From NCBI GenBank assembly GCA_033558025.1, contig JAUCEF010000002.1:2542001-2606000 (forward strand): a stretch of 64,000 bases of DNA. Reading direction: 5' to 3'. How positions within the stretch are numbered: the stretch's first letter is position 1; the number at the start of each line of letters is the position of its first letter. The notes beneath the pieces are model-generated. The model did not search any database. It was given only the letters and a program-made list of their open reading frames with translations, and had not been told where the DNA came from. The position numbers and the translations under genes are program-made. Shown piece by piece: positions 1 through 64,000 of this stretch. The stretch comes from Phytophthora sp. 'mugwort' (lineage: Eukaryota; Oomycota; Peronosporomycetes; Peronosporales; Peronosporaceae).

Positions 1-1476
1 CCAGGTTTCCTATCGATCGGATCGCGGCGATATACGGAGTGGCAGAATCTAGCGCACCAAGCGACGATGGAGGCACTTCCTCCGAAAATGGATTTTCCGG
101 GCCCGGCCCTGCTGTAGAACGCCCAGAATATGTCACACCACGTGCGATACTACGTAGAATCCCGGTTTTCGACAACGAAGATGACACGGGCTACACCATC
201 TAAAGGGGATAACCGATCTGGCGCTGCAACCCCCGATCCCTCAAGAAGAAAGAAGGATGCATCGAGGTCACCGCGTGTGACGTCGCTCAATGTGGAAGTT
301 GGTCAGGAGGAACCCGGACCAGCTACGGCGGTCCCGCATGTTGGCGGACCGATCGGAGGTCAGGTGAGGAAGTCGCGGCGGCGACACATCAGGAAGGACA
401 GGCCGGACCGGGATCGGACCTTAGATAGCCCGATTCGTCGGCTGAAGCGGGTCAAAGATATCGTCAAAAAAGATATCGGAGGGCGAGGAAGATCGACGCG
501 GAGCCAGAGCACCGGACCTGCCTGAAGATCGGTAGCGAAATCAAGCCGATCGACCAAGTCTGACTGACTCCGATTGCCGTGGATATGGCGACCCGGCTGG
601 AAATGATTTTAACTACCTTCATGAAGTAGGAGGGATGAGTGCGGAAGACGTAGACCGAGAGTTAACGGTGCTTCCCGAAGTCGAAATTGCTACGACGGAG
701 AAGGTAACCATCCAGGTGGGGGATCCGAAGCATACTACCCCAGAAGAGATCGACCGATTTCGACAGATGATCTGGAAGAGACAACACCTCCTGATCGGCA
801 AGGGCAACGTGTTGCCTCCAGCCGCCAGGGGTGTTTATGCGAAATCGACGTAGATGGTGCGAAACCCTGGCGCAACGAATACGGAAGGTGGCGCCGCGCT
901 TCAGGGAGAAGGTATCGGATCTAATCAAGGGACTGTTTAGCAGCCAAGATAATCCGACATTCGACTTCTACATGGACGTTGCCGATCGTGATCATCATTA
1001 AGAAGAACGGAGTAGATATACGGCTCTCCATCGTCTATCGGTTGGTGAAAGACCTGACGCGACTGATGGTCTATCCAATGCAGTTGATTAACGATCTGTT
1101 GGAAGATCTGGACAAGGCTATGCTATTGTTCGTTAGACACGGCATGTGAATTCTGGATGGTCCCGATGACCGATCAAGCTCGCGATCTCTGTCTTCATTA
1201 CTCTGTTCGGGCTGTTCGAGTGGAACAGGATCCCATTCGGACTCAAGAACGCGCCATATATTTATCAACGGTTGGTGGACAACGTGGACAAAGCTTTGTA
1301 CGGATTCATGAAGACCTCGAAATCTGAACCTTCGGGACAACCACAGATTGTTCGACGCATGAGAGCCCGAAGATCCTGGCAAACCTTTGGTTCTTGGACG
1401 GAGATCATATATCGACGATATCCTAATCACTGGTGGAACTTGGGATCGGCTATCCGATCGAGTTGAACGTCTACTG
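1..1476 (+). pseudogene. Element 2 pol, 5' part (pre-RT linker and RT up to the YIDD palm motif)
   Basis: This is the interrupted left part of an older Ty3/Gypsy element whose LTR, gag and protease lie before the window. A basic linker is open at 130-525. The stretch 635-853 carries the GDP..(T)PEE......IGKGN...PAA signature that precedes RT in this family. RT motifs follow in several frames: AKIIRHSTS and IIKKNGVDIRL near 940-1025, YRLVKDLTRLMVYP near 1035-1080, and SYIDDILITGG near 1405-1440. The reading stops exactly where element 1 is inserted and resumes at 14929 (DACDK.NLSIS). Multiple frameshifts and stops make it non-functional. The YIDD catalytic pair is still present. Confidence 0.85.
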
Positions 1477-2369
1477 TGTGGTATTGCAGATCCGGATAAG
1501 ATGGAAGTTGACCGGCAGCTGGATCATCCACGTCGCCAGCGACAGCCGTAACAGCGTCAAGGTGATGGATCCCGACCATGCGACACGCCAGGTCTGTATA
1601 TGGTACGAATCCTGGATCCATCCGGTGGAGTAAGGTCTAAGTCTAGATCCGATCAGTTTTAGTACACACCGGGTTGAAGATCCGTAGCTAAAGGGAGGTA
1701 GAGTGGAGACGGGTGGCCAGGAATAGGTCAGCGATGGGACCCTGGGTTATAAGTAGTCCGTAGAATAGGTTTTGGGATAGGATCTGAAGGTATAAATCAA
1801 AACCGAATTTGCATTGGAAGACAGACTTGACTATGATATAGGGGATTTCTATTGGTCCCATTCATAGATCAAGTCTAACTTTGGCGATCTTCCTGTACAC
1901 GTGGCAGCCCCTGGATAGCTAGTTTGGCCAGGTCACGCTCGCCCTTTGGTTTCTCAACCCCCCCTCCCCTCAAGATCCCGCTGTTGGAGGCGGCAAGCAT
2001 CGTAAAGGGACAAGGACAACTCCGATAAGGAGCAAGGACACCTCAAGAAGGAACAACCCCGGATCTCGTATTTCTATTATGGATCCACAAAGTCTGCGCA
2101 AGAAGCTCAAGACCACACCAACACCTGATCTCGTGCGCAGGAATACCGCGCAGATTCACCCCCTCCCAAGTCCCCACAAAGACATTCAAGGCCCACCAAG
2201 TGCGTGTCTCGTGTCAACGAGAGAGCAGTACCAGCCCACCGACGGATACACAAGGTGAACCACTCAGCAACAACACGGCCGTCGGAGTATCCCCTCCGTT
2301 AGTCGGTGTCTGGGCGCAGTGCGTGCGAGTTGGAATCCTACTGAACTTCAGCGGATCCACTCCACCACA
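1477..2369 (+). repeat. 5' LTR of element 1 (893 bp)
   Basis: It starts TGTGGTATTGCAG and ends CCACCACA, and is directly repeated at 14025-14924 and 55453-56359. It differs from its own 3' LTR by many substitutions and indels, for example an 18-bp block near 14330 absent here, so the insertion is old or LTRs have been exchanged. Near the 3' end a CACCGAC (2237-2243) can pair with GTCGGTG (2302-2308); the same pair occurs in the otherwise unrelated LTR of element 2. Confidence 0.93.
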
Positions 2370-2370
2370 A

Positions 2371-2388
2371 TGGTGCGCATGCCCGGAT
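2371..2388 (+). promoter_or_regulatory. Candidate primer-binding site of element 1
   Basis: One base after the 5' LTR the sequence starts with TGG (TGGTGCGCATGCCCGGAT), as expected for pairing with a tRNA 3' CCA end. It is conserved at 56361 in copy 3. I could not assign the priming tRNA, since no matching tRNA gene is in the window. Confidence 0.45.
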
Positions 2389-2653
2389 CTCTTGGCGACG
2401 CGGAATTTCACCGTGTCCCAAGATGATGCGCAAGTGAGCAATGGATCCGGAGATGAAGCGCCAACGTAGACTGGATTGACGACGGCGTCGCTGAAAAGAG
2501 ATCCGCGGGGCGACAGAGTCCTGGGAGGAGCTCTGCCGACGGAAGCGAGGATGGTCTGGCAACGGATCAGGAAGAGGAACCTCGCTTCCTCTCCAGGCAC
2601 CTTCGGAGACCCCCGCAGGTCTTGACGCGAGTCAGGACCTGTCGAACGAAGGA

Positions 2654-4745
2654 TTGTTCGCGAGAGCGAACGATCCTTCATCCACCACCACCCTAGCGTC
2701 CTCTAGTGCCATGTCTAAGAAGAAGACGAAGGCCACACGGAAGAAACTCAAGGCACCAGGCTCGGATAGCGAATATCGTGCTACATTGACGTCTACTTGG
2801 TCACGATCTAAGTTGGAGTCGGCGTACGTGCGTACGGAGCTGAACGACTTCCTGCGCAAGGACCCAGTGATGCGGATCCTGCAGCTGAAGCAGCTCGGAT
2901 CCCTCACCGGACCTGCGTCGCCCCCGTTGTCAACCACAAACAAGCTGGACGCCGCAATGGATCTGTTGAGGATGCTGGAAGAAGCCGGCCTTATGGCAGG
3001 AGCGTTCGACGCTGACGACCTGTTCCAGTTGGATGCCGACACGATCCAGATCTCGGCCGCGTCGCTCTTCAACTTGCTGAAGCCCACCGTGGGCGAGCGA
3101 TCGGCGGCTGCAGCGCCCGAGATCAAGACCGAGCACAGCTCGACAATCGAGGCCAAGGCCGGGTACGTCTCGTCGCCCGAGGACAAGGCGGCGTACACCA
3201 GGTCGCCGGAGTACCACACCGGATCATCGCAGTACGCGTCGGCTACGTCAGAAGTCGGATCCAGGAGCTCATCGGAGCCGCGACGGATGTCGCTTGAGCC
3301 AGCCGGTGCCGCGATGCTGCAGTCACGTTCTGCGAGCACCCTGGCAGATAAGATCCAGGCTCCGCGTCTAGTGAGACCGTCGCTAGCCCGGATCCGGTCA
3401 GCGGGTCCGGCCCAGGAACCGACGAGTGGTCTGGAGACGTACTTCCAAGCGGCTATGGCACGTTTCCTGAGCGAACGTCAAGAGGCCAGGGCCCGCGACC
3501 GGCTCCGCCCCCACGCGGTCCGGGATCGCAGGATTTTTCGACATGGAGTCGGTGAGATCGCAAGATCACCACCCCGAGCACTGGGCGTATGATCCGGATG
3601 ATCTCGACATGGGATCCACGAGACGCACGGCTACGACAGCAGCAGCAGTCGTTCCGACTGGATCGTCGACGTTAAAAAAAAAACGCGTCAAGATATCGAC
3701 CATCTCGGATCTGAAGGAATTCACAGGCAAGGATCATGATGAAGAGCGTGCACGAGGGTGGATCAGCAAAGTCAAGGTTGCATTCACGAGGGATCAAGCT
3801 ACAGACGAAGAGAAATGCCTTACATGCGCGGATCTGCTTACCGGACCCGCGAGGAACTGGTACAGGCAACTGAGCCGATCTACGCGGTCGAAGTGGAGTG
3901 ACTTGCTCAGGAGCTTCAGACGCAGTACTGTGGATTGGGAGTGTTGGTAGCATGGCACTACTACCACGCACGCAAGCGCGCAGAGGAGACACCACTGGAA
4001 TATATGCCACCGCCTCAACGTTGCAGGCATGCGCGCGAGGCTGATGATCAAGAATGGCGACGCGAAGGCCCGTCACGAGCACGCGAAATACTTCATCGAG
4101 ACTCTGGGAGACCAGGATCATGCGGATCAGCTCACACTGCTGCGCTTGGCTGACGCGGATCTGCTGGAGGATGTGCTGCGCGCGGGGTATCGAGCGAAGT
4201 CGCGCCAGAAGAAGTCGACCGGATCTGGCAAGCACCTATCCAAGTCGAGTCCTGCGCCACCAAAGGCGCCAGCCTGTGCTGTACGCGCTATCAAGATCCC
4301 TGATTCCGGATCCGAGTTCGGATCGGACTAGGAGAAGTCAGGATCCGAAGGCGAACTGTGCCGAGCGTACGTGACGGCGGCGAGTGACCAGTCTCAGGCA
4401 GTTGCATCAGCGGATCCGCCAAGAGCACCGGATCCTGGATGCTCGAACGATGCGCCAAAGGATCTTCGACAGCAGGATCGCCGCCCGCGTTTCAGCAGAG
4501 ATGGCCAGATGAGAATACTGCGGGTCGCGTAAGCACTCGGATCTTGAGGTTGGAAGCGTCTGATCTGTCAGAAGTGCGGCAAGAGAGGACATCTGTCAGA
4601 TCGGTGTTTTTTCGTGGGTCGTGGCGGTGGCGAACCCCACGATCCCGGCCAGGTGAAAGAGTTCTACAGCCTCATCTGTCAGTGGTTCGATCCCAGCAAA
4701 CATCCCGGACTACTACCTGATGCTGCTGAGAAGATGTTAAACTAG
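2654..4745 (+). pseudogene. Element 1 gag (capsid-like region and CCHC zinc knuckle)
   Basis: A structural polyprotein read in at least three frames. The first segment is 2654-3592, probably starting at the internal Met at 2711 (MSKKKTK). A capsid-like retrotransposon-gag block is at 3543-3947 (FTGKDHDEERARGWI, GPARNWYRQL). A continuation at 4029-4331 includes FIETLGD and ADLLEDVLR. A classic CX2CX4HX4C knuckle (CQKCGKRGHLSDRC) lies at 4566-4607. The frame changes near 3570 and 4000 are shared with copy 3. A further lesion near 3920 is private: copy 3 continues SFQTKYCGLGV where this copy hits a stop. Non-functional as a single protein unless the shared shifts are programmed, for which I see no slippery site. 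Confidence 0.8.
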
Positions 4746-4799
4746 GACGCTCGCCGGTTTTGAACCCGGTACGAGACGAGCGTTCTAGCTCATTCATCT

Positions 4800-5453
4800 A
4801 TGCATTCGTGGAGAAGAAGCCAAAGGATCAGGTTAGCGGATCGCGAGCTGATCTATTTGGTAATACATATGAACTTCATAAGAACTGCTATGGTTGCAAG
4901 TCTTCGACCTGTTGACGACTACCAACGATCCGAGGTCACGATGACTTTGGATCTGCGGCACGGCGAGTCGCGCGGATACTGGAAGTACCATGTCCCCGGC
5001 AAACACTACAACCAGGCGAAAGCTAACAGCAAGATCAACAGTGTCAAGGCTGTGGCGCTTCTTGACTCAGGAGCCGAGGTGTCGATCATCGACGCCACCT
5101 TAGCTCGTAAGGTAGGATGCCATACCCAACACAAGTCAGAGTCAAGAATGCCTCGGAATTGGTGAAAAGCTGTATGTCGCGGAAGGACGCACCCGGATCA
5201 AGCTTACCTTGGCGGGATCCTTGGTGTACTTCTACGACGTCTGGGTGGGAGACGATCTGCCGCCAGAGTACCAAGCTATCCTTGGCATGGACTCCATGGT
5301 CCCGGCTGGGATCCGGCTGGATTTCGGCGACGATCCATTTGCCTGCCGGACGAGGTGCGAGTTATGTGGCAGGGGTGCCGCCAGATCTTCAACGACAGAG
5401 CCCGCCCGGTGTTCGTGGCCGAGCATCTGACGGTAGGGTCGCAGAGCCCATGG
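4800..5453 (+). pseudogene. Element 1 aspartic protease (retropepsin)
   Basis: The catalytic signature ALLDSGAEVSIIDATLA is at about 5055-5105. The second conserved block (ILGMDSMVPAGIRLDFG) follows near 5280-5325 in another frame. Compared with the intact 209-codon version in copy 3 (58797-59426), this copy carries one extra base near 5127-5133 (CATACCCAACAC versus CATACCAACAC), which breaks the frame. It would process the Gag-Pol polyprotein if intact. Confidence 0.8.
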
Positions 5454-7625
5454 GGCTCCCGCTGCGGATCCGTTTATCTGACAACGAAAAACTGTGGCTA
5501 ACCCGCGGTGAGCGCTGGGTGCCCACCCTGGCCAAAGGCCCAGGCAGGATCCGCTACTTGCATCTCCCGAACCTGGGCGTCACGAAGCTGATCTTGAACG
5601 GGGACGTACAGATCGGACTATGGCTGTCCGGCGATCATATTCCTTGCCAGCCAGGCTTCGTCTCTGTAGGATTCGGCGCTACGCCGAGTGGCAAACCCTG
5701 GCGTGGGAAGCCACGGCATCCACCAAGCAGCGGCGCCGCCAGCGCCAGATCTGGGGCCCGCAGTTGACCGAGTGGAGTACGACCCGCCGGTCAGGATCCT
5801 GCCACGATCGAAGGCCCCTGAATTCGCAGGAAGTTAGGACGAGAGCTAGGAGACGAACAGGCTGTAGGTGACCTGCCCTCTGAATGCCAGTCAGGGACAG
5901 AACGGTGCGACACCTGAGTTGAGATATGAGCGTAATCACGCTCTGTCTCGTGAACCCGGCCGGTATCGGTGTCGTGCATGCGGGATGGACAATCGGCGCC
6001 AAGGTCGCGATATCTGACGGAGGCCCAAGAGAAGCTCCGTGGCACAAGAGGATGCGGCAGGCGCGCCCGACGACGGCGGTCAAAATGAGACCTCGCGCGA
6101 CCCCGGCCCGCCGACCACTGTCGTGACACGTGTCGCTGATTTCGGTGGGAAATGTGAGGCGATCAGGGACCAGTCACCAGGCCCTATACAAGGACGAAGC
6201 GAGGCCACGGTGTCATATTGCCAGGAACGCCTGACTGCCGCAATGCGCGCCACGAGGACCGCGCGAAGGGCACCTCGCCTAGCGAAGTCCCCACAGGGTG
6301 TTGCGCGGTCAGGCCTGATAAGGAAGTTGCGCCAGGAGAAGACAAAGCGAACGGTGCCGTCCACTAGGCCGACGGAAGCTTGAGGGTTGAGCAATCGCCG
6401 CTGATCAACGTGCTGGAGTCAGGTGACGTTCTGGATGTTGATCTCCGGGCGGCGATCTAGGATCCCCCCCCCCCACGGTTTCTGATCCCGCGGACAGCCC
6501 GAGGCCCATGGCAAGGATCGCCCAGAAAGATCGCCGACAGAAGGGCAAAGACGAATCTGGACGTTGGCACCAAGGTACATGGCGACTCGAAGGAGGATCC
6601 CGATGTCTGATACCATGACGGAGGCACGCTACATGCCGAAAAAGTGCAAAGCGAGCTGGCTGTGCTGCCGGTGGTAGCACCCACCACGGTCAAGGTGCGA
6701 ATCGAGGATCTACAAGTGGGGGACCCTGAGGTGAACACAGAGGAGGAGGAGGTCCGTCAGCTGCGGGACATTATCTAGTCCTACCATCACTTACTGATCG
6801 GCAAGGGCAAGCGCTGCCTCCTGTGGCTGTAGGCGTGGTATGTGACATCGACGTTGGCAAGGCCACCCCCAATCGCACAACGTGTGCGAAAGATCCCCCC
6901 CCCAGTTCCGCGAGAAAGTATAGGATCTGCTGAAGGGACTGCTGTCGGCCAAGATCATACGACACTCAACGTCTCCTTGGGCATCCCCAATCGTGGTGAT
7001 CATCAAGAAGAATGGTGTGGACATAAGGTTGTGTATTGATTAGATGGTCTACCCGATGCCCTGATCAATGATTTGCTCGAGGATCTCGACAAGGTGCTGT
7101 GGTATTGCTTGCTGGATATGGCGAGCGGCTTCTGGGTGGTGTCTATGACGGATCGCGCTCGTGCCAACTCGGCATTCACCACGCCGTTTGGCCTGTTTGA
7201 TTGGAACCGCATGCCATTTCGATTGAAGAACGCTCCACGGATCTACCAGAGGCTGATCGACAACGCACTGTACGGCTTCTTGCGGATCCCACAAGCGGCG
7301 GATCGAGGATCCTCAACGGACATCTTCGAAGGAGGAGATCCGGAGGAAGTAGGTGAACCTTCCGTACTGGGGCGTCAATCCTACATCGATGACATCCTTG
7401 TTACGGCCGGATCCTGGGATTTGTGCGAACGAGTGAGCTCCTGCTCGCGGCCTGTAATAAGTGGAATATCTCGATCAGTGTCGCGAAGAGCTTCTGGGGA
7501 CTGAAGAAGGTAGATTATCTCGGGCATCATCCATCCATCGAAGGCTTGGAGGCTCATCCAAGAAGGATCTCAGTGCGCTGGTGGATTGCCATTCCCGAAA
7601 TCGTTACGGTCTATGCAGTCGGTTT
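5454..7625 (+). pseudogene. Element 1 pol linker and reverse transcriptase
   Basis: A linker (5454-6600, several short frames, a C-run at 6465-6475) precedes RT. RT motifs: SAKIIRHSTSPWASPIVVIIKKNGVDIRLCID (6945-7040), MVYP.P.INDLLEDLDKV (7043-7095), LDMASGFWVV..T..ARANSAFTTPFGLFDWNRMPFRLKNAP (7105-7245), SYIDDILVTAGSWD (7379-7420) and SFWGLKKVDYLGH (7491-7530). About 28 nt are missing after LCID relative to element 2, deleting the conserved YR..N...R segment and creating a stop. Copy 3 has the same lesion. The YIDD pair itself is intact. Confidence 0.85.
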
Positions 7626-7661
7626 GGGTAGTCCGAACACTACGGACGCTTCATCGAAGAT

Positions 7662-8250
7662 ATGGCGGTGTACGGGTCGGTGTTGTACGAGCTGCGAGAG
7701 GTGGAATTCGCCGCGATGCGTGCTGAGAGCAACATCGCTGTCAACGAAGGAAAGATCGGCCGAGAGGTCTTCGAAGGCGGGGACCCCCAGCTCGATCAGG
7801 ATCCGGAGGCATCAGAGCAGAAGTGGATCCGAGTTAGAGCAGCTTTCGCCACACTAAAGAACAAGATCGCGACGACCCCGATCCTCCGGCACTTCGACCA
7901 GGAGAAACAGTCCGTGCTGATCGTCTACGCCAGCGAGTGGGCAGTGTCCGCATCCCTGGTGCAGGATCACGACGGCAAATACTTGCCCGTGATGTTCACG
8001 AGCCGCACGCTCAAATCGAACGAGTTAAACTACGGCGTCGTGGAGAAGGAAGTGCTAGCGCTGCTGTGTATACTGAATCTGGGTTATTCGATGCTGGTCG
8101 GCAAATCAATTAAGATCCTGACGCGGCACTTGACTTGGCTTGGCTTTCGCGCTGCAGGGCTCCAAAGGCGGCTCGGACAATGGCGCGCTGAGATCGCCCT
8201 GTTGGAGATCACTAAGTGCACGAAAGGCGAGGGTGAGATCTTGGGATCGC
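7662..8250 (+). pseudogene. Element 1 first (retroviral-type) RNase H, degenerate
   Basis: The RT-linked RNase H fold is recognisable by LKNKIATTPILRHFD, YASEWAVSASLVQDHDG, FTSRTL..NELNYGVVEKEVLALL and the trailing LGQWRAEIALLEI. The first catalytic Asp expected in the TDAS-type motif is absent (VYASEWA). Element 2 also lacks it (VSASEWA), so it is not simple decay of one copy. Loss of activity in the first RNase H alongside a gained second one parallels the tether domain of retroviruses and plant Tat elements; that functional reading is inference. Confidence 0.8.
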
Positions 8251-8257
8251 TAGCTGC

Positions 8258-8743
8258 GTGCGTAACGCCACGATCGATAGTGGATCAGGCACGCATATAT
8301 CAATTGCACCGCGGAACGAGACCCGCCGAGCAGTACAGACTCCGATCCCTTCAGTGAAGCCCGACGCGAAACGCCTGGTCGCTAGTTTCGACGGATCCGC
8401 GAGAGTCAAACGCGGCGGAGGCGCCTTCAGCGCTATCGTGTGGAGGTTGCCCGAGTGGACGGTGGTCAAGGCGGAGTCAGTATGGGCAGAAGATATAACG
8501 GTCAACGAGGCGGAGTACGGTGGGTCTGCTAGAAAGACTGGATCGAGGACGTCTGGTGATTTGTGGGGAATCCAACTTGGTAATCCGACAGACGATGGGC
8601 GAGGTCGACTGCAAAGCTCCCGCGTTGACGTTATTGCGGCAAAGGCTCTACACCGTCTAAGATCCTGGCCGGATCATGACCTGCTTCATGCCAAGCGAGC
8701 AGGGAACGCCAGCGCAGATAGTCTGGCGGGTGCGGCGTTTTAG
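8258..8743 (+). pseudogene. Element 1 second RNase H (plant/archaeal-like type), broken
   Basis: A second RNase H follows the first: FDGSARVKRGGGAFSAIVW (first Asp), TVNEAEYGG (Glu), then GNASADSLAGAAF (last Asp). Relative to copy 3 (62256-62757), about 17 bp are replaced by GT just after EAEYGG, shifting the frame and losing the LCFDLLERL helix. The usual third acidic residue is Glu rather than Asp in this lineage (CGESN in copy 3). Such extra RNase H domains are known from oomycete Chronos/Archon and plant Tat elements. Confidence 0.8.
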
Positions 8744-8763
8744 AGCGGGAGGAAGGTACAGAG

Positions 8764-10075
8764 GTGACGGATGACCTGGCACGGAAGGATTTTGTGATGC
8801 TGAATCGGTTACCCGAGATCCTGACCACAGCTACCGAGCACACTACGCTTCGAATCGCAGCCATGGCGACTAGATCCCACCGGAAGGTCACTAACCTTAG
8901 TGTGATGCAGGAAGAGGCGGTCCGCCAGCTGAGCGTGGATCATATCCGACAAGCTTAGGACGAGGAGAAGTGGATCATGAACCTCAAGAAGTACCTTCAA
9001 GGGGATGTGAAGGATCTTGAAAAGGACGAAGCTCGGGTGTGCAGCAACGTGGCTGCTGACTATGAGATGGATGAACAGGATCTACTCTACTACTGCCCGC
9101 CGTCTGCGAAGGTGGAGGAAGAGAGAGACGGGTTGCTTCTTGTGGTTGTCCTCGAGACGCTGCACGAGAATCTACTTCATCACTACCACGTCAGTCTGGA
9201 GGGCGGTCATCACGGAATCGGCCGAACATATCAGCGGATCTGGGATCACTTCTATTGGCGTGGACTCTTCAGTAGCGTACATCGGTTCGTACGTGAATGC
9301 GTGGATTGCGAGACTGGCAAAGGTGCGACCGACCATACGCGGCGAGTCACTCGGCAATATCCAGGCCACCTACTCTTTCCAGGTCATAGCGATGGATCAC
9401 ATCCCCTCCCTGCCCAAGTCGTACAATGGCCACACGGAACTCCTAATCTGGATAGATCTGTCAACGGTTACGTCATCGTCAAGGCTGCGCGTCCCGGACA
9501 GCCCAAACGATCGCGGAATCCTACGAGGAATGTGTGTTCCGACGCTTCGGTGCGAGCGAGGTGATCCGGCATGACAGGGAGCTGGCTTCATGTCTGACTT
9601 CTTCAAGGCGTTCAATCGCATCCTGGGCCAGAGACAGCGAGCCACCATGGCTTATAGGCCTCAGGGTAACGGGACTGTGGAACGCATGGTGCAGACGGTG
9701 ACGAGATCCATCAAGATGTATGTCGAGGACGAGAACCACAGCGCGACTGGGATGAATATGCAGAGAGCCTGACGTTCGCTGTCAATACGGCACACTACCG
9801 GATCCGGGGGACACCCCGTTTTACCTTACGCACGGTTGGGATCCACGCACAACGCTAGAGGCAACTCTCCCGCTGGGCAGCACGAGACGCCAAGATCGGG
9901 ATCCACGCCGAGGGCGGTACCGGATCCAGCGCTATTACCAGCAAGCGAGAGCGGACGTGAACGAGAGGCTGAAGAGGCTATTACGGATCGGGCCGAACGC
10001 CACAATGACAGCGTGGAACCGCATCGGATCGAGGTCGGCACTCGAGTGTGGCTATATCTGGATCGAGTCAAGGAA
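8764..10075 (+). pseudogene. Element 1 integrase
   Basis: The zinc-binding HHCC domain is clear (LLHHYHVSLEGGHHGIG...VRECVDCETGKG, 9165-9330). The catalytic core follows in broken frames: MDHIPSLPKSYNGH..LLIWIDL (9391-9460), a shifted RHDREL segment (9560-9580), MSDFFKAFNRILGQRQRATMAYRPQGNGTVERMVQT (9590-9700) with the catalytic Glu of NGTVER present. The C-terminal strand IEVGTRVWLYLDRVKE is at 10030-10078. At least three frame changes disable it. Confidence 0.82.
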
Positions 10076-10229
10076 TGATACGCGCGGAAGCTAGCGCATA
10101 TGTGGCATGGCCCCTTCCGAGTGTTGGAGATGGTGCAACCTTTCGTGGCTCGACTGGAGACAGCCGGAACAGATTATCACCTTTTTCCGGTGGTGCATGT
10201 GTCCAAGTTGAAGCCTATGAGAACATTCC

Positions 10230-10548
10230 CAGATCGTCCAACGACACGCTTGGTGGTCGATGAGGAGGATCGTCTCGACTTCGACGAGGCGCTTTTACCT
10301 GAAGCCAGCTGGCATTGATAGCTAGAAGAAGGGGAGTACGAAGTCGAGAAGATCAGTGACATGAGGTCGGGCCGTCGAGCCCGCTATGGGACGATCACTG
10401 CGCGAGTTCAAGGTACACTGGCGAGGCTACGACGAGCTCACCTGGGTTGACGAGGCGGATTTGAACGGTGGGGCGCTGTACGTGAGTTCCTGCAGGATCT
10501 GTCCAAGAGGAGTCGTTCCCAGGTGATGCAGTCGCACGAGGAAGCTTA
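10230..10548 (+). pseudogene. Element 1 C-terminal chromodomain
   Basis: Chromodomain residues are split by one frameshift: YEVEKISDMRSGRRARYG at about 10338-10390 and FKVHWRGYDELTWVDEADL at about 10407-10463. In other chromodomain retrotransposons this module targets integration to modified histones. It closes the sense-strand coding part of the element; the next 3.4 kb hold the antisense gene. Confidence 0.75.
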
Positions 10549-11001
10549 AGTGGTGGAAGCCACGGCAGCAAGCTGGTTGTTGCAGGTGATACTGAGGTGG
10601 AAGGCTTGCAGGAAGGCTGCAGGTGTGAAGGAGGAGGATCCACGTCCGCTATTTGTTGGTGGGCGTGACGAAGTTGGCAGAAGCTCCGCGGGAAGGCTGT
10701 GAGAGAAGATGGAGGAGGGTTCCCGCCTGGCGAGTTGGTCGCCACGGCGGATGAAGCAAGAGAGAGGATGCAGGGAGACTGCATGCTTAAAGATGGAAAG
10801 GGGAGTGAGTGAGCATGTAACCAGGAGATTCGGATCTGTTGAAACAACTAAGCTCGCTACAAGAAACGGAAGATCTCAGAACGATCAAGATACGACATAC
10901 GCAGGACAAATTAGCCGAAGCAACAGATGAATATTGAACGGATTAGTAGTACACGCAAGACTGATCACTACCGCTACCAAGTTAGTGGCGTACGACGTAT
11001 C

Positions 11002-13920
11002 CTACTCATGATCCGGAGCAGGCGGAGAAAACTTCATGCGAAGCCGGCCGATCTGGCGAGACGGATGAGAAGTCGTATTCATGCGGAAGTGATTGCGCCA
11101 CGTGGCGCTCCTATCACGGTCCGCGAGAGCCGCGATCAAATCTTGGGGCGTCCCTCTGCGATCGCCTCGCGTCCGGGAAACCATGCTGTGTCTTCGGACT
11201 GCAAAGGAAAATGCATCAACACCGGATCTAGCAGCAGGTCCAGGTCACAGCAGCCCGTCCGGCAAGCTTTCTCAAAGATCTGATCTTGCAGATTCCGGAA
11301 CTTTGCGCGAGCGTGCGAGCTCCGATTCTTGCGCCCACGGTAGAAAGACGCGAACCACGCGTGCGCGTCCCGCTCGGACGTTGGGATCGAGAAGGTTTGC
11401 GTAGCTTCCCAGTAGGCCTGGCGGTGATCCTCTTCGTAGGCAGATAACCCGGGGCGAGCGCTGCCACCTCGGCGGATCTGGCTGGATCGAAAGTAAGCGG
11501 TTTCAAGGCAGGTACGTCGAGGGCCTTCCACGGCTCCTCCCTGTACAGAACCCTGATGTTCTCCCTCGTGAGCAGGCTCGGAACGTAACGCGAAGGATCC
11601 AGTTGCCCCCCGCGACTGGCCCGCTCAGGGAACATCCACCCGGCCGAGAGCACCCGGTTGTCGATCAGGATCCGGGGCGTGAGGGTGTCGAGGGTGAGCA
11701 TACTAATCTATGAAGGATACCAAGGTGCTACCTCTTCTGCGATCACGACTCGCGTCTGATGGAAGCCGGGGAGAAAGCTATCCTCAGGACCGAACAGCTT
11801 GGAAACGGGATCCGTGGCGGGTGTACCGGCCGAAGGGGTCTGACTGGGTATGCTGGCCGCCGGCGTCGCGCCTTCCACCTCTTCCTTCGCTTCGGCAGAG
11901 TTCAGATCATAATCGACCACGATGGGTGTAGCTTGAGATCCCTCGCCACCGGAGATCTCCGCGGAAAACTGCGTCGACGGGCGTCGATCGGGATCGCGCC
12001 AGAGCCATGAGTAGTTCGTCGTCGTCGGAGCCGTCGAAGATCGCGTCCGAGGCGATGAGCGCGGCGTCAGATCCACTACTACTAGAGATGGAACCGGGAT
12101 CGGAGCTAGATCCAGAACCTGTGCGTGGGAACTCGTAGTCCCCATCACCGACCTCAGCCGCGGCGTCAACAACGAGATCCAAGGAAGATCCTGGTTGAAC
12201 TGAAGACACCTTCGAGGCCGATCCGGAGGTAGTTGCGCCATTCACCGCAGGGGAAGAGGAACGAGGCACCTTTTCGGGGAGGGGGGCCTCGGATCCTCGT
12301 GGCGAGGAGAAGCGGGTGGACTCAAGGGCCTCTTGAGAGAGGCCTGGTCGCTGCGAGCCACTGAAATAGACCGAACGCTACATGCAACCGACGAGCTCCG
12401 CATGGCGGCCGAGGCGATTGACGCTAAGCTGTCAGCAGCACTGTCCCGCTCCATGACGGCCGACTCGTGCTTGCCGAGCAGGCCTTGATGATCTCGCGAC
12501 AAAAGCTCATGCTGACAGCGGAGTTGATCAAGATTTTGGCGGACCAGCTGGTACGCTTGCTGCATATCCAAGATCTGCTCAAGGCGATCTCTCTGGGTCT
12601 TGAAGTATTGCTGCCTCTTGGGTATAGCCTCGTCGAGATCCAGGCGTCGCTGATCGCGTTCGTTGCTGAGCTGAGTCACTTGGCCGCCACAGATTTCAGA
12701 TCTCGCCGAACTTGGGCGCCAGCGCAGGATTTGGTGTTCGCGCGGGTACCTGACTCTGGGTCCTCTTGCGTTCTTGAGCGATGGTGTCGCGAGCAGCTTC
12801 GAGGGTCTTCTGGTCCACGCGGAGATTACGGAGTTGACCTTGCGTCTGGTGCAGCGAACATCGGCACGCGCTTGATCTCGGTAAGCTGCCCCCAGCGAGC
12901 GCTTCAGGCGCTCGATCGCCTCTCAGGCAGCATCTAACTTGGCCACGGTATGATCGTAAACCCTGTGAAGATCCGCGCGGCAACGCTCAGCCTTGTCAAG
13001 AAACCCTCTAGCTCGAGGATCCGCTCACCTCGGACGTGTAGCTCGATCCGTGCAGCATGTAGATGTGCCGCGGGAACCGATCCGTCGAGCCGTTGGTGCG
13101 CTTGGTGCAGTTCTTCCCGCAGAGGCTGAGCTTCACGTTCCAGATTACGGACATGCTGCTTCCGTTGCTCGTGGCTACGCTGAAGTTCCGCTTAATTTTT
13201 CTGAGGACGAAAGCGACCTATGAATGCCGTGTCACGCTCGGATCGAGCGGTTTGACACTGCTGCTTAAGGTCGGCGGATCGCTGCCTCACCCCAGTTGCT
13301 TCATCCCGCAGATCCTGCAGATCTTGCACAAGTGAAGGGCCAGCCCTGGGCAGATCGGCTGGCGTGGCACTGCCATGGTCAGATAAGCGACGCTCCAGAC
13401 CGAGGGCATAGTCTTGCAGGCGTGTGTATGCCTCCGCGCTGGTTTCTTCTAGCAAGGCGTATCGCGCCCGCAGATCGTCGAAGCCCTGGACCTCCCCGCG
13501 GAGACGGTCAGCTTCTTGGCGCGTTTCTGCTTCAAGCTGCGTGACTTGACGAAGTCGCCCCTGGATAACGTCGTAGCGGTGCTGGACGAAGTCCACGAAC
13601 GAGCGCGCAGTCGTCCAGTTGGGCTTGGCCAACGTGTGAAGTTACTCGTTGTGGTGACGCGCAGCAACCAGATCCCGCAGGGCTTGCTGATGCTTGGCTA
13701 GCAGCTCGTCGTAGGCACCAACGAAGTGTGGATCGACGTTGCCGCGGCGCGCAGCGGATCCAGGACCAGCACTACCGGAGTTGCCGCCGCTGAAGGATCT
13801 GACGGTGCGTGATCACAGTGCGCACATGGAGGAGGGGCGTCCGGAGACAGACTTTGCCCGGCGAATAAGGCAGCGCGAGGCGTGGCGTCAGAGTCATGGG
13901 CGTGATGGGCAGACGACATG
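11002..13920 (-). pseudogene. Antisense gene of element 1 (coiled-coil protein, unknown function)
   Basis: A ~970-codon gene on the strand opposite gag-pol, between pol and the 3' LTR, broken by a few frameshifts and a TAA near 13650. From its start (ATG at 13920) it has a Pro/Ala-rich N-terminus, a long charged coiled coil (13192-13740, for example RLRQVTQLEAETRQEADRL; and 12420-12983), a Ser/Pro stretch with SPP and SPKR (12245-12330), an acidic/Ser block (SDDDELLMALARSRS near 12015) and a C-terminal domain (11002-11701). Landmarks match element 2: PWKALD, YLP, RQAYWEAT, WFPGRE, TWRNHF and QIGRLRMKF. I do not recognise the family. Conservation in a second diverged element argues against a chance ORF. 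Confidence 0.75.
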
Positions 13921-14024
13921 GTAAAGAGGCTTGATCTGGGTGGACGGCGGTGGGTTGAATTGTGGATCACGTGATACAGTGTGTTACCGTTGCACGGTGG
14001 TAACAACGTGTCAGCGGTGGATGG

Positions 14025-14924
14025 TGTAGTATTGCAGATCCGGATAAGATGGAAGTTGACCGGCAGCCGGAAGGTCCACGCGCCAGTGGCAGCCATAACA
14101 GCGTCAAGGTGATGGATCCGGACCATGCGACACGCCAGGTCTGTATATGGTACGAATCCTGGATCCATCCGCTGGGGTAAGGTCTAAGTCTAGATCCGAT
14201 CAGTTTTAGTACACACCGGGTTGAAGATCCGTAGCTAAAGGGAGGTAGAGTGGAGACGGGTGGCCAGGAATAGGTCAGAGATGGGATCCTGGGTTATGCG
14301 TTATCCGTAGGATAGGTTGTGGGATGGGATCCGAAGGTAGATAGGCTAAGGTATAAATCAGATCCGAATTTGCGCTGGAAGACAGACTTGACTATGATAT
14401 AGGGGATTTCTATTGTCCCCATACATAGATCAAGTCTAACTTTGGCGATCTTCCTACACACGTGGCAGCCCCTGGATAGCTAGCTTGGCCAGGTCACGCT
14501 CGCCCTTTGGTTTCTCAACCCCCCCCCCTCTCAAGATCCCGCTGTTGGAGGCGGCAAGCATCGTACACGGACAACTCCGATAAGGAGCAAGGACACCTCA
14601 AGAAGGAACATCCCCGGATCTCGTATTTCTATTATGGATCCACAAGGTCTGCGCAAGAAGCTCAAGACCACACCAACACCTGATCTCGTGCGCAGGAATA
14701 CCGCGCAGATTCACCCCCTCCCAAGTCCCCACAAAGACATTCAAGGCCCACCAAGTGCACGTCTCGTGTCAACGAGAGAGCAGTACCAGCCCACCGACGG
14801 GTACACAAGGTGAACCACTCAGCAACAACGCCGCCGTCGGAGTACCCCCTCCGATAGTCGGTGTCTGGACGCAGTGCGTGCGAGTTGGAATCCTACTGAA
14901 TTTCAGCGGATCCACTTCACCACA
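14025..14924 (+). repeat. 3' LTR of element 1 (900 bp)
   Basis: Begins TGTAGTATTGCAG directly after a purine-rich GGTGGATGG (14016-14024, candidate polypurine tract) and ends CACCACA at 14924. The left half carries variants shared with the LTR of copy 3 (TATGCGTTATCCGTAGGATA, TGTCCCCATACATAG). The right half has private variants not seen in copy 3. Confidence 0.93.
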
Positions 14925-14928
14925 ACTG

Positions 14929-15625
14929 GATGCCTGTGACAAATGAAACTTGTCCATCAGTAGTCGTCAAGAGTTTCTGGGGACTAAGAAACGTTGAGTA
15001 CCTGGGGCATCAGGTATCGATTGAAGGCCTGGAGGCACATCCGAAGGATGTAAAAGGGTCGACCGACTTGCCTTCTCGGAATCGCTTAGATCGATGCAAC
15101 CGTTCCTGGGCAGTTTGATATTATTATAGCCGATTAATCGAAGACTATGCAATTTATGCAGCAGTCTACGTGAAGTGGATTTTAACGAACTGGGGACGCG
15201 TCAAGATCTCCGTCGAACTCTCGACGAAACTCTTCCCGATCCCGATATGGACGTTCCTGATCCAGACAGATGCAGATATGGTCTATCTGACCAACGGAAG
15301 ACGGGTCTGAGTGTAGCGGACGAGAAGCGGATTCGGGCGTCCAGATCCTTTAACAAATTGAAGGAGAAGATCGCCGTCACTCCGATCTTGCGTCATTTCG
15401 ATCCAGATCGTCAACCGGTTGTAGTTGTTTCTGCCAGTGAATGGGCGATCTCGGCCGCTCTGATGCAAGAGCACGATCGCGTGTACCACCCTGTGATGTT
15501 CGCGAGTCGTACCTTGAAGTATAATGAACATAACTACAATGTGGTAGAGAAGGGTGTGTTGGCCTTGTTGTGGATCTTAGATCTGAACTACAACATGCTG
15601 TTGGACGACAGATCCGGATCCTGAC
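14929..15625 (+). pseudogene. Element 2 RT C-terminus and first RNase H
   Basis: The RT thumb/connection has a TGA replacing the Trp of DACDKW, followed by VVKSFWGLRNVEYLGHQVSIEGLEAHP (14960-15045). RNase H at 15340-15624 shows LKEKIAVTPILRHFDPD, VSASEWAISAALMQEHDR, FASRTLKYNEHNYNVVEKG. As in element 1, the first RNase H lacks the canonical first Asp (SASEWA). The end runs into a frameshift near 15620. Confidence 0.82.
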
Positions 15626-15659
15626 CAGACACTCGACGCTGGCATGACTCTTCAATGCC

Positions 15660-16277
15660 TGGTCTCCAGGGAACGATTAGGGCAATGGGCTGCACTCCTG
15701 TCGCCATGGCGCTCGAGATTGAGAAGTGTACCAAGGGAGAAGATGCGATCTTGGGGACGCTCGCCGCCAGCATTACAACTCGGCCAAGGTGGACGAGGCT
15801 TCGATCGCGATCGCACCCAGGAAAGAGCCACGCCGTCAGATCCAAGCACCGATCCCAGTAAGAGGCGCGGACAAAGAGCAGTTTGTGGTGAGTTTTGACG
15901 GATCTGCACGAGTAAAACGAGGTGGCGGTGCCTATAGTGCGCTTTTGTGGAAGTTACCTGAGTGAACGGTTTTGGAGTCCCGATCCGGCTATGCCGCTGA
16001 TCTGACTGTGAACGAGGCAGAATACAACGGACCCCTGCTATGTTTTGACTTATTGAACAGGATGACGCAGGGACGTTTGGTAAATTGCGGTGATTCAAAT
16101 CTGGTGATCAGACAAGTACGAGGCGAGATCGACGGCAAGGCACCCGCATTGACGCTGTTGAGGCAGAAGGCCTTGGATCGGCTTAAGGTCTGGCCAGATC
16201 ACGAACTATTACACGTGAACCGCGACTGGAATACTAGTGCGAACAGTTTAGCCAGCGCTGCGTTGCAGCGGCAGTAA
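15660..16277 (+). pseudogene. Element 2 second RNase H
   Basis: Order: GDARRQH/ILGTLAASIT linker, VVSFDGSARVKRGGGAYSALLWKLPE (15885-15962), one TGA at 15963 in place of a Trp codon, LTVNEAEYNGPLLCFDLL (16003-16055), VNCGDSNLVIRQVRGEIDGKAPALTLLRQK (16082-16170) and LLHVNRDWNTSANSLASAAL (16209-16268). The Asp, Glu and Asp of the active site are present. The last acidic position is Asn (SANSLA; element 1 and copy 3 have SADSLA). Otherwise nearly intact. Confidence 0.83.
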
Positions 16278-16280
16278 TGA

Positions 16281-17770
16281 GTGATCATCAACGTGGTGGA
16301 GGCGTATCAGGATCTGGTCACGCTGAATCGTTTGGACGAGATCCTAATGATCCGACCGGAGGACACCGTGGTGCGGATCTCGCCAGTAGCTACCCGATCA
16401 GGGACCAGATTCGTACACCGACCGACAGTTTTGGATGAGGTTTTGTGGAAGATCTCCGTGTCGATCGTATCCGACAGGCCCAAAACGAGGAAGTGTGGAT
16501 AGCAAGTTTGAAGAAGGATCTGACTGGAGATGTGACCGATCTCACACAAGATCAAGCTAGACTGTGTGGCAAAATAGCGTTGGCCTATAACGTTGACGAC
16601 AATGATCTGCTGTTCTACTGTCCGCCTACCAAGAGATCGAAAGTAGATCGGGACGGATGGATGAGGCTGGTCGGGCCCGAGGCATTCCACTTGATATCTT
16701 GCATCACTATCATGCGAGCGTTGAAGGTGGTCATCAGGGGATTGGTTGTACATATCAACGGATCAGGGATTATTTTCACTGGAGAGGTTTATACCGTAGT
16801 GTGCAGAGATGTGTGGGTGAATGTGTAGACTGCGAAACTGGAAAGGGTCGTCCCTCGATCAGAGGATAATCGCCTGGAAATCTCCAAGCAACATATCATT
16901 TCTAGATCATTGCAATGGATCACATACCCTCGCTGCCGAAGTCGTTCAAGGGCAACACTCAACTACTGATCTGCGTTGATCTGTTTACGGATCTCGAAGG
17001 CAAGTGCGTCTACGACGGCCCAGAAACGATCGCCGAGTCGTACGAAGAGTGTATCTTTCGGAGATTTGGTGCTAGCGAGGCGATCCGCCATGATCGAGAA
17101 CCCGGATTCATGTCTGGCTTCTTCCGAGAGTTTAACAAGATCCTCGGGCTGGGACAGAGAGCGACGATGGCGTATCGACCGCAAGCAAACGGGACAGCAA
17201 AACGGATGGTACAGACCATAAATCGAGCCTTGTATATGTGCGTCCAAGATCTACACTAGCCGGATTGGGATGAGTACGCGGAGCGACTGACGTTTGCGAT
17301 CAACAGAGCCCACGGGTGCGAGGGGATACACCATTCTATCTCGTAGATGGATGGGACCCAAGATCGATGTTGGAAGCCACCATACCTTTGGGTAGTATTT
17401 GCAGCCGAGACCGAGATCCTAGGCGATGGAGGTACCAGATCCAGCATTACTACACAACGGCAAGGGAACAAGTCAATGTTAAGCCAAGGAGGCGATATCA
17501 GATCGAGTTGATCGGCATAATGAAGAGGCCGATCCGTCAGATCGAAGCCGGATCACAAGTTTGGCTGTATCTGGATCGCGTGAAGGAAGGATACGCGCGT
17601 AAGCTAGCACATCTGTGGCATGGTCCGTTCCGAGTTGCAAAGAAGATCAACGAGTACTCACTGCGCCTCGAGATCGCAGTAACGGAGTATCTGCTCTTCC
17701 CGATTGTACATATGTCCAAATTGAAGTTCGTCAAGAAATTCCAGATCGGCCACAGATCGAGTTGACTGTA
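16281..17770 (+). pseudogene. Element 2 integrase
   Basis: The HHCC zinc domain lies at about 16690-16850 (ILHHYHASVEGGHQGIG...GECVDCETGKG). The catalytic core at 16915-17256 reads MDHIPSLPKSF...LLICVDLFTDLEG, IRHDREPGFMSGFF and YRPQANGTAKRMVQT. The catalytic Glu that follows NGTA or NGTV in relatives is Lys here (AAA instead of GAA), which should abolish strand transfer even without the frameshifts. The C-terminal barrel IEAGSQVWLYLDRVKEGYARKLAHLWHGPFRV is well preserved (17535-17640). Confidence 0.84.
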
Positions 17771-18056
17771 CCAGTCTCGGATCGACTGGATTTTGATGAA
17801 ACTCTGTTGCCCGAAGGTAGCTGGACAACGGATTTAGAAGCAGATGAATTCGAAGTGGAGAAGATCACTGATCTGAGGCCAGTCAGAAGAACTCGGTATG
17901 GTAGGATCTATCGGGAATTTCGGTACATTGGAAGAGATATGCAGACCCAGCTGGGTAGACGAAGCCGATCTCAACTGCGGAGCACTCCTTCACCATTTCC
18001 TTCGGGGACAGGCTAACCGGAATCGTTTCGGTGTGATGCAGTCCCACGAGGAATAG
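17771..18056 (+). pseudogene. Element 2 chromodomain
   Basis: FEVEKITDLRPVRRTRYGRIYREFR (17849-17925) is followed, after a frame change, by a WVDEADLNCGALLHHF stretch (about 17960-18005). It matches the position and sequence of the element 1 chromodomain. Confidence 0.72.
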
Positions 18057-18438
18057 TGAGATCGAGGGAATCGCGGCGAGTTGGTCACCGCGATGATGGA
18101 TCGAAAAAAAGGATCTCTGGGAAGGCCATGGATCGGAAGAAACGGGTGATGTATGTGACGTTATGCATGTAATGATTGGTGCACCTGATATGGCTTTTCT
18201 GCTGTTACAGGTGTATCTGGAACACACGTCGAGAAAATGAAGAAGGAAATCCGGATCGTGTAAGCTCCCGACGAAGTAGTAGGACGCATGAAGACCCAAA
18301 GCAGTCAAGACGGAAGAAGTAAGTAGGAATGAAAAGAAGAATGGCTAAGATGAATGCAGGGAGATCTACTCAGCGAACGGCCGTTTCACGCGAAATTGTC
18401 GAGATGGAAGACCAGAGTTAAGTGTAGAACCAACCGAA

Positions 18439-21103
18439 TCAAGGGTCGAACTTGTTCCGAAGTCGACCGATCTGGTACGCCGGATGTTCCATAGGCCGAT
18501 CACGAAATTGGTTGCGCCACGGATCGGCGGTGTCAGCTTCACGTATGGTCTCCAGATGGTCACCAGGTTCAGCTCGGTGAAGATCGGGGTCAACAAGGTT
18601 GGCTCCCCGGGATGCCCGACCTGGATACCAAGTCCCATCGTCCCTCGTGGTCGGGAGGTGAAGGAAGAAATGATCGAGAAATCGATCCAGATCGTCCCAC
18701 CGCTCACGCATCATCAGAGGAAATGAACGGAGCAACGGTCTCCAGCTGTCGCCCGCTCGGATCCGCCTCTGACGACGGCCATGATGGTACTCCTCCACTA
18801 CTGGGTCACGACGTTGTTCAGCGGTGATCGGGAGATAATGAGTCGTCTCCCAATAAGCTTGGAGATGTCGTCGTTCGATAGGGAGATAGGAACATGCGAT
18901 CTGAGCGAGAGTGGTATTCGAACTGCGATGGAGCGGCTGATCGAAGGGCTCGTCCGGTTTATCCAGCACCTCCCAGGGTCGAGCGGCGATCAAGGCCGTG
19001 ATGTTTGGACCAGTAATCAAGTTGTCCAGATAGTCGATACCGGCCCTGGGGGCGCGGACTCCCTCGCACGCACCGCGGGAACAGCCAGCCAGAAAGGATC
19101 GGGAGCCGGACGGTCAAGGTGCGCCATATTATGGCGGTTACTTGAAGCTTACCCAGAGTCATCGCCGGCTACGCATCAGTCTCGGACTGAGAAAGAGCAA
19201 GTGGCTGATCGTGTCCAGGCAGTGAGATCGATGCCGGAAATAGCGGCGGGACTAATTGCCACCGAGGAGATCCAGGAGGGGTAGCCGAAGGACTTCCGGC
19301 ATCAGGTCCAGCGGAACCATAGATCAAGAAGGAGAAGCCGGGCGGACTTGGGGAACTAGGCCCACATTGAAACAGCCGATCCCGTTTGAGCAGCCGCGAC
19401 CTGCGTGTCCAGGACTCGCCGGATGACGAGCCGCAGGTGTCTCGTCAGATTCGAGTAGAGAGCCATCGGGGGTGCCAGGATCGGCTGTCTCGACCGGTTG
19501 AGAAGCATCGCCGCCCGGTGGTGTGCCGGATCGGCGACGAGCTTCAGAACGAGATCGGGACAAAGCAGCCAACGCTTGATCATCGCTGTCCTCCTCTTCA
19601 TCTTCTTCACCTTCCCCGATTCTGACCTCCATATGGGACGCAACTGAGCCTTGTTCGCTGTCGATCCCCGGACCATTGTCGTCGATCTCTGGCTGAGGCT
19701 CCGATTCGGCTAGGGGGGCGACTCCCGCCGAAGACGAACTGCCAGGACCTTGCGTCGGGCAGTCGGAACCACCGGGCGGCCAGGAGCAGGAACGGATCGA
19801 CTACCCAACGGATGCTTAGGCGAAGGGCCAGCTGGAGAAGGGGAAGTCGATCGGCTGCGTTCCCGTTTACCAGATCGAGCGAGACCAGAACCACTAGGGC
19901 TCATTAGTAGTACCACTTCGGCTAGACACTCGGTGACCAGATCGACGCCCGTGCCGATTTCGTCTTGGGTCTGACGTAGCCGGTGAGCAGTCTGGAGATC
20001 TGCGATCTGATTTTCCAGCGCACGAATGGTCCGCCGAGATGTACCCAGCTCCACACCTGCATATCAGAATTGTCGAAGGAGAGTTAGGTATGACTCAGCT
20101 AACTCGACAGACAGAAGATCATGATATTTACGGGCGTCAGCAGATTCCGTCGCAGCTGTATCCCGACCACGGATCATGGTTGCGAGATCAGACTGTAAAG
20201 GAGATTGGCCACGTCGTAGGGTATCGACGTCAGCTTGAAGGCGATCTCGATCGAGTTGGAGCCGATTCCGCTCCGCGCGAAGTTGATCATGCTCGCGGAC
20301 GAGCTCAACAGCAGTAGAGGTGCTGGTCCATCGACTCGTGGATACCGGACCGGCTATCGGAGCGGAAGAAAAGACCCGGTCAGGCCTGATCTGGGTTTGG
20401 CGGAGTTCGTTCTTCAGCCGCGTCACATATGCTAAAACTGCGTCCAGTTCCACGCGGAGACGAGCTGACTGAGTCCCATCGGTGTCCGGGAGCTCTACGC
20501 TGTCGCTTGGTCCAGAGCAGCTTGAGTGGAGTTCTGGCTAACGCGGTCAGATTCGAGATCGACACGATTCTCATCCAGTTCTCTCTCCTGAGTGATGATC
20601 CGGTCGCGTGAGTCGTCGACCTCTTCCTCGCGGAGCTCCAGACGATACGCAAGTTCGTCACAGCGAGCCGCAGCTTCGGAGAGTTTTTGATGAACACTGG
20701 AGAGACGGCCCTCCACGTCTTGAATCTCAGCGGCCTGCTGACGAAGCTGATCGCGGAGATGACGAACGATCATCTGATCTCCCTGGGCTGGGAGAGCGTT
20801 ATCGATCTCAGCCCGGAGTCTCCGGATGTCCTCGCTTGGTCGTGCCGGAATTGCTTCAAGGCACGCAGATCATCAGACATCTTGGCTATGACACGATCCT
20901 GGTGCATGCGATCTCGCAGAAGGTCGTCACGAGTACTTCGCGTGGACGGAGTACATCTTCCGGGTAGGTCACCTGACGCGCCACGACTTGAGTTGTCGAG
21001 TCAACGAGAGCATGCGAGGCGGCAGAACGACGTGACCTAACATCGTGGGGCGAAGCGGGCGGCGATCGGCCTTCGTCAGGGACGTCGGAGTGGTGATCTC
21101 TCA
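18439..21103 (-). pseudogene. Antisense gene of element 2 (coiled-coil protein, unknown function)
   Basis: Opposite-strand gene in the same place as in element 1, about 890 codons from ATG at 21103 to the stop at 18439, with some frameshifts. The coiled coils are clear: 20495-20773 (RLSSVHQKLSEAAARCDELA) and 20064-20453 (LVREHDQLRAERNRLQLDRD). A Ser/Pro/basic block (SRSTSPSPAGPSPKHP, near 19850) and an acidic block (EEDEEEDSDDQALAALSRSR, near 19590) follow. The C-terminal domain is intact over 194 codons at 18439-19020 (PWEVLDKP, LQAYWETTHYLPIT, DLDRFLDHFFLHLP, TWYPGR, PWRNQF, YQIGRLRNKF). No known fold recognised. Confidence 0.78.
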
Positions 21104-21197
21104 TGAAATTGGGAGTAGATGGCTTGTTGGGGTGAAGATTGAGAAGTGTGAGCGGAGTGTGGCCGCTGTACGGCAACGACTTCGGACAGGGGGAGGT

Positions 21198-22530
21198 TGT
21201 GGAGAAGCGTCAACCAAGAATATCAGATCCCTAAGGAATGGCCAGATCGGTGAGAAAGGCGGACCAGCTGTGAAAAGAGGGGCGATCGAGCCAGATCTAG
21301 ATACGAGGTAAAGGCGGGGCGACGTTCGACTTAATCAGATGTGCAAGGGGATGCTTCGATGACGAGGAAGGAAACCAGGGTCGAGCAACCACCCAACACA
21401 GATCTGTTATACTGTGATCACCCGACCGATCGAGGATCGAATGAATATTCGGAACCCGAATCGAGGGGGGTGTAAGAGATCAGGACTGGCGAGCGGTGAC
21501 GACATCGATCAGACTGGATCTAACCCCGTTTGACCTCGGTCGGACCCCGATCGTGGCGGATCTGGGGTCCGCGGGTTGGCAGATCGGACCGATCTGGTGT
21601 TCAAGGTTCGGAGGATCGGGCAGCTCCGGTGCCCACAGGTCGGCCTACAGCCCGCTGTCCGAAATCGAGCGGAACGGATCGAACTTACGGACAGGATCGG
21701 GCAGATCGGGTTGATCGGTTTTCACCGATCGGCATAGAGGTTCCGACATCCACGGTCTGTCAGATCGGCATATTTGTTCTGATATACACGATCTGGCAGA
21801 TCGACGTACGCGTTCAGACATCCGCGATCGGGCAGATCGGGACTCGATCAGCAATCATCCTCGGGGATGTGCAAGCGTGAAGACGGTACGTGTTGAGCGG
21901 TTGAAGAAGGCAACATTCAGAAGATTCAGGTGGCACGAGATAGGGTTCAGGATGGGAAAATAGGACCAGAAAAGGATAAACAACGATCAGACTCGAATTT
22001 ACATTGGACTACTTATGCGTTTTTAAGTGCCGCTGGAAGGGATCTACATTGGCCCTCCTAAATATCAACTAGACCAAGGTAGCAGATCAAGCGTCGCGGT
22101 GAGAGGATCGGATCGGACATTGTCCGACCCTCCCCACGCTAGCGAACTTCTGCTGAAACGCATACCTCGATCGGCATTCAGTGCTTGGAGCAACTCAAGG
22201 AAAGGAGCAACGCCACACGGCAACCTCGGCCTCGGATCAAGTCCAGGCCGCCGATCGAAGGTCGACTACCTCAGATCGGAATCAATAACGGCAGCAGAGC
22301 AAAGACTTCCGCGCTGCCCCACGCCCCTGCCAGGACTTTCAAGACTTTACATCGCTGTATCCTTCAGAGTCTCAAGAGAGCCGATCCAGCCCACCGACGG
22401 CTACGCAAGGTGAGACAAAGTTCAGCTAATTCACGCGTCATCGGGGAACCCCCTCGGTTAGTCGGTGTCTGGGCGCAGTTTGGTAAGCGGATCGGGTCTT
22501 AAGCATATTTTGACCGATCCCGCTACGCCA
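21198..22530 (+). repeat. 3' LTR of element 2
   Basis: Begins TGTGGAGAAGCGTC immediately after a polypurine-like ACAGGGGGAGGT (21186-21197). The start is confirmed by an inverted partial copy at 49905-50373 that ends at the same base. It contains three imperfect 36-bp tandem units at 21725-21832. The distal part retains AGCCCACCGACGG and GTTAGTCGGTGTCTGGGCGCAG, shared with the LTR of element 1. The end is not certain: the first plausible terminal CA is near 22475, the second at 22530. Confidence 0.75.
21725..21832 (+). repeat. Three 36-bp tandem repeats in the element 2 LTR
   Basis: Units at 21725-21760, 21761-21796 and 21797-21832 share the pattern (C/A)GATCGGCATA...TTC.GA.AT.CACG.TC.G. Each holds two GATC tetramers or close variants. 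Repeats in the U3 part of an LTR often act as promoter or enhancer elements; no activity can be read from sequence. Confidence 0.6.
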
Positions 22531-23422
22531 TAGGTATATCTAGTCTACCGCTGCGCCAACCAACAATTGCGCTGAAATTTTATTTTTCATGCCGTTGTAA
22601 TTCGCGCAGGATTGGTGTGACTGAAGCATTCAGCTTCAACTTGCGAGCTTTGACGCGCGTCGAGAGCGAGTGGGATGTGAGATACCATCGTAACCTGTGG
22701 TTTGAAACTGGCGTGATGTACCGCACACACATACCGTGCTGAGTCAGTAGGTGACATCCGGATGTATCTTGGCTGCAGAGTTGATGCTGTATCAGGTGCG
22801 GCTCCGAGAGGTGCAGCAACGAGTACCTCCGTCGCCCAGACACTGCTGCAGCCCAGATACCGCTACTATCTGCTGTCCAGACCGAAGTTGTTGCACAGGT
22901 GCAGGTTGGTGCTGGAGGTTGTCCTTCGGATTAAGTTCATTCGTGATCCTACTGTTGCGCATGCACTGCGTGATGTTGGGGATTGCCCTACGCGTAGAAT
23001 GCTTGAGCTGTTTCACACACTCATAATAAGCATGCATACTACTACGTGGATAACTAGGCAACCAGTCCTAACAACAACGTACGGGCGCGAGGGTAAGACC
23101 TGCGCTGCGCGCACTAGGCTGTATAAGGGATATAAGGGGATAACGCCTTGACCCACTTCTGCCTCGCGAACCCCCTCAAGTCCCTGCAAGGCTTGAGCAT
23201 CGTTTGTGTCCACACGTAGGCGTCTTCCTTTCTGGTACAGCGATACCGTACACGGCGTTAAACGCAACAATGGAGGCTCTGTGAGTCCTAACCTACCCGT
23301 CACGTCGCACGAACTTTTAAATATATATACTAACAGGAATGCGGTGGTTAATACATGATAATCTTGCTCAAATTGGTGATGACATCTATTTCCTGATGGC
23401 CGCTTTTGCGCTGCACCCCTAC
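22531..23422. other. Intergenic, no gene recognised
   Basis: Several short ORFs on both strands match no family I know. One excellent GT-AG intron consensus (GTGAGT at 23280 to ACTAACAG at 23336) follows a short ATGGAGGCTCT, but splicing gives only about ten codons before a stop. It could be a leader or a relic. Confidence 0.4.
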
Positions 23423-23440
23423 TTTTCATTTGCTCTTACC
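23423..23440 (+). promoter_or_regulatory. Possible Inr-like start region of the Spp2-like gene
   Basis: TTTTCATTTGCTCTTA resembles the oomycete initiator (core TCAYTYY) and lies about 90-100 bp before the ATG at 23525. It matches only part of the 16-bp consensus. Confidence 0.3.
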
Positions 23441-23524
23441 CAGACCAACTATTTTTATAGAATAGAATTTTACTTTAAAATTAAATTCTACATTTCGTTT
23501 ACGTTCCATTTCATATACGTTGTC

Positions 23525-24607
23525 ATGAAGCTGGGCGGATTCGTGCTCAAGAAAGGCAAGAAGAAGGCGCTGGGGGCGCCCGCGGGTTTCTTGGCGGCCG
23601 TGCATAGCGCCCCCCAAGAGTCCGACAAGGTTTTTGTTACGGACTTCGACCCGAACGCGCCGGCGCCTCTCGCGGAGGACGGCCAGAAGCCGCTGGTGAT
23701 CCCTTTATTGGGAACGAATGCGTGGGCCGGAGGTCCAAATGACCCAAATGAGACCCTTCGCGGCGATAAAATAGGCACATCAAACAGTGAAATAGTCACA
23801 TCAGAGGCATCCGTGGACGAGCAAGCGGCTGTCCAGATCCTCGCCGAGACGCAGGCGGCCAAGACACAGAGCTGTAATGCTCAGCAAAGAGACCTGGTGA
23901 TCCCTGTCTCCGAGGGCAGGGAAAAGAAGCGCGCCGAGCTCTTCCAGGATGGAGAAATGAGACCCAAAAACGACCAGAAGAAGCCCATTCTGCAACAGAA
24001 CGCGGTCCCGGGGCTCGACGAGCTACAGGACGTCACAGACAAGTACCGGCACGACGTGGCGCTGCGGCCCGAAGCCCCCGATGTGCACAGTGAAATATAT
24101 GAGTCGGTGCCCGTAGAGGCTTTTGGCGCGGCGTTGTTGAGGGGCATGGGCTGGAAAGGCGACGTGGACCCGGATGACGTAGGCGTCGCCCCACAGCCGA
24201 GACATAAGCTGCTGGGACTGGGGGCAACCAAGAGACCGTCGCTGCCCGGAGACAAGAAGAAGAGGAAGAAGCGGAAGGTCGACACCCAGGACAAGGACAA
24301 GGCCAGACGCTCCGGATTCAACAAGGATCGCCCACGCGAGGATCGCATAGAAGACAAGGAGCGAAGCAGCAGAAGGTCAAGCAGGTCGGTGGACAGAGAC
24401 CGTCGATACAGCCAAAGTCGCTCGGAACGACGGAAGCAGAGTCATAGTCGAAGCCAAGACCGCGACCATGGCCGTGGCCGAGACAGAAATCGGAGACGTG
24501 GTCGCGACCGAGAGGACCATCGGGACAGAGGTCGAGATAGAGACCATGAAAGAGGCAGCCGCAGTCACAGCCATAGCCGCTCGGACCGACACAGTTGCAG
24601 ACGTTAA
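23525..24607 (+). CDS. Spp2/GPKOW-like G-patch splicing factor
   Basis: 360 aa. A G-patch of the Spp2/GPKOW type sits at about residues 190-212 (SVPVEAFGAALLRGMGWKG), followed by the linker that typically ends in a KRPS-type basic patch. In yeast and human this motif binds and activates the DEAH helicase Prp2/DHX16 at the spliceosome; the function here is inferred from family. The N-terminus (GGFVLKKGKKKALGAP) is typical of the family. The C-terminal ~90 residues are Arg/Ser/Asp-rich (SRSVDRDRR, RGRDRNRRRGR). The KOW domains of animal GPKOW are absent. I chose the ATG at 23525 over the in-frame one at 23339 because similarity and the likely Inr begin there. Converges with the next gene, 142 bp apart. 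Confidence 0.82.
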   Translation: MKLGGFVLKKGKKKALGAPAGFLAAVHSAPQESDKVFVTDFDPNAPAPLAEDGQKPLVIPLLGTNAWAGGPNDPNETLRGDKIGTSNSEIVTSEASVDEQAAVQILAETQAAKTQSCNAQQRDLVIPVSEGREKKRAELFQDGEMRPKNDQKKPILQQNAVPGLDELQDVTDKYRHDVALRPEAPDVHSEIYESVPVEAFGAALLRGMGWKGDVDPDDVGVAPQPRHKLLGLGATKRPSLPGDKKKRKKRKVDTQDKDKARRSGFNKDRPREDRIEDKERSSRRSSRSVDRDRRYSQSRSERRKQSHSRSQDRDHGRGRDRNRRRGRDREDHRDRGRDRDHERGSRSHSHSRSDRHSCRR

Positions 24608-24749
24608 ATGAAGTAGGTCGCTGGACAAGAAAGCCGCTTGTTTAGACAATAAAATAGATACTGGAGCTCGACTGGCATCTTCATAGGCAAAGGAAGCATG
24701 CGTGCCAGGTATGTGAGCAAGGGTGAAGACTATATCTACTTCATTCCTC

Positions 24750-25517
24750 CTACTGGTTCTTTGTGTTATTCCCACTGTTGTTGCTGTCGTCATTGTCTTC
24801 TTCTAACAGCGACGTGTCAAGTTGTAGTGGCAGTGGCGGAATGGACGTGCAGATGTCTCCAAGACTGTTCAAACGTTTAGGAAGTAGACACAACAGACAA
24901 GAGATTAACGCAATGCTCGAACGCATCGACGAACATCTCGAGGGGACGTACGCAGAGAGCACAGTCGTGCAGTTTTCTCGAAATTTGAGCATCTGCGCGC
25001 GGTTCTCGTCGGCTTTGCCGTTCAGCAGGTTCGTGCGCATCGTGTTGATGGCCAGTACATTTTCCTGTAACAGCGCCGCGAGTCGCGCCTCTTCCAGCTC
25101 GGCAGCGGATGTCGACGACTGGTTCTGGTCTTGATATGGCTCGATCTTCATGCGTTTGGTGGCGGTGGGCGGCTGACCGGCGTCACCCGCTGCTGCTGCC
25201 GCCTGGCCACTCGGGTAACTGAGCGACTTGACCTTGAAGGCCACGTCACGGACGCATTTCCGTGGCAGCGTGGCAGCAATCTTGATGTAGCGTGTGACGT
25301 TGTCAAACTGGTCTGCAGGGAACTGTGTGAGGCCGGCGTGTAGCGTCTGTAGCTCCTGTGGCGTCCAATAGCCGACGGTCGGCGAGATTGACGGTAGATA
25401 GTCGGAAGCTTGCGGTGACGAAAGGAACCCGAGGCTGCCCATTGAGGTCTGCGGAGACTGCTTGGTCATAGCAGCGCTAGTTGCCTGACCTGAAGTACTT
25501 GGAGGAAGCGTAGCCAT
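24750..25517 (-). CDS. Myb/SANT-like domain protein with one likely intron
   Basis: An open frame of 255 codons. Residues ~50-104 form a SANT/Myb-like domain (YWTPQELQTLHAGL...RYIKIAATLPRKCVRDVAFKVKSL), followed by an Ala/Gly linker, a KRMKIEPY stretch and a helical region (LEEARLAALLQENVLAINTMRTNLL). It resembles, from memory, plant Myb-like proteins with a DUF3755-type C-terminus. A canonical 87-bp intron (GTACGT at 24951 to CAG ending at 24865) without stop or frame change lies inside; spliced, the protein reads ...TVLSALGDICTSIPPLPLQLD, which fits the family better and is 226 aa. Nuclear DNA- or chromatin-binding role inferred only. The start codon is 85 bp from that of the divergent gene. 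Confidence 0.75.
   Translation of the reverse strand: MATLPPSTSGQATSAAMTKQSPQTSMGSLGFLSSPQASDYLPSISPTVGYWTPQELQTLHAGLTQFPADQFDNVTRYIKIAATLPRKCVRDVAFKVKSLSYPSGQAAAAAGDAGQPPTATKRMKIEPYQDQNQSSTSAAELEEARLAALLQENVLAINTMRTNLLNGKADENRAQMLKFRENCTTVLSAYVPSRCSSMRSSIALISCLLCLLPKRLNSLGDICTSIPPLPLQLDTSLLEEDNDDSNNSGNNTKNQ
24865..24951 (-). other. Predicted in-frame 87-bp intron
   Basis: On the minus strand: GTACGT donor, pyrimidine-containing 3' part with TTCCTAAACG as possible branch region, GAACAG acceptor. It is a multiple of three with no stop, so an ORF finder reads through it. Its 29 codons (YVPSRCSSM...) look unlike the rest of the protein. Confidence 0.65.
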
Positions 25518-25602
25518 TGCGGCGCTGTGTCTAGAGGCGTCCCCTCACGGTTGTGCCCGACTGTTTGGTACATTTTTTGATCCCTTTCACGCTTGCATCG
25601 TC
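25518..25602. promoter_or_regulatory. 85-bp shared region between two divergent start codons
   Basis: The Myb-like gene (-) and the PA-domain ORF (+) start only 85 bp apart, so both core promoters and 5' leaders must fit or overlap here, unless transcription starts inside the neighbour. GGTACATTTTTTG (about 25568-25580) is a weak Inr-like candidate for the plus gene. Confidence 0.5.
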
Positions 25603-26427
25603 ATGTTCTGGCCGTTCCTGGAGCTCCAGGGGCAGCTGACGTACTGTCCGCTGGCCGACTTCGGCGCCAGTGGCGTACGAGAAGGTCAGGATATTTACGC
25701 AGAGGCCGTCGTGGCGCAGCCGGTGACTGCGCATATACCGCTGAAGAATGCGTACGAGCTGCGAGGAAAGATCGCGGTGCTTCAGCGTGGGATATGCGAC
25801 TTTGTCTCCAAGGTGCTGCATGCCCAACAAGCAGGTGCAGTGGCAGTGCTAGTGGCCAACATCAGCGACGATGGTAGCGAGGAAGCGTTCGTTATGGATG
25901 CAGGACAGCGTCACGACCAGTTAGTAGACAGTATTAGGATTCCTGCCATGATGGTGTCTCGATCACAGTCGATCCACGTCTTTCAGCAGATTCGTGAAGC
26001 CTATTTGGAGCGCAGGGAGCTGTACTTCATCATCAGGTTCCTTGGAGCGCACACGGCGTCGCGGGTGCTAGCACAGCAGGAGAATCTGGCACAGCAGAGC
26101 CGAAATATAGCACGAAACATTGAATTCAAGCAGCAGCGTGAGCTACAGCAACAAGAGGCAGCGAGTTTACTGCGCAATCGTCTCGGCAAGGCAGCCCAGT
26201 CCAAAGGATCTGCTCCGGTGTCTTCGACCGGGAGTGGCGTAGTCACACCGAGCACGAGTACGAACGAATTAATCTTGAATTGGTCACCAACTTCCTCGAG
26301 GAATAGCAACTCAGTTTGCTCCACACATTGCAGCGAGACGAGGGGTCGTGGAGATAATCAGGAAGAACGTGAGGTAATCGAGGGGGTTCACACTGCAGCG
26401 GCGCTCGCGATGCTGCACTGGTGTCCA
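25603..26427 (+). CDS. PA (protease-associated) domain protein; 3' end uncertain
   Basis: Residues ~1-140 form a PA-type domain (LADFGASG, LRGKIAVLQRGICDFVSKVLHAQQAGAVAVLVANISD), then a predicted coiled-coil/Gln-rich helix (LAQQENLAQQSRNIARNIEFKQQREL). No signal peptide is visible, although PA domains usually occur in secretory or vacuolar proteins. The frame runs without a stop into the isochorismatase-like gene at 26428. However, from about 26258 a second frame reads HTEHEYERINLELVTNFLEE and ends at a TAG near 26310, and it looks more protein-like than the Ser-rich frame. I therefore split the genes. A true 510-aa fusion remains possible. Confidence 0.6.
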
Positions 26428-27197
26428 ATGACGACGGCTTTGGTCATTCTGGACGTTCAAAATTACTTCACGCTTCGACATGGCTACGGCGCTAAACGAA
26501 CAACGGGCTGCATTGACCACGAAGGTGATGATGACTTTGATAGAACTTGCGAGTCCCAGGCTTCCAGCCCAAACCTAGCGAAGAGCTGCTCAAAAGCCAG
26601 TGACAATTCGTTTTACGAACGCGTCTACAACGTGCTCATCCCGACAATCCAGGACGTGCTACTCGCCAGTCGTGCTAGTGAGGGCATAGAAGTCATTTAT
26701 TCCGTGGTCGAGAGTGCTACGCGCGATGGCCGTGAGAGGTCTCGTGCTCACAAACATGCTGGCATTCATGTGCCAAAAAATGGATTTGGTGTTCAAGTTC
26801 CCAAGCGAATTGCACCCGACGAAAGTGACATCGTGCTCTCACGCACTGGAGTCAAGTAAGTAGAGCTGATCTTTGCATGTGCTGGCCAGATACTGACATG
26901 ATTCTTGTCTTGAATAGTGTGTTCACGGCAACTAATCTCGACTACATCTTACGAAACTTAATCGTCACTCATATCGTAGTCATGGGCGTCTCGGTGCTGG
27001 GAAGTGTGGAAGCTTGTGTGCAGACTGCGTTGGATAAGGGCTACCAAGTGACCGTATTGAAAGAGACGCTTATTTCGCTAACAGGGCCCGATATGGGGGA
27101 CTCGAAGAAGTCTTCGATGCTCGAGAGCTTTGCTGAACGAGGTGCTCAGGTGCTTACAGCCGCTGAGTTTGTCGACAAATTGCAATCATTTGCCTAG
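26428..27197 (+). CDS. Isochorismatase-like (cysteine hydrolase fold) protein, active site altered
   Basis: Two exons, 26428-26855 and 26918-27197 (62-bp intron, GTAAGT...TGAATAG), 235 aa. Family marks: TTALVILDVQNYF (first catalytic Asp) at residues 2-14, then DIVLSRTGVN|VFTATNLDYILRNLIVTHIVVMGVSVLGSVEACVQTALDKGY across the splice. Family enzymes use Asp-Lys-Cys. Here the Lys position is Arg (LSRTG) and the nucleophile position of GV.T..CV..T is Ser (GVSVLGSV), so it may be a pseudoenzyme or use Ser. A ~90-residue insertion after the first strand (CIDHEGDDDFDR...) is unusual. The exon join was checked: phase is kept and the family motif continues. Confidence 0.75.
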
Positions 27198-27329
27198 GAT
27201 GGAAGACAATATTTTATTTTTGCTGACCGTATCGTGTTATATTTGTCGTGTTTGGAGAAACTTCCATTGTGGGTTGTAACGTCCCTCGAATAACTTCAGT
27301 CAAACGTGCGTTGCATAGTGACAAGCGCT

Positions 27330-29457
27330 ATGGCAGAGCTCTCTCAAGTGGAGGTCGGTTTGGGATCCTTGGTAGACGCTGTGGTCTCGTTTGTTGGTCA
27401 CAATGAGGTGGCTAAAGACGTCCAAGTGCTGCCCATCGGAGGTTTCCTGTGGAAGTTCCCGTCCGAAGGTAACAATCGTGTTGGGAGTACTATCAAGATC
27501 CATCCTCCTCCGGCCCCTCAGATACGGGAATACCCACGTAAATGCGGTCAATGTGATGAGTGCTGGGTGTCTGACTGGGAGTTTGAACTCGACCATCTGC
27601 GGCGATGCTCCGTTGTGACGCACATCGACATTCCTGAGGACAATAAGCAGAAAGCCACAAACTTGGGAGTGGCGCGTCGTGTATGGTGTGAAGTGGGTGG
27701 ATCGTTCAGTCGTCTGGACTGGCGTTATGACAGAGATATTGACGCTTGTAGTACAAATTTCATCACATTCACGGAGATTGCTAAAGTTTCTATGCTGGAC
27801 GAGCCAGCGAATAGCTTTGAGATTATTACCCACGACTGTCGTACGGTAGTATTTCAATGGAGAGCCGAGTCTGAAGCTATAATTCCTTATCATCTGGTGC
27901 TAGATGCACGTCAGTGGCAAGAATATCTGGATGCACTCAGCAAATACGCGCGAAATTCGCCCTTGAGCGATTCAGCGACGCTGTCTGTTGGAGAACTCGC
28001 AGCTTCGGGAAAAAGCAATAATTGGTCGGTTGCAGATGTTTTTAACGAGTTTTCCCACTTGCTACTCACGGAAAGCAGTGCCTATGTTACCAGTGGTGTG
28101 TTGGAGAGTGAATTAAACTCTATCCTGCATAAATCTGGATACGCGTCTTCTCTTTGGTCTCTACACGATAACAATGGCAATTCATTGGTGCATTTGGCAA
28201 TCAATCTCAACCTTGGAGACAGAACAGCCACTATCGTCTCTGCGCTGCTTAACGTGGGCATCGATACCAATCTTCAAAATTACGAGTAAGGTCTTTACTC
28301 AAAAAGCCTGCGATGTTTGGTTATAGCATTAATTAACTTCTGATTTATTCGTATAGAGGAGAGAGCTCACTACTCTTAGTCGCAGCTTCAGGGGATGTTA
28401 CCACAGCGACTGTACTACTCACTGCTCCATCTATTCAAGTCAATTTATCGTGTGCTCTCGGGGTTACAGCATTCCACGTTGCGGCGAATGCTGGCGACGT
28501 TAACGTGAGTGCGTTCTAGCTTAAAAACTGAAATCTGGTTATTCCTCTTCTCATCTAGATTTTAAATTCTAGATGATGCAAATACTGTGTGATGCGGGTG
28601 CACAGCCAGAAAAGCGAGACGACAATAACTGGACAGCGCTGCATTACGCCGCTGCGTGCTCTGCTGGACACGATGCCCTTCATTTCTTGTGTGAGCTCCT
28701 AAGTGACGAGTTTATTGACGCCCAGTGCTGCGAAGGAAATACTGCGCTTCATGTCGCTGCCGGCTGCGGGTGCCTTGAAAATGTACGTGCACTGCTAGAG
28801 ACTGCAGCCAGCCCGCACATAAACAATTGCAGTGGAGAGACCGCTTATCACTTGGCACTGCGCAACAACCATATTCAGTGTGCAGTAGCTATTAACGAGT
28901 ATCAGAGTATGCTACCGATAAGTTATACTGTGTTGACCTCATATCTATCCAACGAGAGTGAGGAGGTGCCGAATACGTGGGGGAATGAACAAGAGATGCG
29001 TGACAAAGGCGGAGAATGGGTCGAAGGCTTGACAGAAGATGGCTTCACTTACTACTACAACATAGCCACAGGTGAGTCATCATGGTACAAGTCCGGGGAG
29101 TACCAGTTACCAGACGAACAGGTTTCCATGCCGTATAAAGAGGGCATATCAGCCTCTACCAACGAGATGATATGTGAAGACGATATGAATCACTCTTACT
29201 CCCTGGATGTGGACGAAGCGGGTAATATTCTCGGAGATAGCGCAGGACTGCAGCTCCCACTGTGTTTGATCCCGATGGTTAGCCCGTTGACGTCTCTTGA
29301 TGATCCGACTGCTGCAGCAAAATATGAAGCTGCACGTCGGAGGGCGCGCAAACAGCGGAGACGTAGGCAGTCAACGCTGCAGTCCATTCACGGGCCTGAA
29401 GACACAATCTTTGAGTTGCCAACCAACGAGGCCTGTACCCTGTACGAAAAGTATTGA
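27330..29457 (+). CDS. Ankyrin-repeat and WW-domain protein (three exons)
   Basis: Exons 27330-28285, 28357-28504 and 28573-29457 (introns 71 and 68 bp, GTAAGG..GTATAG and GTGAGT..TTCTAG) give 662 aa. The N-terminal ~260 residues are unassigned, with a Cys cluster (KCGQCDECW...RRC). Ankyrin repeats run from about residue 275 to 490 (DNNGNSLVHLAINL, GESSLLLVAASGD, VTAFHVAANAGD, NNWTALHYAAACS, GNTALHVAAGCGC, GETAYHLALRNN). A WW domain follows at about 513-545 (GGEWVEGLTEDGFTYYYNIATGESSWY). The tail is basic (RRRARKQRRRRQS). Both modules bind proteins, the WW usually Pro-rich ligands; a scaffold role is inferred. I start at 27330 rather than the in-frame 27306; either is possible. Confidence 0.82.
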
Positions 29458-30298
29458 CCTCGTCGGTGAAGTAGATTTATTCTGTCAGGTACAGCATAAG
29501 CTGTCAGCCCACTTTCCGATAAACTGTTCAGGAGCATTAGAATTCTAAACCTACAGCACTAGAATGTTGCGGTACGCTTCTAGAATCCAAACTAGTTGGA
29601 GAATAGCCATTTGATTCAGTTTTTCGCATAGCAATTGACAAACAAATAGTGTTGAGATAACGTCATGAAAGCGATGACAACTTGCTGTCTGTTCACTATT
29701 GACTGAAGTGGTCCCCGGGTGACGAAGCATGCTTGTGTCTCGGCGCTCGAGTTCCTCGGTCTAATCCAAGCTCGCTTTCCAATTCACCGTCTGGCGATAA
29801 AGTTCCTTTCCTGCTCTCCGATTGCCTTGGGCTGCCTCGTGCATCCCTTTGTCGAAACGACTCGTGGCTAGAGACAGCTGTTTCCCCTGAGACCGTACCA
29901 CGCACGACCGACGGCAATGTGGGTTGCCCAGCACAACGCCCGCATCTTTCTCCTAACGAAACGATTGATGTTCACGACCATTGACCCAAGAAATCCCCTC
30001 GGCGGTTTATCCGCTGGGCCATCTCGTAGTGAGGCCGCCCCCAACTTCGAAAGTATGACCGCTGTGTAGGTCTTTCGGATAAAGATACTGATGCATAGCA
30101 GTACGTGCCGTGTTAGGTGGATGGACGTCAAGTCGGCGTAATGGACAACTAAAAACTATTCATATTGAAAAAAATAGTGTTGGGGACTACAAAGCTCACC
30201 AAAGTTCTTGGAGTATTGCACTAAAATATGTGTAGCCTTCGACAATTTTATTGTAATACATTCGTAAAATCTTTGATTTTGCCCAGTAATTTAGTTAA
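29458..30298. other. Intergenic, nothing recognised
   Basis: About 840 bp with only short, unmatched ORFs and AT-rich stretches. It ends at the TAA target duplication of the Harbinger element (30296-30298). Confidence 0.5.
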
Positions 30299-30311
30299 GG
30301 CCGTGTTCGCG
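30299..30311 (+). repeat. Left TIR of the Harbinger element
   Basis: GGCCGTGTTCGCG, exact inverse of 40304-40316. Outside it lies the TAA target duplication. Confidence 0.9.
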
Positions 30312-31124
30312 GAGGCCCCAAAATGATCAATTTTAGACCCGAAGGACATTTTGTCGAAAACGAAAGCCGCGAACACATGGGTTCTGTAATACCATTTTGA
30401 CTTCAAATGAAGCAAATCCAAATTCGCCCCACCCAATGAATTTTGTCCGACTTCATTTCGACCACCTGCTGGTTGTGAGACTAGAGTGGATACAACGACC
30501 ATGAGTGCAGGTTAGCGACACCCACTCAGACGGAAAGCAAAGGGAAACGAAGTGCAACGAGAGAGAACACAAAGGGAAACGAGAGAGATAGCAAAAGGAA
30601 ACGAAAGGAAACGAGCGCAGACGATGGGGAGCGACAGAGCTAAGTGGACGAAGGCGCAGGAGATAGCACTCCTGGAAGCGTTCCTAGAGAACCGCCAGAA
30701 CCCAGCGTTTAAGGCCGACAAAGGCATCAAGACAAAGGGGTGGACCGAGATCGTTGCCACCCTGAACAAGTTGCTAGGAGTCAACCGCACCAAAGGTACG
30801 CATTTGTTCGTGCTGCCAACAATCTATGCTCACTAATGTCTCTGTGCTATGCCAGTACAAGTACAAGCTGGACCGTATAATGGGCGACTACGACTTGTTC
30901 AAGACGATTGCTGAGAAAAGTGAAGCCGGCGTTAGCCTGGGGAAGCTAACGTTGGGAGATGACGCTTGGGCCAGCCTTATCGAGTCGAAACCAAAAGACA
31001 AGAAGCGGATTCTGGAGTTCAAGACTGTTGGCTTCGAGCAACACATCGTCTGCAGCTACATTGCTGGTACGTTGGTATTGCGCATCGCATCAAATTGATT
31101 CAAACGTTGACGTTGACTGGTTCC

Positions 31125-31139
31125 AATAGGTGATGCCAG
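31125..31139 (+). repeat. 15-bp target duplication, left copy
   Basis: AATAGGTGATGCCAG, exactly repeated at 38357-38371 on the other side of the LINE. It includes the intron acceptor (AATAG|G) of the host exon. Confidence 0.92.
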
Positions 31140-31473
31140 TTTGCAATTTGCCGGCTACCCCACAAGTGCACATAGACAGGCCCATACCTGCTACTGCGCT
31201 TTCAAGCTTCGGTCCCTCCAGTCCCGTGTTGTCGTTTCTCCACCTCAGCCTATCTGTCGTGCTGTCGCCTCACCTGACTACCGGACCTTAAGACCCCGCC
31301 CCGCCCCGCGCCGCGACACCACCACCACGCTAAGCCGTCGTGCTGCCGCCGCCGAAAAACTAAGTCGTCGCTACTCCCAATCGAGCCGCTCCCTTGAAGC
31401 TGCTGCCGAGTTTGCGCCTGTGGCCCTAGGAGGTCAGAGGAGTGCGGCCTAGCCCTACCGTAAAGGGGGGAAC

Positions 31474-33500
31474 GTGACAGCTGCGAGAGAGCAGCTGGAA
31501 GAAGAAACGCCCGAACTGGTCCGTCAGCCTTCGCAGCCCATCATCATGGCGGCTCCCCGTCGTGACCAGACTTGGCATGCTGAGTGGCGAAACAAGGCCC
31601 CACAGGTCGTGTTCTCGTTGCCCACCGATGACGCACTCGCGTCAGCGGAAAAGGCTATGTTGGATCCCGAGCGCAACGCTGATGACAAGAAAGCAGCTGC
31701 TCTACGTGGAGTTCCCCAGCTCGTCTCGAGTGAGTTGACCTAGTCCATGTGAATTTCTGCGCGAGACCTGACCGCCACGTTCTCTGATACGGAGATCATG
31801 ACCTCGCTCGGATCGGATACGCAACCGACCATCTGGCTGGCCAATGTCAGCCGTGTGCGCGATTTTAAGACCATCCAGAACGCTGGCATCAGCTTTGTAT
31901 GCACTGATCAAGCTGTCGTATCCAAGTTGGGTGGACAGACGCTGTCGATCTGCGACCGAAACTATCAGGTTCAACTGTACTCCAAGTACTCCAGCTGGTA
32001 CTATGTCGACTTGCAGCGCCTGCCTGACGAGGTTGATGACAGCGAGATCTACGACTGGTTTGCCGCACATGGGACACCACCGGTGTTCATCTGCCCTAGT
32101 CGTACGATTCGCGGTCTGAAGTCACGCAGCCGCCGAGTGTACTTCAACCACAAGTCCCCGCCCGAGTCGCTGATGCTTACGCCAACGACGCCGTTGCGAG
32201 AAATCAAGTTCGGTGACCATGGATACGCGGTGGTCAATCACCGCATCCGTGCGTTCAACCACGGCACGCCGCCCTTCCTGAAGGCGATGCACGAAAAACG
32301 CAAGGCTCACCCATCAGCATCTAAGTCGGTCGACTATGCGGCACGTCAAGCTTCTTCGAAGCCTGCTGTTGCCACGAGCGCCGAAGCCAATGGCACGCCT
32401 ATGGAAACGTCGGACGCCGAGTACGAGCCATCCGTGCCTAATGGCTCAGAAGTGAGTGACTCGGAAGCCAGTTCAGGCAGCGCTATGGAAGGTGTTGAAG
32501 GAGAAACTGTCGGAGATGGGATCACAGTCCAGCCCAATTCTATCTGGCCGTCGGATGAAGAACCTCCAAATTTTCCCACTGGCTCGATTAAGCGAACGGA
32601 CCGGGAGCCGGCGCGTATCTTGCGCGCCAAGCAACTTGTATTTGGCAAGATGTCCACTCCCACAGCCAAGGCAAAGGAATTACCCCCGTCCCAGACTGGC
32701 TATCCACTACTGGCCTCCGCCAACCAGTATGAGTGGCTGAGTGAGGGAGATGGTGGCAATGTCCCACCTGATCAGGATATGACTCTCTGGGACAGTACTC
32801 AGATCCCGCCCTCCCCGGTTGCCTCGTACGTTAAGCTGTCCAAGTCTGCCGCAAAAGTACTCAACAGCGCTGCAATCAAGTAATCAAGTACCCTGCAGAG
32901 ACGATCACCCTCAATGACCTCTGCGACGTCATTGAATCGTATCTGACTGAGTTCCCGAACACCTTAGATGCCGGTAACAGCTTGTACGGGATCCAAGCCC
33001 AGCCTAGTGTCCATCGATTTTTTTTATTGGACACCTCGGCTCCCGGTAACTACCAGCATCTTCGGAGCAAGACGTTTGGCCACGCAGTGCTCCGAATGAT
33101 CTCCAAGAAACTCGACACCTCGGCGAAGGACTACTCGATCAAGAACAAGTTGGCCGAGCTCTTCCCGGACGCCGACGACCTAAGCGCAGACGTCATGCTG
33201 CAGAGACTTTCCTCTACCCCAAACGAGTTCTGGCTCCAAACGCGACTGGTCGAGTTTAATCTTGCGTTGCAAGTGATTGCTCCAAGCATCTATATGGATC
33301 CGGTCAAGGTCTGCGCTCTAATCCAAGAAGAAGCTACTACGCTGCCCCATCCGATGTGGCACCTCTGGGACGATCTGATAACCTCGCCGTCGGCAGCTCG
33401 ACTCCTTGATGGCCCGTTGCCGGACGACCTACGCCAATGCATCGCTGATCTCCATCAAGCGGCTTCGGCAGTAACCAACTCGGGTAGCCCTTCTCTCTAA
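31474..33500 (+). pseudogene. LINE ORF1 (RNA-binding protein)
   Basis: Segments 31474-31743, 31798-32883 and 32871-33500. The middle part shows an RRM-like fold pattern (DEVDDSEIYDWFAAHGTPPVFI, GLKSRSRRVYFN), followed by an acidic/Ser linker (SDSEASSGSAMEGVEG) and a C-terminal conserved-looking domain (LNDLCDVIESYL, PNEFWLQTRLVEFNLALQ). A TAG at 31741 and a downstream TGA break the first part. An 8-bp tandem duplication (AATCAAGT twice, about 32874-32889) shifts the frame between the second and third parts. Would coat LINE RNA. Confidence 0.7.
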
Positions 33501-36500
33501 TGGGAATTAGGCCCTGAGAGGGTTCTCGCTGAACACTAACGGCAAGAACCGGACCTCAAGGAGCTCGCTGCAGTACTTCTCTAAGACCTTTCACATGATC
33601 GGTCTTGAGGAGACGTGCTTCACCGGGCCCTACAACTACAAGCGCTTGAAACAGATATGGAAGCAACCCTCGCGGTTTAATTCCAGCTTTTGGTCGCAAG
33701 AACATATGACAACATACACACGGCACGCTGGTGTGGGCTTACTACTCACGCCGACATGTCCTGTTCAAGATATCCAAGACGTTACCCTCGGTCATGTTAG
33801 CTCGGCTAATATGATGGATCGGTACTTACTACTACGAGGCACTTTGGACTCGAGACGTACATTCATGTGGTGGATGCCCCTGTTAAAGGCCCGAAGCGAC
33901 CAACCTTCTTTATTCACCTTCCAAGAGAATTCGACGATGATGCGATGCACATTGTCATGGGCGACTTCAACACGGTGAGCTGGAATTGGGGCCGGTGAGC
34001 TCACGCTCGTCGAGTTCACTAGCCCCAACCCCAGCTCAAGGTTAGACTACGTGATGCTAAGGTCCCAGCTCTTCCACTCGGCCATGCAGGACATTCTGCA
34101 CGACTTTCGCAATCACTCCAATATGGGTGACCACTGCGGCATCGACTTTCGACTCGGATCTGCTGTCTTTCGGCCGGCTAATAGACCCCCCTGGCGCTGC
34201 CCAGAATGGGTCATCCAGCTTCCTGAAGCGCAGCAGTATCTCCAAGAATCGCTGATCAAGTTGGCAGACATGCTCCATGCACCAACGGACTCCCACTACA
34301 ACCCGGGCTGCCTACTCGACGAGCACAAGCGTCGCGACAACATCTTCCTGCACGATTATTTGAATCCCGGAAGAATGCTCGCCAGCGCGAACTTGATGAA
34401 CTGCACCTGGAAATCAATGATCTGCAGCACCGCCAAGCGACGGAGCCTACCGATGATCAACGCCGGCGGCTGACTGAAATAGGGTACTACTGGAGGTCAA
34501 GATGAAGGTGAAAAAGTTCTACGCATCGAAAAAGAAGTTTGCCTCCGACCTCCATGATTCTGAGCGAGGTACCAAGTACTTCTTCTGACCGCCTCAGATC
34601 CTGCACAACACTCCGATTCCTGACAATTCGCCGGAGGAGTTGCAAGCCATGTGTCAGGAGTTCAACCAGTTTTGGTCCGGGATCTATCGTTCACCTTCAA
34701 GGGAGTTCCATCATGACAAGCCGAAATGGGATCGCATCAAGCTGGCCCAGATCTTTGAACACACGACCAAGCATCTGACACCGAAGCAAGCTGCCTATCT
34801 TGACAGTCCACTCACAGCAAATGACTTCTACTGGGCTATCAAGCATACGTCGTCGGGGAAGGCACCAGGACCCGATGGGTTACCGTTGGCCTACTACCTA
34901 ACTGATGTGCCGCTTTGGAGCCGTATCCTGGCGATTGTCTACGCGGCTCAAGTGGAGAAAGGCAGGATGTCCAAGTTCCAGCGTCGCGGCCAAGTCTGCT
35001 TGCTATACAAGAAGGGAGACCGTAAAGAGCCTGGAAACTACAGACCCCTTACCCTCCTCAACGTCGATGCCAAGCTGGGCCCCAAGATACTGGCATACCG
35101 TCTGGGAACTGTCTTAGACAGTCTCCTATTCTCTGACCAGTATGGCTTCGTGCCTGGGCGCGATATTCGTTATGCTCACCTGCGGCTTCAAGCACTCATG
35201 AAAGTGTATGAAGACGATGACGCGGTGGCTGGTGCTATCTTGATTGACTTTGCCAAGGCCTTCGAAAGCGTGGTGTGGGATGCCCTTGACATGATCCTCG
35301 AGCACTTCCGCTTCGGCGAAGTGTTTCGTCGCTGGGCACGCGTGATGTTCCTGGGACTTTGGTGGCGCTACTATTCAACGATTGCCCACTTTCGCCCTTT
35401 GAATTAGGGAGAGGTGTGCGGCAAGGAGACCCTCTCTCCCCGGGTCGGTTCGTGCTTTACGCGGAACCTTTGCTGAACTTGATTCGCGCCAAGATGAAGA
35501 ATGCTGGACTTCGGTGTGGAGACTCCTCGGTGGTCCATACAGTTATCAGCTTTGCTGATGACTGCACTGGACTACTGAGGGACCTGCGGGATACTCAGCG
35601 TCTACTGGACGTGGTGGATCGCTTCTGTGAGGCATCGGGCATGGAGCTGAACAAGAACAAGACCGTGGTGCTGCCGTTCCACCCCTGGAACAGTGAAACC
35701 GACAGCATCCGTGAGGCACTACAGCAATTAGGACTAAAGGTTGTTGGGACCAACGACTCGGCCAAACTGCTTGGTATATACTACGGTCCCAAGCTCACAG
35801 ACGCGGCACGGCTACAGCACATATTGGCGGACATGCAGACAAGGTGTTCACTGTGAAGTACCGGGCACGCACTCTGCGAGGACAAGTGGTCATCCTACAA
35901 CAGATCATCTTGTCTGTTCTCTAGTACACGGCCAGTGTCTGCTACATACCTGAAACTGGTTTCCAAGACCAAGTCCAGGACATGATAGTACGGTTCATGA
36001 CCCAGTCTTCTACGTGGAACATCGTGCCCCGAGCTTGGTGGACGTTGCCCATGCACATGGGAGGCCTCGGCAGAACGCCTGTGAAAACGATGATCGAGGG
36101 ACTCCAACTACACATGATCTGCAAGCTGCTCATGGCCGTACGCCAGTCACCGGATGATGTACCCTCATGGGCCGCCCCAGTCATTGCGCTGTTTGACTCC
36201 GTGATGAAACCTTGGGGACGCGACTTTGACATCGTGTACGCGCCGGTCTGGAACAGCCCTCATCATGTGGTGTCTCGACGGCTAAGACGATGGAGACCGC
36301 TTGGTTTGTATTGGCACCATGTTCTCTTCCTTTGGAACACCAAACTGCGCCCCAAGATCACTCGCAACATGACCAAGTTTGACAAGCTGACAATGCCGCT
36401 GCTGGACAATGTGGGTATTACGACCGCAATCAAGACGCCCAAGACCCTGCGAGCCGCAAACCTAGGAATTGTCCAGACCGTATTCGCTTAAAGGTTTATC

Positions 36501-37408
36501 GGATATCTGACTTGTTTGAGCTTAGTGGATACCCCTCTCAAGCCGCCAAGCTATCCCAAGTCATCCGTGAGCATGGCCAACCTGGGCGTGATAACAGCGT
36601 GAGCTTCTGCGGATCTTTCTTAACTAAGATTGACTCGCTGTTACGACCGTTGGCCAACATGCCCATTGGACCCCGCCCCAATCCACACTACGGCTGCGCA
36701 CTCCATACTTGGAGCTTCAGTGGCTATGAAGTCGCTGATCTCACGGTGTCGTTAATACGCAAGCTCCTGGTTCAGTACAAGGTACCCGGCCTGCCAACGA
36801 CTGCACTTGGCCTTGAACAAGCGCCTCCCGCAAATGTATGGGGCAGGGACCTAAAGATGAACAAGCACGTACTACCAGTGAACGCGGACTTGCTGTACAG
36901 ACTTCAGCACAACGCACTTTGGGTGGGCTTTAGGCTGCAGCCCGTGCAAGGCGCTATGACTCGCTGTCATCATGGGTGTGGAATCATTGAAACCGTCTCC
37001 CATCTCTTTTGGTACTGTGACTTTGCGGCAACCATATGGACGGAATGGCTTGAGGTGTTCAGCAGTGGTTTGAGTCTCCCATTGAGTGGGCGACTGTGGT
37101 CAACCCAGGCGCAAGCAATAAGACAGTCCTCGCAGGTGAGTAGGCAACTACACACCTTATTGCGAGGACTGCCTTAGTCGGCACCCTTCGACGACAGTGA
37201 CCCAAGCGACCACGAGGCGGAAGCCCGTCAGCGGGACTCCATACTCGCGGACATGTTGAACCACGACAGGGAAGAGACGTCCGGAGTGTTGGCGCCCTTC
37301 ACGACTGCAGAACCAAGCGATCGCGGGGTGGAAACCCGTCAGCGGGGCTCATTTCCCGCGGCCATGTTGAACCGTAGCCGGGAAGAGACGCCTGTGGCCC
37401 GAAGGTAA
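33501..37408 (+). pseudogene. LINE ORF2 (AP endonuclease, reverse transcriptase, zf-RVT)
   Basis: Endonuclease: SLNTNGKNRTSR and MIGLEETCF (33530-33620), VMGDFNTVSW (about 33955-33985) and MGDHCGIDF (34125-34150). RT: SSGKAPGPDGLPLAYYL (34850-34900), NYRPLTLLNVDAKLGPKILAYRL (35036-35104), YGFVPGRDIRYAH (35140-35180), ILIDFAKAFESV (35240-35275), GRGVRQGDPLSPGRF (35410-35450) and SFADDCTGLL (35549-35578), so the FADD active site is intact. A zinc-knuckle-like CHHGCG...ETVSHLFWYC is at 36966-37018. After a TAG at 37175-37177 the frame continues to 37408 with two copies of a REET-ending unit. Several frameshifts; non-functional. Confidence 0.83.
37200..37395 (+). repeat. 111-bp tandem duplication at the C-terminus of LINE ORF2
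   Basis: AAGCCCGTCAGCGGG at about 37221 recurs at 37332 as AAACCCGTCAGCGGGG. In frame the units read PSDHEAEARQRDSILADMLN..REET and PSDRGVETRQRGSFPAAMLN..REET. Divergence between units suggests an old duplication. Confidence 0.65.
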
Positions 37409-37978
37409 GGCCACAAGCTCAAGGCTTCATCCTGATGTCTTACAATCCGCCGCCGGCGTGCTCGGCCATTACTGGATTCAGTCTCCACCACTTTCACGCC
37501 CATACGCCAAGTTCCCGGCTCCATTTGCCGATCGCTTAGCGGGCGTTGCCTTATGTCTGCTGTACCCGAAGGCGGTGTAGATTTTTGAACCCAGGCGGGG
37601 CCCGACGCTGGCAGACAGGCGGCTGAAGAACGCGACACGCTACAGACGCTTACGCGTGTTATGGCATGCACGACATCACTGGACTACTCTTTGGATCGAG
37701 GTCTAGAACGGCGCCACACTCCCGAGCCGCGCGTACTACCAGGCCTACAAGCCCATGAGACGACGACTGAGAGGCTTTGCCCCTCTAGACCACGACCCGC
37801 ATCTCTCCTACTAAAGTGCCTGGTAAAGCAGTCTCAAGAACTACCGGGTCTAACCGTGCTTCCAGGCCTACAGCCCATGAGACGGCGCCCAGTAGCCACC
37901 AAGACCACCAGTCCAGTCACAAGACCAGATATCCCAACCTTCGCGGCCAACTCCCAACCATCGTCCGAAGGTCTGGTC

Positions 37979-38046
37979 GGCCCGGGGATTGAACCCTGGC
38001 CGCTTCCGTCCGACACTGGATGCTTAACCAGCTGAGCTATCTGAGC
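37979..38046 (-). other. tRNA-related (SINE-like) sequence in the LINE 3' region
   Basis: On the minus strand it has a good A box (TAGCTCAGCTGG) and a near-consensus B box (GGTTCAATCCC) at normal spacing. The acceptor ends do not pair (GCTCAGA versus GCCGACC) and the anticodon stem is poor. It is a tRNA relic or a tRNA-derived SINE head rather than a working tRNA gene. Confidence 0.5.
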
Positions 38047-38356
38047 TCACTAGAAGTAGGTGGCTCACCACCACCTGGTTCATCGGGTTATACTTGGTTT
38101 TTGTATAGATCCCATCGGAAAGGTCCTGCAAATGTCCAACTCGGCCCAGAGTCGTCTCGGGACGTCCACCAGTTTCCTCCTGGACACTAAAATGGGTCTT
38201 TCAGGGTACCCACTTTCGAGAAAATGGAATTTTTTGGACACCAATTAGATACTTCGTACCCAATTTTTGGGTCCACATAACCCAAATCGATCCCAATAGC
38301 AAGTAGGGTAGCTACGTAGGTTGCCCACTAGCCTTAAAGTGTAATGTATTTTTGTT

Positions 38357-38371
38357 AATAGGTGATGCCAG
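38357..38371 (+). repeat. 15-bp target duplication, right copy
   Basis: AATAGGTGATGCCAG; see left copy at 31125-31139. Preceded by a T-rich LINE end that makes it a plausible splice acceptor. Confidence 0.92.
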
Positions 38372-39001
38372 CGCTACTGGAGAAGGCGCGTCATCCTTGA
38401 CTGACGTAGTTGCAAGCTTGGAAGAAGGACGAGCGCTGGTGGATGGAGCTACTGCAGCGAAGAAAAAGCCAACGATTATTCCTACATCACCCAGCGTTGA
38501 AGAGCGCAAGAACAAAGTGAAGCACCTTCGCGATGGCACAGCAGCAGCCGCAGAGAAGCGTGGGTCCAAGAAGCCAAAGGAGGACGATGGCGACGACAAA
38601 GGCGCCATGATGAAGGTCGTGACCGAATACTTGGCGTCGAAGCTCAAGCAAGCTAGGCGTATCGAAGACACAGAGCGATTCAATGACTACACGGACGTGA
38701 GCTTCGAGCCATAGATCAGACAACCATTGATGTTGAGCGGATACACGAGCGAGTCATATATTAGCGAGCCATATATTTGTTGCGTGAATGATACGTCTAT
38801 TAATCTAGAAGTCGGTGTGTGTCTACTCTCTCTTCCTCGTCCTCGTATTGTTCTTGTATTTCGTCGTGTTCGTCTTCATCTGAGCTCTCGGAGTCGTCAG
38901 CGGCTGCTCGGAATTCCTGGTACTCTTCCCACATAGTCGACGACATCCACGAACGAATGATGTACAATCCCTGAAGTCAAATGCTATCGGCGGTTGTTCT
39001 T

Positions 39002-40115
39002 CTAAGCGCTCACCATTTTGCAGCTCGTCGTCGTGCGGAGATCCACCGAGAATCTCGTGATCTTCTCGCGTAGCGTCCCGTTGGTCTTGCTCGGCATTGG
39101 GTCTGTCGACCAGGTCCTTTCCACGGTCCTTCCGATTAACGTCTCGAAGAAGTTATGCAGCAGCATGCACACGTAGATGGCCGCCTTGCTCGTCTCAAAC
39201 TCGCTCTCCATGCCCGAACGAAAACCTCGAAAGCGACGCTTGAGTACACCAATCAATCGCTCGACAATATTTCGAGCTTTGACGTGCCGTAGATTGAACA
39301 GCTCCTTTCCATTCTGAGGCCGACCGTGTCGCTGCTTTCCCCATTCCTTGACGTGGTAGCGAACACCACGAAATGGAGTGGGCAACTTGTCATCCAGGCC
39401 ATATCCTGCATAGGCGATCGCGTAGAGAGCTCTCTGGGATGGTAGACATGAATCGGTTCCACTGAAGCACTGTGGCATCGTGAGCGCTCCCTTCAGCGCC
39501 GACAAACGCAAAGCTGCAGCGCATTGACCAATCCGACGCCACAAGCACGTTTGTGCTGATCCAGCCCTTCGATTCCGGAAGTTCTCTGCGTACGCTCGAG
39601 CAACGGTGAGCGGGATATGCGCACCATCAATGGCATAGACAGCTTGGTCGAAGAAGGAAAACTTGGTCATGAACTTATCTGGAACCCGCGTCGGCATCTT
39701 CATGAGCGTGTGGAGGCATTGTAGGATAGCTTGGAGGCCGAGCATCCTGTATTTGTGCACCGTGGAGAATGACAAATTGAATCAAAGCTCTTGCTTCCTA
39801 CACGATGGGGCGCTTCCCATCCAGTCAATGGCCACGCCAAGCGCCTCTCGTGGATCGCGAATGGTTTCCGAGATGAACTGGCCACGGCGCTCGAACAGCA
39901 AGTCAAAAGCCGCGCAATTCATGCGAAAATGGTCTCGAAACAACGGCATATTCGGCGAGTTGTAGATGGCACGGAGCAGTGTACACGGACCCCCCTGGTA
40001 GCAAGCGCGGCACCTTCACTTTCCGGATATCATACGTCGACTCGCTCGCTAGGTCAACCGCGAGCATCAGAATCATTTCGTCCTCCCACGCGTCGTCATC
40101 ATCAACTCCGGCCAT
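39002..40115 (-). pseudogene. Harbinger DDE transposase (DDE_Tnp_4 type)
   Basis: Probable start ATG at 40115 (MAGVDDDDAWEDEMI). The N-terminal part spans 39776-40115 with frameshifts, and the catalytic part is open at 39002-39775. Motifs: FDQAVYAIDGAHIPL (first Asp), RNRRAGSAQT, LYAIAYAGYGLDDKLPTPFRGVRYHVKEWG and ELFNLRHVKARNIVERLIGVLKRRFRGF (catalytic Glu, typical of Harbinger). In the second-Asp motif (usually DAGY) the Asp is Tyr (YAGY, TAT for GAT), which should inactivate it. Convergent with the Myb-like gene. Confidence 0.83.
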
Positions 40116-40303
40116 GTTGATCGGACCGCAATTTCTGTTGAAAAGCGTGTCAATATTGCAAGTTCGGAAACCCGGTTTTTGGTCATTGGAAAACAAACAT
40201 ATTCACAATCCTCGCGAACACGTTTTGTTTAAAACTCACCTGTCGAATTGCCATTTCCCGATGGAACTTTCTAAACTGTTCATTTCGATGAAACGTCGTT
40301 TTG

Positions 40304-40316
40304 CGCGAACACGGCC
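40304..40316 (-). repeat. Right TIR of the Harbinger element
   Basis: CGCGAACACGGCC, inverse of 30299-30311, followed by TAA. Confidence 0.9.
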
Positions 40317-40319
40317 TAA

Positions 40320-40955
40320 CATATATTCGAAAGAGCTTATAATATATATTATTATTGCGTCCAAACTTTCCATAACATTACGCATGATTTCGTTATTGTA
40401 CTGATGTTATATTTGCATGCCGCAGTTCATTTCATACACACCACTGCCGGGGCGGCCGACGAACGTTCGTGTTCTACTAGAGCAAAAATGTCTGTAACCT
40501 CCCGGCTTCGATAAGTACAATGCTCTCAGTATACTTGCTGAAGTTTGAGTACGGCAATTGTGCCCCTAACAATAATAAAGTATTATGTAGTCATAACGCG
40601 CTCGATCCTCAATCTTGTGGCCGTTGTAGCGCCTCGGGGTTGCCCGTCTACTAGCTGCAAACGTAATATGCACAGCTACAGACTGGAAGAACTTGATTAT
40701 TCCAAGTCTAGACTTCAGTCATGGGAATGGGCACGCCGAAATGTTGCACAACTATCTTGGTTCTGCGTAGGCAAAATGAAGCAGGAAATCCAAAGCTTAA
40801 ACCCAAGCATTCGTTTGCTTCTACAGAAAATTTGATGACTACAACCATATTGCCTATTGTTTTACGAAAAGCATCTATCTTTTTGCATACGCCACAACAA
40901 CGATACCAATGAGTGCGCTACAACTCGCGCCTTAATCCTCACGATGATAACGAAG
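40320..40955. other. Intergenic, nothing recognised
   Basis: About 640 AT-rich bp with short unmatched ORFs. It includes the 3' flank of the pectate lyase gene. Confidence 0.5.
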
Positions 40956-43571
40956 TTACTCTTCGTTGATGTGGACGTCGCTGTCCGTGTACTGGCACAG
41001 TGTGCCGGACGGACCATCGCCCAAGCTCGACGGCGTCTTGCTTCCCTGCGACCACTGACACACCTTCACGTCATCCTTGCCGTCCGTCGTCTTAACGTGG
41101 ATGTTGCGCAAGGTGGCCTGGTCGCCGTAGTTCTTGTTCACAGTAATGACGCTCACCAATGGGTCGATGGCGTATACGTTCTCCACGGTTACAGTGCGGG
41201 GGATATCACCGCACGTGCCACATGAACGGTAGAGCTTGCCAAACTCCTGGGCAAAGAAGCCGTTGATCTTGACAGTACCGTATCCGTTGTGCTGTACGAC
41301 CTTGTCCGATGCGTAGCGAGCGCCACAATTGGTCACGGTGGTCACGCTGGTCGCCGAGCCGCCCTTAACGCTGAGGGCGTCTTCGCACACGTCGTCCCAC
41401 CACACGTTCTCAATGACGCAGTCATGGTCATCACAGTGGACACCCTCCTTCTGGTTTTTGCCAATGATGGCATTCTTCAGGGTACCGCCGGCCTCAACGA
41501 GGAACACTGCTGAGTCCTTCTGGCCCTCGCCCTCAGTGCACTTGATGTCGGAACGCTCGAAGGTCTGCATCTTACCGTCGAAAACCTCGCCGGCCTTGAC
41601 GGTGTACGGCTTCGTATAGAGAACAGTTCCGGTGCTGGCAGGCCACGTCCCATCAGGGATAGAACCCGTCGAGTTGGTGTCCGTCTGAGTGGTCATGTCG
41701 CTGCCCAAACTCTGAGCAAAGGAGCTGGTACTGGAATTTTGCTCAATGGAACCGGTGCTGGCAGTAGCGCTACCACTCGCAGACATTTGCTCTCGGTCCT
41801 GTACAATGATGCTGCTACCTGCTGAGCCTGAGGCTGGCGTGGGTTGCTGGGCGGGAACTTCAACCTGCTCGGTGCTGCCAGATGAAGAACCACAGTCAAG
41901 CTCCGTATCGATCTGGGGTACGTCGTTGGCGTTGCTAGAGGCCACACTAGACGGCTGCGAAGGCACTTCGCCTTGCTGCGTGCTACTTCCGGCCGAAGAA
42001 CCACAGTCAAGCTCCGTATCGGGCTGGGATACGTCGTCGGGGTTGCTAGAGGCCACACTGGACGGCTGCGAAGGCACTTCGCCTTGCTGGGTGTTACTTC
42101 CGGCCGAAGAACCACAGTCAAGCTCCGTATCGGTCTGGGATACGTCATCGGCGTTGCTAGAGGTAACACTGGACGGCCACGAAGGCACTTCGCCTTGCTG
42201 CGTGTTACTTCCGGCCGAAGAACCACAGTCAAGCTCCGTATCGGTCTGGGATACGTCATCGGCGTTGCTAGAGGCCAGATCGGTCTGGGGTACGTCGTTG
42301 GCGTTGCTAGAGGCCTCACTGGACGGCTGCGAAGGCACTTCGCCTTGCTGCGTGTTACTTCCGGCTGAAGAACCACAGTCGAGCATGTCAGTGTCACTGC
42401 TGAAAGCAAGACTAGACTGCTGCTCGGCGATCTGTGACATATCATCCGACGACGAGTACAGCGATCCGGAGATCGAACTCGAGACGGACGACGCGCTCAT
42501 CCGGTCCTCCGCTGTCTCCTGCTGTTCCATTTGGCTAGCATCACTGCTGACAATTGATTGTTCAACGCTGTCGTTCTCGACGGGTGTCACCGTACCAGGG
42601 GCTGCCTCCTCCGACGCGTCCGTAGACGAGTACGTCTGATACGAAGCTGAGGAGGTCAGCGACGGTTCGGTCGATGTTGAAGACGCCGTCTGAGCCAAAT
42701 CTGACGAGGCGGTGGAAGACGACGAAGCCGTTTGAGTCGCGCTCGAAGAAGAGGAGGTCGACGACACTGAAGGTGAAGTCTGCGCGGCCTGCGAAATGTC
42801 CTCGTTGATATGGACGTCGCTCTCTGCGTATTGGCACAGCGGCGGGGACGGACCGTTGCCCAGCATCTTCGGCTCACCGTTGGCATTGCCCTGTGACCAC
42901 TGGCAGATCTTCACCTTATCGCTGCTCGACTTGACCCAGACGTTGCTCAGCGTTGCCTCGTCACCCCAGTTCTGGTTCACCGTCACAATGGCATTGCCCG
43001 GGTTCACGACGTACACGTTCGATACCGACACCTTCTTAGGTCTATCACCACAGGTGCCGCACGAACGGTAGAGCTTGCTAATGTCTTCACCGTAGAAGCC
43101 GTCGATCTCAACGGTACCATAGCCATTATGCTGGATGACCTTGTCGTCAGCGTAACGAGCGCCACCGCCGATGACCTTGGACACACTGGAGGCAGTTCCG
43201 CCCTTGATGCTCAGCGCGTCCTCGCACACGTCGTCCCACCAGACATTGTCAATGACGCAGTCGTGCTTGTCACAGTGGACGCCCTCCATTTGGTTCTTGC
43301 CAATAATGGCATTCTTGAGGGTGGCACCGGGCTCCATCTTGAACACGGCGGTGTTCGCGCCGCTCTCAGTCTGGCCTTCACACGTGATGTCGGAGCGCTC
43401 GAACGTCTGCATCTTGCCGTCGAAGACCTCGCCGGCCTTGATAACGTACGCCTCGGAGTACTGGACGGTTCCTGTGCTGGCAGGCCACGTGCCATCAGGC
43501 ACGGAAGCTGCGTTTATCGCTGCAGCGAGGAGAGCAACAGACGTCGCGAATGGCACTAAAGACTTGACCAT
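40956..43571 (-). CDS. Secreted pectate lyase with two PL3-type catalytic domains
   Basis: 871 aa, no intron. A signal peptide is evident (MVKSLVPFATSVALLAAAINA). Domain 1 spans about residues 24-257 and domain 2 about 640-871. Each starts with a PDGTWPAS motif and holds KAGEVFDGKMQTFERSDI, GVHC..HDCVI.NVWWDDVCEDALS.KGG, a Lys in DKV.QHNGYGTV, and the Arg of KLYRSCGTCGD, which fits the acidic calcium-binding cluster and catalytic Lys/Arg of PL3 lyases (PF03211). These cleave de-esterified pectin in plant cell walls by beta-elimination. A ~380-residue Ser/Thr/Gln-rich linker with 37-aa repeats joins them. Both domains appear catalytically complete. Two PL3 domains in one chain is unusual; most oomycete members I know have one. 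Confidence 0.92.
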   Translation of the reverse strand: MVKSLVPFATSVALLAAAINAASVPDGTWPASTGTVQYSEAYVIKAGEVFDGKMQTFERSDITCEGQTESGANTAVFKMEPGATLKNAIIGKNQMEGVHCDKHDCVIDNVWWDDVCEDALSIKGGTASSVSKVIGGGARYADDKVIQHNGYGTVEIDGFYGEDISKLYRSCGTCGDRPKKVSVSNVYVVNPGNAIVTVNQNWGDEATLSNVWVKSSSDKVKICQWSQGNANGEPKMLGNGPSPPLCQYAESDVHINEDISQAAQTSPSVSSTSSSSSATQTASSSSTASSDLAQTASSTSTEPSLTSSASYQTYSSTDASEEAAPGTVTPVENDSVEQSIVSSDASQMEQQETAEDRMSASSVSSSISGSLYSSSDDMSQIAEQQSSLAFSSDTDMLDCGSSAGSNTQQGEVPSQPSSEASSNANDVPQTDLASSNADDVSQTDTELDCGSSAGSNTQQGEVPSWPSSVTSSNADDVSQTDTELDCGSSAGSNTQQGEVPSQPSSVASSNPDDVSQPDTELDCGSSAGSSTQQGEVPSQPSSVASSNANDVPQIDTELDCGSSSGSTEQVEVPAQQPTPASGSAGSSIIVQDREQMSASGSATASTGSIEQNSSTSSFAQSLGSDMTTQTDTNSTGSIPDGTWPASTGTVLYTKPYTVKAGEVFDGKMQTFERSDIKCTEGEGQKDSAVFLVEAGGTLKNAIIGKNQKEGVHCDDHDCVIENVWWDDVCEDALSVKGGSATSVTTVTNCGARYASDKVVQHNGYGTVKINGFFAQEFGKLYRSCGTCGDIPRTVTVENVYAIDPLVSVITVNKNYGDQATLRNIHVKTTDGKDDVKVCQWSQGSKTPSSLGDGPSGTLCQYTDSDVHINEE
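41891..42410 (-). repeat. 111-bp (37-aa) tandem repeats in the pectate lyase linker
   Basis: CACAGTCAAG starts at 41891, 42002, 42113 and 42224 (111 bp steps); a further CACAGTCGAG is at 42374. The last interval is 150 bp because a 39-bp sub-unit (ASSNA.DV.QTD) is duplicated. The peptide unit contains LDCGSSAGSNTQQGEVPSQP and SSVASSNADDVSQ. Each unit has one Cys, so linkers could cross-link. Confidence 0.88.
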
Positions 43572-43630
43572 CGTGGAATTACAGCAATGAAATGTGGAGT
43601 TGACTGGATACCACTTGCTGCTTGAGAGGC

Positions 43631-43646
43631 GAATTGATTAATGAGG
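43631..43646 (-). promoter_or_regulatory. Oomycete Inr core promoter of the pectate lyase gene
   Basis: The minus strand reads CCTCATTAATCAATTC, about 12 of 16 positions of the oomycete initiator GCTCATTYYNCAWTTT. It lies about 60 bp before the ATG at 43571, the usual distance in these genomes. Confidence 0.6.
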
Positions 43647-43649
43647 AGA

Positions 43650-44849
43650 TTGCACCGAAGCGACTAACGTTTTAGCCGAGTGTCCCGGGCCTTGTGACCG
43701 TCTGTATGACCGGTGACAGCGATGCTATCCAAGTCTCCAGTCGGTGGACCTGATGTCGCCAACGCGAATATCTGGTGCACCAATTGTTTTCCTGCAACTG
43801 TCCTGCTAGGTGAAGTTTGCGGGCGAGCCCCACATGCTTCACCAGTCGGCTCTTTTCACTCACATACCAAATCCGTGGCGACGGATCTTGCCTGTCAATA
43901 CCGTGGTGCTCACGTTTTTGCTAGCCGTTCATACAGTATCCGAGTCGACTACAGAACGAGAAGTTTGGGAAGCAGTCAACCTGATGAAAATAGGAACGCC
44001 TTTTGCAATGTGGGGTGTGTTTGGGTCAAAGTTTTGTTGCTGAAAACTATTGATAAAGGTCGCAGTGTGTTGCGACAACTGGTTTTGGCGCTGCAGCGCC
44101 TGGAACTCGAAAGTGCGTCCGCTCTCACAGCAGATGGCATATAGCGGCTGGAGAATTAAAAAAAAAACGATGGAATTATTATGCATGTACTTTCTACAGT
44201 TTAACCCCGCACGATCGGCTTGGTACAATGCAAAAGCTTAACTTTTGTGATCATAAAAGTTGCGAGGGTTGTTCCAGTCGTGTGTAGCTTCAGTCTGGAT
44301 TTGGTTTCCGATTAACTGCTGGTGATTGAAAATCGAGCCGATCGGCACGGAACGGATAGCAATTATAGAGCTGCTCTGAGCACTGCTCAGTTAGCAGCTC
44401 CAAAAGTTAGGCCAGAAGGGCCTACGTAATGGCCTTTGTCGAACATCTGGAGCGACAGGTGGATATCTATGTTACTGTAATCGCCTGATGGATAAGGTGG
44501 TGTGACGGTCATTTGGTTAACCATCGAGAGCAGCACAATATTATTAATCATGCTTTTAGGTGTTGCTGTTCCAACTCGTCCAAATGATCTGCTGGAAAAA
44601 TAAGCACTACTTCGGAGCTTTTGCTTTCAATACACCGTCGGCGTAGGCGACAAAGCAGTGCATACATGTGGTGAACTTCTGATAGTAGCCGAGGTAAACG
44701 AGCCTACCAGGTGTGGAGGCCACGAATGCAGCTTGACCGCGTGGTGCTCGAGAAGCAAATCGTGTTTATTAGCGCAACTTATAATACAGCCGTCTCAGAT
44801 CTTCAAGGAAAGAAAGCGTGACGCGAATCCATTTCTCGCTTAAACATAT
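43650..44849. other. Intergenic; two adjacent hairpins, no gene recognised
   Basis: No ORF here matches a known family. At 44368-44400 an imperfect palindrome (GAGCTGCT CTGAG - CTCAG TT AGCAGCTC) can fold into a 13-bp stem. 44408-44424 (TAGGCC..GGCCTA) forms a second small one. Confidence 0.45.
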
Positions 44850-46650
44850 TATTTGCGCCACCCTAGATTTTCTGGCTTTTTTTAAGATTCATTAAAAAAA
44901 CTCGGAACCCACTGGATAACAATTGTGGGCTACACTACACCATTTTTCACAAAGTCAACACTCAAATTCAAAAAATGCGCGCTCAAATTCAAATGCACTC
45001 TCCAATATTATTTTCTATTCAATATTCTTTAAAGTAGGATATTTGTGATTGCGGAAAGCGCGCTCGCTCACCCATCGTCATCGATTCTCATGAACACAAA
45101 CCAAATAGAGGGCCACTTAACACCCCCCCCCAAATCGTCATCGATTCTCATCTTACACAATGTGAAACAAGCAGCTTCAAAATGCCGAAGGTGCGCACCT
45201 GCATCTTTCGTCGCCAAGGTAACGCTGCGTCACCACCAGTATGCGTTCTACTTCGAAGCCATGCAAGTTGAGGCATAATTTATTTAATCGGATTCAGCAG
45301 GTATTTACATTTCTCAGATATTATACCGGGCAGGTTTTGTATTTGAGCACGCATTTTTTAATTTGAGTGTTGACTTTGTTTTAGTGTTAAACAGTCCGTA
45401 ACCAGGATATATCCTATAATCATATGGACAGCTGTCACGTATTCAGTTTGATTGCAGTCGATAAGGTTTCAGACGATCAATGTACGCTCTGATCGGCATC
45501 AGCGCCGTTTTCAACTTGGGATGACCCAATACTCCCGCTGCCTCGGGTCAAACCCACGTGATTGAAGTACCAGATAGCCCCAGGTAGCCAACGACGTGAG
45601 CCAAAGAGGGTTGAGGCACTTTGTCTAACGTCGTTGGCACCAATATCTGAGACCCAAATCTTTCAATGCCCATTGCGAAGCGCAAGCTCCCAAGTTTTGA
45701 TTTCACTATTCATTCGCAGTGCAGTCTGGTGTTGCTGCGTATGTTCTTCCAAGTCCCTGACGCAACTTACATCTCGTCTGCATTGGATCGTTCCCGTGTT
45801 GTGTCCTTGGCTTGCCGAAGCAAGGCATTGCGGGCAAACGGACTGCGCCGCGAAAGACGGTGTGAGCAGATGAGGGTCTCGAGGTGCAGACGAAGTGCTA
45901 TCAGAAGTGGTTTCAAAAGCTTCACAAAGGTAAGAACTATTGGCGAAATTAGAGAAGTGCTGTAGTTAATGGTTAAGACCCAAAGTTCTCTCTGCACGTC
46001 TTCGCAAGAAATGTGTACGTCAGCCGCTGCTGAAGTGGATTGTACAATATGTTTTTTTTCTTTTTGACGTCGTCGCCTGTTGCACACGATTTATAGCCTC
46101 CGTCGCAGTTGTCGCGAGGTCGGTTCTGAAAGGCTGTTGTTGCTACATCATCTCAAAGCGTGTCATGCTTGGCAGCCTCACTTTGACTGGAGATATGAAT
46201 TAGGTCCGTGGGTAGCATTCCTCTACAAACGGCCATGCTACTACGTCGATGCAGCGATCGTTTAGCCACTTACACATTCAAAATGCATAAAGATCCCCCA
46301 CCTGCATCGATTCCCCAAGAGTCTTGACTTTTGCTGTTGGGTCCTTGACTTCCCTGATCTGTGCAAGCTCGGCTGAGGCTTCCCAGCATTCTGTATTATT
46401 TCCAGACATGTTGTTAATTGCTTTGTGTCATGCACTCGTGCCTTACCGTGCTTCGAACTGCTCTTTTACGTTGTAAATTCTCATTATAATGTCTATATCG
46501 TCCGAATCAACGTCTCCGACGCCAAATATATTTATGCATAGCAGCTGCAGATTTCTGGTTATTGTGTGTGGGTTACCACGGACCCCACAATAGGTCTTCA
46601 TCTCTGCAGAGCATGCACCAGTTGCGCTTTCTCAATATTTGCGGCACGGC
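44850..46650 (+). repeat. Left arm of a large diverged inverted repeat
   Basis: It matches, inverted, 51045-52485. Clear anchors: CTGATCGGCATCAGCGCCGTTTT (45491-45513 versus 52281-52303), the CTGCCTCG.GTCAAAC.CACGTGATTG block (45540), the GTGTCATGCTTGGCAGCCTCACTTTGACTGGAGATAT block (46160), and the stretch from the ACATGTTGTTAATTGCTTTGTGTC region through CATTATAATGTCTATATCGTCCGA. Spacing differs by indels of 200-350 bp, and the arm holds a MITE at 44949-45379. A 99-codon ORF (45666-45965) spans part of it but is not preserved in the other arm. Origin unknown. Confidence 0.75.
44949..45379. mobile_element. MITE with ~40-bp terminal inverted repeats
   Basis: The ends are inverted copies: ACAAAGTCAACACTCAAATT at 44949 and its complement ending at 45379, continuing with AAAAAATGCG(C/T)GCTCAAAT. 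It is 431 bp and has no transposase. Homology to the other arm of the large inverted repeat resumes on both sides (GGGCTACAC before, GTGTTAAACAGTCC after), confirming it as an insertion. I found no certain target duplication. Confidence 0.75.
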
Positions 46651-46898
46651 GAGAATAACGCTCCTATTATTTACTACATAACAATACTAATGCCATATCC
46701 GGTTGATGTATTACCACGAGGCAACACATTTACTCACTATTTTTCGCAGTAAGATAATATGTCGTCAAGGTAGAAGGCGCGTATAAAAGAACATGCACGA
46801 ACACTACGAGGTGTCGATGCTCGTGGTGCACTTGCAAGCACTATCCGCTTAGGTGCCAATAAAATATGGGCCCCAGATCAAATGTCTGTGATCATATA
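46651..46898. other. Spacer between the left inverted-repeat arm and the pogo-like element
   Basis: AT-rich, no ORF. It ends with the TA target dinucleotide at 46897-46898. Confidence 0.4.
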
Positions 46899-46923
46899 CC
46901 GAATAAGAGATATCATAACGCGC
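46899..46923 (+). repeat. Left TIR of the pogo-like element
   Basis: 25 bp, 24 matching the inverse of 49046-49070; starts CCGAATAAGA and ends ATAACGCGC. Confidence 0.88.
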
Positions 46924-47100
46924 GAAGATACCATAAACCACACAGTAAAATGGGCCAATCAGGTCGCGCTAACCAAATAGCATTGAAGACGAGATATCAT
47001 AACGCCCGCTGACCCAGCGCGCGATATCGTAACGCACCCTACAGTGATAGTCAACCATTCTGGTGGCATCCTCCAATAGCACTCCATTCCATTACCAAAA

Positions 47101-48520
47101 ATGGCTCGAGCAGGGCGCATCCGACTGTCTGGAAGCGGCTCTAGGCCACGGCAATATAAGCGGGTGGCCGTTACCTACGAGTTCAAGCTACGCGTTATCC
47201 AGTTCCTTGACGAGAAGCCCATGGCCGCCGCCATCGCTCAATTTTTCCTGGCCTCCCCCCCCCCCCCCCCCCCTCCCAACAAAGTTAGTGGCAAGAGGTG
47301 GCTTTGCTACTCGTGGAAGGGGCCATGGACATGATTGAGGCAAAGTGCATTGGCGGCGCGCAGCTTCACTGTCGAGACAGAAGCTCCGGCGTGGGCACGA
47401 CGTTGACACCCGCGGCGGAAGAGCAGCTTGTCCGCTGGGTGAACGAGCTACGCGCTGATGGCGTCCCAGTGACGGGGCTCATGCTGCGGCTCCAAGCCCA
47501 GGAGCGCTACGAAACCTGCCGCCGCTCGCCTGGACCCTTTACGGCTTCATGGACATGGCGCAAACACTTCCTCCGCTGTCACCGACTCTCCATTCGACGG
47601 AGCACACAAGAGGGTCAGAAGACGCCCGAGGACGCGTCCCAAGCTGCTGTTGCGTTTGGCAAGCAGGTGCGCGACAAGATGACAGCTTTGGGACAAAGGT
47701 CTTTAACGCTGACCAAACCGGTACGTTGCTCACTTAATCTGATATTTGTATCGGCTGCCATCTAATCTGGGACTGATCTTTAGTGGTGAACTACGAGTAT
47801 GTTCCGGCGACCACAGTGACCGCTAGAGGTGCGAAGACCGCCTGGGTGAAGTGCGCGGGCAACACGAAAGAGCGCGTCCCTGTGATGATTCTAGGGGACA
47901 GTGAAGGCAACAAGCTTGCCCCTTTCATCGTCTTCAAGACGCGGCGATCCACCAGGGCTGAGACGGCTGTGGGGAATGCGGCCGTGCGACACGGCTTTGG
48001 CCGCCATATCTGGGGTGAGCTGGGACCGCTTCAGGAAGGGGTGCAGCTGCATTGTAACGCGGCCGGTGGTGGAACAGCGAGTTGTCTATTCAGTTCCTGT
48101 ATTATCACTTCGGGAAGCGTGCAAACATGCACGAACCTGTCCTCTTACTCTGGGACGATTTCTCGGGCCACTGGCGCGAGGACGTCATCATCTTTTCCCG
48201 CCTTCTCAACGTCGAGCTCATGCGCGTCCCACCTGGCTACACGTACACATGTTAGCCCGCCGATATAGCATGGAACCGGCCGCTCCAAGATTACCTGCGC
48301 AAGCAATGGGTCGACTTCCTCCTCGCTCAGGTTCGTGCTGCTGGACCCGGCATCGCGTTCCAAATGGTTCCGCCAACGCGCGCTGACGTCATCCGCTGGG
48401 ACAAGAGCGCGTGGGCGGCGCTGCGCTGTCAGTGTCGACAATCATCGGTGGCTTCAGGAAGGCACAGCAGCTCCTGCTCTCCGGGCCCACAGACGTCAGA
48501 ATCCCCAGCCGTACTGTTGA
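47101..48520 (+). pseudogene. pogo-like DDE_1 transposase, decayed
   Basis: The ATG at 47101 starts a basic N-terminus with a helix-turn-helix-like YEFKLRVIQFLDEKPMAAAIAQFF. A 17-20 bp C-run near 47257-47276 then shifts the frame. The CENP-B-like region follows (LTPAAEEQLVRWVNELRADGVPVTG). Catalytic blocks: VFNADQT (first Asp, 47700-47720) directly before a 63-bp intron (47721-47783, GTACGT..CTTTAG), WVKCAGNTKERVPVMILGDSEGNKLAPFIVFKT, then LLLWDDFSGHW (second Asp) and YTYTC-stop-PADIAWNRPL (third Asp; TAG replaces the expected Gln codon). Several frameshifts: not active. Confidence 0.8.
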
Positions 48521-48692
48521 AGCGCGTCAGCCAGACTGGAGCTCTCTGGTGCAGCTCCTTTGTGCAGGCGCCATTCCAACGGACTAGGTCGACGCAGCGA
48601 AGGACATCGACGTTGTGCGCGGGGAAGAAGACGACGAGCCAATGCTGGAGGCGGAGGTGTAGATAGATGTCGTAATCAGGGGCTGGAAATAA

Positions 48693-48756
48693 ATCACCGG
48701 GTGGATCGAACCCCGTTCCCCCTTTCGGGCGCTTTTCCGTTTTAAGCTACGGTGAT
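48693..48756 (-). other. tRNA-like pseudogene
   Basis: The minus strand starts ATCACCG and ends CGGTGAT (7-bp acceptor-like stem). It also has GCTT...AAGC (D-stem-like) and GGGGTTCGATCC (B box). The anticodon arm is about six bases short and the T-stem has mismatches, so I do not call a tRNA gene. Confidence 0.3.
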
Positions 48757-49045
48757 ACGTCTTGTGCGCCACCTACAGGAACACAACACAGGTAGTCAGC
48801 AGCTGAGGAGCGAGCGGTAGAGCGAGATGCGGCAGCGTACTTTGACTGTGCGGGCGGGGAATAAGCTTCATGACGCGGTAAATCCAGCACTGATAGTGAG
48901 TGGCGAGCGTCGGTGGGCGCGTGTCCAAACGCCTGCGCCAATCACTGGCTGTGTCCTACGCGGGACACGATTGGACAAAATGTGCTGGTGCAGATGTCCC
49001 ATCGTGTGTAATTTTCTGAAACCACAACCGCGCTGCAGATCAGGT

Positions 49046-49070
49046 GCGCGTTATGATATATCTTATTCGG
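49046..49070 (-). repeat. Right TIR of the pogo-like element
   Basis: Inverse of 46899-46923 with one mismatch; followed by TA. Confidence 0.88.
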
Positions 49071-49072
49071 TA

Positions 49073-49904
49073 GTGTCATGACCAACCAACATAAGTATAT
49101 TCTGATAATCATACGCTATCAAGAGTTAATCGAATCCTGAATTGAATTAAAAAATGCTTTAGGGTTACAACCTACTCCGACTATTTACTATTTCAACCAC
49201 CACCGGAAATGCAGAACCCGACTTACCGTTATTGCGTATTGATACTCAGGCTCGATCAACTTCGTTGCATGAACGGACATACATGCAAGCGCTTCTGGCA
49301 TCTCCTTGTCGTGGTCTTGATGCATCTTGGTGACTATGTCCTGAGTAATCAATCGATGCCTGCATTGTCGGTTTCGTTACCACTAAACACAATGTTAGCT
49401 TACGTTCACTGATCCGCATGTACAATTCCTGTTCTCTTATATCTTGCCTGGCGAAGGTGGTCTGGATGCACTGATCGAGAAGCATCGACGACTCCATATT
49501 GGCTTCAGCTTACCCCACGGCGGTTATAATGGGTTGTTAGTGTTGTTACCGACGTGTGGGATAATCTCACATACCATTTACCCCGGCAACTATCCCAGTT
49601 TCCGTCAAAGTAGGTGAGGGTGGGAGTTTCCCGGCCGGAAAGAAGCGATATCATCTAGTGAGGTGCCTTTTCGTAGTCACATTTGATTTGCACGTGATGC
49701 CGGAATACGAAACACACCTTTGACCATTGCGTGTACATCAGGCGGTAACCGGCAATCACGCAGTTTTTTTTTCTGGGGAGCCTGGCAAACATAGAAGCCG
49801 CATAGAACGACACAATGTCTGGCGATTCTTCTTGCAGGACTGCGATTTCGGTAAAATCATTATCGATTTAGCTAAGTAAAAGAAAATAATCATATAAGTA
49901 CGGG
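49073..49904. other. Intergenic, nothing recognised
   Basis: About 830 bp with only short unmatched ORFs. Confidence 0.45.
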
Positions 49905-50373
49905 TGTAGGCCGATCTGTGGGCGCCGGAGCTGCCCGATCTTCCGAACCTTGAACACCGAATCGGCCCGATCTGCCAACCTTGATAGCCAGATTAGCCCG
50001 ATCTGCCGGATCCCGTTTTCGATCGGCTCGATCTCGACTGCAAGATCGATCCGGTTTGATCGATTCCGTCACCGCTTGCCAGGTCCTGATCTCTTGCATC
50101 CCCCTCGATCCGGGCTCCGAATATCCATCCAAACCCCGATCGGTCGGGTGATCACAAAATAACAGATCTGGGTTGGGTGGTTGCCCGACCCTGGTTTCCT
50201 TTCTCGTCATCGAAGAATCTCCTCACACCCCACATTAAGTCGAACGTCGTCCCGTCTTTACCTCGAATCTCGATCCGGCTTGATTGCTCCCTCTCTTAAC
50301 AGCTGGGGCCGCCTTTCTCACCGATCTGGCCATTCCTTAGGGATCTGATATTCTTGGTTGACGCTTCTCCACA
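49905..50373 (-). repeat. Inverted partial LTR of the element 2 family
   Basis: The reverse complement aligns with 21198-21655, starting TGTGGAGAAGCGTCAACC at 50373 and running through CAAGGTTCGGA.GATCGGGCAGCTCCGG. It is cut off at 49905. About 85-90 percent identical by eye. Only the first third of the LTR is present, with no internal sequence beside it, so it is a truncated solo-LTR remnant. Confidence 0.85.
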
Positions 50374-51044
50374 CTTTCATCTCGTCGCTTTTGGGGATAA
50401 ACACGTTTCGGAACTACGAGCAGTTCATTACTGTCATGAAAGGCAGCGTTGTGCCTGTTGTTAGTCGTCCCAACGCAGATACTGAGCGCCGAGAGAGTTT
50501 CCTGGCGTTACACGCATACCGCAATTTTTCGCAAACACGAACGCAATAAACGAGGCCCACTCATCCATGATGCACCAAGGCCGCACCGAGAAAATACACT
50601 TTGTATATCCCGATATATCTGTGGGTGGGTCCGCGGTGCCTGTGGATCATGTGCTAGATTTATTGCGTCTGCATCAAAATCCATGGCGCCTGTGGCTGAT
50701 TCCATGTTTGTGGCAGATGAAACAGTGAACGGCGACGTCAAAGATATCACAGCAATATAGTCATTGAGCGTCAACCCGCCGTTTTGTCATCAACAACCGA
50801 TCAAACAATGCGCGAGATCGAGAAAGAAGTGAGGGTGACTGCTTTTTTTCAAAGTTACTATTGATGCTTTGATGGATAAATGCACATGGGGTGACCAGAA
50901 CTTTGGCGTAGCTAAAAGTGCTGGCTCTACCGGTGGGTGAATCACCGCCAGTTCAAGCTCTCCAACTCATCAAAGCGTATCAGGTACAACGTTTAGACAC
51001 CAATATCCCATATATCACCGTAGGGTTCAACACAGCTATCACAG
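50374..51044. other. Intergenic, nothing recognised
   Basis: Short ORFs on both strands (for example 50449-50760 + and 50508-50774 -) have no family I know and overlap each other; neither is supported. Confidence 0.4.
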
Positions 51045-52485
51045 TCTCGCCGTGCCGTGGAATATTCAAGAAAGCGTAGCTGTTTCATGCACTGCAGACC
51101 GGATACCAATTGTGGGGCCAGGGGTAGGCCAAAACAATAACCAGAGATCCGCAGTTGCTATGTGTAAATATGTTTAGCGTTGGTGACGTTCGCTCGGACG
51201 ACATAGACATTACGATGAGAATTTACGACGTAAAAGAGCAGTTCGAAGCACGGTAAGGCACGAGTGCATGACACAAAGCAATTAACAACATGTCTGGAAA
51301 TGAACAGAATGCTGGGAAGCCTCAGCCGAGCTAAACCCTATATCTCCAGTCAAAGTGAGGCTGCCAAGCATGACACGCATTGAGATGATGTAACAACAAC
51401 AGCCTTTCAGAATAGATCTCGAGACAATAGGTTGCTGCGATGAAGACTATATTGGTGTGCAAAAGGCGTGGACGTCAAAAGGAAAAAGCGCATATTGTAC
51501 GATCCCACTTCAGCAACGGCTGAATTACACATTTCTTACGAAGACATGCAGATAGACATTTGCGCCTTTACTGCGGGGTGTGTACACAACCGGAAGGAGG
51601 TGAGCTAAGAATAATTTAAGCAAAACGACGACTATAATTGCGGTGTATTAGTACCGGAATTCGTCCGTAGCTGCTTGAAGTGAAGCGAATCCGTTGGGCT
51701 AACAGGGAAGAACCAGAATTGTGTCATTTTGACTATTTAGTACTGCAATGGTGCAAGTTTATACCGATAAACAAAACTATCCATAAATACAATATCGTGT
51801 CATCAAACTCCACTGCATTCGGTAACGGTAAAGACACGTACAGCCATCCCATTTTCAGTTAGCAATGCCGAATACGGCACCAGTCTCGGAGTAGCTGGGC
51901 TGAAGAGGCTGCAGTGTAATATAGTCAGTATTTCCGCAGTCCGGGGGGGGGGCAATAGTTCTTGTCTTTGAGAAGCTTCTGCAACCAATTCAGACAACAC
52001 TCCGTCTGCAGGTTCGAGACCCTCATCTGGTCACACGTTCGAGCCCAGGACGCGACACGGGGAACGATTCAACGCAGACGAGAGATAAGTTACATTCTGA
52101 ATACAACAGCAGACAGAACTACGAATGAAAATTAATTAAAACTGAGAGCTTGTGTTTTGCAATCGGCTACGGACGCTTTGAAGAGATTGTGGCAACGACG
52201 TGAGACAAAGGCTTCACGTCACATACGCCAATCACGTGCGTTTGACTCGAGGCAGCGGAAGTATCGAGTCATTCTACGCCAAAACGGCGCTGATGCCGAT
52301 CAGACGATCGTCCGGAACATCTATCCAAAAATGCATACGAACTGAAAAAGTGACCAATAACTTTGCCCAGGGCGTCCATATGTTTTATGTTGCATCCCGG
52401 TGCGGACGGTTTGGCACCCAACTTCGTGAAGCCCACAATTTTGATCAGTGGCGCAAACGTTCGTTAATCTTGACAATGCAGTAAC
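51045..52485 (-). repeat. Right arm of the large diverged inverted repeat
   Basis: Inverted counterpart of 44850-46650, aligned in order from 51045 (CACGGCACGGCGAGA, matching GCGGCACGGCGAGA near 46643) to 52485. It lacks the segment equivalent to 46195-46370 and has about 350 extra bp at 51570-51920. A run of nine to ten G is present near 51945. Confidence 0.75.
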
Positions 52486-53038
52486 CGTTACTAAGTATGC
52501 TGCTACGACCTTGTTGTCGGCGTAGCGGCGGTCGTCATCGCATATTCCGCTGAGCTAATCAGTCTTTCTACTGAAGCTGACATGCCGAGCATGAAACGCA
52601 GGTGGTAGCGGTGGTCGGTATCAAATGATACCGGTAGCTAATGTCGGTTATCGGGCTAGCAGACTAGCCAGTGTGGAGAAATACTGTATTGCATCGCGTT
52701 GGAACATTGCAATGTCCGAATGCAAGCCTGGCTGACTTTGCAGCAGCATTAACATTTAATTGCAATGGTCAGCTTTCTTTGGAGCTCTCGACGTCGTCCC
52801 GCAGATCGGAAAAACTGTAGCGCTTACGTTTTGGGGGCAAAATCCAGCAGGCGTATATTTGACTTAGCAATGATATCCCTGTTGATTCACGGCCATGAGA
52901 GGCGAACCCGGGTGTGGCGTGGTGGGTTCAAATTGTAGGTGCGCTTGGTCGCTACTCGGTGAAATCTAGAATGGTGTTTTCTCCGCCGTGTTGCAGCCTG
53001 ATCTCTACGCGACTGACGATCCAAACTTGATATGGTAA
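52486..53038. other. Intergenic, nothing recognised
   Basis: No coding signal or known repeat seen. Confidence 0.4.
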
Positions 53039-53442
53039 TGTGACGGGGGGTCACACGCACCCTGGCCTGAGGAAGCGTATCTTCTAACCCAGACAGACGC
53101 CCTGCGTCTCTGTCTTCTTATCGTACGAGGAAAGCCTGGCTTTCCCTATAGTCCGTGGGACAGGGTTCCCACGGCTTGCGGACTTCTAGGTTAAATTTTT
53201 AATGAGTCGTTATTAACATGCTCCAATTTTTCAACTTACTGTAAACTGCCTAATGAATGCATCCCCTAAGTCACCGGTTTCTCAATGGGTGGTTCTCAAG
53301 CCATGTCTCTTTCCTAAGTGCGATTCGTACCTAACTGTGTCTCTCGTCTAGGTGTGAACCGCACTTAGTGGTGCGTCTTCTCTCCTAGATACGATCCGCA
53401 CCTAGTGAGTGGGCGCCCCATAGTGTGTGGTCACACCAACTG
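53039..53442 (+). repeat. Candidate LTR of another retrotransposon family
   Basis: Starts TGTGACGGGGGGTCACACGC and may end GTGGTCACACCA, so termini are TG...CA with short inverted GTCACAC motifs. It is followed by TGGTCATGGCC, a possible primer-binding site. Its opening resembles, from memory, LTRs common in Phytophthora. Three ~36-bp imperfect repeats near 53312-53405 each contain a small palindrome (CTA.GTG...CAC.TAG). No matching second LTR or target duplication is in the window. Confidence 0.4.
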
Positions 53443-54352
53443 GTCATGGCCATCCACCAGGAACACGCCCCATTACAGGAAAGCACAAATCCATCTTCGC
53501 ACGGAACGTTGTCGCTTCCTCTGATAAAATGCCTTTCCACCACCAAGGTGCAATACCACCATCAAGTTGCAATGCTTGCCACTCCATTTTGTCAGTCACT
53601 GTCTCATTGCAATGTGGGATGGAGTGCCAGTCGACATCAGGGAGTTATGGTCACGGGGTGGTGACAGCGAAGCACCTAAATTGATTATCATCTAGGTTCC
53701 ACTGCTAATGGATTCTGCTGATGGATTCGGTGGCAATGCTACAGTTTTCATTGCGTTCACAAGCGTTGTCTATATACTGCATGTACATTAGCACTATGTT
53801 CTCAAGAGGACTTTCTTGCGTGCGTTTTACCTGGTATACATGTAGTGCGATTTGACATCGCTGAAGAGTAGGGGCCCAGTGCTCGAAAACATAACATTGA
53901 ATTGGCTTAAGTAGAACATAGTAGTCATTGCAATACCGGCAAGTACAAAAATAAATATCGCATTACTTCATTATCAGAACGCATTGGTAGGGTGGTAGTC
54001 AAACCACTACGCAGGGAATCGAGTCTCGCACTTGTCGAGACGCCGGAGGCTGTCATTAGGACTTACGGTAGTGGTAGGGTCCCCCACCTATCCAAATGAG
54101 CCGGCGACGGCAAAAGATAGTCCCACAGCGGATATGTTTTTTTTTCCAGCACAATTTACTATTCCGATTTGCATATATGATGAGCATTATGTGCTGTTAG
54201 TGAGAATAAGGACCTGTAAAGATGTCTTGCTAAAAGAACGAGGCAGTTTGTCACTCGCTGTGAGTCCTACATGTCTTCTAGGTCCTGGTCATTGCCGACG
54301 TATCCCAGCAGTGACGTGAAGTCCCACAGGTCACGCGCAAGAATATCAATAT
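53443..54352. other. Possible LTR-element internal remnant and unassigned DNA
   Basis: 53443-53690 could be leader sequence of the preceding candidate LTR. The rest contains only short unmatched ORFs. Confidence 0.3.
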
Positions 54353-55438
54353 CTAAAAGTCGTCCGGCAACAAACTTGGGCGGAGATGGCTCAGCATCAG
54401 CCTAAAATGAGTGAAGAGACGTTCACATCGATTGGTGGTGGAATCATGCGAAAGATGACAATGCTCTTCGCGTCGGCAGCGTATCGCGGTCGCTTTGCTT
54501 GGTGTAGCGTTTCCGTCGCGCGAAATCAATGGATCCCTTGGAGGTGAACCAGGAGAAGTGAAGCGGGCGACAGTCACCTCTTCCGCAGCAGTCAGTGCTT
54601 GATCAGATATCATCTTGACGACAGCCCTCTCAAGACTGGTGAATGAACAATCCTGGCAGACGTTTTCAGCTGCTCCGATGTGGTATGACACTTGTCCATG
54701 ACGGCATCAAAGAATAGTTAGCATCAGCTAGACTGTTCTTCTTCGATTGAAGCTTCACACAGACACTATTGGGATCTTCCAGCTTGGCGAGGAGCTGGAC
54801 GATCTGAAGGTGGGTACTATGTCACGGAAGCAAGTCTTTAACATCAGCTTATCGTCTTGATGGCATCGCGGGTCTCCGTGTAATGAATCAGCACCTCGTC
54901 GGTCGAAGGCCATCGAGTGACATTGGACTTGAGTGTTTTTTTGTTTCGACGTATGGTAGACGAGCTCGGATGTGTTGTTCGAACGCTCAGTTAGTTGGAT
55001 GGAGAGAGTCCGAACTTGGTCGATGAGTGACTTGTAGTATTCAAGATAGCGGCAAACCGCCAGGTTGAAACGGTAGGTAGCGCAGCTGAGGAGAGGGGCA
55101 CCCAGCCGAGTCGCAATCACTTGGTTGTCGCACAGTTGTCCACAAAATTATATCGCCTTCTTTGCGTAGATATCTAATATCGCATCCAACATTTCGATGT
55201 GTGCGTCTGCGCCTTGTCCATGCTTGGCCGTGAGATCGCGAGCACGACTTGTCGAAGCTTTCACCTTGAGCAAACACGTCGCAGACAGCGACAGAGTGAA
55301 ATGTCCCAGATGTCCGTCCGCCACATGAGTCCAAACTCGCCGCCCATATTCGGCAAGATTTGCTGTCCCATACATGACGCATGGGGTATTCCACCAACGC
55401 CTTTGCCGAGACGGGCTTGACGGCCGCTAACAAGCGCG
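54353..55438 (-). pseudogene. hAT-superfamily transposase remnant
   Basis: In minus-strand order: a beta-strand region (FGLMWRTDIWDIS, about 55290-55345), DAILDIYAK (55155), then VIATRLGAPLLSCATYRFNLAVCRYLEYY (55035-55120), which is the hAT hallmark GC.SHR.NLAV in slightly altered form. A KQKNTQVQCHS..FD segment (54900-54945) and the C-terminal dimerisation motif TTNRCERLFTHFRLMLSHLRPSL (54370-54440) follow. Multiple frameshifts and stops. Its N-terminal part is cut by the start of copy 3 at 55439. Confidence 0.8.
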
Positions 55439-55452
55439 TCAGCGGTGGATGG

Positions 55453-56359
55453 TGTAGTATTGCAGATCCGGACAAGACGGAAGTTGACCAACAGCCGGAA
55501 GATCCACGTCGCCAGCGACAGCCGTAACAGCGTCAAGGTGATGGATCCGGACCATGCGACACGCCAGGTCTGTATATGGTACGAATCCTGGATCCATCCG
55601 CTGGGGTAAGGTCTAAGTCTAGATCCGATCAGTTTTAGTACACACCGGGTTGAAGATCCGTAGCTAAAGGGAGGTAGCGTGGAGACGGGTGGTCAGGAAT
55701 AGGTCAGAGATGGGATCCTGGGTTATGCGTTATCCGTAGGATAGGTTGTGGGATGGGATCCGAAGGTAGATAGGCTAAGGTATAAATCAGATCCGAATTT
55801 GCGCTGGAAGACAGACTTGACTATAGTATAGGGGATTTCTATTGTCCCCATACATAGATCAAGTCTAACTTTGGCGATCTTCCTGCACACGTGGCAGCCC
55901 CTGGATAGCTAGTTTGGCCAGGTCACGCTCGCCCTTTGGTTTCTCAACCCCCCCTCCCCTCAAGATCCCGCTGTTGGAGGCGGCAAGCATCGTAAAGGGA
56001 CAAGGACAACTCCGATAAGGAGCAAGGACACCTCAAGAAGGAACAACCCCGGATCTCGTATTTCTATTATGGATCCACAAAGTCTGCGCAAAGAGCTCAA
56101 GACCAAACCAACACCGGATCTCGTGCGCAGGAATACCGCGCAGATTCACCCCCTCCCAAGTCCCCACAAAGACATTCAAGGCCCACCAAGTGCGCGTCTC
56201 GTGTCAACGAGAGACCAGTACCAGCCCACCGACGGATACACAAGGTGAACCACTCAGCAACAACACGGCCGTCGGAGTACCCCCTCCGTTAGTCGGTGTC
56301 TGGGCGCAGTGCGTGCGAGATGGAATCCTACTGAACTTCAGCGGATCCACTCCACCACA
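55453..56359 (+). repeat. Hybrid LTR of copy 3 (907 bp)
   Basis: The left half carries variants of the 3' LTR of element 1 (TGTAGTATT, TATGCGTTATCCG, TGTCCCCATACA). The right half, from about 55885, carries variants of the 5' LTR (GCTAGTTTGG, GTAAAGGGACAAGGAC, GGAACAACCCC). It ends CCACCACA, followed by the same PBS as element 1. Confidence 0.9.
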
Positions 56360-56640
56360 ATGGTGCGCATGCCCCGATCTCTTGGCGACGCGGAATTTCA
56401 CCGTGTCCCAAGATGATGCGCAAGTGAGCAATGGATCCGGAGATGAAGCGCCAACGTAGACTGGATTGCCGACGGCGTCGCTGAAAAGAGATCCGCGGGG
56501 CGACAGAGTCCTGGGAGGAGCTCTGCCGACGGAAGCGAGGATGGTCTGGCAACGGATCAGGAAGAGGAACCGCTTCCTCCCAGGCACCTTCGGAGACCCC
56601 CGCAGGTCTTGACGCGAGTCAGGACCTGTCGAACGAAGGA

Positions 56641-58742
56641 TTGTTCGCAAGAGCGAACGATCCTTCATCCACCACCACCCTAGCGTCCTCTAGTGCCATG
56701 TCTAAGAAGAAGACGAAGGCCACACGGAAGAAACTCAAGGCACCAGGCTCGGATAGCGAATATCGTGCTACATTGACGTCTACTTGGTCACGATCTAAGT
56801 TGGAGTCGGCGTACGTGCGTACGGAGCTGAACGACTTCCTGCGCAAGGACCCAGTGATGCGGATCCTGCAGCTGAAGCAGCTCGGATCCCTCACCGGACC
56901 TGCGTCGCCCCCGTTGTCAACCACAAACAAGCTGGACGCCGCAATGGATCTGCTGAGGATGCTGGAAGAAGCCGGCCTTATGGCAGGAGCGTTCGACGCT
57001 GACGACCTGTTCCAGTTGGATGCCGACACGATCCAGATCTCGGCCGCGTCGCTCTTCAACTTGCTGAAGCCCACCGTGGGCGAGCGATCGGCGGCTGCAG
57101 CGCCCGAGATCCAGACCGAGCACAGCCCGCACAGCTCGACAATCGAGGCCAAGGCCGGGTACGTCTCGTCGCCCGAGACCAAGGCGGCGTACACCAGGTC
57201 GCCGGAGTACCACACCGGATCATCGCAGTACGCGTCGGCTACGTCAGAAGTCGGATCCAGGAGCTCATCGGAACCGCGACGGATGTCGCTTGAGCCAGCC
57301 GGTGCCGCGATGCTGCAGTCACGTTCTGCGAGCACCCTGGCAGATAAGATCCCGGATCCTCGTCCAGCGAGACCGTCGCAAGCCCGGATCCGGTCAGCGG
57401 GTCCGGCCCAGGAACCGACGAGTGGTCTGGCGACGTACTTTCAAGCGGCTATGGCACGTTTCCTGAGCGAACGTCAAGAGGCCAGGGCCCGCGACCGGCT
57501 CCGCCCCCACGCGGTCCAGGATCGCAGGATTTTTCGACATGGAGTCGGTGAGATCGCAAGATCACCACCCCGAGCACTGGGCGTATGATCCGGATGATCT
57601 CGACATGGGATCCACGAGACGCACGGCTACGACAGCGGCAGCAGTCGTTCCGACTGGATCGTCGACGTTAAAAAAAAAACGCGTCAAGATATCGACCATC
57701 TCGGATCTGAAGGAATTCACAGGCAAGGATCATGATGAAGAGCGTGCACGAGGGTGGATCAGCAAAGTCAAGGTTGCATTCACGAGGGATCAAGCTACAG
57801 ACGAAGAGAAATGCCTTACATGCGCGGATCTGCTTACCGGACCCGCGAGGAACTGGTACAGGCAACTGAGCCGATCCACGCGGTCGAAGTGGAGTGACTT
57901 GCTCAGGAGCTTCCAGACGAAGTACTGTGGATTGGGAGTGTTGGTAGCATGGCACTACTACCACGCACGCAAGCGCGCAGAGGAGACACCACTGGAATAT
58001 ATGCCACCGCCTCAACGTTGCAGGCATGCGCGCGAGGCTGATGATCAAGAATGGCGACGCGAAGGCCCGTCACGAGCACGCGAAATACTTCATCGAGACT
58101 CTGGGAGACCAGGATCATGCGGATCAGCTCACACTGCTGCGCTTGGCTGACGCGGATCTGCTGGAGGATGTGCTGCGCGCGCGGGAGCGAGCGAAGTCGC
58201 GCCAGAAGAAGTCGACCGGATCTGGCAAGCACCTATCCAAGTCGAGTCCTGCGCCACCAAAGGCGCCAGCCTGTGCTGTACGCGCTATCAAGATCCCTGA
58301 TTCCGGATCCGAGTTCGGATCGGACTAGGAGAAGTCAGGATCCGAAGGCGAACTGTGCCGAGCGTACGTGACGGCGGCGAGTGACCAGTCTCAGGCAGTT
58401 GCATCAGCGGATCCGCCAAGAGCACCGGATCCTGGATGCTCGAACGATGCGCCAAAGGATCTTCGACAGCAGGTTCGCCGCCCGCGTTTCGGCAGAGATG
58501 GCCAGATGAGAATACTGCGGGTCGCGTAAGCACTCGGATCTTGGGGTTGGAAGCGTCTGATCTGTCAGAAGTGCGGCAAGAGAGGACATCTGTCAGATCG
58601 GTGTTTTTTCGTGGGTCGTGGCGGTGGCGAACCCCACGATCCCGGCCAGGTGAAAGAGTTCTACAGCCTCATCTGTCAGTGGTTCGATCCCAGCAAACAT
58701 CCCGGACTACTACCTGATGCTGCTGAGAAGATGTTAAACTAG
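56641..58742 (+). pseudogene. Copy 3 gag
   Basis: Same structure as element 1 gag: first segment 56641-57588 (Met at 56698 likely), capsid block 57539-58150, continuation 58026-58328, zinc knuckle CQKCGKRGHLSDRC at 58563-58604. It has a 9-bp insertion near 57125 and keeps SFQTKYCGLGVLVAWHYYHARKRAEETPLEYM, lost in element 1, but shares the other two frame changes. Confidence 0.8.
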
Positions 58743-58796
58743 GACGCTCGCCGGTTTTGAACCCGGTACGAGACGAGCGTTCTAGCTCATTCATCT

Positions 58797-59426
58797 ATGC
58801 ATTCGTGGAGAAGAAGCCAAAGGATCAGGTTAGCGGATCGCGAGCTGATCTATTTGGTAATACATATGAACTACATAAGAACTGCTATGGTTGCAAGTCT
58901 TCGACCTGTTGACGACTACCAACGATCCGAGGTCACGATGACTTTGGATCTGCGGCACGGCGAGTCGCGCGGATACTGGAAGTACCATGTCTCCGGCAAA
59001 CACTACAACCAGGCGAAAGCTAACAGCAAGATCAACAGTGTCAAGGCTGTGGCGCTTCTTGACTCAGGAGCCGAGGTGTCGATCATCGACGCCACCTTAG
59101 CTCGTAAGGTAGGATGCCATACCAACACAAGTCAGAGTCAAGAATGCCTCGGAATTGGTGAAAAGCTGTATGTCGCGGAAGGACGCACCCGGATCAAGCT
59201 TACCTTGGCGGGATCCTTGGTGTACTTCTACGACGTCTGGGTGGGAGACGATCTGCCGCCAGAGTACCAAGCTATCCTTGGCATGGACTCCATGGTCCCG
59301 GCTGGGATCCGGCTGGATTTCGGCGACGATCCATTTGCCTGCCGGACGAGGTGCGAGTTATGTTGCAGGGGTGCCGCCAGATCTTCAACGACAGAGCCCG
59401 CCCGGTGTTCGTGGCCAAGCATCTGA
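58797..59426 (+). CDS. Copy 3 aspartic protease, open over the full domain
   Basis: 209 codons, without the frameshift seen in element 1. ALLDSGAEVSIIDATLARKVGC (catalytic Asp, residues ~82-103) and AILGMDSMVPAGIRLDFGDDPF (residues ~161-182) lie in one frame. It is the best-preserved pol domain here. As a free ORF it starts inside the polyprotein, so the Met at 58797 is not necessarily a true start. Confidence 0.75.
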   Translation: MHSWRRSQRIRLADRELIYLVIHMNYIRTAMVASLRPVDDYQRSEVTMTLDLRHGESRGYWKYHVSGKHYNQAKANSKINSVKAVALLDSGAEVSIIDATLARKVGCHTNTSQSQECLGIGEKLYVAEGRTRIKLTLAGSLVYFYDVWVGDDLPPEYQAILGMDSMVPAGIRLDFGDDPFACRTRCELCCRGAARSSTTEPARCSWPSI

Positions 59427-61632
59427 CGGTAGGGTCGCAGAGCCCATGGGGCTCCCGCTGCGGATCCGTTTATCTGACAACGAAAAGCTGTGGCTAACCC
59501 GCGGTGAGCGCTGGGTGCCCACCCTGGCCAAAGGCCCAGGCAGGATCCGCTACTTGCATCTCCCGAACCTGGGCGTCACGAAGCTGATCTTGAACGGGGA
59601 CGTACAGATCGGACTATGGCTGTCCGGCGATCATATTCCTTGCCAGCCAGGCTTCGTCTCTGTAGGATTCGGCGCTACGCCGAGTGGCAAACCCTGGCGT
59701 GGGAAGCCACGGCATCCACCATAGCAGCGGCGCCGCCAGGGCCAGATCTGGGGCCCGCAGTTGACCGAGTGGAGTACGACCCGCCGGTCAGGATCCTGCC
59801 ACGATCGAAGGCCCCTGAATTCGCAGGAAGTTAGGACGAGAGCTAGGAGACGAACAGGCTGTAGGTGACCTGCCCTCTGAATGCCAGTCAGGGACAGAAC
59901 GGTGCGACACCTGAGTTGAGATATGAGCGTAATCACGCTCTGTCTCGTGAACCCGGCCGGTATCGGTGTCGTGCATGCGGGATGGACAATCGGCGCCAAG
60001 GTCGCGATATCTGACGGAGGCCCAAGAGAAGCTCCGTGGCACAAGAGGATGCGGCAGGCGCGCCCGACGACGGCGGTCAAAATGAGACCTCGCGCGACCA
60101 CGGCCCGCCGACCACTGTCGTGACACGTGTCGCTGATTTCGGTGGGAAATGTGAGGCGATCAGGGACCAGTCACCAGGCCCTATACAAGGACGAAGCGAG
60201 GCCACGGTGTCATATTGCCAGGAACGCCTGACTGCCGCAATGCGCGCCACGAGGACCGCGCGAAGGGCACCTCGCCTAGCGAAGTCCCCACAGGGTGTTG
60301 CGCGGTCAGGCCTGATAAGGAAGTTGCGCCAGGAGAAGACAAAGCGAACGGTGCCGTCCACTAGGCCGACGGAAGCTTGAGGGTTGAGCAATCGCCGCTG
60401 ATCAACGTGCTGGAGTCAGGTGACGTTCTGGATGTTGATCTCCGGGCGGCGATCTAGGATCCCCCCCCCCCACGGTTTCTGATCCCGCGGACAGCCCGAG
60501 GCCCATGGCAAGGATCGCCCAGAAAGATCGCCGACAGAAGGGCAAAGACGAATCTGGACGTTGGCACCAAGGTACATGGCGACTCGAAGGAGGATCCCGA
60601 TGTCTGATACCATGACGGAGGCACGCTACATGCCGAAAAAGTGCAAAGCGAGCTGGCTGTGCTGCCGGTGGTAGCACCCACCACGGTCAAGGTGCGAATC
60701 GAGGATCTACAAGTGGGGGACCCTGAGGTGAACACAGAGGAGGAGGAGGTCCGTCAGCTGCGGGACATTATCTAGTCCTACCATCACTTACTGATCGGCA
60801 AGGGCAAGCGCTGCCTCCTGTGGCTGTAGGCGTGGTATGTGACATCGACGTTGGCAAGGCCACCCCCAATCGCACAACGTGTGCGAAAGATCCCCCCCCC
60901 AGTTCCGCGAGAAAGTATAGGATCTGCTGAAGGGACTGCTGTCGGCCAAGATCATACGACACTCAACGTCTCCTTGGGCATCCCCAATCGTGGTGATCAT
61001 CAAGAAGAATGGTGTGGGCATAAGGTTGTGTATTGATTAGATGGTCTACCCGATGCCCTGATCAATGATTTGCTCGAGGATCTCGACAAGGTGCTGTGGT
61101 ATTGCTTGCTGGATATGGCGAGCGGCTTCTGGGTGGTGTCTATGACGGATCGCGCTCGTGCCAACTCGGCATTCACCACGCCGTTTGGCCTGTTTGATTG
61201 GAACCGCATGCCATTTCGATTGAAGAACGCTCCACGGATCTACCAGAGGCTGATCGACAACGCACTGTACGGCTTCTTGCGGATCCCACAAGCGGCGGAT
61301 CGAGGATCCTCAACGGACATCTTCGAAGGAGGAGATCCGGAGGAAGTAGGTGAACCTTCCGTACTGGGGCGTCGATCCTACATCGATGACATCCTTGTTA
61401 CGGCCGGATCCTGGGATTTGTGCGAACGAGTGAGCTCCTGCTCGCGGCCTGTAATAAGTGGAATATCTCGATCAGTGTCGCGAAGAGCTTCTGGGGACTG
61501 AAGAAGGTAGATTATCTCGGGCATCATCCATCCATCGAAGGCTTGGAGGCTCATCCAAGAAGGATCTCAGTGCGCTGGTGGATTGCCATTCCCGAAATCT
61601 CTACGGTCTATGCAGTCGGTTTTGGGTAGTCC
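59427..61632 (+). pseudogene. Copy 3 pol linker and reverse transcriptase
   Basis: Mirrors element 1, including the missing ~28 nt after IRLCID (61020-61040) and the frame break near 61440. The motifs GFWVVSMTDRARANSAFTTPFGLFDWNRMPF and SYIDDILVTAGSWD are present. Confidence 0.83.
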
Positions 61633-61659
61633 GAACACTACGGACGCTTCATCGAAGAT

Positions 61660-62250
61660 ATGGCGGTGTACGGGTCGGTGTTGTACGAGCTGCGAGAGGT
61701 GGAATTCGCCGCGATGCGTGCTGAGAGCAAGATCGCTGTCAACGAAGGAAAGATCGGCCGAAAGGTCTTCGAAGGCGGGGACCCCCAGCTCGATCAGGAT
61801 CCGGAGGCATCAGAGCAGAAGTGGATCCGAGTTAGAGCAGCTTTCGCCACACTAAAGAACAAGATCGCGACGACCCCGATCCTCCGGCACTTCGACCAGG
61901 AGAAACAGTCCGTGCTGATCGTCTACGCCAGCGAGTGGGCAGTGTCCGCATCCCTGGTGCAGGATCACGACGGCAAATACTTGCCCGTGATGTTCACGAG
62001 CCGCACGCTCAAATCGAACGAGTTAAACTACGGCGTCGTGGAGAAGGAAGTGCTAGCGCTGCTGTGTATACTGAATCTGGGTTATTCGATGCTGGTCGGC
62101 AAATCAATTAAGATCCTGACGCGGCACTTGACTTGGCTTGGCTTTCGCGCTGCAGGGCTCCAAAGGCGGCTCGGACAATGGCGCGCTGAGATCGCCCTGT
62201 TGGAGATCACTAAGTGCACGAAAGGCGAGGGTGAGATCTTGGGATCGCTA
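61660..62250 (+). pseudogene. Copy 3 first RNase H, degenerate
   Basis: Same as element 1 (YASEWAVSASLVQDHDG without the first catalytic Asp). The frame is open over 231 codons to 62355, so the loss of the Asp is not accompanied by other decay. Confidence 0.8.
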
Positions 62251-62255
62251 GCTGT

Positions 62256-62757
62256 GTGTGTAACGCCACGATCGATAGTGGATCAGGCACGCATATATCA
62301 ATTGCACCGCGGAACGAGACCCGCCGAGCAGTACAGACTCCGATCCCTTCAGTGAAGCCCGACGCGAAACGCCTGGTCGCTAGTTTCGACGGATCCGCGA
62401 GAGTCAAACGCGGTGGAGGCGCCTTCAGCGCTATCGTGTGGAGGTTGCCCGAGTGGACGGTGGTCAAGGCGGAGTCAGTATGGGCAGAAGATATAACGGT
62501 CAACGAGGCGGAGTACGGTGGAATGCGGTTATGCTTTGATCTGCTAGAAAGACTGGATCGAGGACGTCTGGTGATTTGTGGGGAATCCAACTTGGTAATC
62601 CGACAGACGATGGGCGAGGTCGACTGCAAAGCTCCCGCGTTGACGTTATTGCGGCAAAGGCTCTACACCGTCTAAGATCCTGGCCGGATCATGACCTGCT
62701 TCATGTCAAGCGAGCAGGGAACGCCAGCGCAGATAGTCTGGCGGGTGCGGCGTTTTA
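62256..62757 (+). pseudogene. Copy 3 second RNase H, nearly intact
   Basis: Open from 62256 to 62675 with FDGSARVKRGGGAF, TVNEAEYGGMRLCFDLLERL, VICGESNLVIRQTMGEVDCKAPALTLLRQR. One frame change then precedes HRLRSWPDHDLLHVKRAGNASADSLAGAAF. It retains the segment deleted in element 1. Third acidic residue Glu instead of Asp. Confidence 0.8.
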
Positions 62758-62778
62758 GAGCGGGAGGAAGGTACAGAG

Positions 62779-64000
62779 GTGACGGATGACCTGGCACGGA
62801 AGGATTTTGTGATGCTGAATCGGTTACCCGAGATCCTGACCACAGCTACCGAGGACACTACGCTTCGAATCGCAGCCATGGCGACTAGATCCCACCGGAA
62901 GGTCACTAACCTTAGTGTGATGCAGGAAGAGGCGGTCCGCCAGCTGAGCGTGGATCATATCCGACAAGCTTAGGACGAGGAGAAGTGGATCATGAACCTC
63001 AAGTAGTACCTTCAAGGGGATGTGAAGGATCTTGAAAAGGACGAAGCTCGGGTGTGCAGCAACGTGGCTGCTGACTATGAGATGGATGAACAGGATCTAC
63101 TCTACTACTGCCCGCCGTCTGCGAAGGTGGAGGAAGAGAGAGACGGGTTGCTTCTTGTGGTTGTCCTCGAGACGCTGCACGAGAATCTACTTCATCACTA
63201 CCACGTCAGTCTGGAGGGCGGTCATCACGGAATCGGCCGAACATATCAGCGGATCTGGGATCACTTCTATTGGCGTGGACTCTTCAGTAGCGTACATCGG
63301 TTCGTACGTGAATGCGTGGATTGCGAGACTGGCAAAGGTGCGACCGACCATACGCGGCGAGTCACTCGGCAATATCCAGGCCACCTACCCTTTCCAGGTC
63401 ATAGCGATGGATCACATCCCCTCCCTGCCCAAGTCGTACAATGGCCACACGGAACTCCTAATCTGGATAGATCTGTCAACGGTTACGTCATCGTCAAGGC
63501 TGCGCGTCCCGGACAGCCCAAACGATCGCGGAATCCTACGAGGAATGTGTGTTCCGACGCTTCGGTGCGAGCGAGGTGATCCGGCATGACAGGGAGCTGG
63601 CTTCATGTCTGACTTCTTCAAGGCGTTCAATCGCATCATGGGCCAGAGACAGCGAGCCACCATGGCTTATAGGCCTCAGGGGAACGGGACTGTGGAACGC
63701 ATGGTGCAGACGGTGACGAGATCCATCAAGATGTATGTCGAGGACGAGAACCACAGCGCGACTGGGATGAATATGCAGAGAGCCTGACGTTCGCTGTCAA
63801 TACGACACACTACCGGATCCGGGGGACACCCCGTTTTACCTTACGCACGGTTGGGATCCACGCACAACGCTAGAGGCAACTCTCCCGCTGGGCAGCACGA
63901 GACGCCAAGATCGGGATCCACGCCGAGGGCGGTACCGGATCCAGCGCTATTACCAGCAAGCGAGAGCGGACGTGAACGAGAGGCTGAAGAGGCTATTACG
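62779..64000 (+). pseudogene. Copy 3 integrase (partial, runs off the window)
   Basis: Same motifs as element 1: HHCC zinc domain at 63180-63345, MDHIPSLPKSYNGH at 63406, NGTVERMVQT at about 63685. It has a private stop (AAG to TAG at 63004-63006). The window ends before the chromodomain and the expected antisense gene. Confidence 0.82.

What the first reader, a model, noticed from the sequence alone, without database searches (positions are those of the whole stretch)
11002..21103. A large antisense protein gene conserved in two diverged Gypsy elements
Seen: both elements carry, on the strand opposite gag-pol and between chromodomain and 3' LTR, a ~890-970 codon reading with the same order of parts. 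These are a Pro/Ala-rich start, long coiled coils, a Ser/Pro stretch, an acidic block ending in AL.RSRS, and a C-terminal domain sharing PW..LD.P, YLP, QAYWE.T, DLD..LD...(M/L)H.P, W(Y/F)PGR, WRN.F and QIGRLR.KF (11002-11701 and 18439-19020). The two LTRs are mostly unrelated, so the similarity is at protein level over long divergence. Known: antisense ORFs occur in some plant Tat/Grande elements; I do not recall one in oomycete Chronos-type elements. Inference: a retrotransposon-encoded accessory protein expressed from its own antisense promoter, possibly with a role in regulation, assembly or evading silencing.
Basis: partly seen in the sequence, partly recalled or inferred. Interest (0 to 1): 0.88.

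Follow-up and report, generated by a model that had tools for sequence, protein, structure and literature searches.

The report
Backwards accessory gene in oomycete retrotransposons
Two related families of jumping genes in a water-mould genome carry an extra protein gene written on the opposite strand; their copies show that natural selection preserved this protein, which echoes an arrangement known from plant elements.

Summary
Both elements carry, opposite gag-pol and between the pol end and the 3' LTR, the remains of a ~890-970-codon gene. The window copies are broken by frameshifts and stops, and the family-1 element (1476-14925) is nested inside the family-2 element. The gene is an integral part: in 44 of 50 loci the pol end is in reach, and in all 44 (38 distinct copies) it is antisense and just downstream. 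Relatives are uncharacterised proteins of five Phytophthora species; two (964 and 893 aa) hold both coiled coil and C-terminal domain. Substitutions shared between copies favour third positions of the antisense frame (F1 118/106/164; F2 41/30/75), as in pol, though more weakly than pol in F1; private substitutions and non-coding stretches show no significant bias. So the protein was under purifying selection while the elements were active. It has a coiled coil, a basic nuclear-signal-like cluster, an acidic stretch and a helical C-terminal domain without a Pfam or clear fold match. Most likely it is a nuclear accessory regulator, working like the antisense ORFs of plant Tat/Retand/Grande elements, with no homology to them found. 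Expression, promoter and function are untested.

The parts
1476..14925 (+). Family 1 (F1) Chronos-type Ty3/Gypsy element, nested inside the F2 element
   Evidence: LTR pair 92.6% identical; L060 collinear with window 1-1476 and 14925-15277; apparent 4-bp target duplication ACTG read by eye from the flanks printed
1476..2370 (+). F1 5' LTR
14024..14925 (+). F1 3' LTR
7040..10400 (+). F1 pol remnants: RT (PF00078), native RNase H (PF17919), second RNase H (PF13456 in relatives L063 and L061), integrase H2C2 (PF17921), chromodomain region near 10268-10400
11002..13919 (-). F1 antisense gene remnant (about 972 codons from ATG to stop, several frameshifts)
   Evidence: similar in pieces to P0007 (964 aa) and P0015 (893 aa)
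11002..11947 (-). F1 C-terminal region with the helical domain (three frame pieces 11014-11157, 11145-11441, 11441-11947)
   Evidence: tblastn with P0007, 42-65% identity
11931..12047 (-). F1 acidic block ending in the AL.RSRS motif
   Evidence: tblastn with P0007, 56% identity
12266..12682 (-). F1 end of the coiled coil and the basic Ser/Pro stretch
   Evidence: tblastn with P0007 (40%) and P0020 (41%, 12317-12682)
12985..13716 (-). F1 N-terminal coiled coil
   Evidence: tblastn with P0015 residues 34-250, 32% identity, E 7.9e-17
14926..22530 (+). F2 element, right-hand part (left part is 1-1475); outer boundary approximate
   Evidence: L059, L060
1..1475 (+). F2 element, left-hand part separated by the F1 insertion
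   Evidence: L060 2121-3584, 78% identity
18439..21104 (-). F2 antisense gene remnant (about 888 codons)
   Evidence: open C-terminal piece 18439-19020 of 193 codons
18442..19071 (-). F2 C-terminal helical domain
   Evidence: tblastn with P0017 and P0019, 43% identity, E 2e-44 and 1e-42
55452..64000 (+). Second F1 insertion, running off the window end; its antisense gene lies just outside (L065)
   Evidence: 98.4% identity to 1476-9985; L065 tblastn hits

Best explanation
Shown: a protein gene encoded on the strand opposite gag-pol, between the end of pol and the 3' LTR, is a standard component of two diverged families of Chronos-type Ty3/Gypsy elements in this genome, and its protein was held by purifying selection while they were active. 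Inferred: it is transcribed from a promoter at or in the 3' LTR reading inwards (the F1 start codon is 105 bp from the LTR edge). Inferred: the protein oligomerises through its long coiled coil, enters the nucleus through the basic cluster after the coiled coil, and uses its conserved helical C-terminal domain to act on the element's own DNA, RNA or chromatin state. In that role it would regulate the element's transcription, silencing or integration, as an accessory protein rather than a capsid or enzyme.
For: Fixed place and orientation in 44 of 44 loci in which the pol end is in reach, of 50 examined. Collinear copies L061, L063, L064 at about 84% DNA identity across pol and the antisense gene. 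Third-position excess of shared substitutions in the antisense frame, duplicate rows removed: F1 118/106/164 (p 6.6e-4), F2 41/30/75 (p 1.1e-5); pol F1 17/11/37, F2 36/31/72; non-coding F1 32/30/33, F2 36/48/39; private antisense changes 241/210/244 (p 0.22) and 119/110/121 (p 0.73). P0007 (964 aa) and P0015 (893 aa) hold both coiled coil and C-terminal domain, among 21 relatives. Heptad periodicity z 7.0 and 6.9 with no proline in residues 251-350 of P0007 and P0015. Basic clusters after the coiled coil in P0007, P0020 and P0015, and near the N-terminus of P0021. All-helical core of the C-terminal domain.
Against: No transcript, promoter or localisation data. No oomycete initiator-like motif near either start (consensus recalled). 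The nuclear signal was judged by pattern only. The third-position excess in F1 is weaker than in pol, and three of six F1 pieces show little or none: 11014-11157 (9/6/11), 11442-11930 (54/41/41), 11931-12047 (13/9/11). In one search private pol F2 changes were not flat (114/103/142, p 0.028), so private changes are not a perfect neutral control. 18 of 21 relatives are under 600 aa, and gene models may join exons. The DNA around the other species' proteins could not be seen, so their antisense position there is assumed.
Confidence: 0.55

Rival explanations
1. The antisense protein is structural or assembly-related: its coiled coil and helical domain join Gag in the particle or escort the pre-integration complex.
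For: Coiled coil and helical domain would suit assembly.
Against: An antisense gene would need its own transcript rather than the genomic RNA; the basic cluster and acidic stretch look nuclear; no Gag or capsid family matched in Pfam; fold searches gave no clear match, which is weak evidence.
Confidence: 0.2
2. The protein counters host silencing, for example by binding small-RNA or chromatin silencing factors; the UIM-like DDExLQVALARSRSD motif would bind ubiquitinated host proteins.
For: The motif is present in 10 of 21 relatives and in 1 of 2000 shuffles of P0007; small RNAs map to Gypsy elements in both orientations in P. infestans (PMC3522703, passages).
Against: No UIM family among Pfam matches at E up to 5 for 9 relatives; the strict motif is absent in the P. 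sojae and F2-like relatives; no functional data.
Confidence: 0.15
3. The antisense RNA, not the protein, matters (double-stranded RNA or antisense control) and the reading frame is incidental.
For: Antisense RNAs with regulatory roles are discussed for plant elements (PMC7264820, passages).
Against: Codon-position bias in the antisense frame in two families, protein-level conservation across Phytophthora and long protein models.
Confidence: 0.05
4. It is an unrelated host gene or other transposon inserted once in a common ancestor and carried passively.
For: Origin unknown; the relatives found are all from Phytophthora apart from one unnamed metagenome protein, so one ancient capture is plausible as the origin.
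Against: Passive carriage is contradicted by codon-position bias within each family and by 44 of 44 orientation.
Confidence: 0.05

Closest known systems
Antisense additional ORFs (aORF-3R) of plant Tat/Retand elements: maize Grande gene23, rice RIRE2, Silene Retand (PMC7264820 and PMC11963269, abstract and passages seen)
   Same: Antisense gene between pol and 3' LTR, conserved across copies and species; for Grande a nuclear protein and antisense transcription from its own upstream promoter are reported there. Tat elements also have a second RNase H (PMC10508981, passages).
   Different: 97% of the Retand clusters encode the TRP28 domain (PF04195), which did not match any protein tested here. 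Hosts and RT lineages differ. Promoter and localisation are untested here.
Chronos Ty3/Gypsy elements of oomycetes (PMC5348765: section 5 read, passages elsewhere)
   Same: Dual RNase H, integrase, chromodomain at the pol end; reported from Peronosporales and Pythiales.
   Different: The word antisense does not occur in the paper's main text and no third ORF is described in the section read; the gene here is an addition to the described structure. Figures and supplements were not seen.
Boty of Botrytis cinerea (named in PMC7264820 passages as carrying an antisense ORF between pol and 3' LTR)
   Same: Non-plant example of the same layout.
   Different: Protein not compared here.
HBZ-type antisense genes of deltaretroviruses (PMC7264820 and PMC11963269 passages; PMC10186651 search listing and start of abstract only)
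   Same: Antisense gene driven from the 3' LTR region; nuclear regulator is the analogy (recalled).
   Different: Not compared by sequence; host and size differ (recalled).

Membership tests
Chronos Ty3/Gypsy elements | Dual RNase H: native Ty3/Gypsy RNase H followed by a second RNase H | tested here: met
   PF17919 in F1 and F2 window frames; PF13456 over cut-off in F2 (21.9 vs 21.6 bits) and in the F1 relative L063 (36.4 bits), below it in L061 (20.2 bits); the window's own F1 frame gave no match
Chronos Ty3/Gypsy elements | Chromodomain at the 3' end of pol next to integrase | tested here: inconclusive
   L061 frame after the integrase tail: Chromo E 3.1e-5, 24.2 bits against a cut-off of 25.1; two further short frames no match; window frames no match; none of the 150 listed genome-wide matches lies in the window
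Chronos Ty3/Gypsy elements | RT falls in the Chronos clade | not tested
   No Chronos reference sequences were fetched
Plant Tat/Retand antisense aORF | ORF antisense to gag-pol between pol and 3' LTR | tested here: met
   (broken in the window copies)
Plant Tat/Retand antisense aORF | TRP28 domain (PF04195) | tested here: not met
   hmmscan of 7 fragments (E up to 1) and 9 relatives (E up to 5): no PF04195
Plant Tat/Retand antisense aORF | Antisense transcription from its own promoter; nuclear protein | not testable with these tools
   No RNA or localisation data; only a basic cluster by pattern
Ubiquitin-interacting motif proteins | UIM profile match | tested here: not met
   No UIM family in Pfam scans at E up to 5; pattern resemblance only

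The most novel reading that the evidence does not exclude
Chronos elements evolved, independently of plant Tat elements, both a second RNase H and a long antisense accessory gene between pol and 3' LTR. The protein is a new family, restricted to oomycetes, that acts in the nucleus on the element's own expression or silencing. This would be a further convergence between plant and oomycete retrotransposons.
Probability: 0.4. Interest if true: 0.75.

Novelty: new variant of a known kind. Interest (0 to 1): 0.62.

Why it matters
Antisense accessory genes in LTR elements are known mainly from plants, with unknown function. A selected counterpart with no detected homology, in oomycete elements that already converged with plant elements on a dual RNase H, suggests a recurrent need. 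It makes the function testable by comparison: what do an antisense gene and a second RNase H do together? It also suggests that a set of hypothetical proteins in Phytophthora gene catalogues are transposon genes.

Tried and rejected

Selection counts: one search counted pairwise differences (pos3 over mean of pos1-2: antisense pieces 1.16-1.96, pol and gag 1.16-1.67, LTR and non-coding 0.90-1.30). One search separated shared from private changes but held duplicate rows (L026 with L024, L049 with L062). One search repeated it without these and without the near-identical second copy (L065 and the window copy at 55452); it also left out pol and gag pieces 3471-3947, 15130-15621, 16439-16600 and 16606-16866 (few or no rows) and changed the non-coding and F2 piece borders. 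Both calls gave the same direction.

Paper searches for print precedent; none of the papers listed was seen to report an antisense ORF in an oomycete LTR element, but listings were capped (25 of 217, 20 of 30, 12 of 89) and for most only title and start of abstract were seen.
Full report
What is there. The window lies at G000:C2:2542001-2606000, in an unnamed 86.3-Mb genome; Phytophthora or a close relative is inferred, because all 20 named relatives of the antisense protein among 21 found are from Phytophthora. The F1 element spans 1476-14925 with LTRs at 1476-2370 and 14024-14925, 92.6% identical. It sits inside the pol region of the F2 element: L060 runs collinear with window 1-1476 and then 14925-15277, overlapping by 4 bases, and the flanks read as a 4-base duplication ACTG (by eye). 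A second F1 insertion starts at 55452 and is 98.4% identical to the first over 8.5 kb.

The antisense genes. On the minus strand F1 has an ATG at 13919, 105 bp inside the 3' LTR edge, and a stop at 11004-11002. F2 has an ATG at 21104 and its C-terminal open frame ends at 18439. Both window copies are broken: F1 switches frame several times and both have stops. The two regions match each other best in four collinear minus-minus hits (E 8.7e-12, 1.5e-10, 3.0e-5, 2.5e-4). Weaker short hits with other frames exist, the best at 5.5e-4 over 21 aa.

Part of the element. Searches of the whole genome with the two C-terminal pieces gave 116 and 111 matches (pieces of copies, overlapping sets). Of 50 loci cut from the best of these, the pol 3' end is in reach in 44; in all 44 pol lies on the opposite strand and downstream of the antisense C-terminus. 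The other 6 have no pol end in reach. Several loci are pieces of one copy; by the coordinates the 44 are 38 distinct copies, two of them the window's own. L061, L063 and L064 align with the window from gag-pol through the antisense gene at about 84% identity.

Domains of pol. RT in F1, native RNase H, a second RNase H (PF13456), integrase zinc binding and a chromodomain just below cut-off in one relative resemble the layout published for Chronos elements (PMC5348765, section 5). Against it, no chromodomain match was found in the window frames or inside the window among 150 listed genome matches. RT phylogeny was not tested.

Relatives. Of three protein searches, one returned none and two returned 21 distinct proteins: 20 uncharacterised proteins from P. 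rubi, P. fragariae, P. sojae, P. cinnamomi and P. fragariaefolia, and one metagenome protein. P0007 (P. rubi, 964 aa) and P0015 (P. sojae, 893 aa) hold coiled coil and C-terminal domain; P0020 (P. fragariae, 799 aa) ends before the domain; the other 18 are under 600 aa. P0007 and P0015 share 57% identity over 224 residues near the C-terminus and 25% over the coiled coil. The first hundred residues of P0007 look like a gene-model artefact (my judgement). The C-terminal domain keeps W-E-x-T, R, DLD..LD..F, W.PG, WR and R..KF in nearly all 16 aligned sequences.

Selection. I aligned copies and classed variable columns by codon position in the antisense frame of the window pieces, separating changes seen in one copy (mostly after insertion) from changes shared by two or more (mostly from the active lineage). 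After removing duplicate rows, 17 F1 loci and 16 F2 loci plus the window were offered; 4 to 18 rows contributed per piece. Antisense F1, shared: 118/106/164, p 6.6e-4; private: 241/210/244, p 0.22. Antisense F2, shared: 41/30/75, p 1.1e-5; private: 119/110/121, p 0.73. Pol shared: F1 17/11/37, F2 36/31/72. Non-coding shared: F1 32/30/33, F2 36/48/39. The shared-versus-private contrast is p 0.012 for F1 and 3.8e-4 for F2. Against the reading: the F1 excess is weaker than in pol; three of six F1 pieces (11014-11157, 11442-11930, 11931-12047) show little or none; and in the earlier count private pol F2 changes were biased too (114/103/142, p 0.028; 95/80/105, p 0.18, on fewer pieces). The chi-square tests treat columns as independent.

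The protein. Residues about 150-400 show heptad periodicity (z up to 7.0 in P0007, 6.9 in P0015, 7.7 in P0020) with no proline in residues 251-350; a proline-rich stretch, acidic in P0007 and P0020, follows. Basic clusters follow the coiled coil in P0007, P0015 and P0020. A UIM-like motif occurs in 10 of 21 relatives, mostly close ones, and no Pfam UIM match was found: a lead only. AlphaFold2 gives a helical C-terminal domain (P0003: mean pLDDT 69.0, pTM 0.66, ten-residue blocks up to 93, last 33 residues under 50); no clear fold match.

How it may work. Shown: position, orientation, selection, protein-level conservation. Inferred: expression from the LTR edge, oligomerisation, nuclear entry, action on the element's own DNA, RNA or chromatin. 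The comparison is with plant Grande, whose antisense gene is reported to be transcribed from its own promoter and to make a nuclear protein (PMC7264820, passages), and with Retand elements, in which 97% of clusters have TRP28 antisense ORFs (PMC11963269, abstract). TRP28 did not match here, so it may work like, but is not shown to belong to, that kind. Independent gain of the dual RNase H in Tat and Chronos is reported (PMC10508981, passages), which is why a second shared trait would be convergence.

Novelty. [quoted passage not shown] In the paper searches done (capped listings) none was seen to report one for an oomycete element, and the Chronos paper's main text has no occurrence of antisense. 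I therefore call it a new variant of a known kind.

Noticed in passing
window 55452-64000 and G000:C2:2606001-2611600 (L065): A second F1 insertion 98.4% identical to the first lies 54 kb downstream and runs off the window.
   Followed up: partly
G000:C12:3344138-3418904 and G000:C13:2064932-2159144: Reverse-transcriptase matches spaced at about 6.7 kb in head-to-tail runs with open frames up to 2184 aa: tandem arrays of an RT-encoding element.
   Followed up: no
L059 (G000:C4:2297000-2306900), L010 2112-3569: An F2 copy lies beside a 486-aa open frame whose sequence looks like Copia-type polymerase (by eye).
   Followed up: no
window 21198-21652 and 49902-50373: Inverted pair, 82% identical, linking the F2 3' region with a second site in the window, perhaps LTR pieces.
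   Followed up: no
G000:C3:2732962-2734107 and 2752158-2753303: Two F1 copies with equal scores in opposite orientation about 19 kb apart, suggesting an inverted duplication.
   Followed up: no
window 23339-24607: A 422-aa open frame with an Arg/Ser/Asp-rich tail, looking like a host splicing-type gene next to the F2 element (by eye).
   Followed up: no
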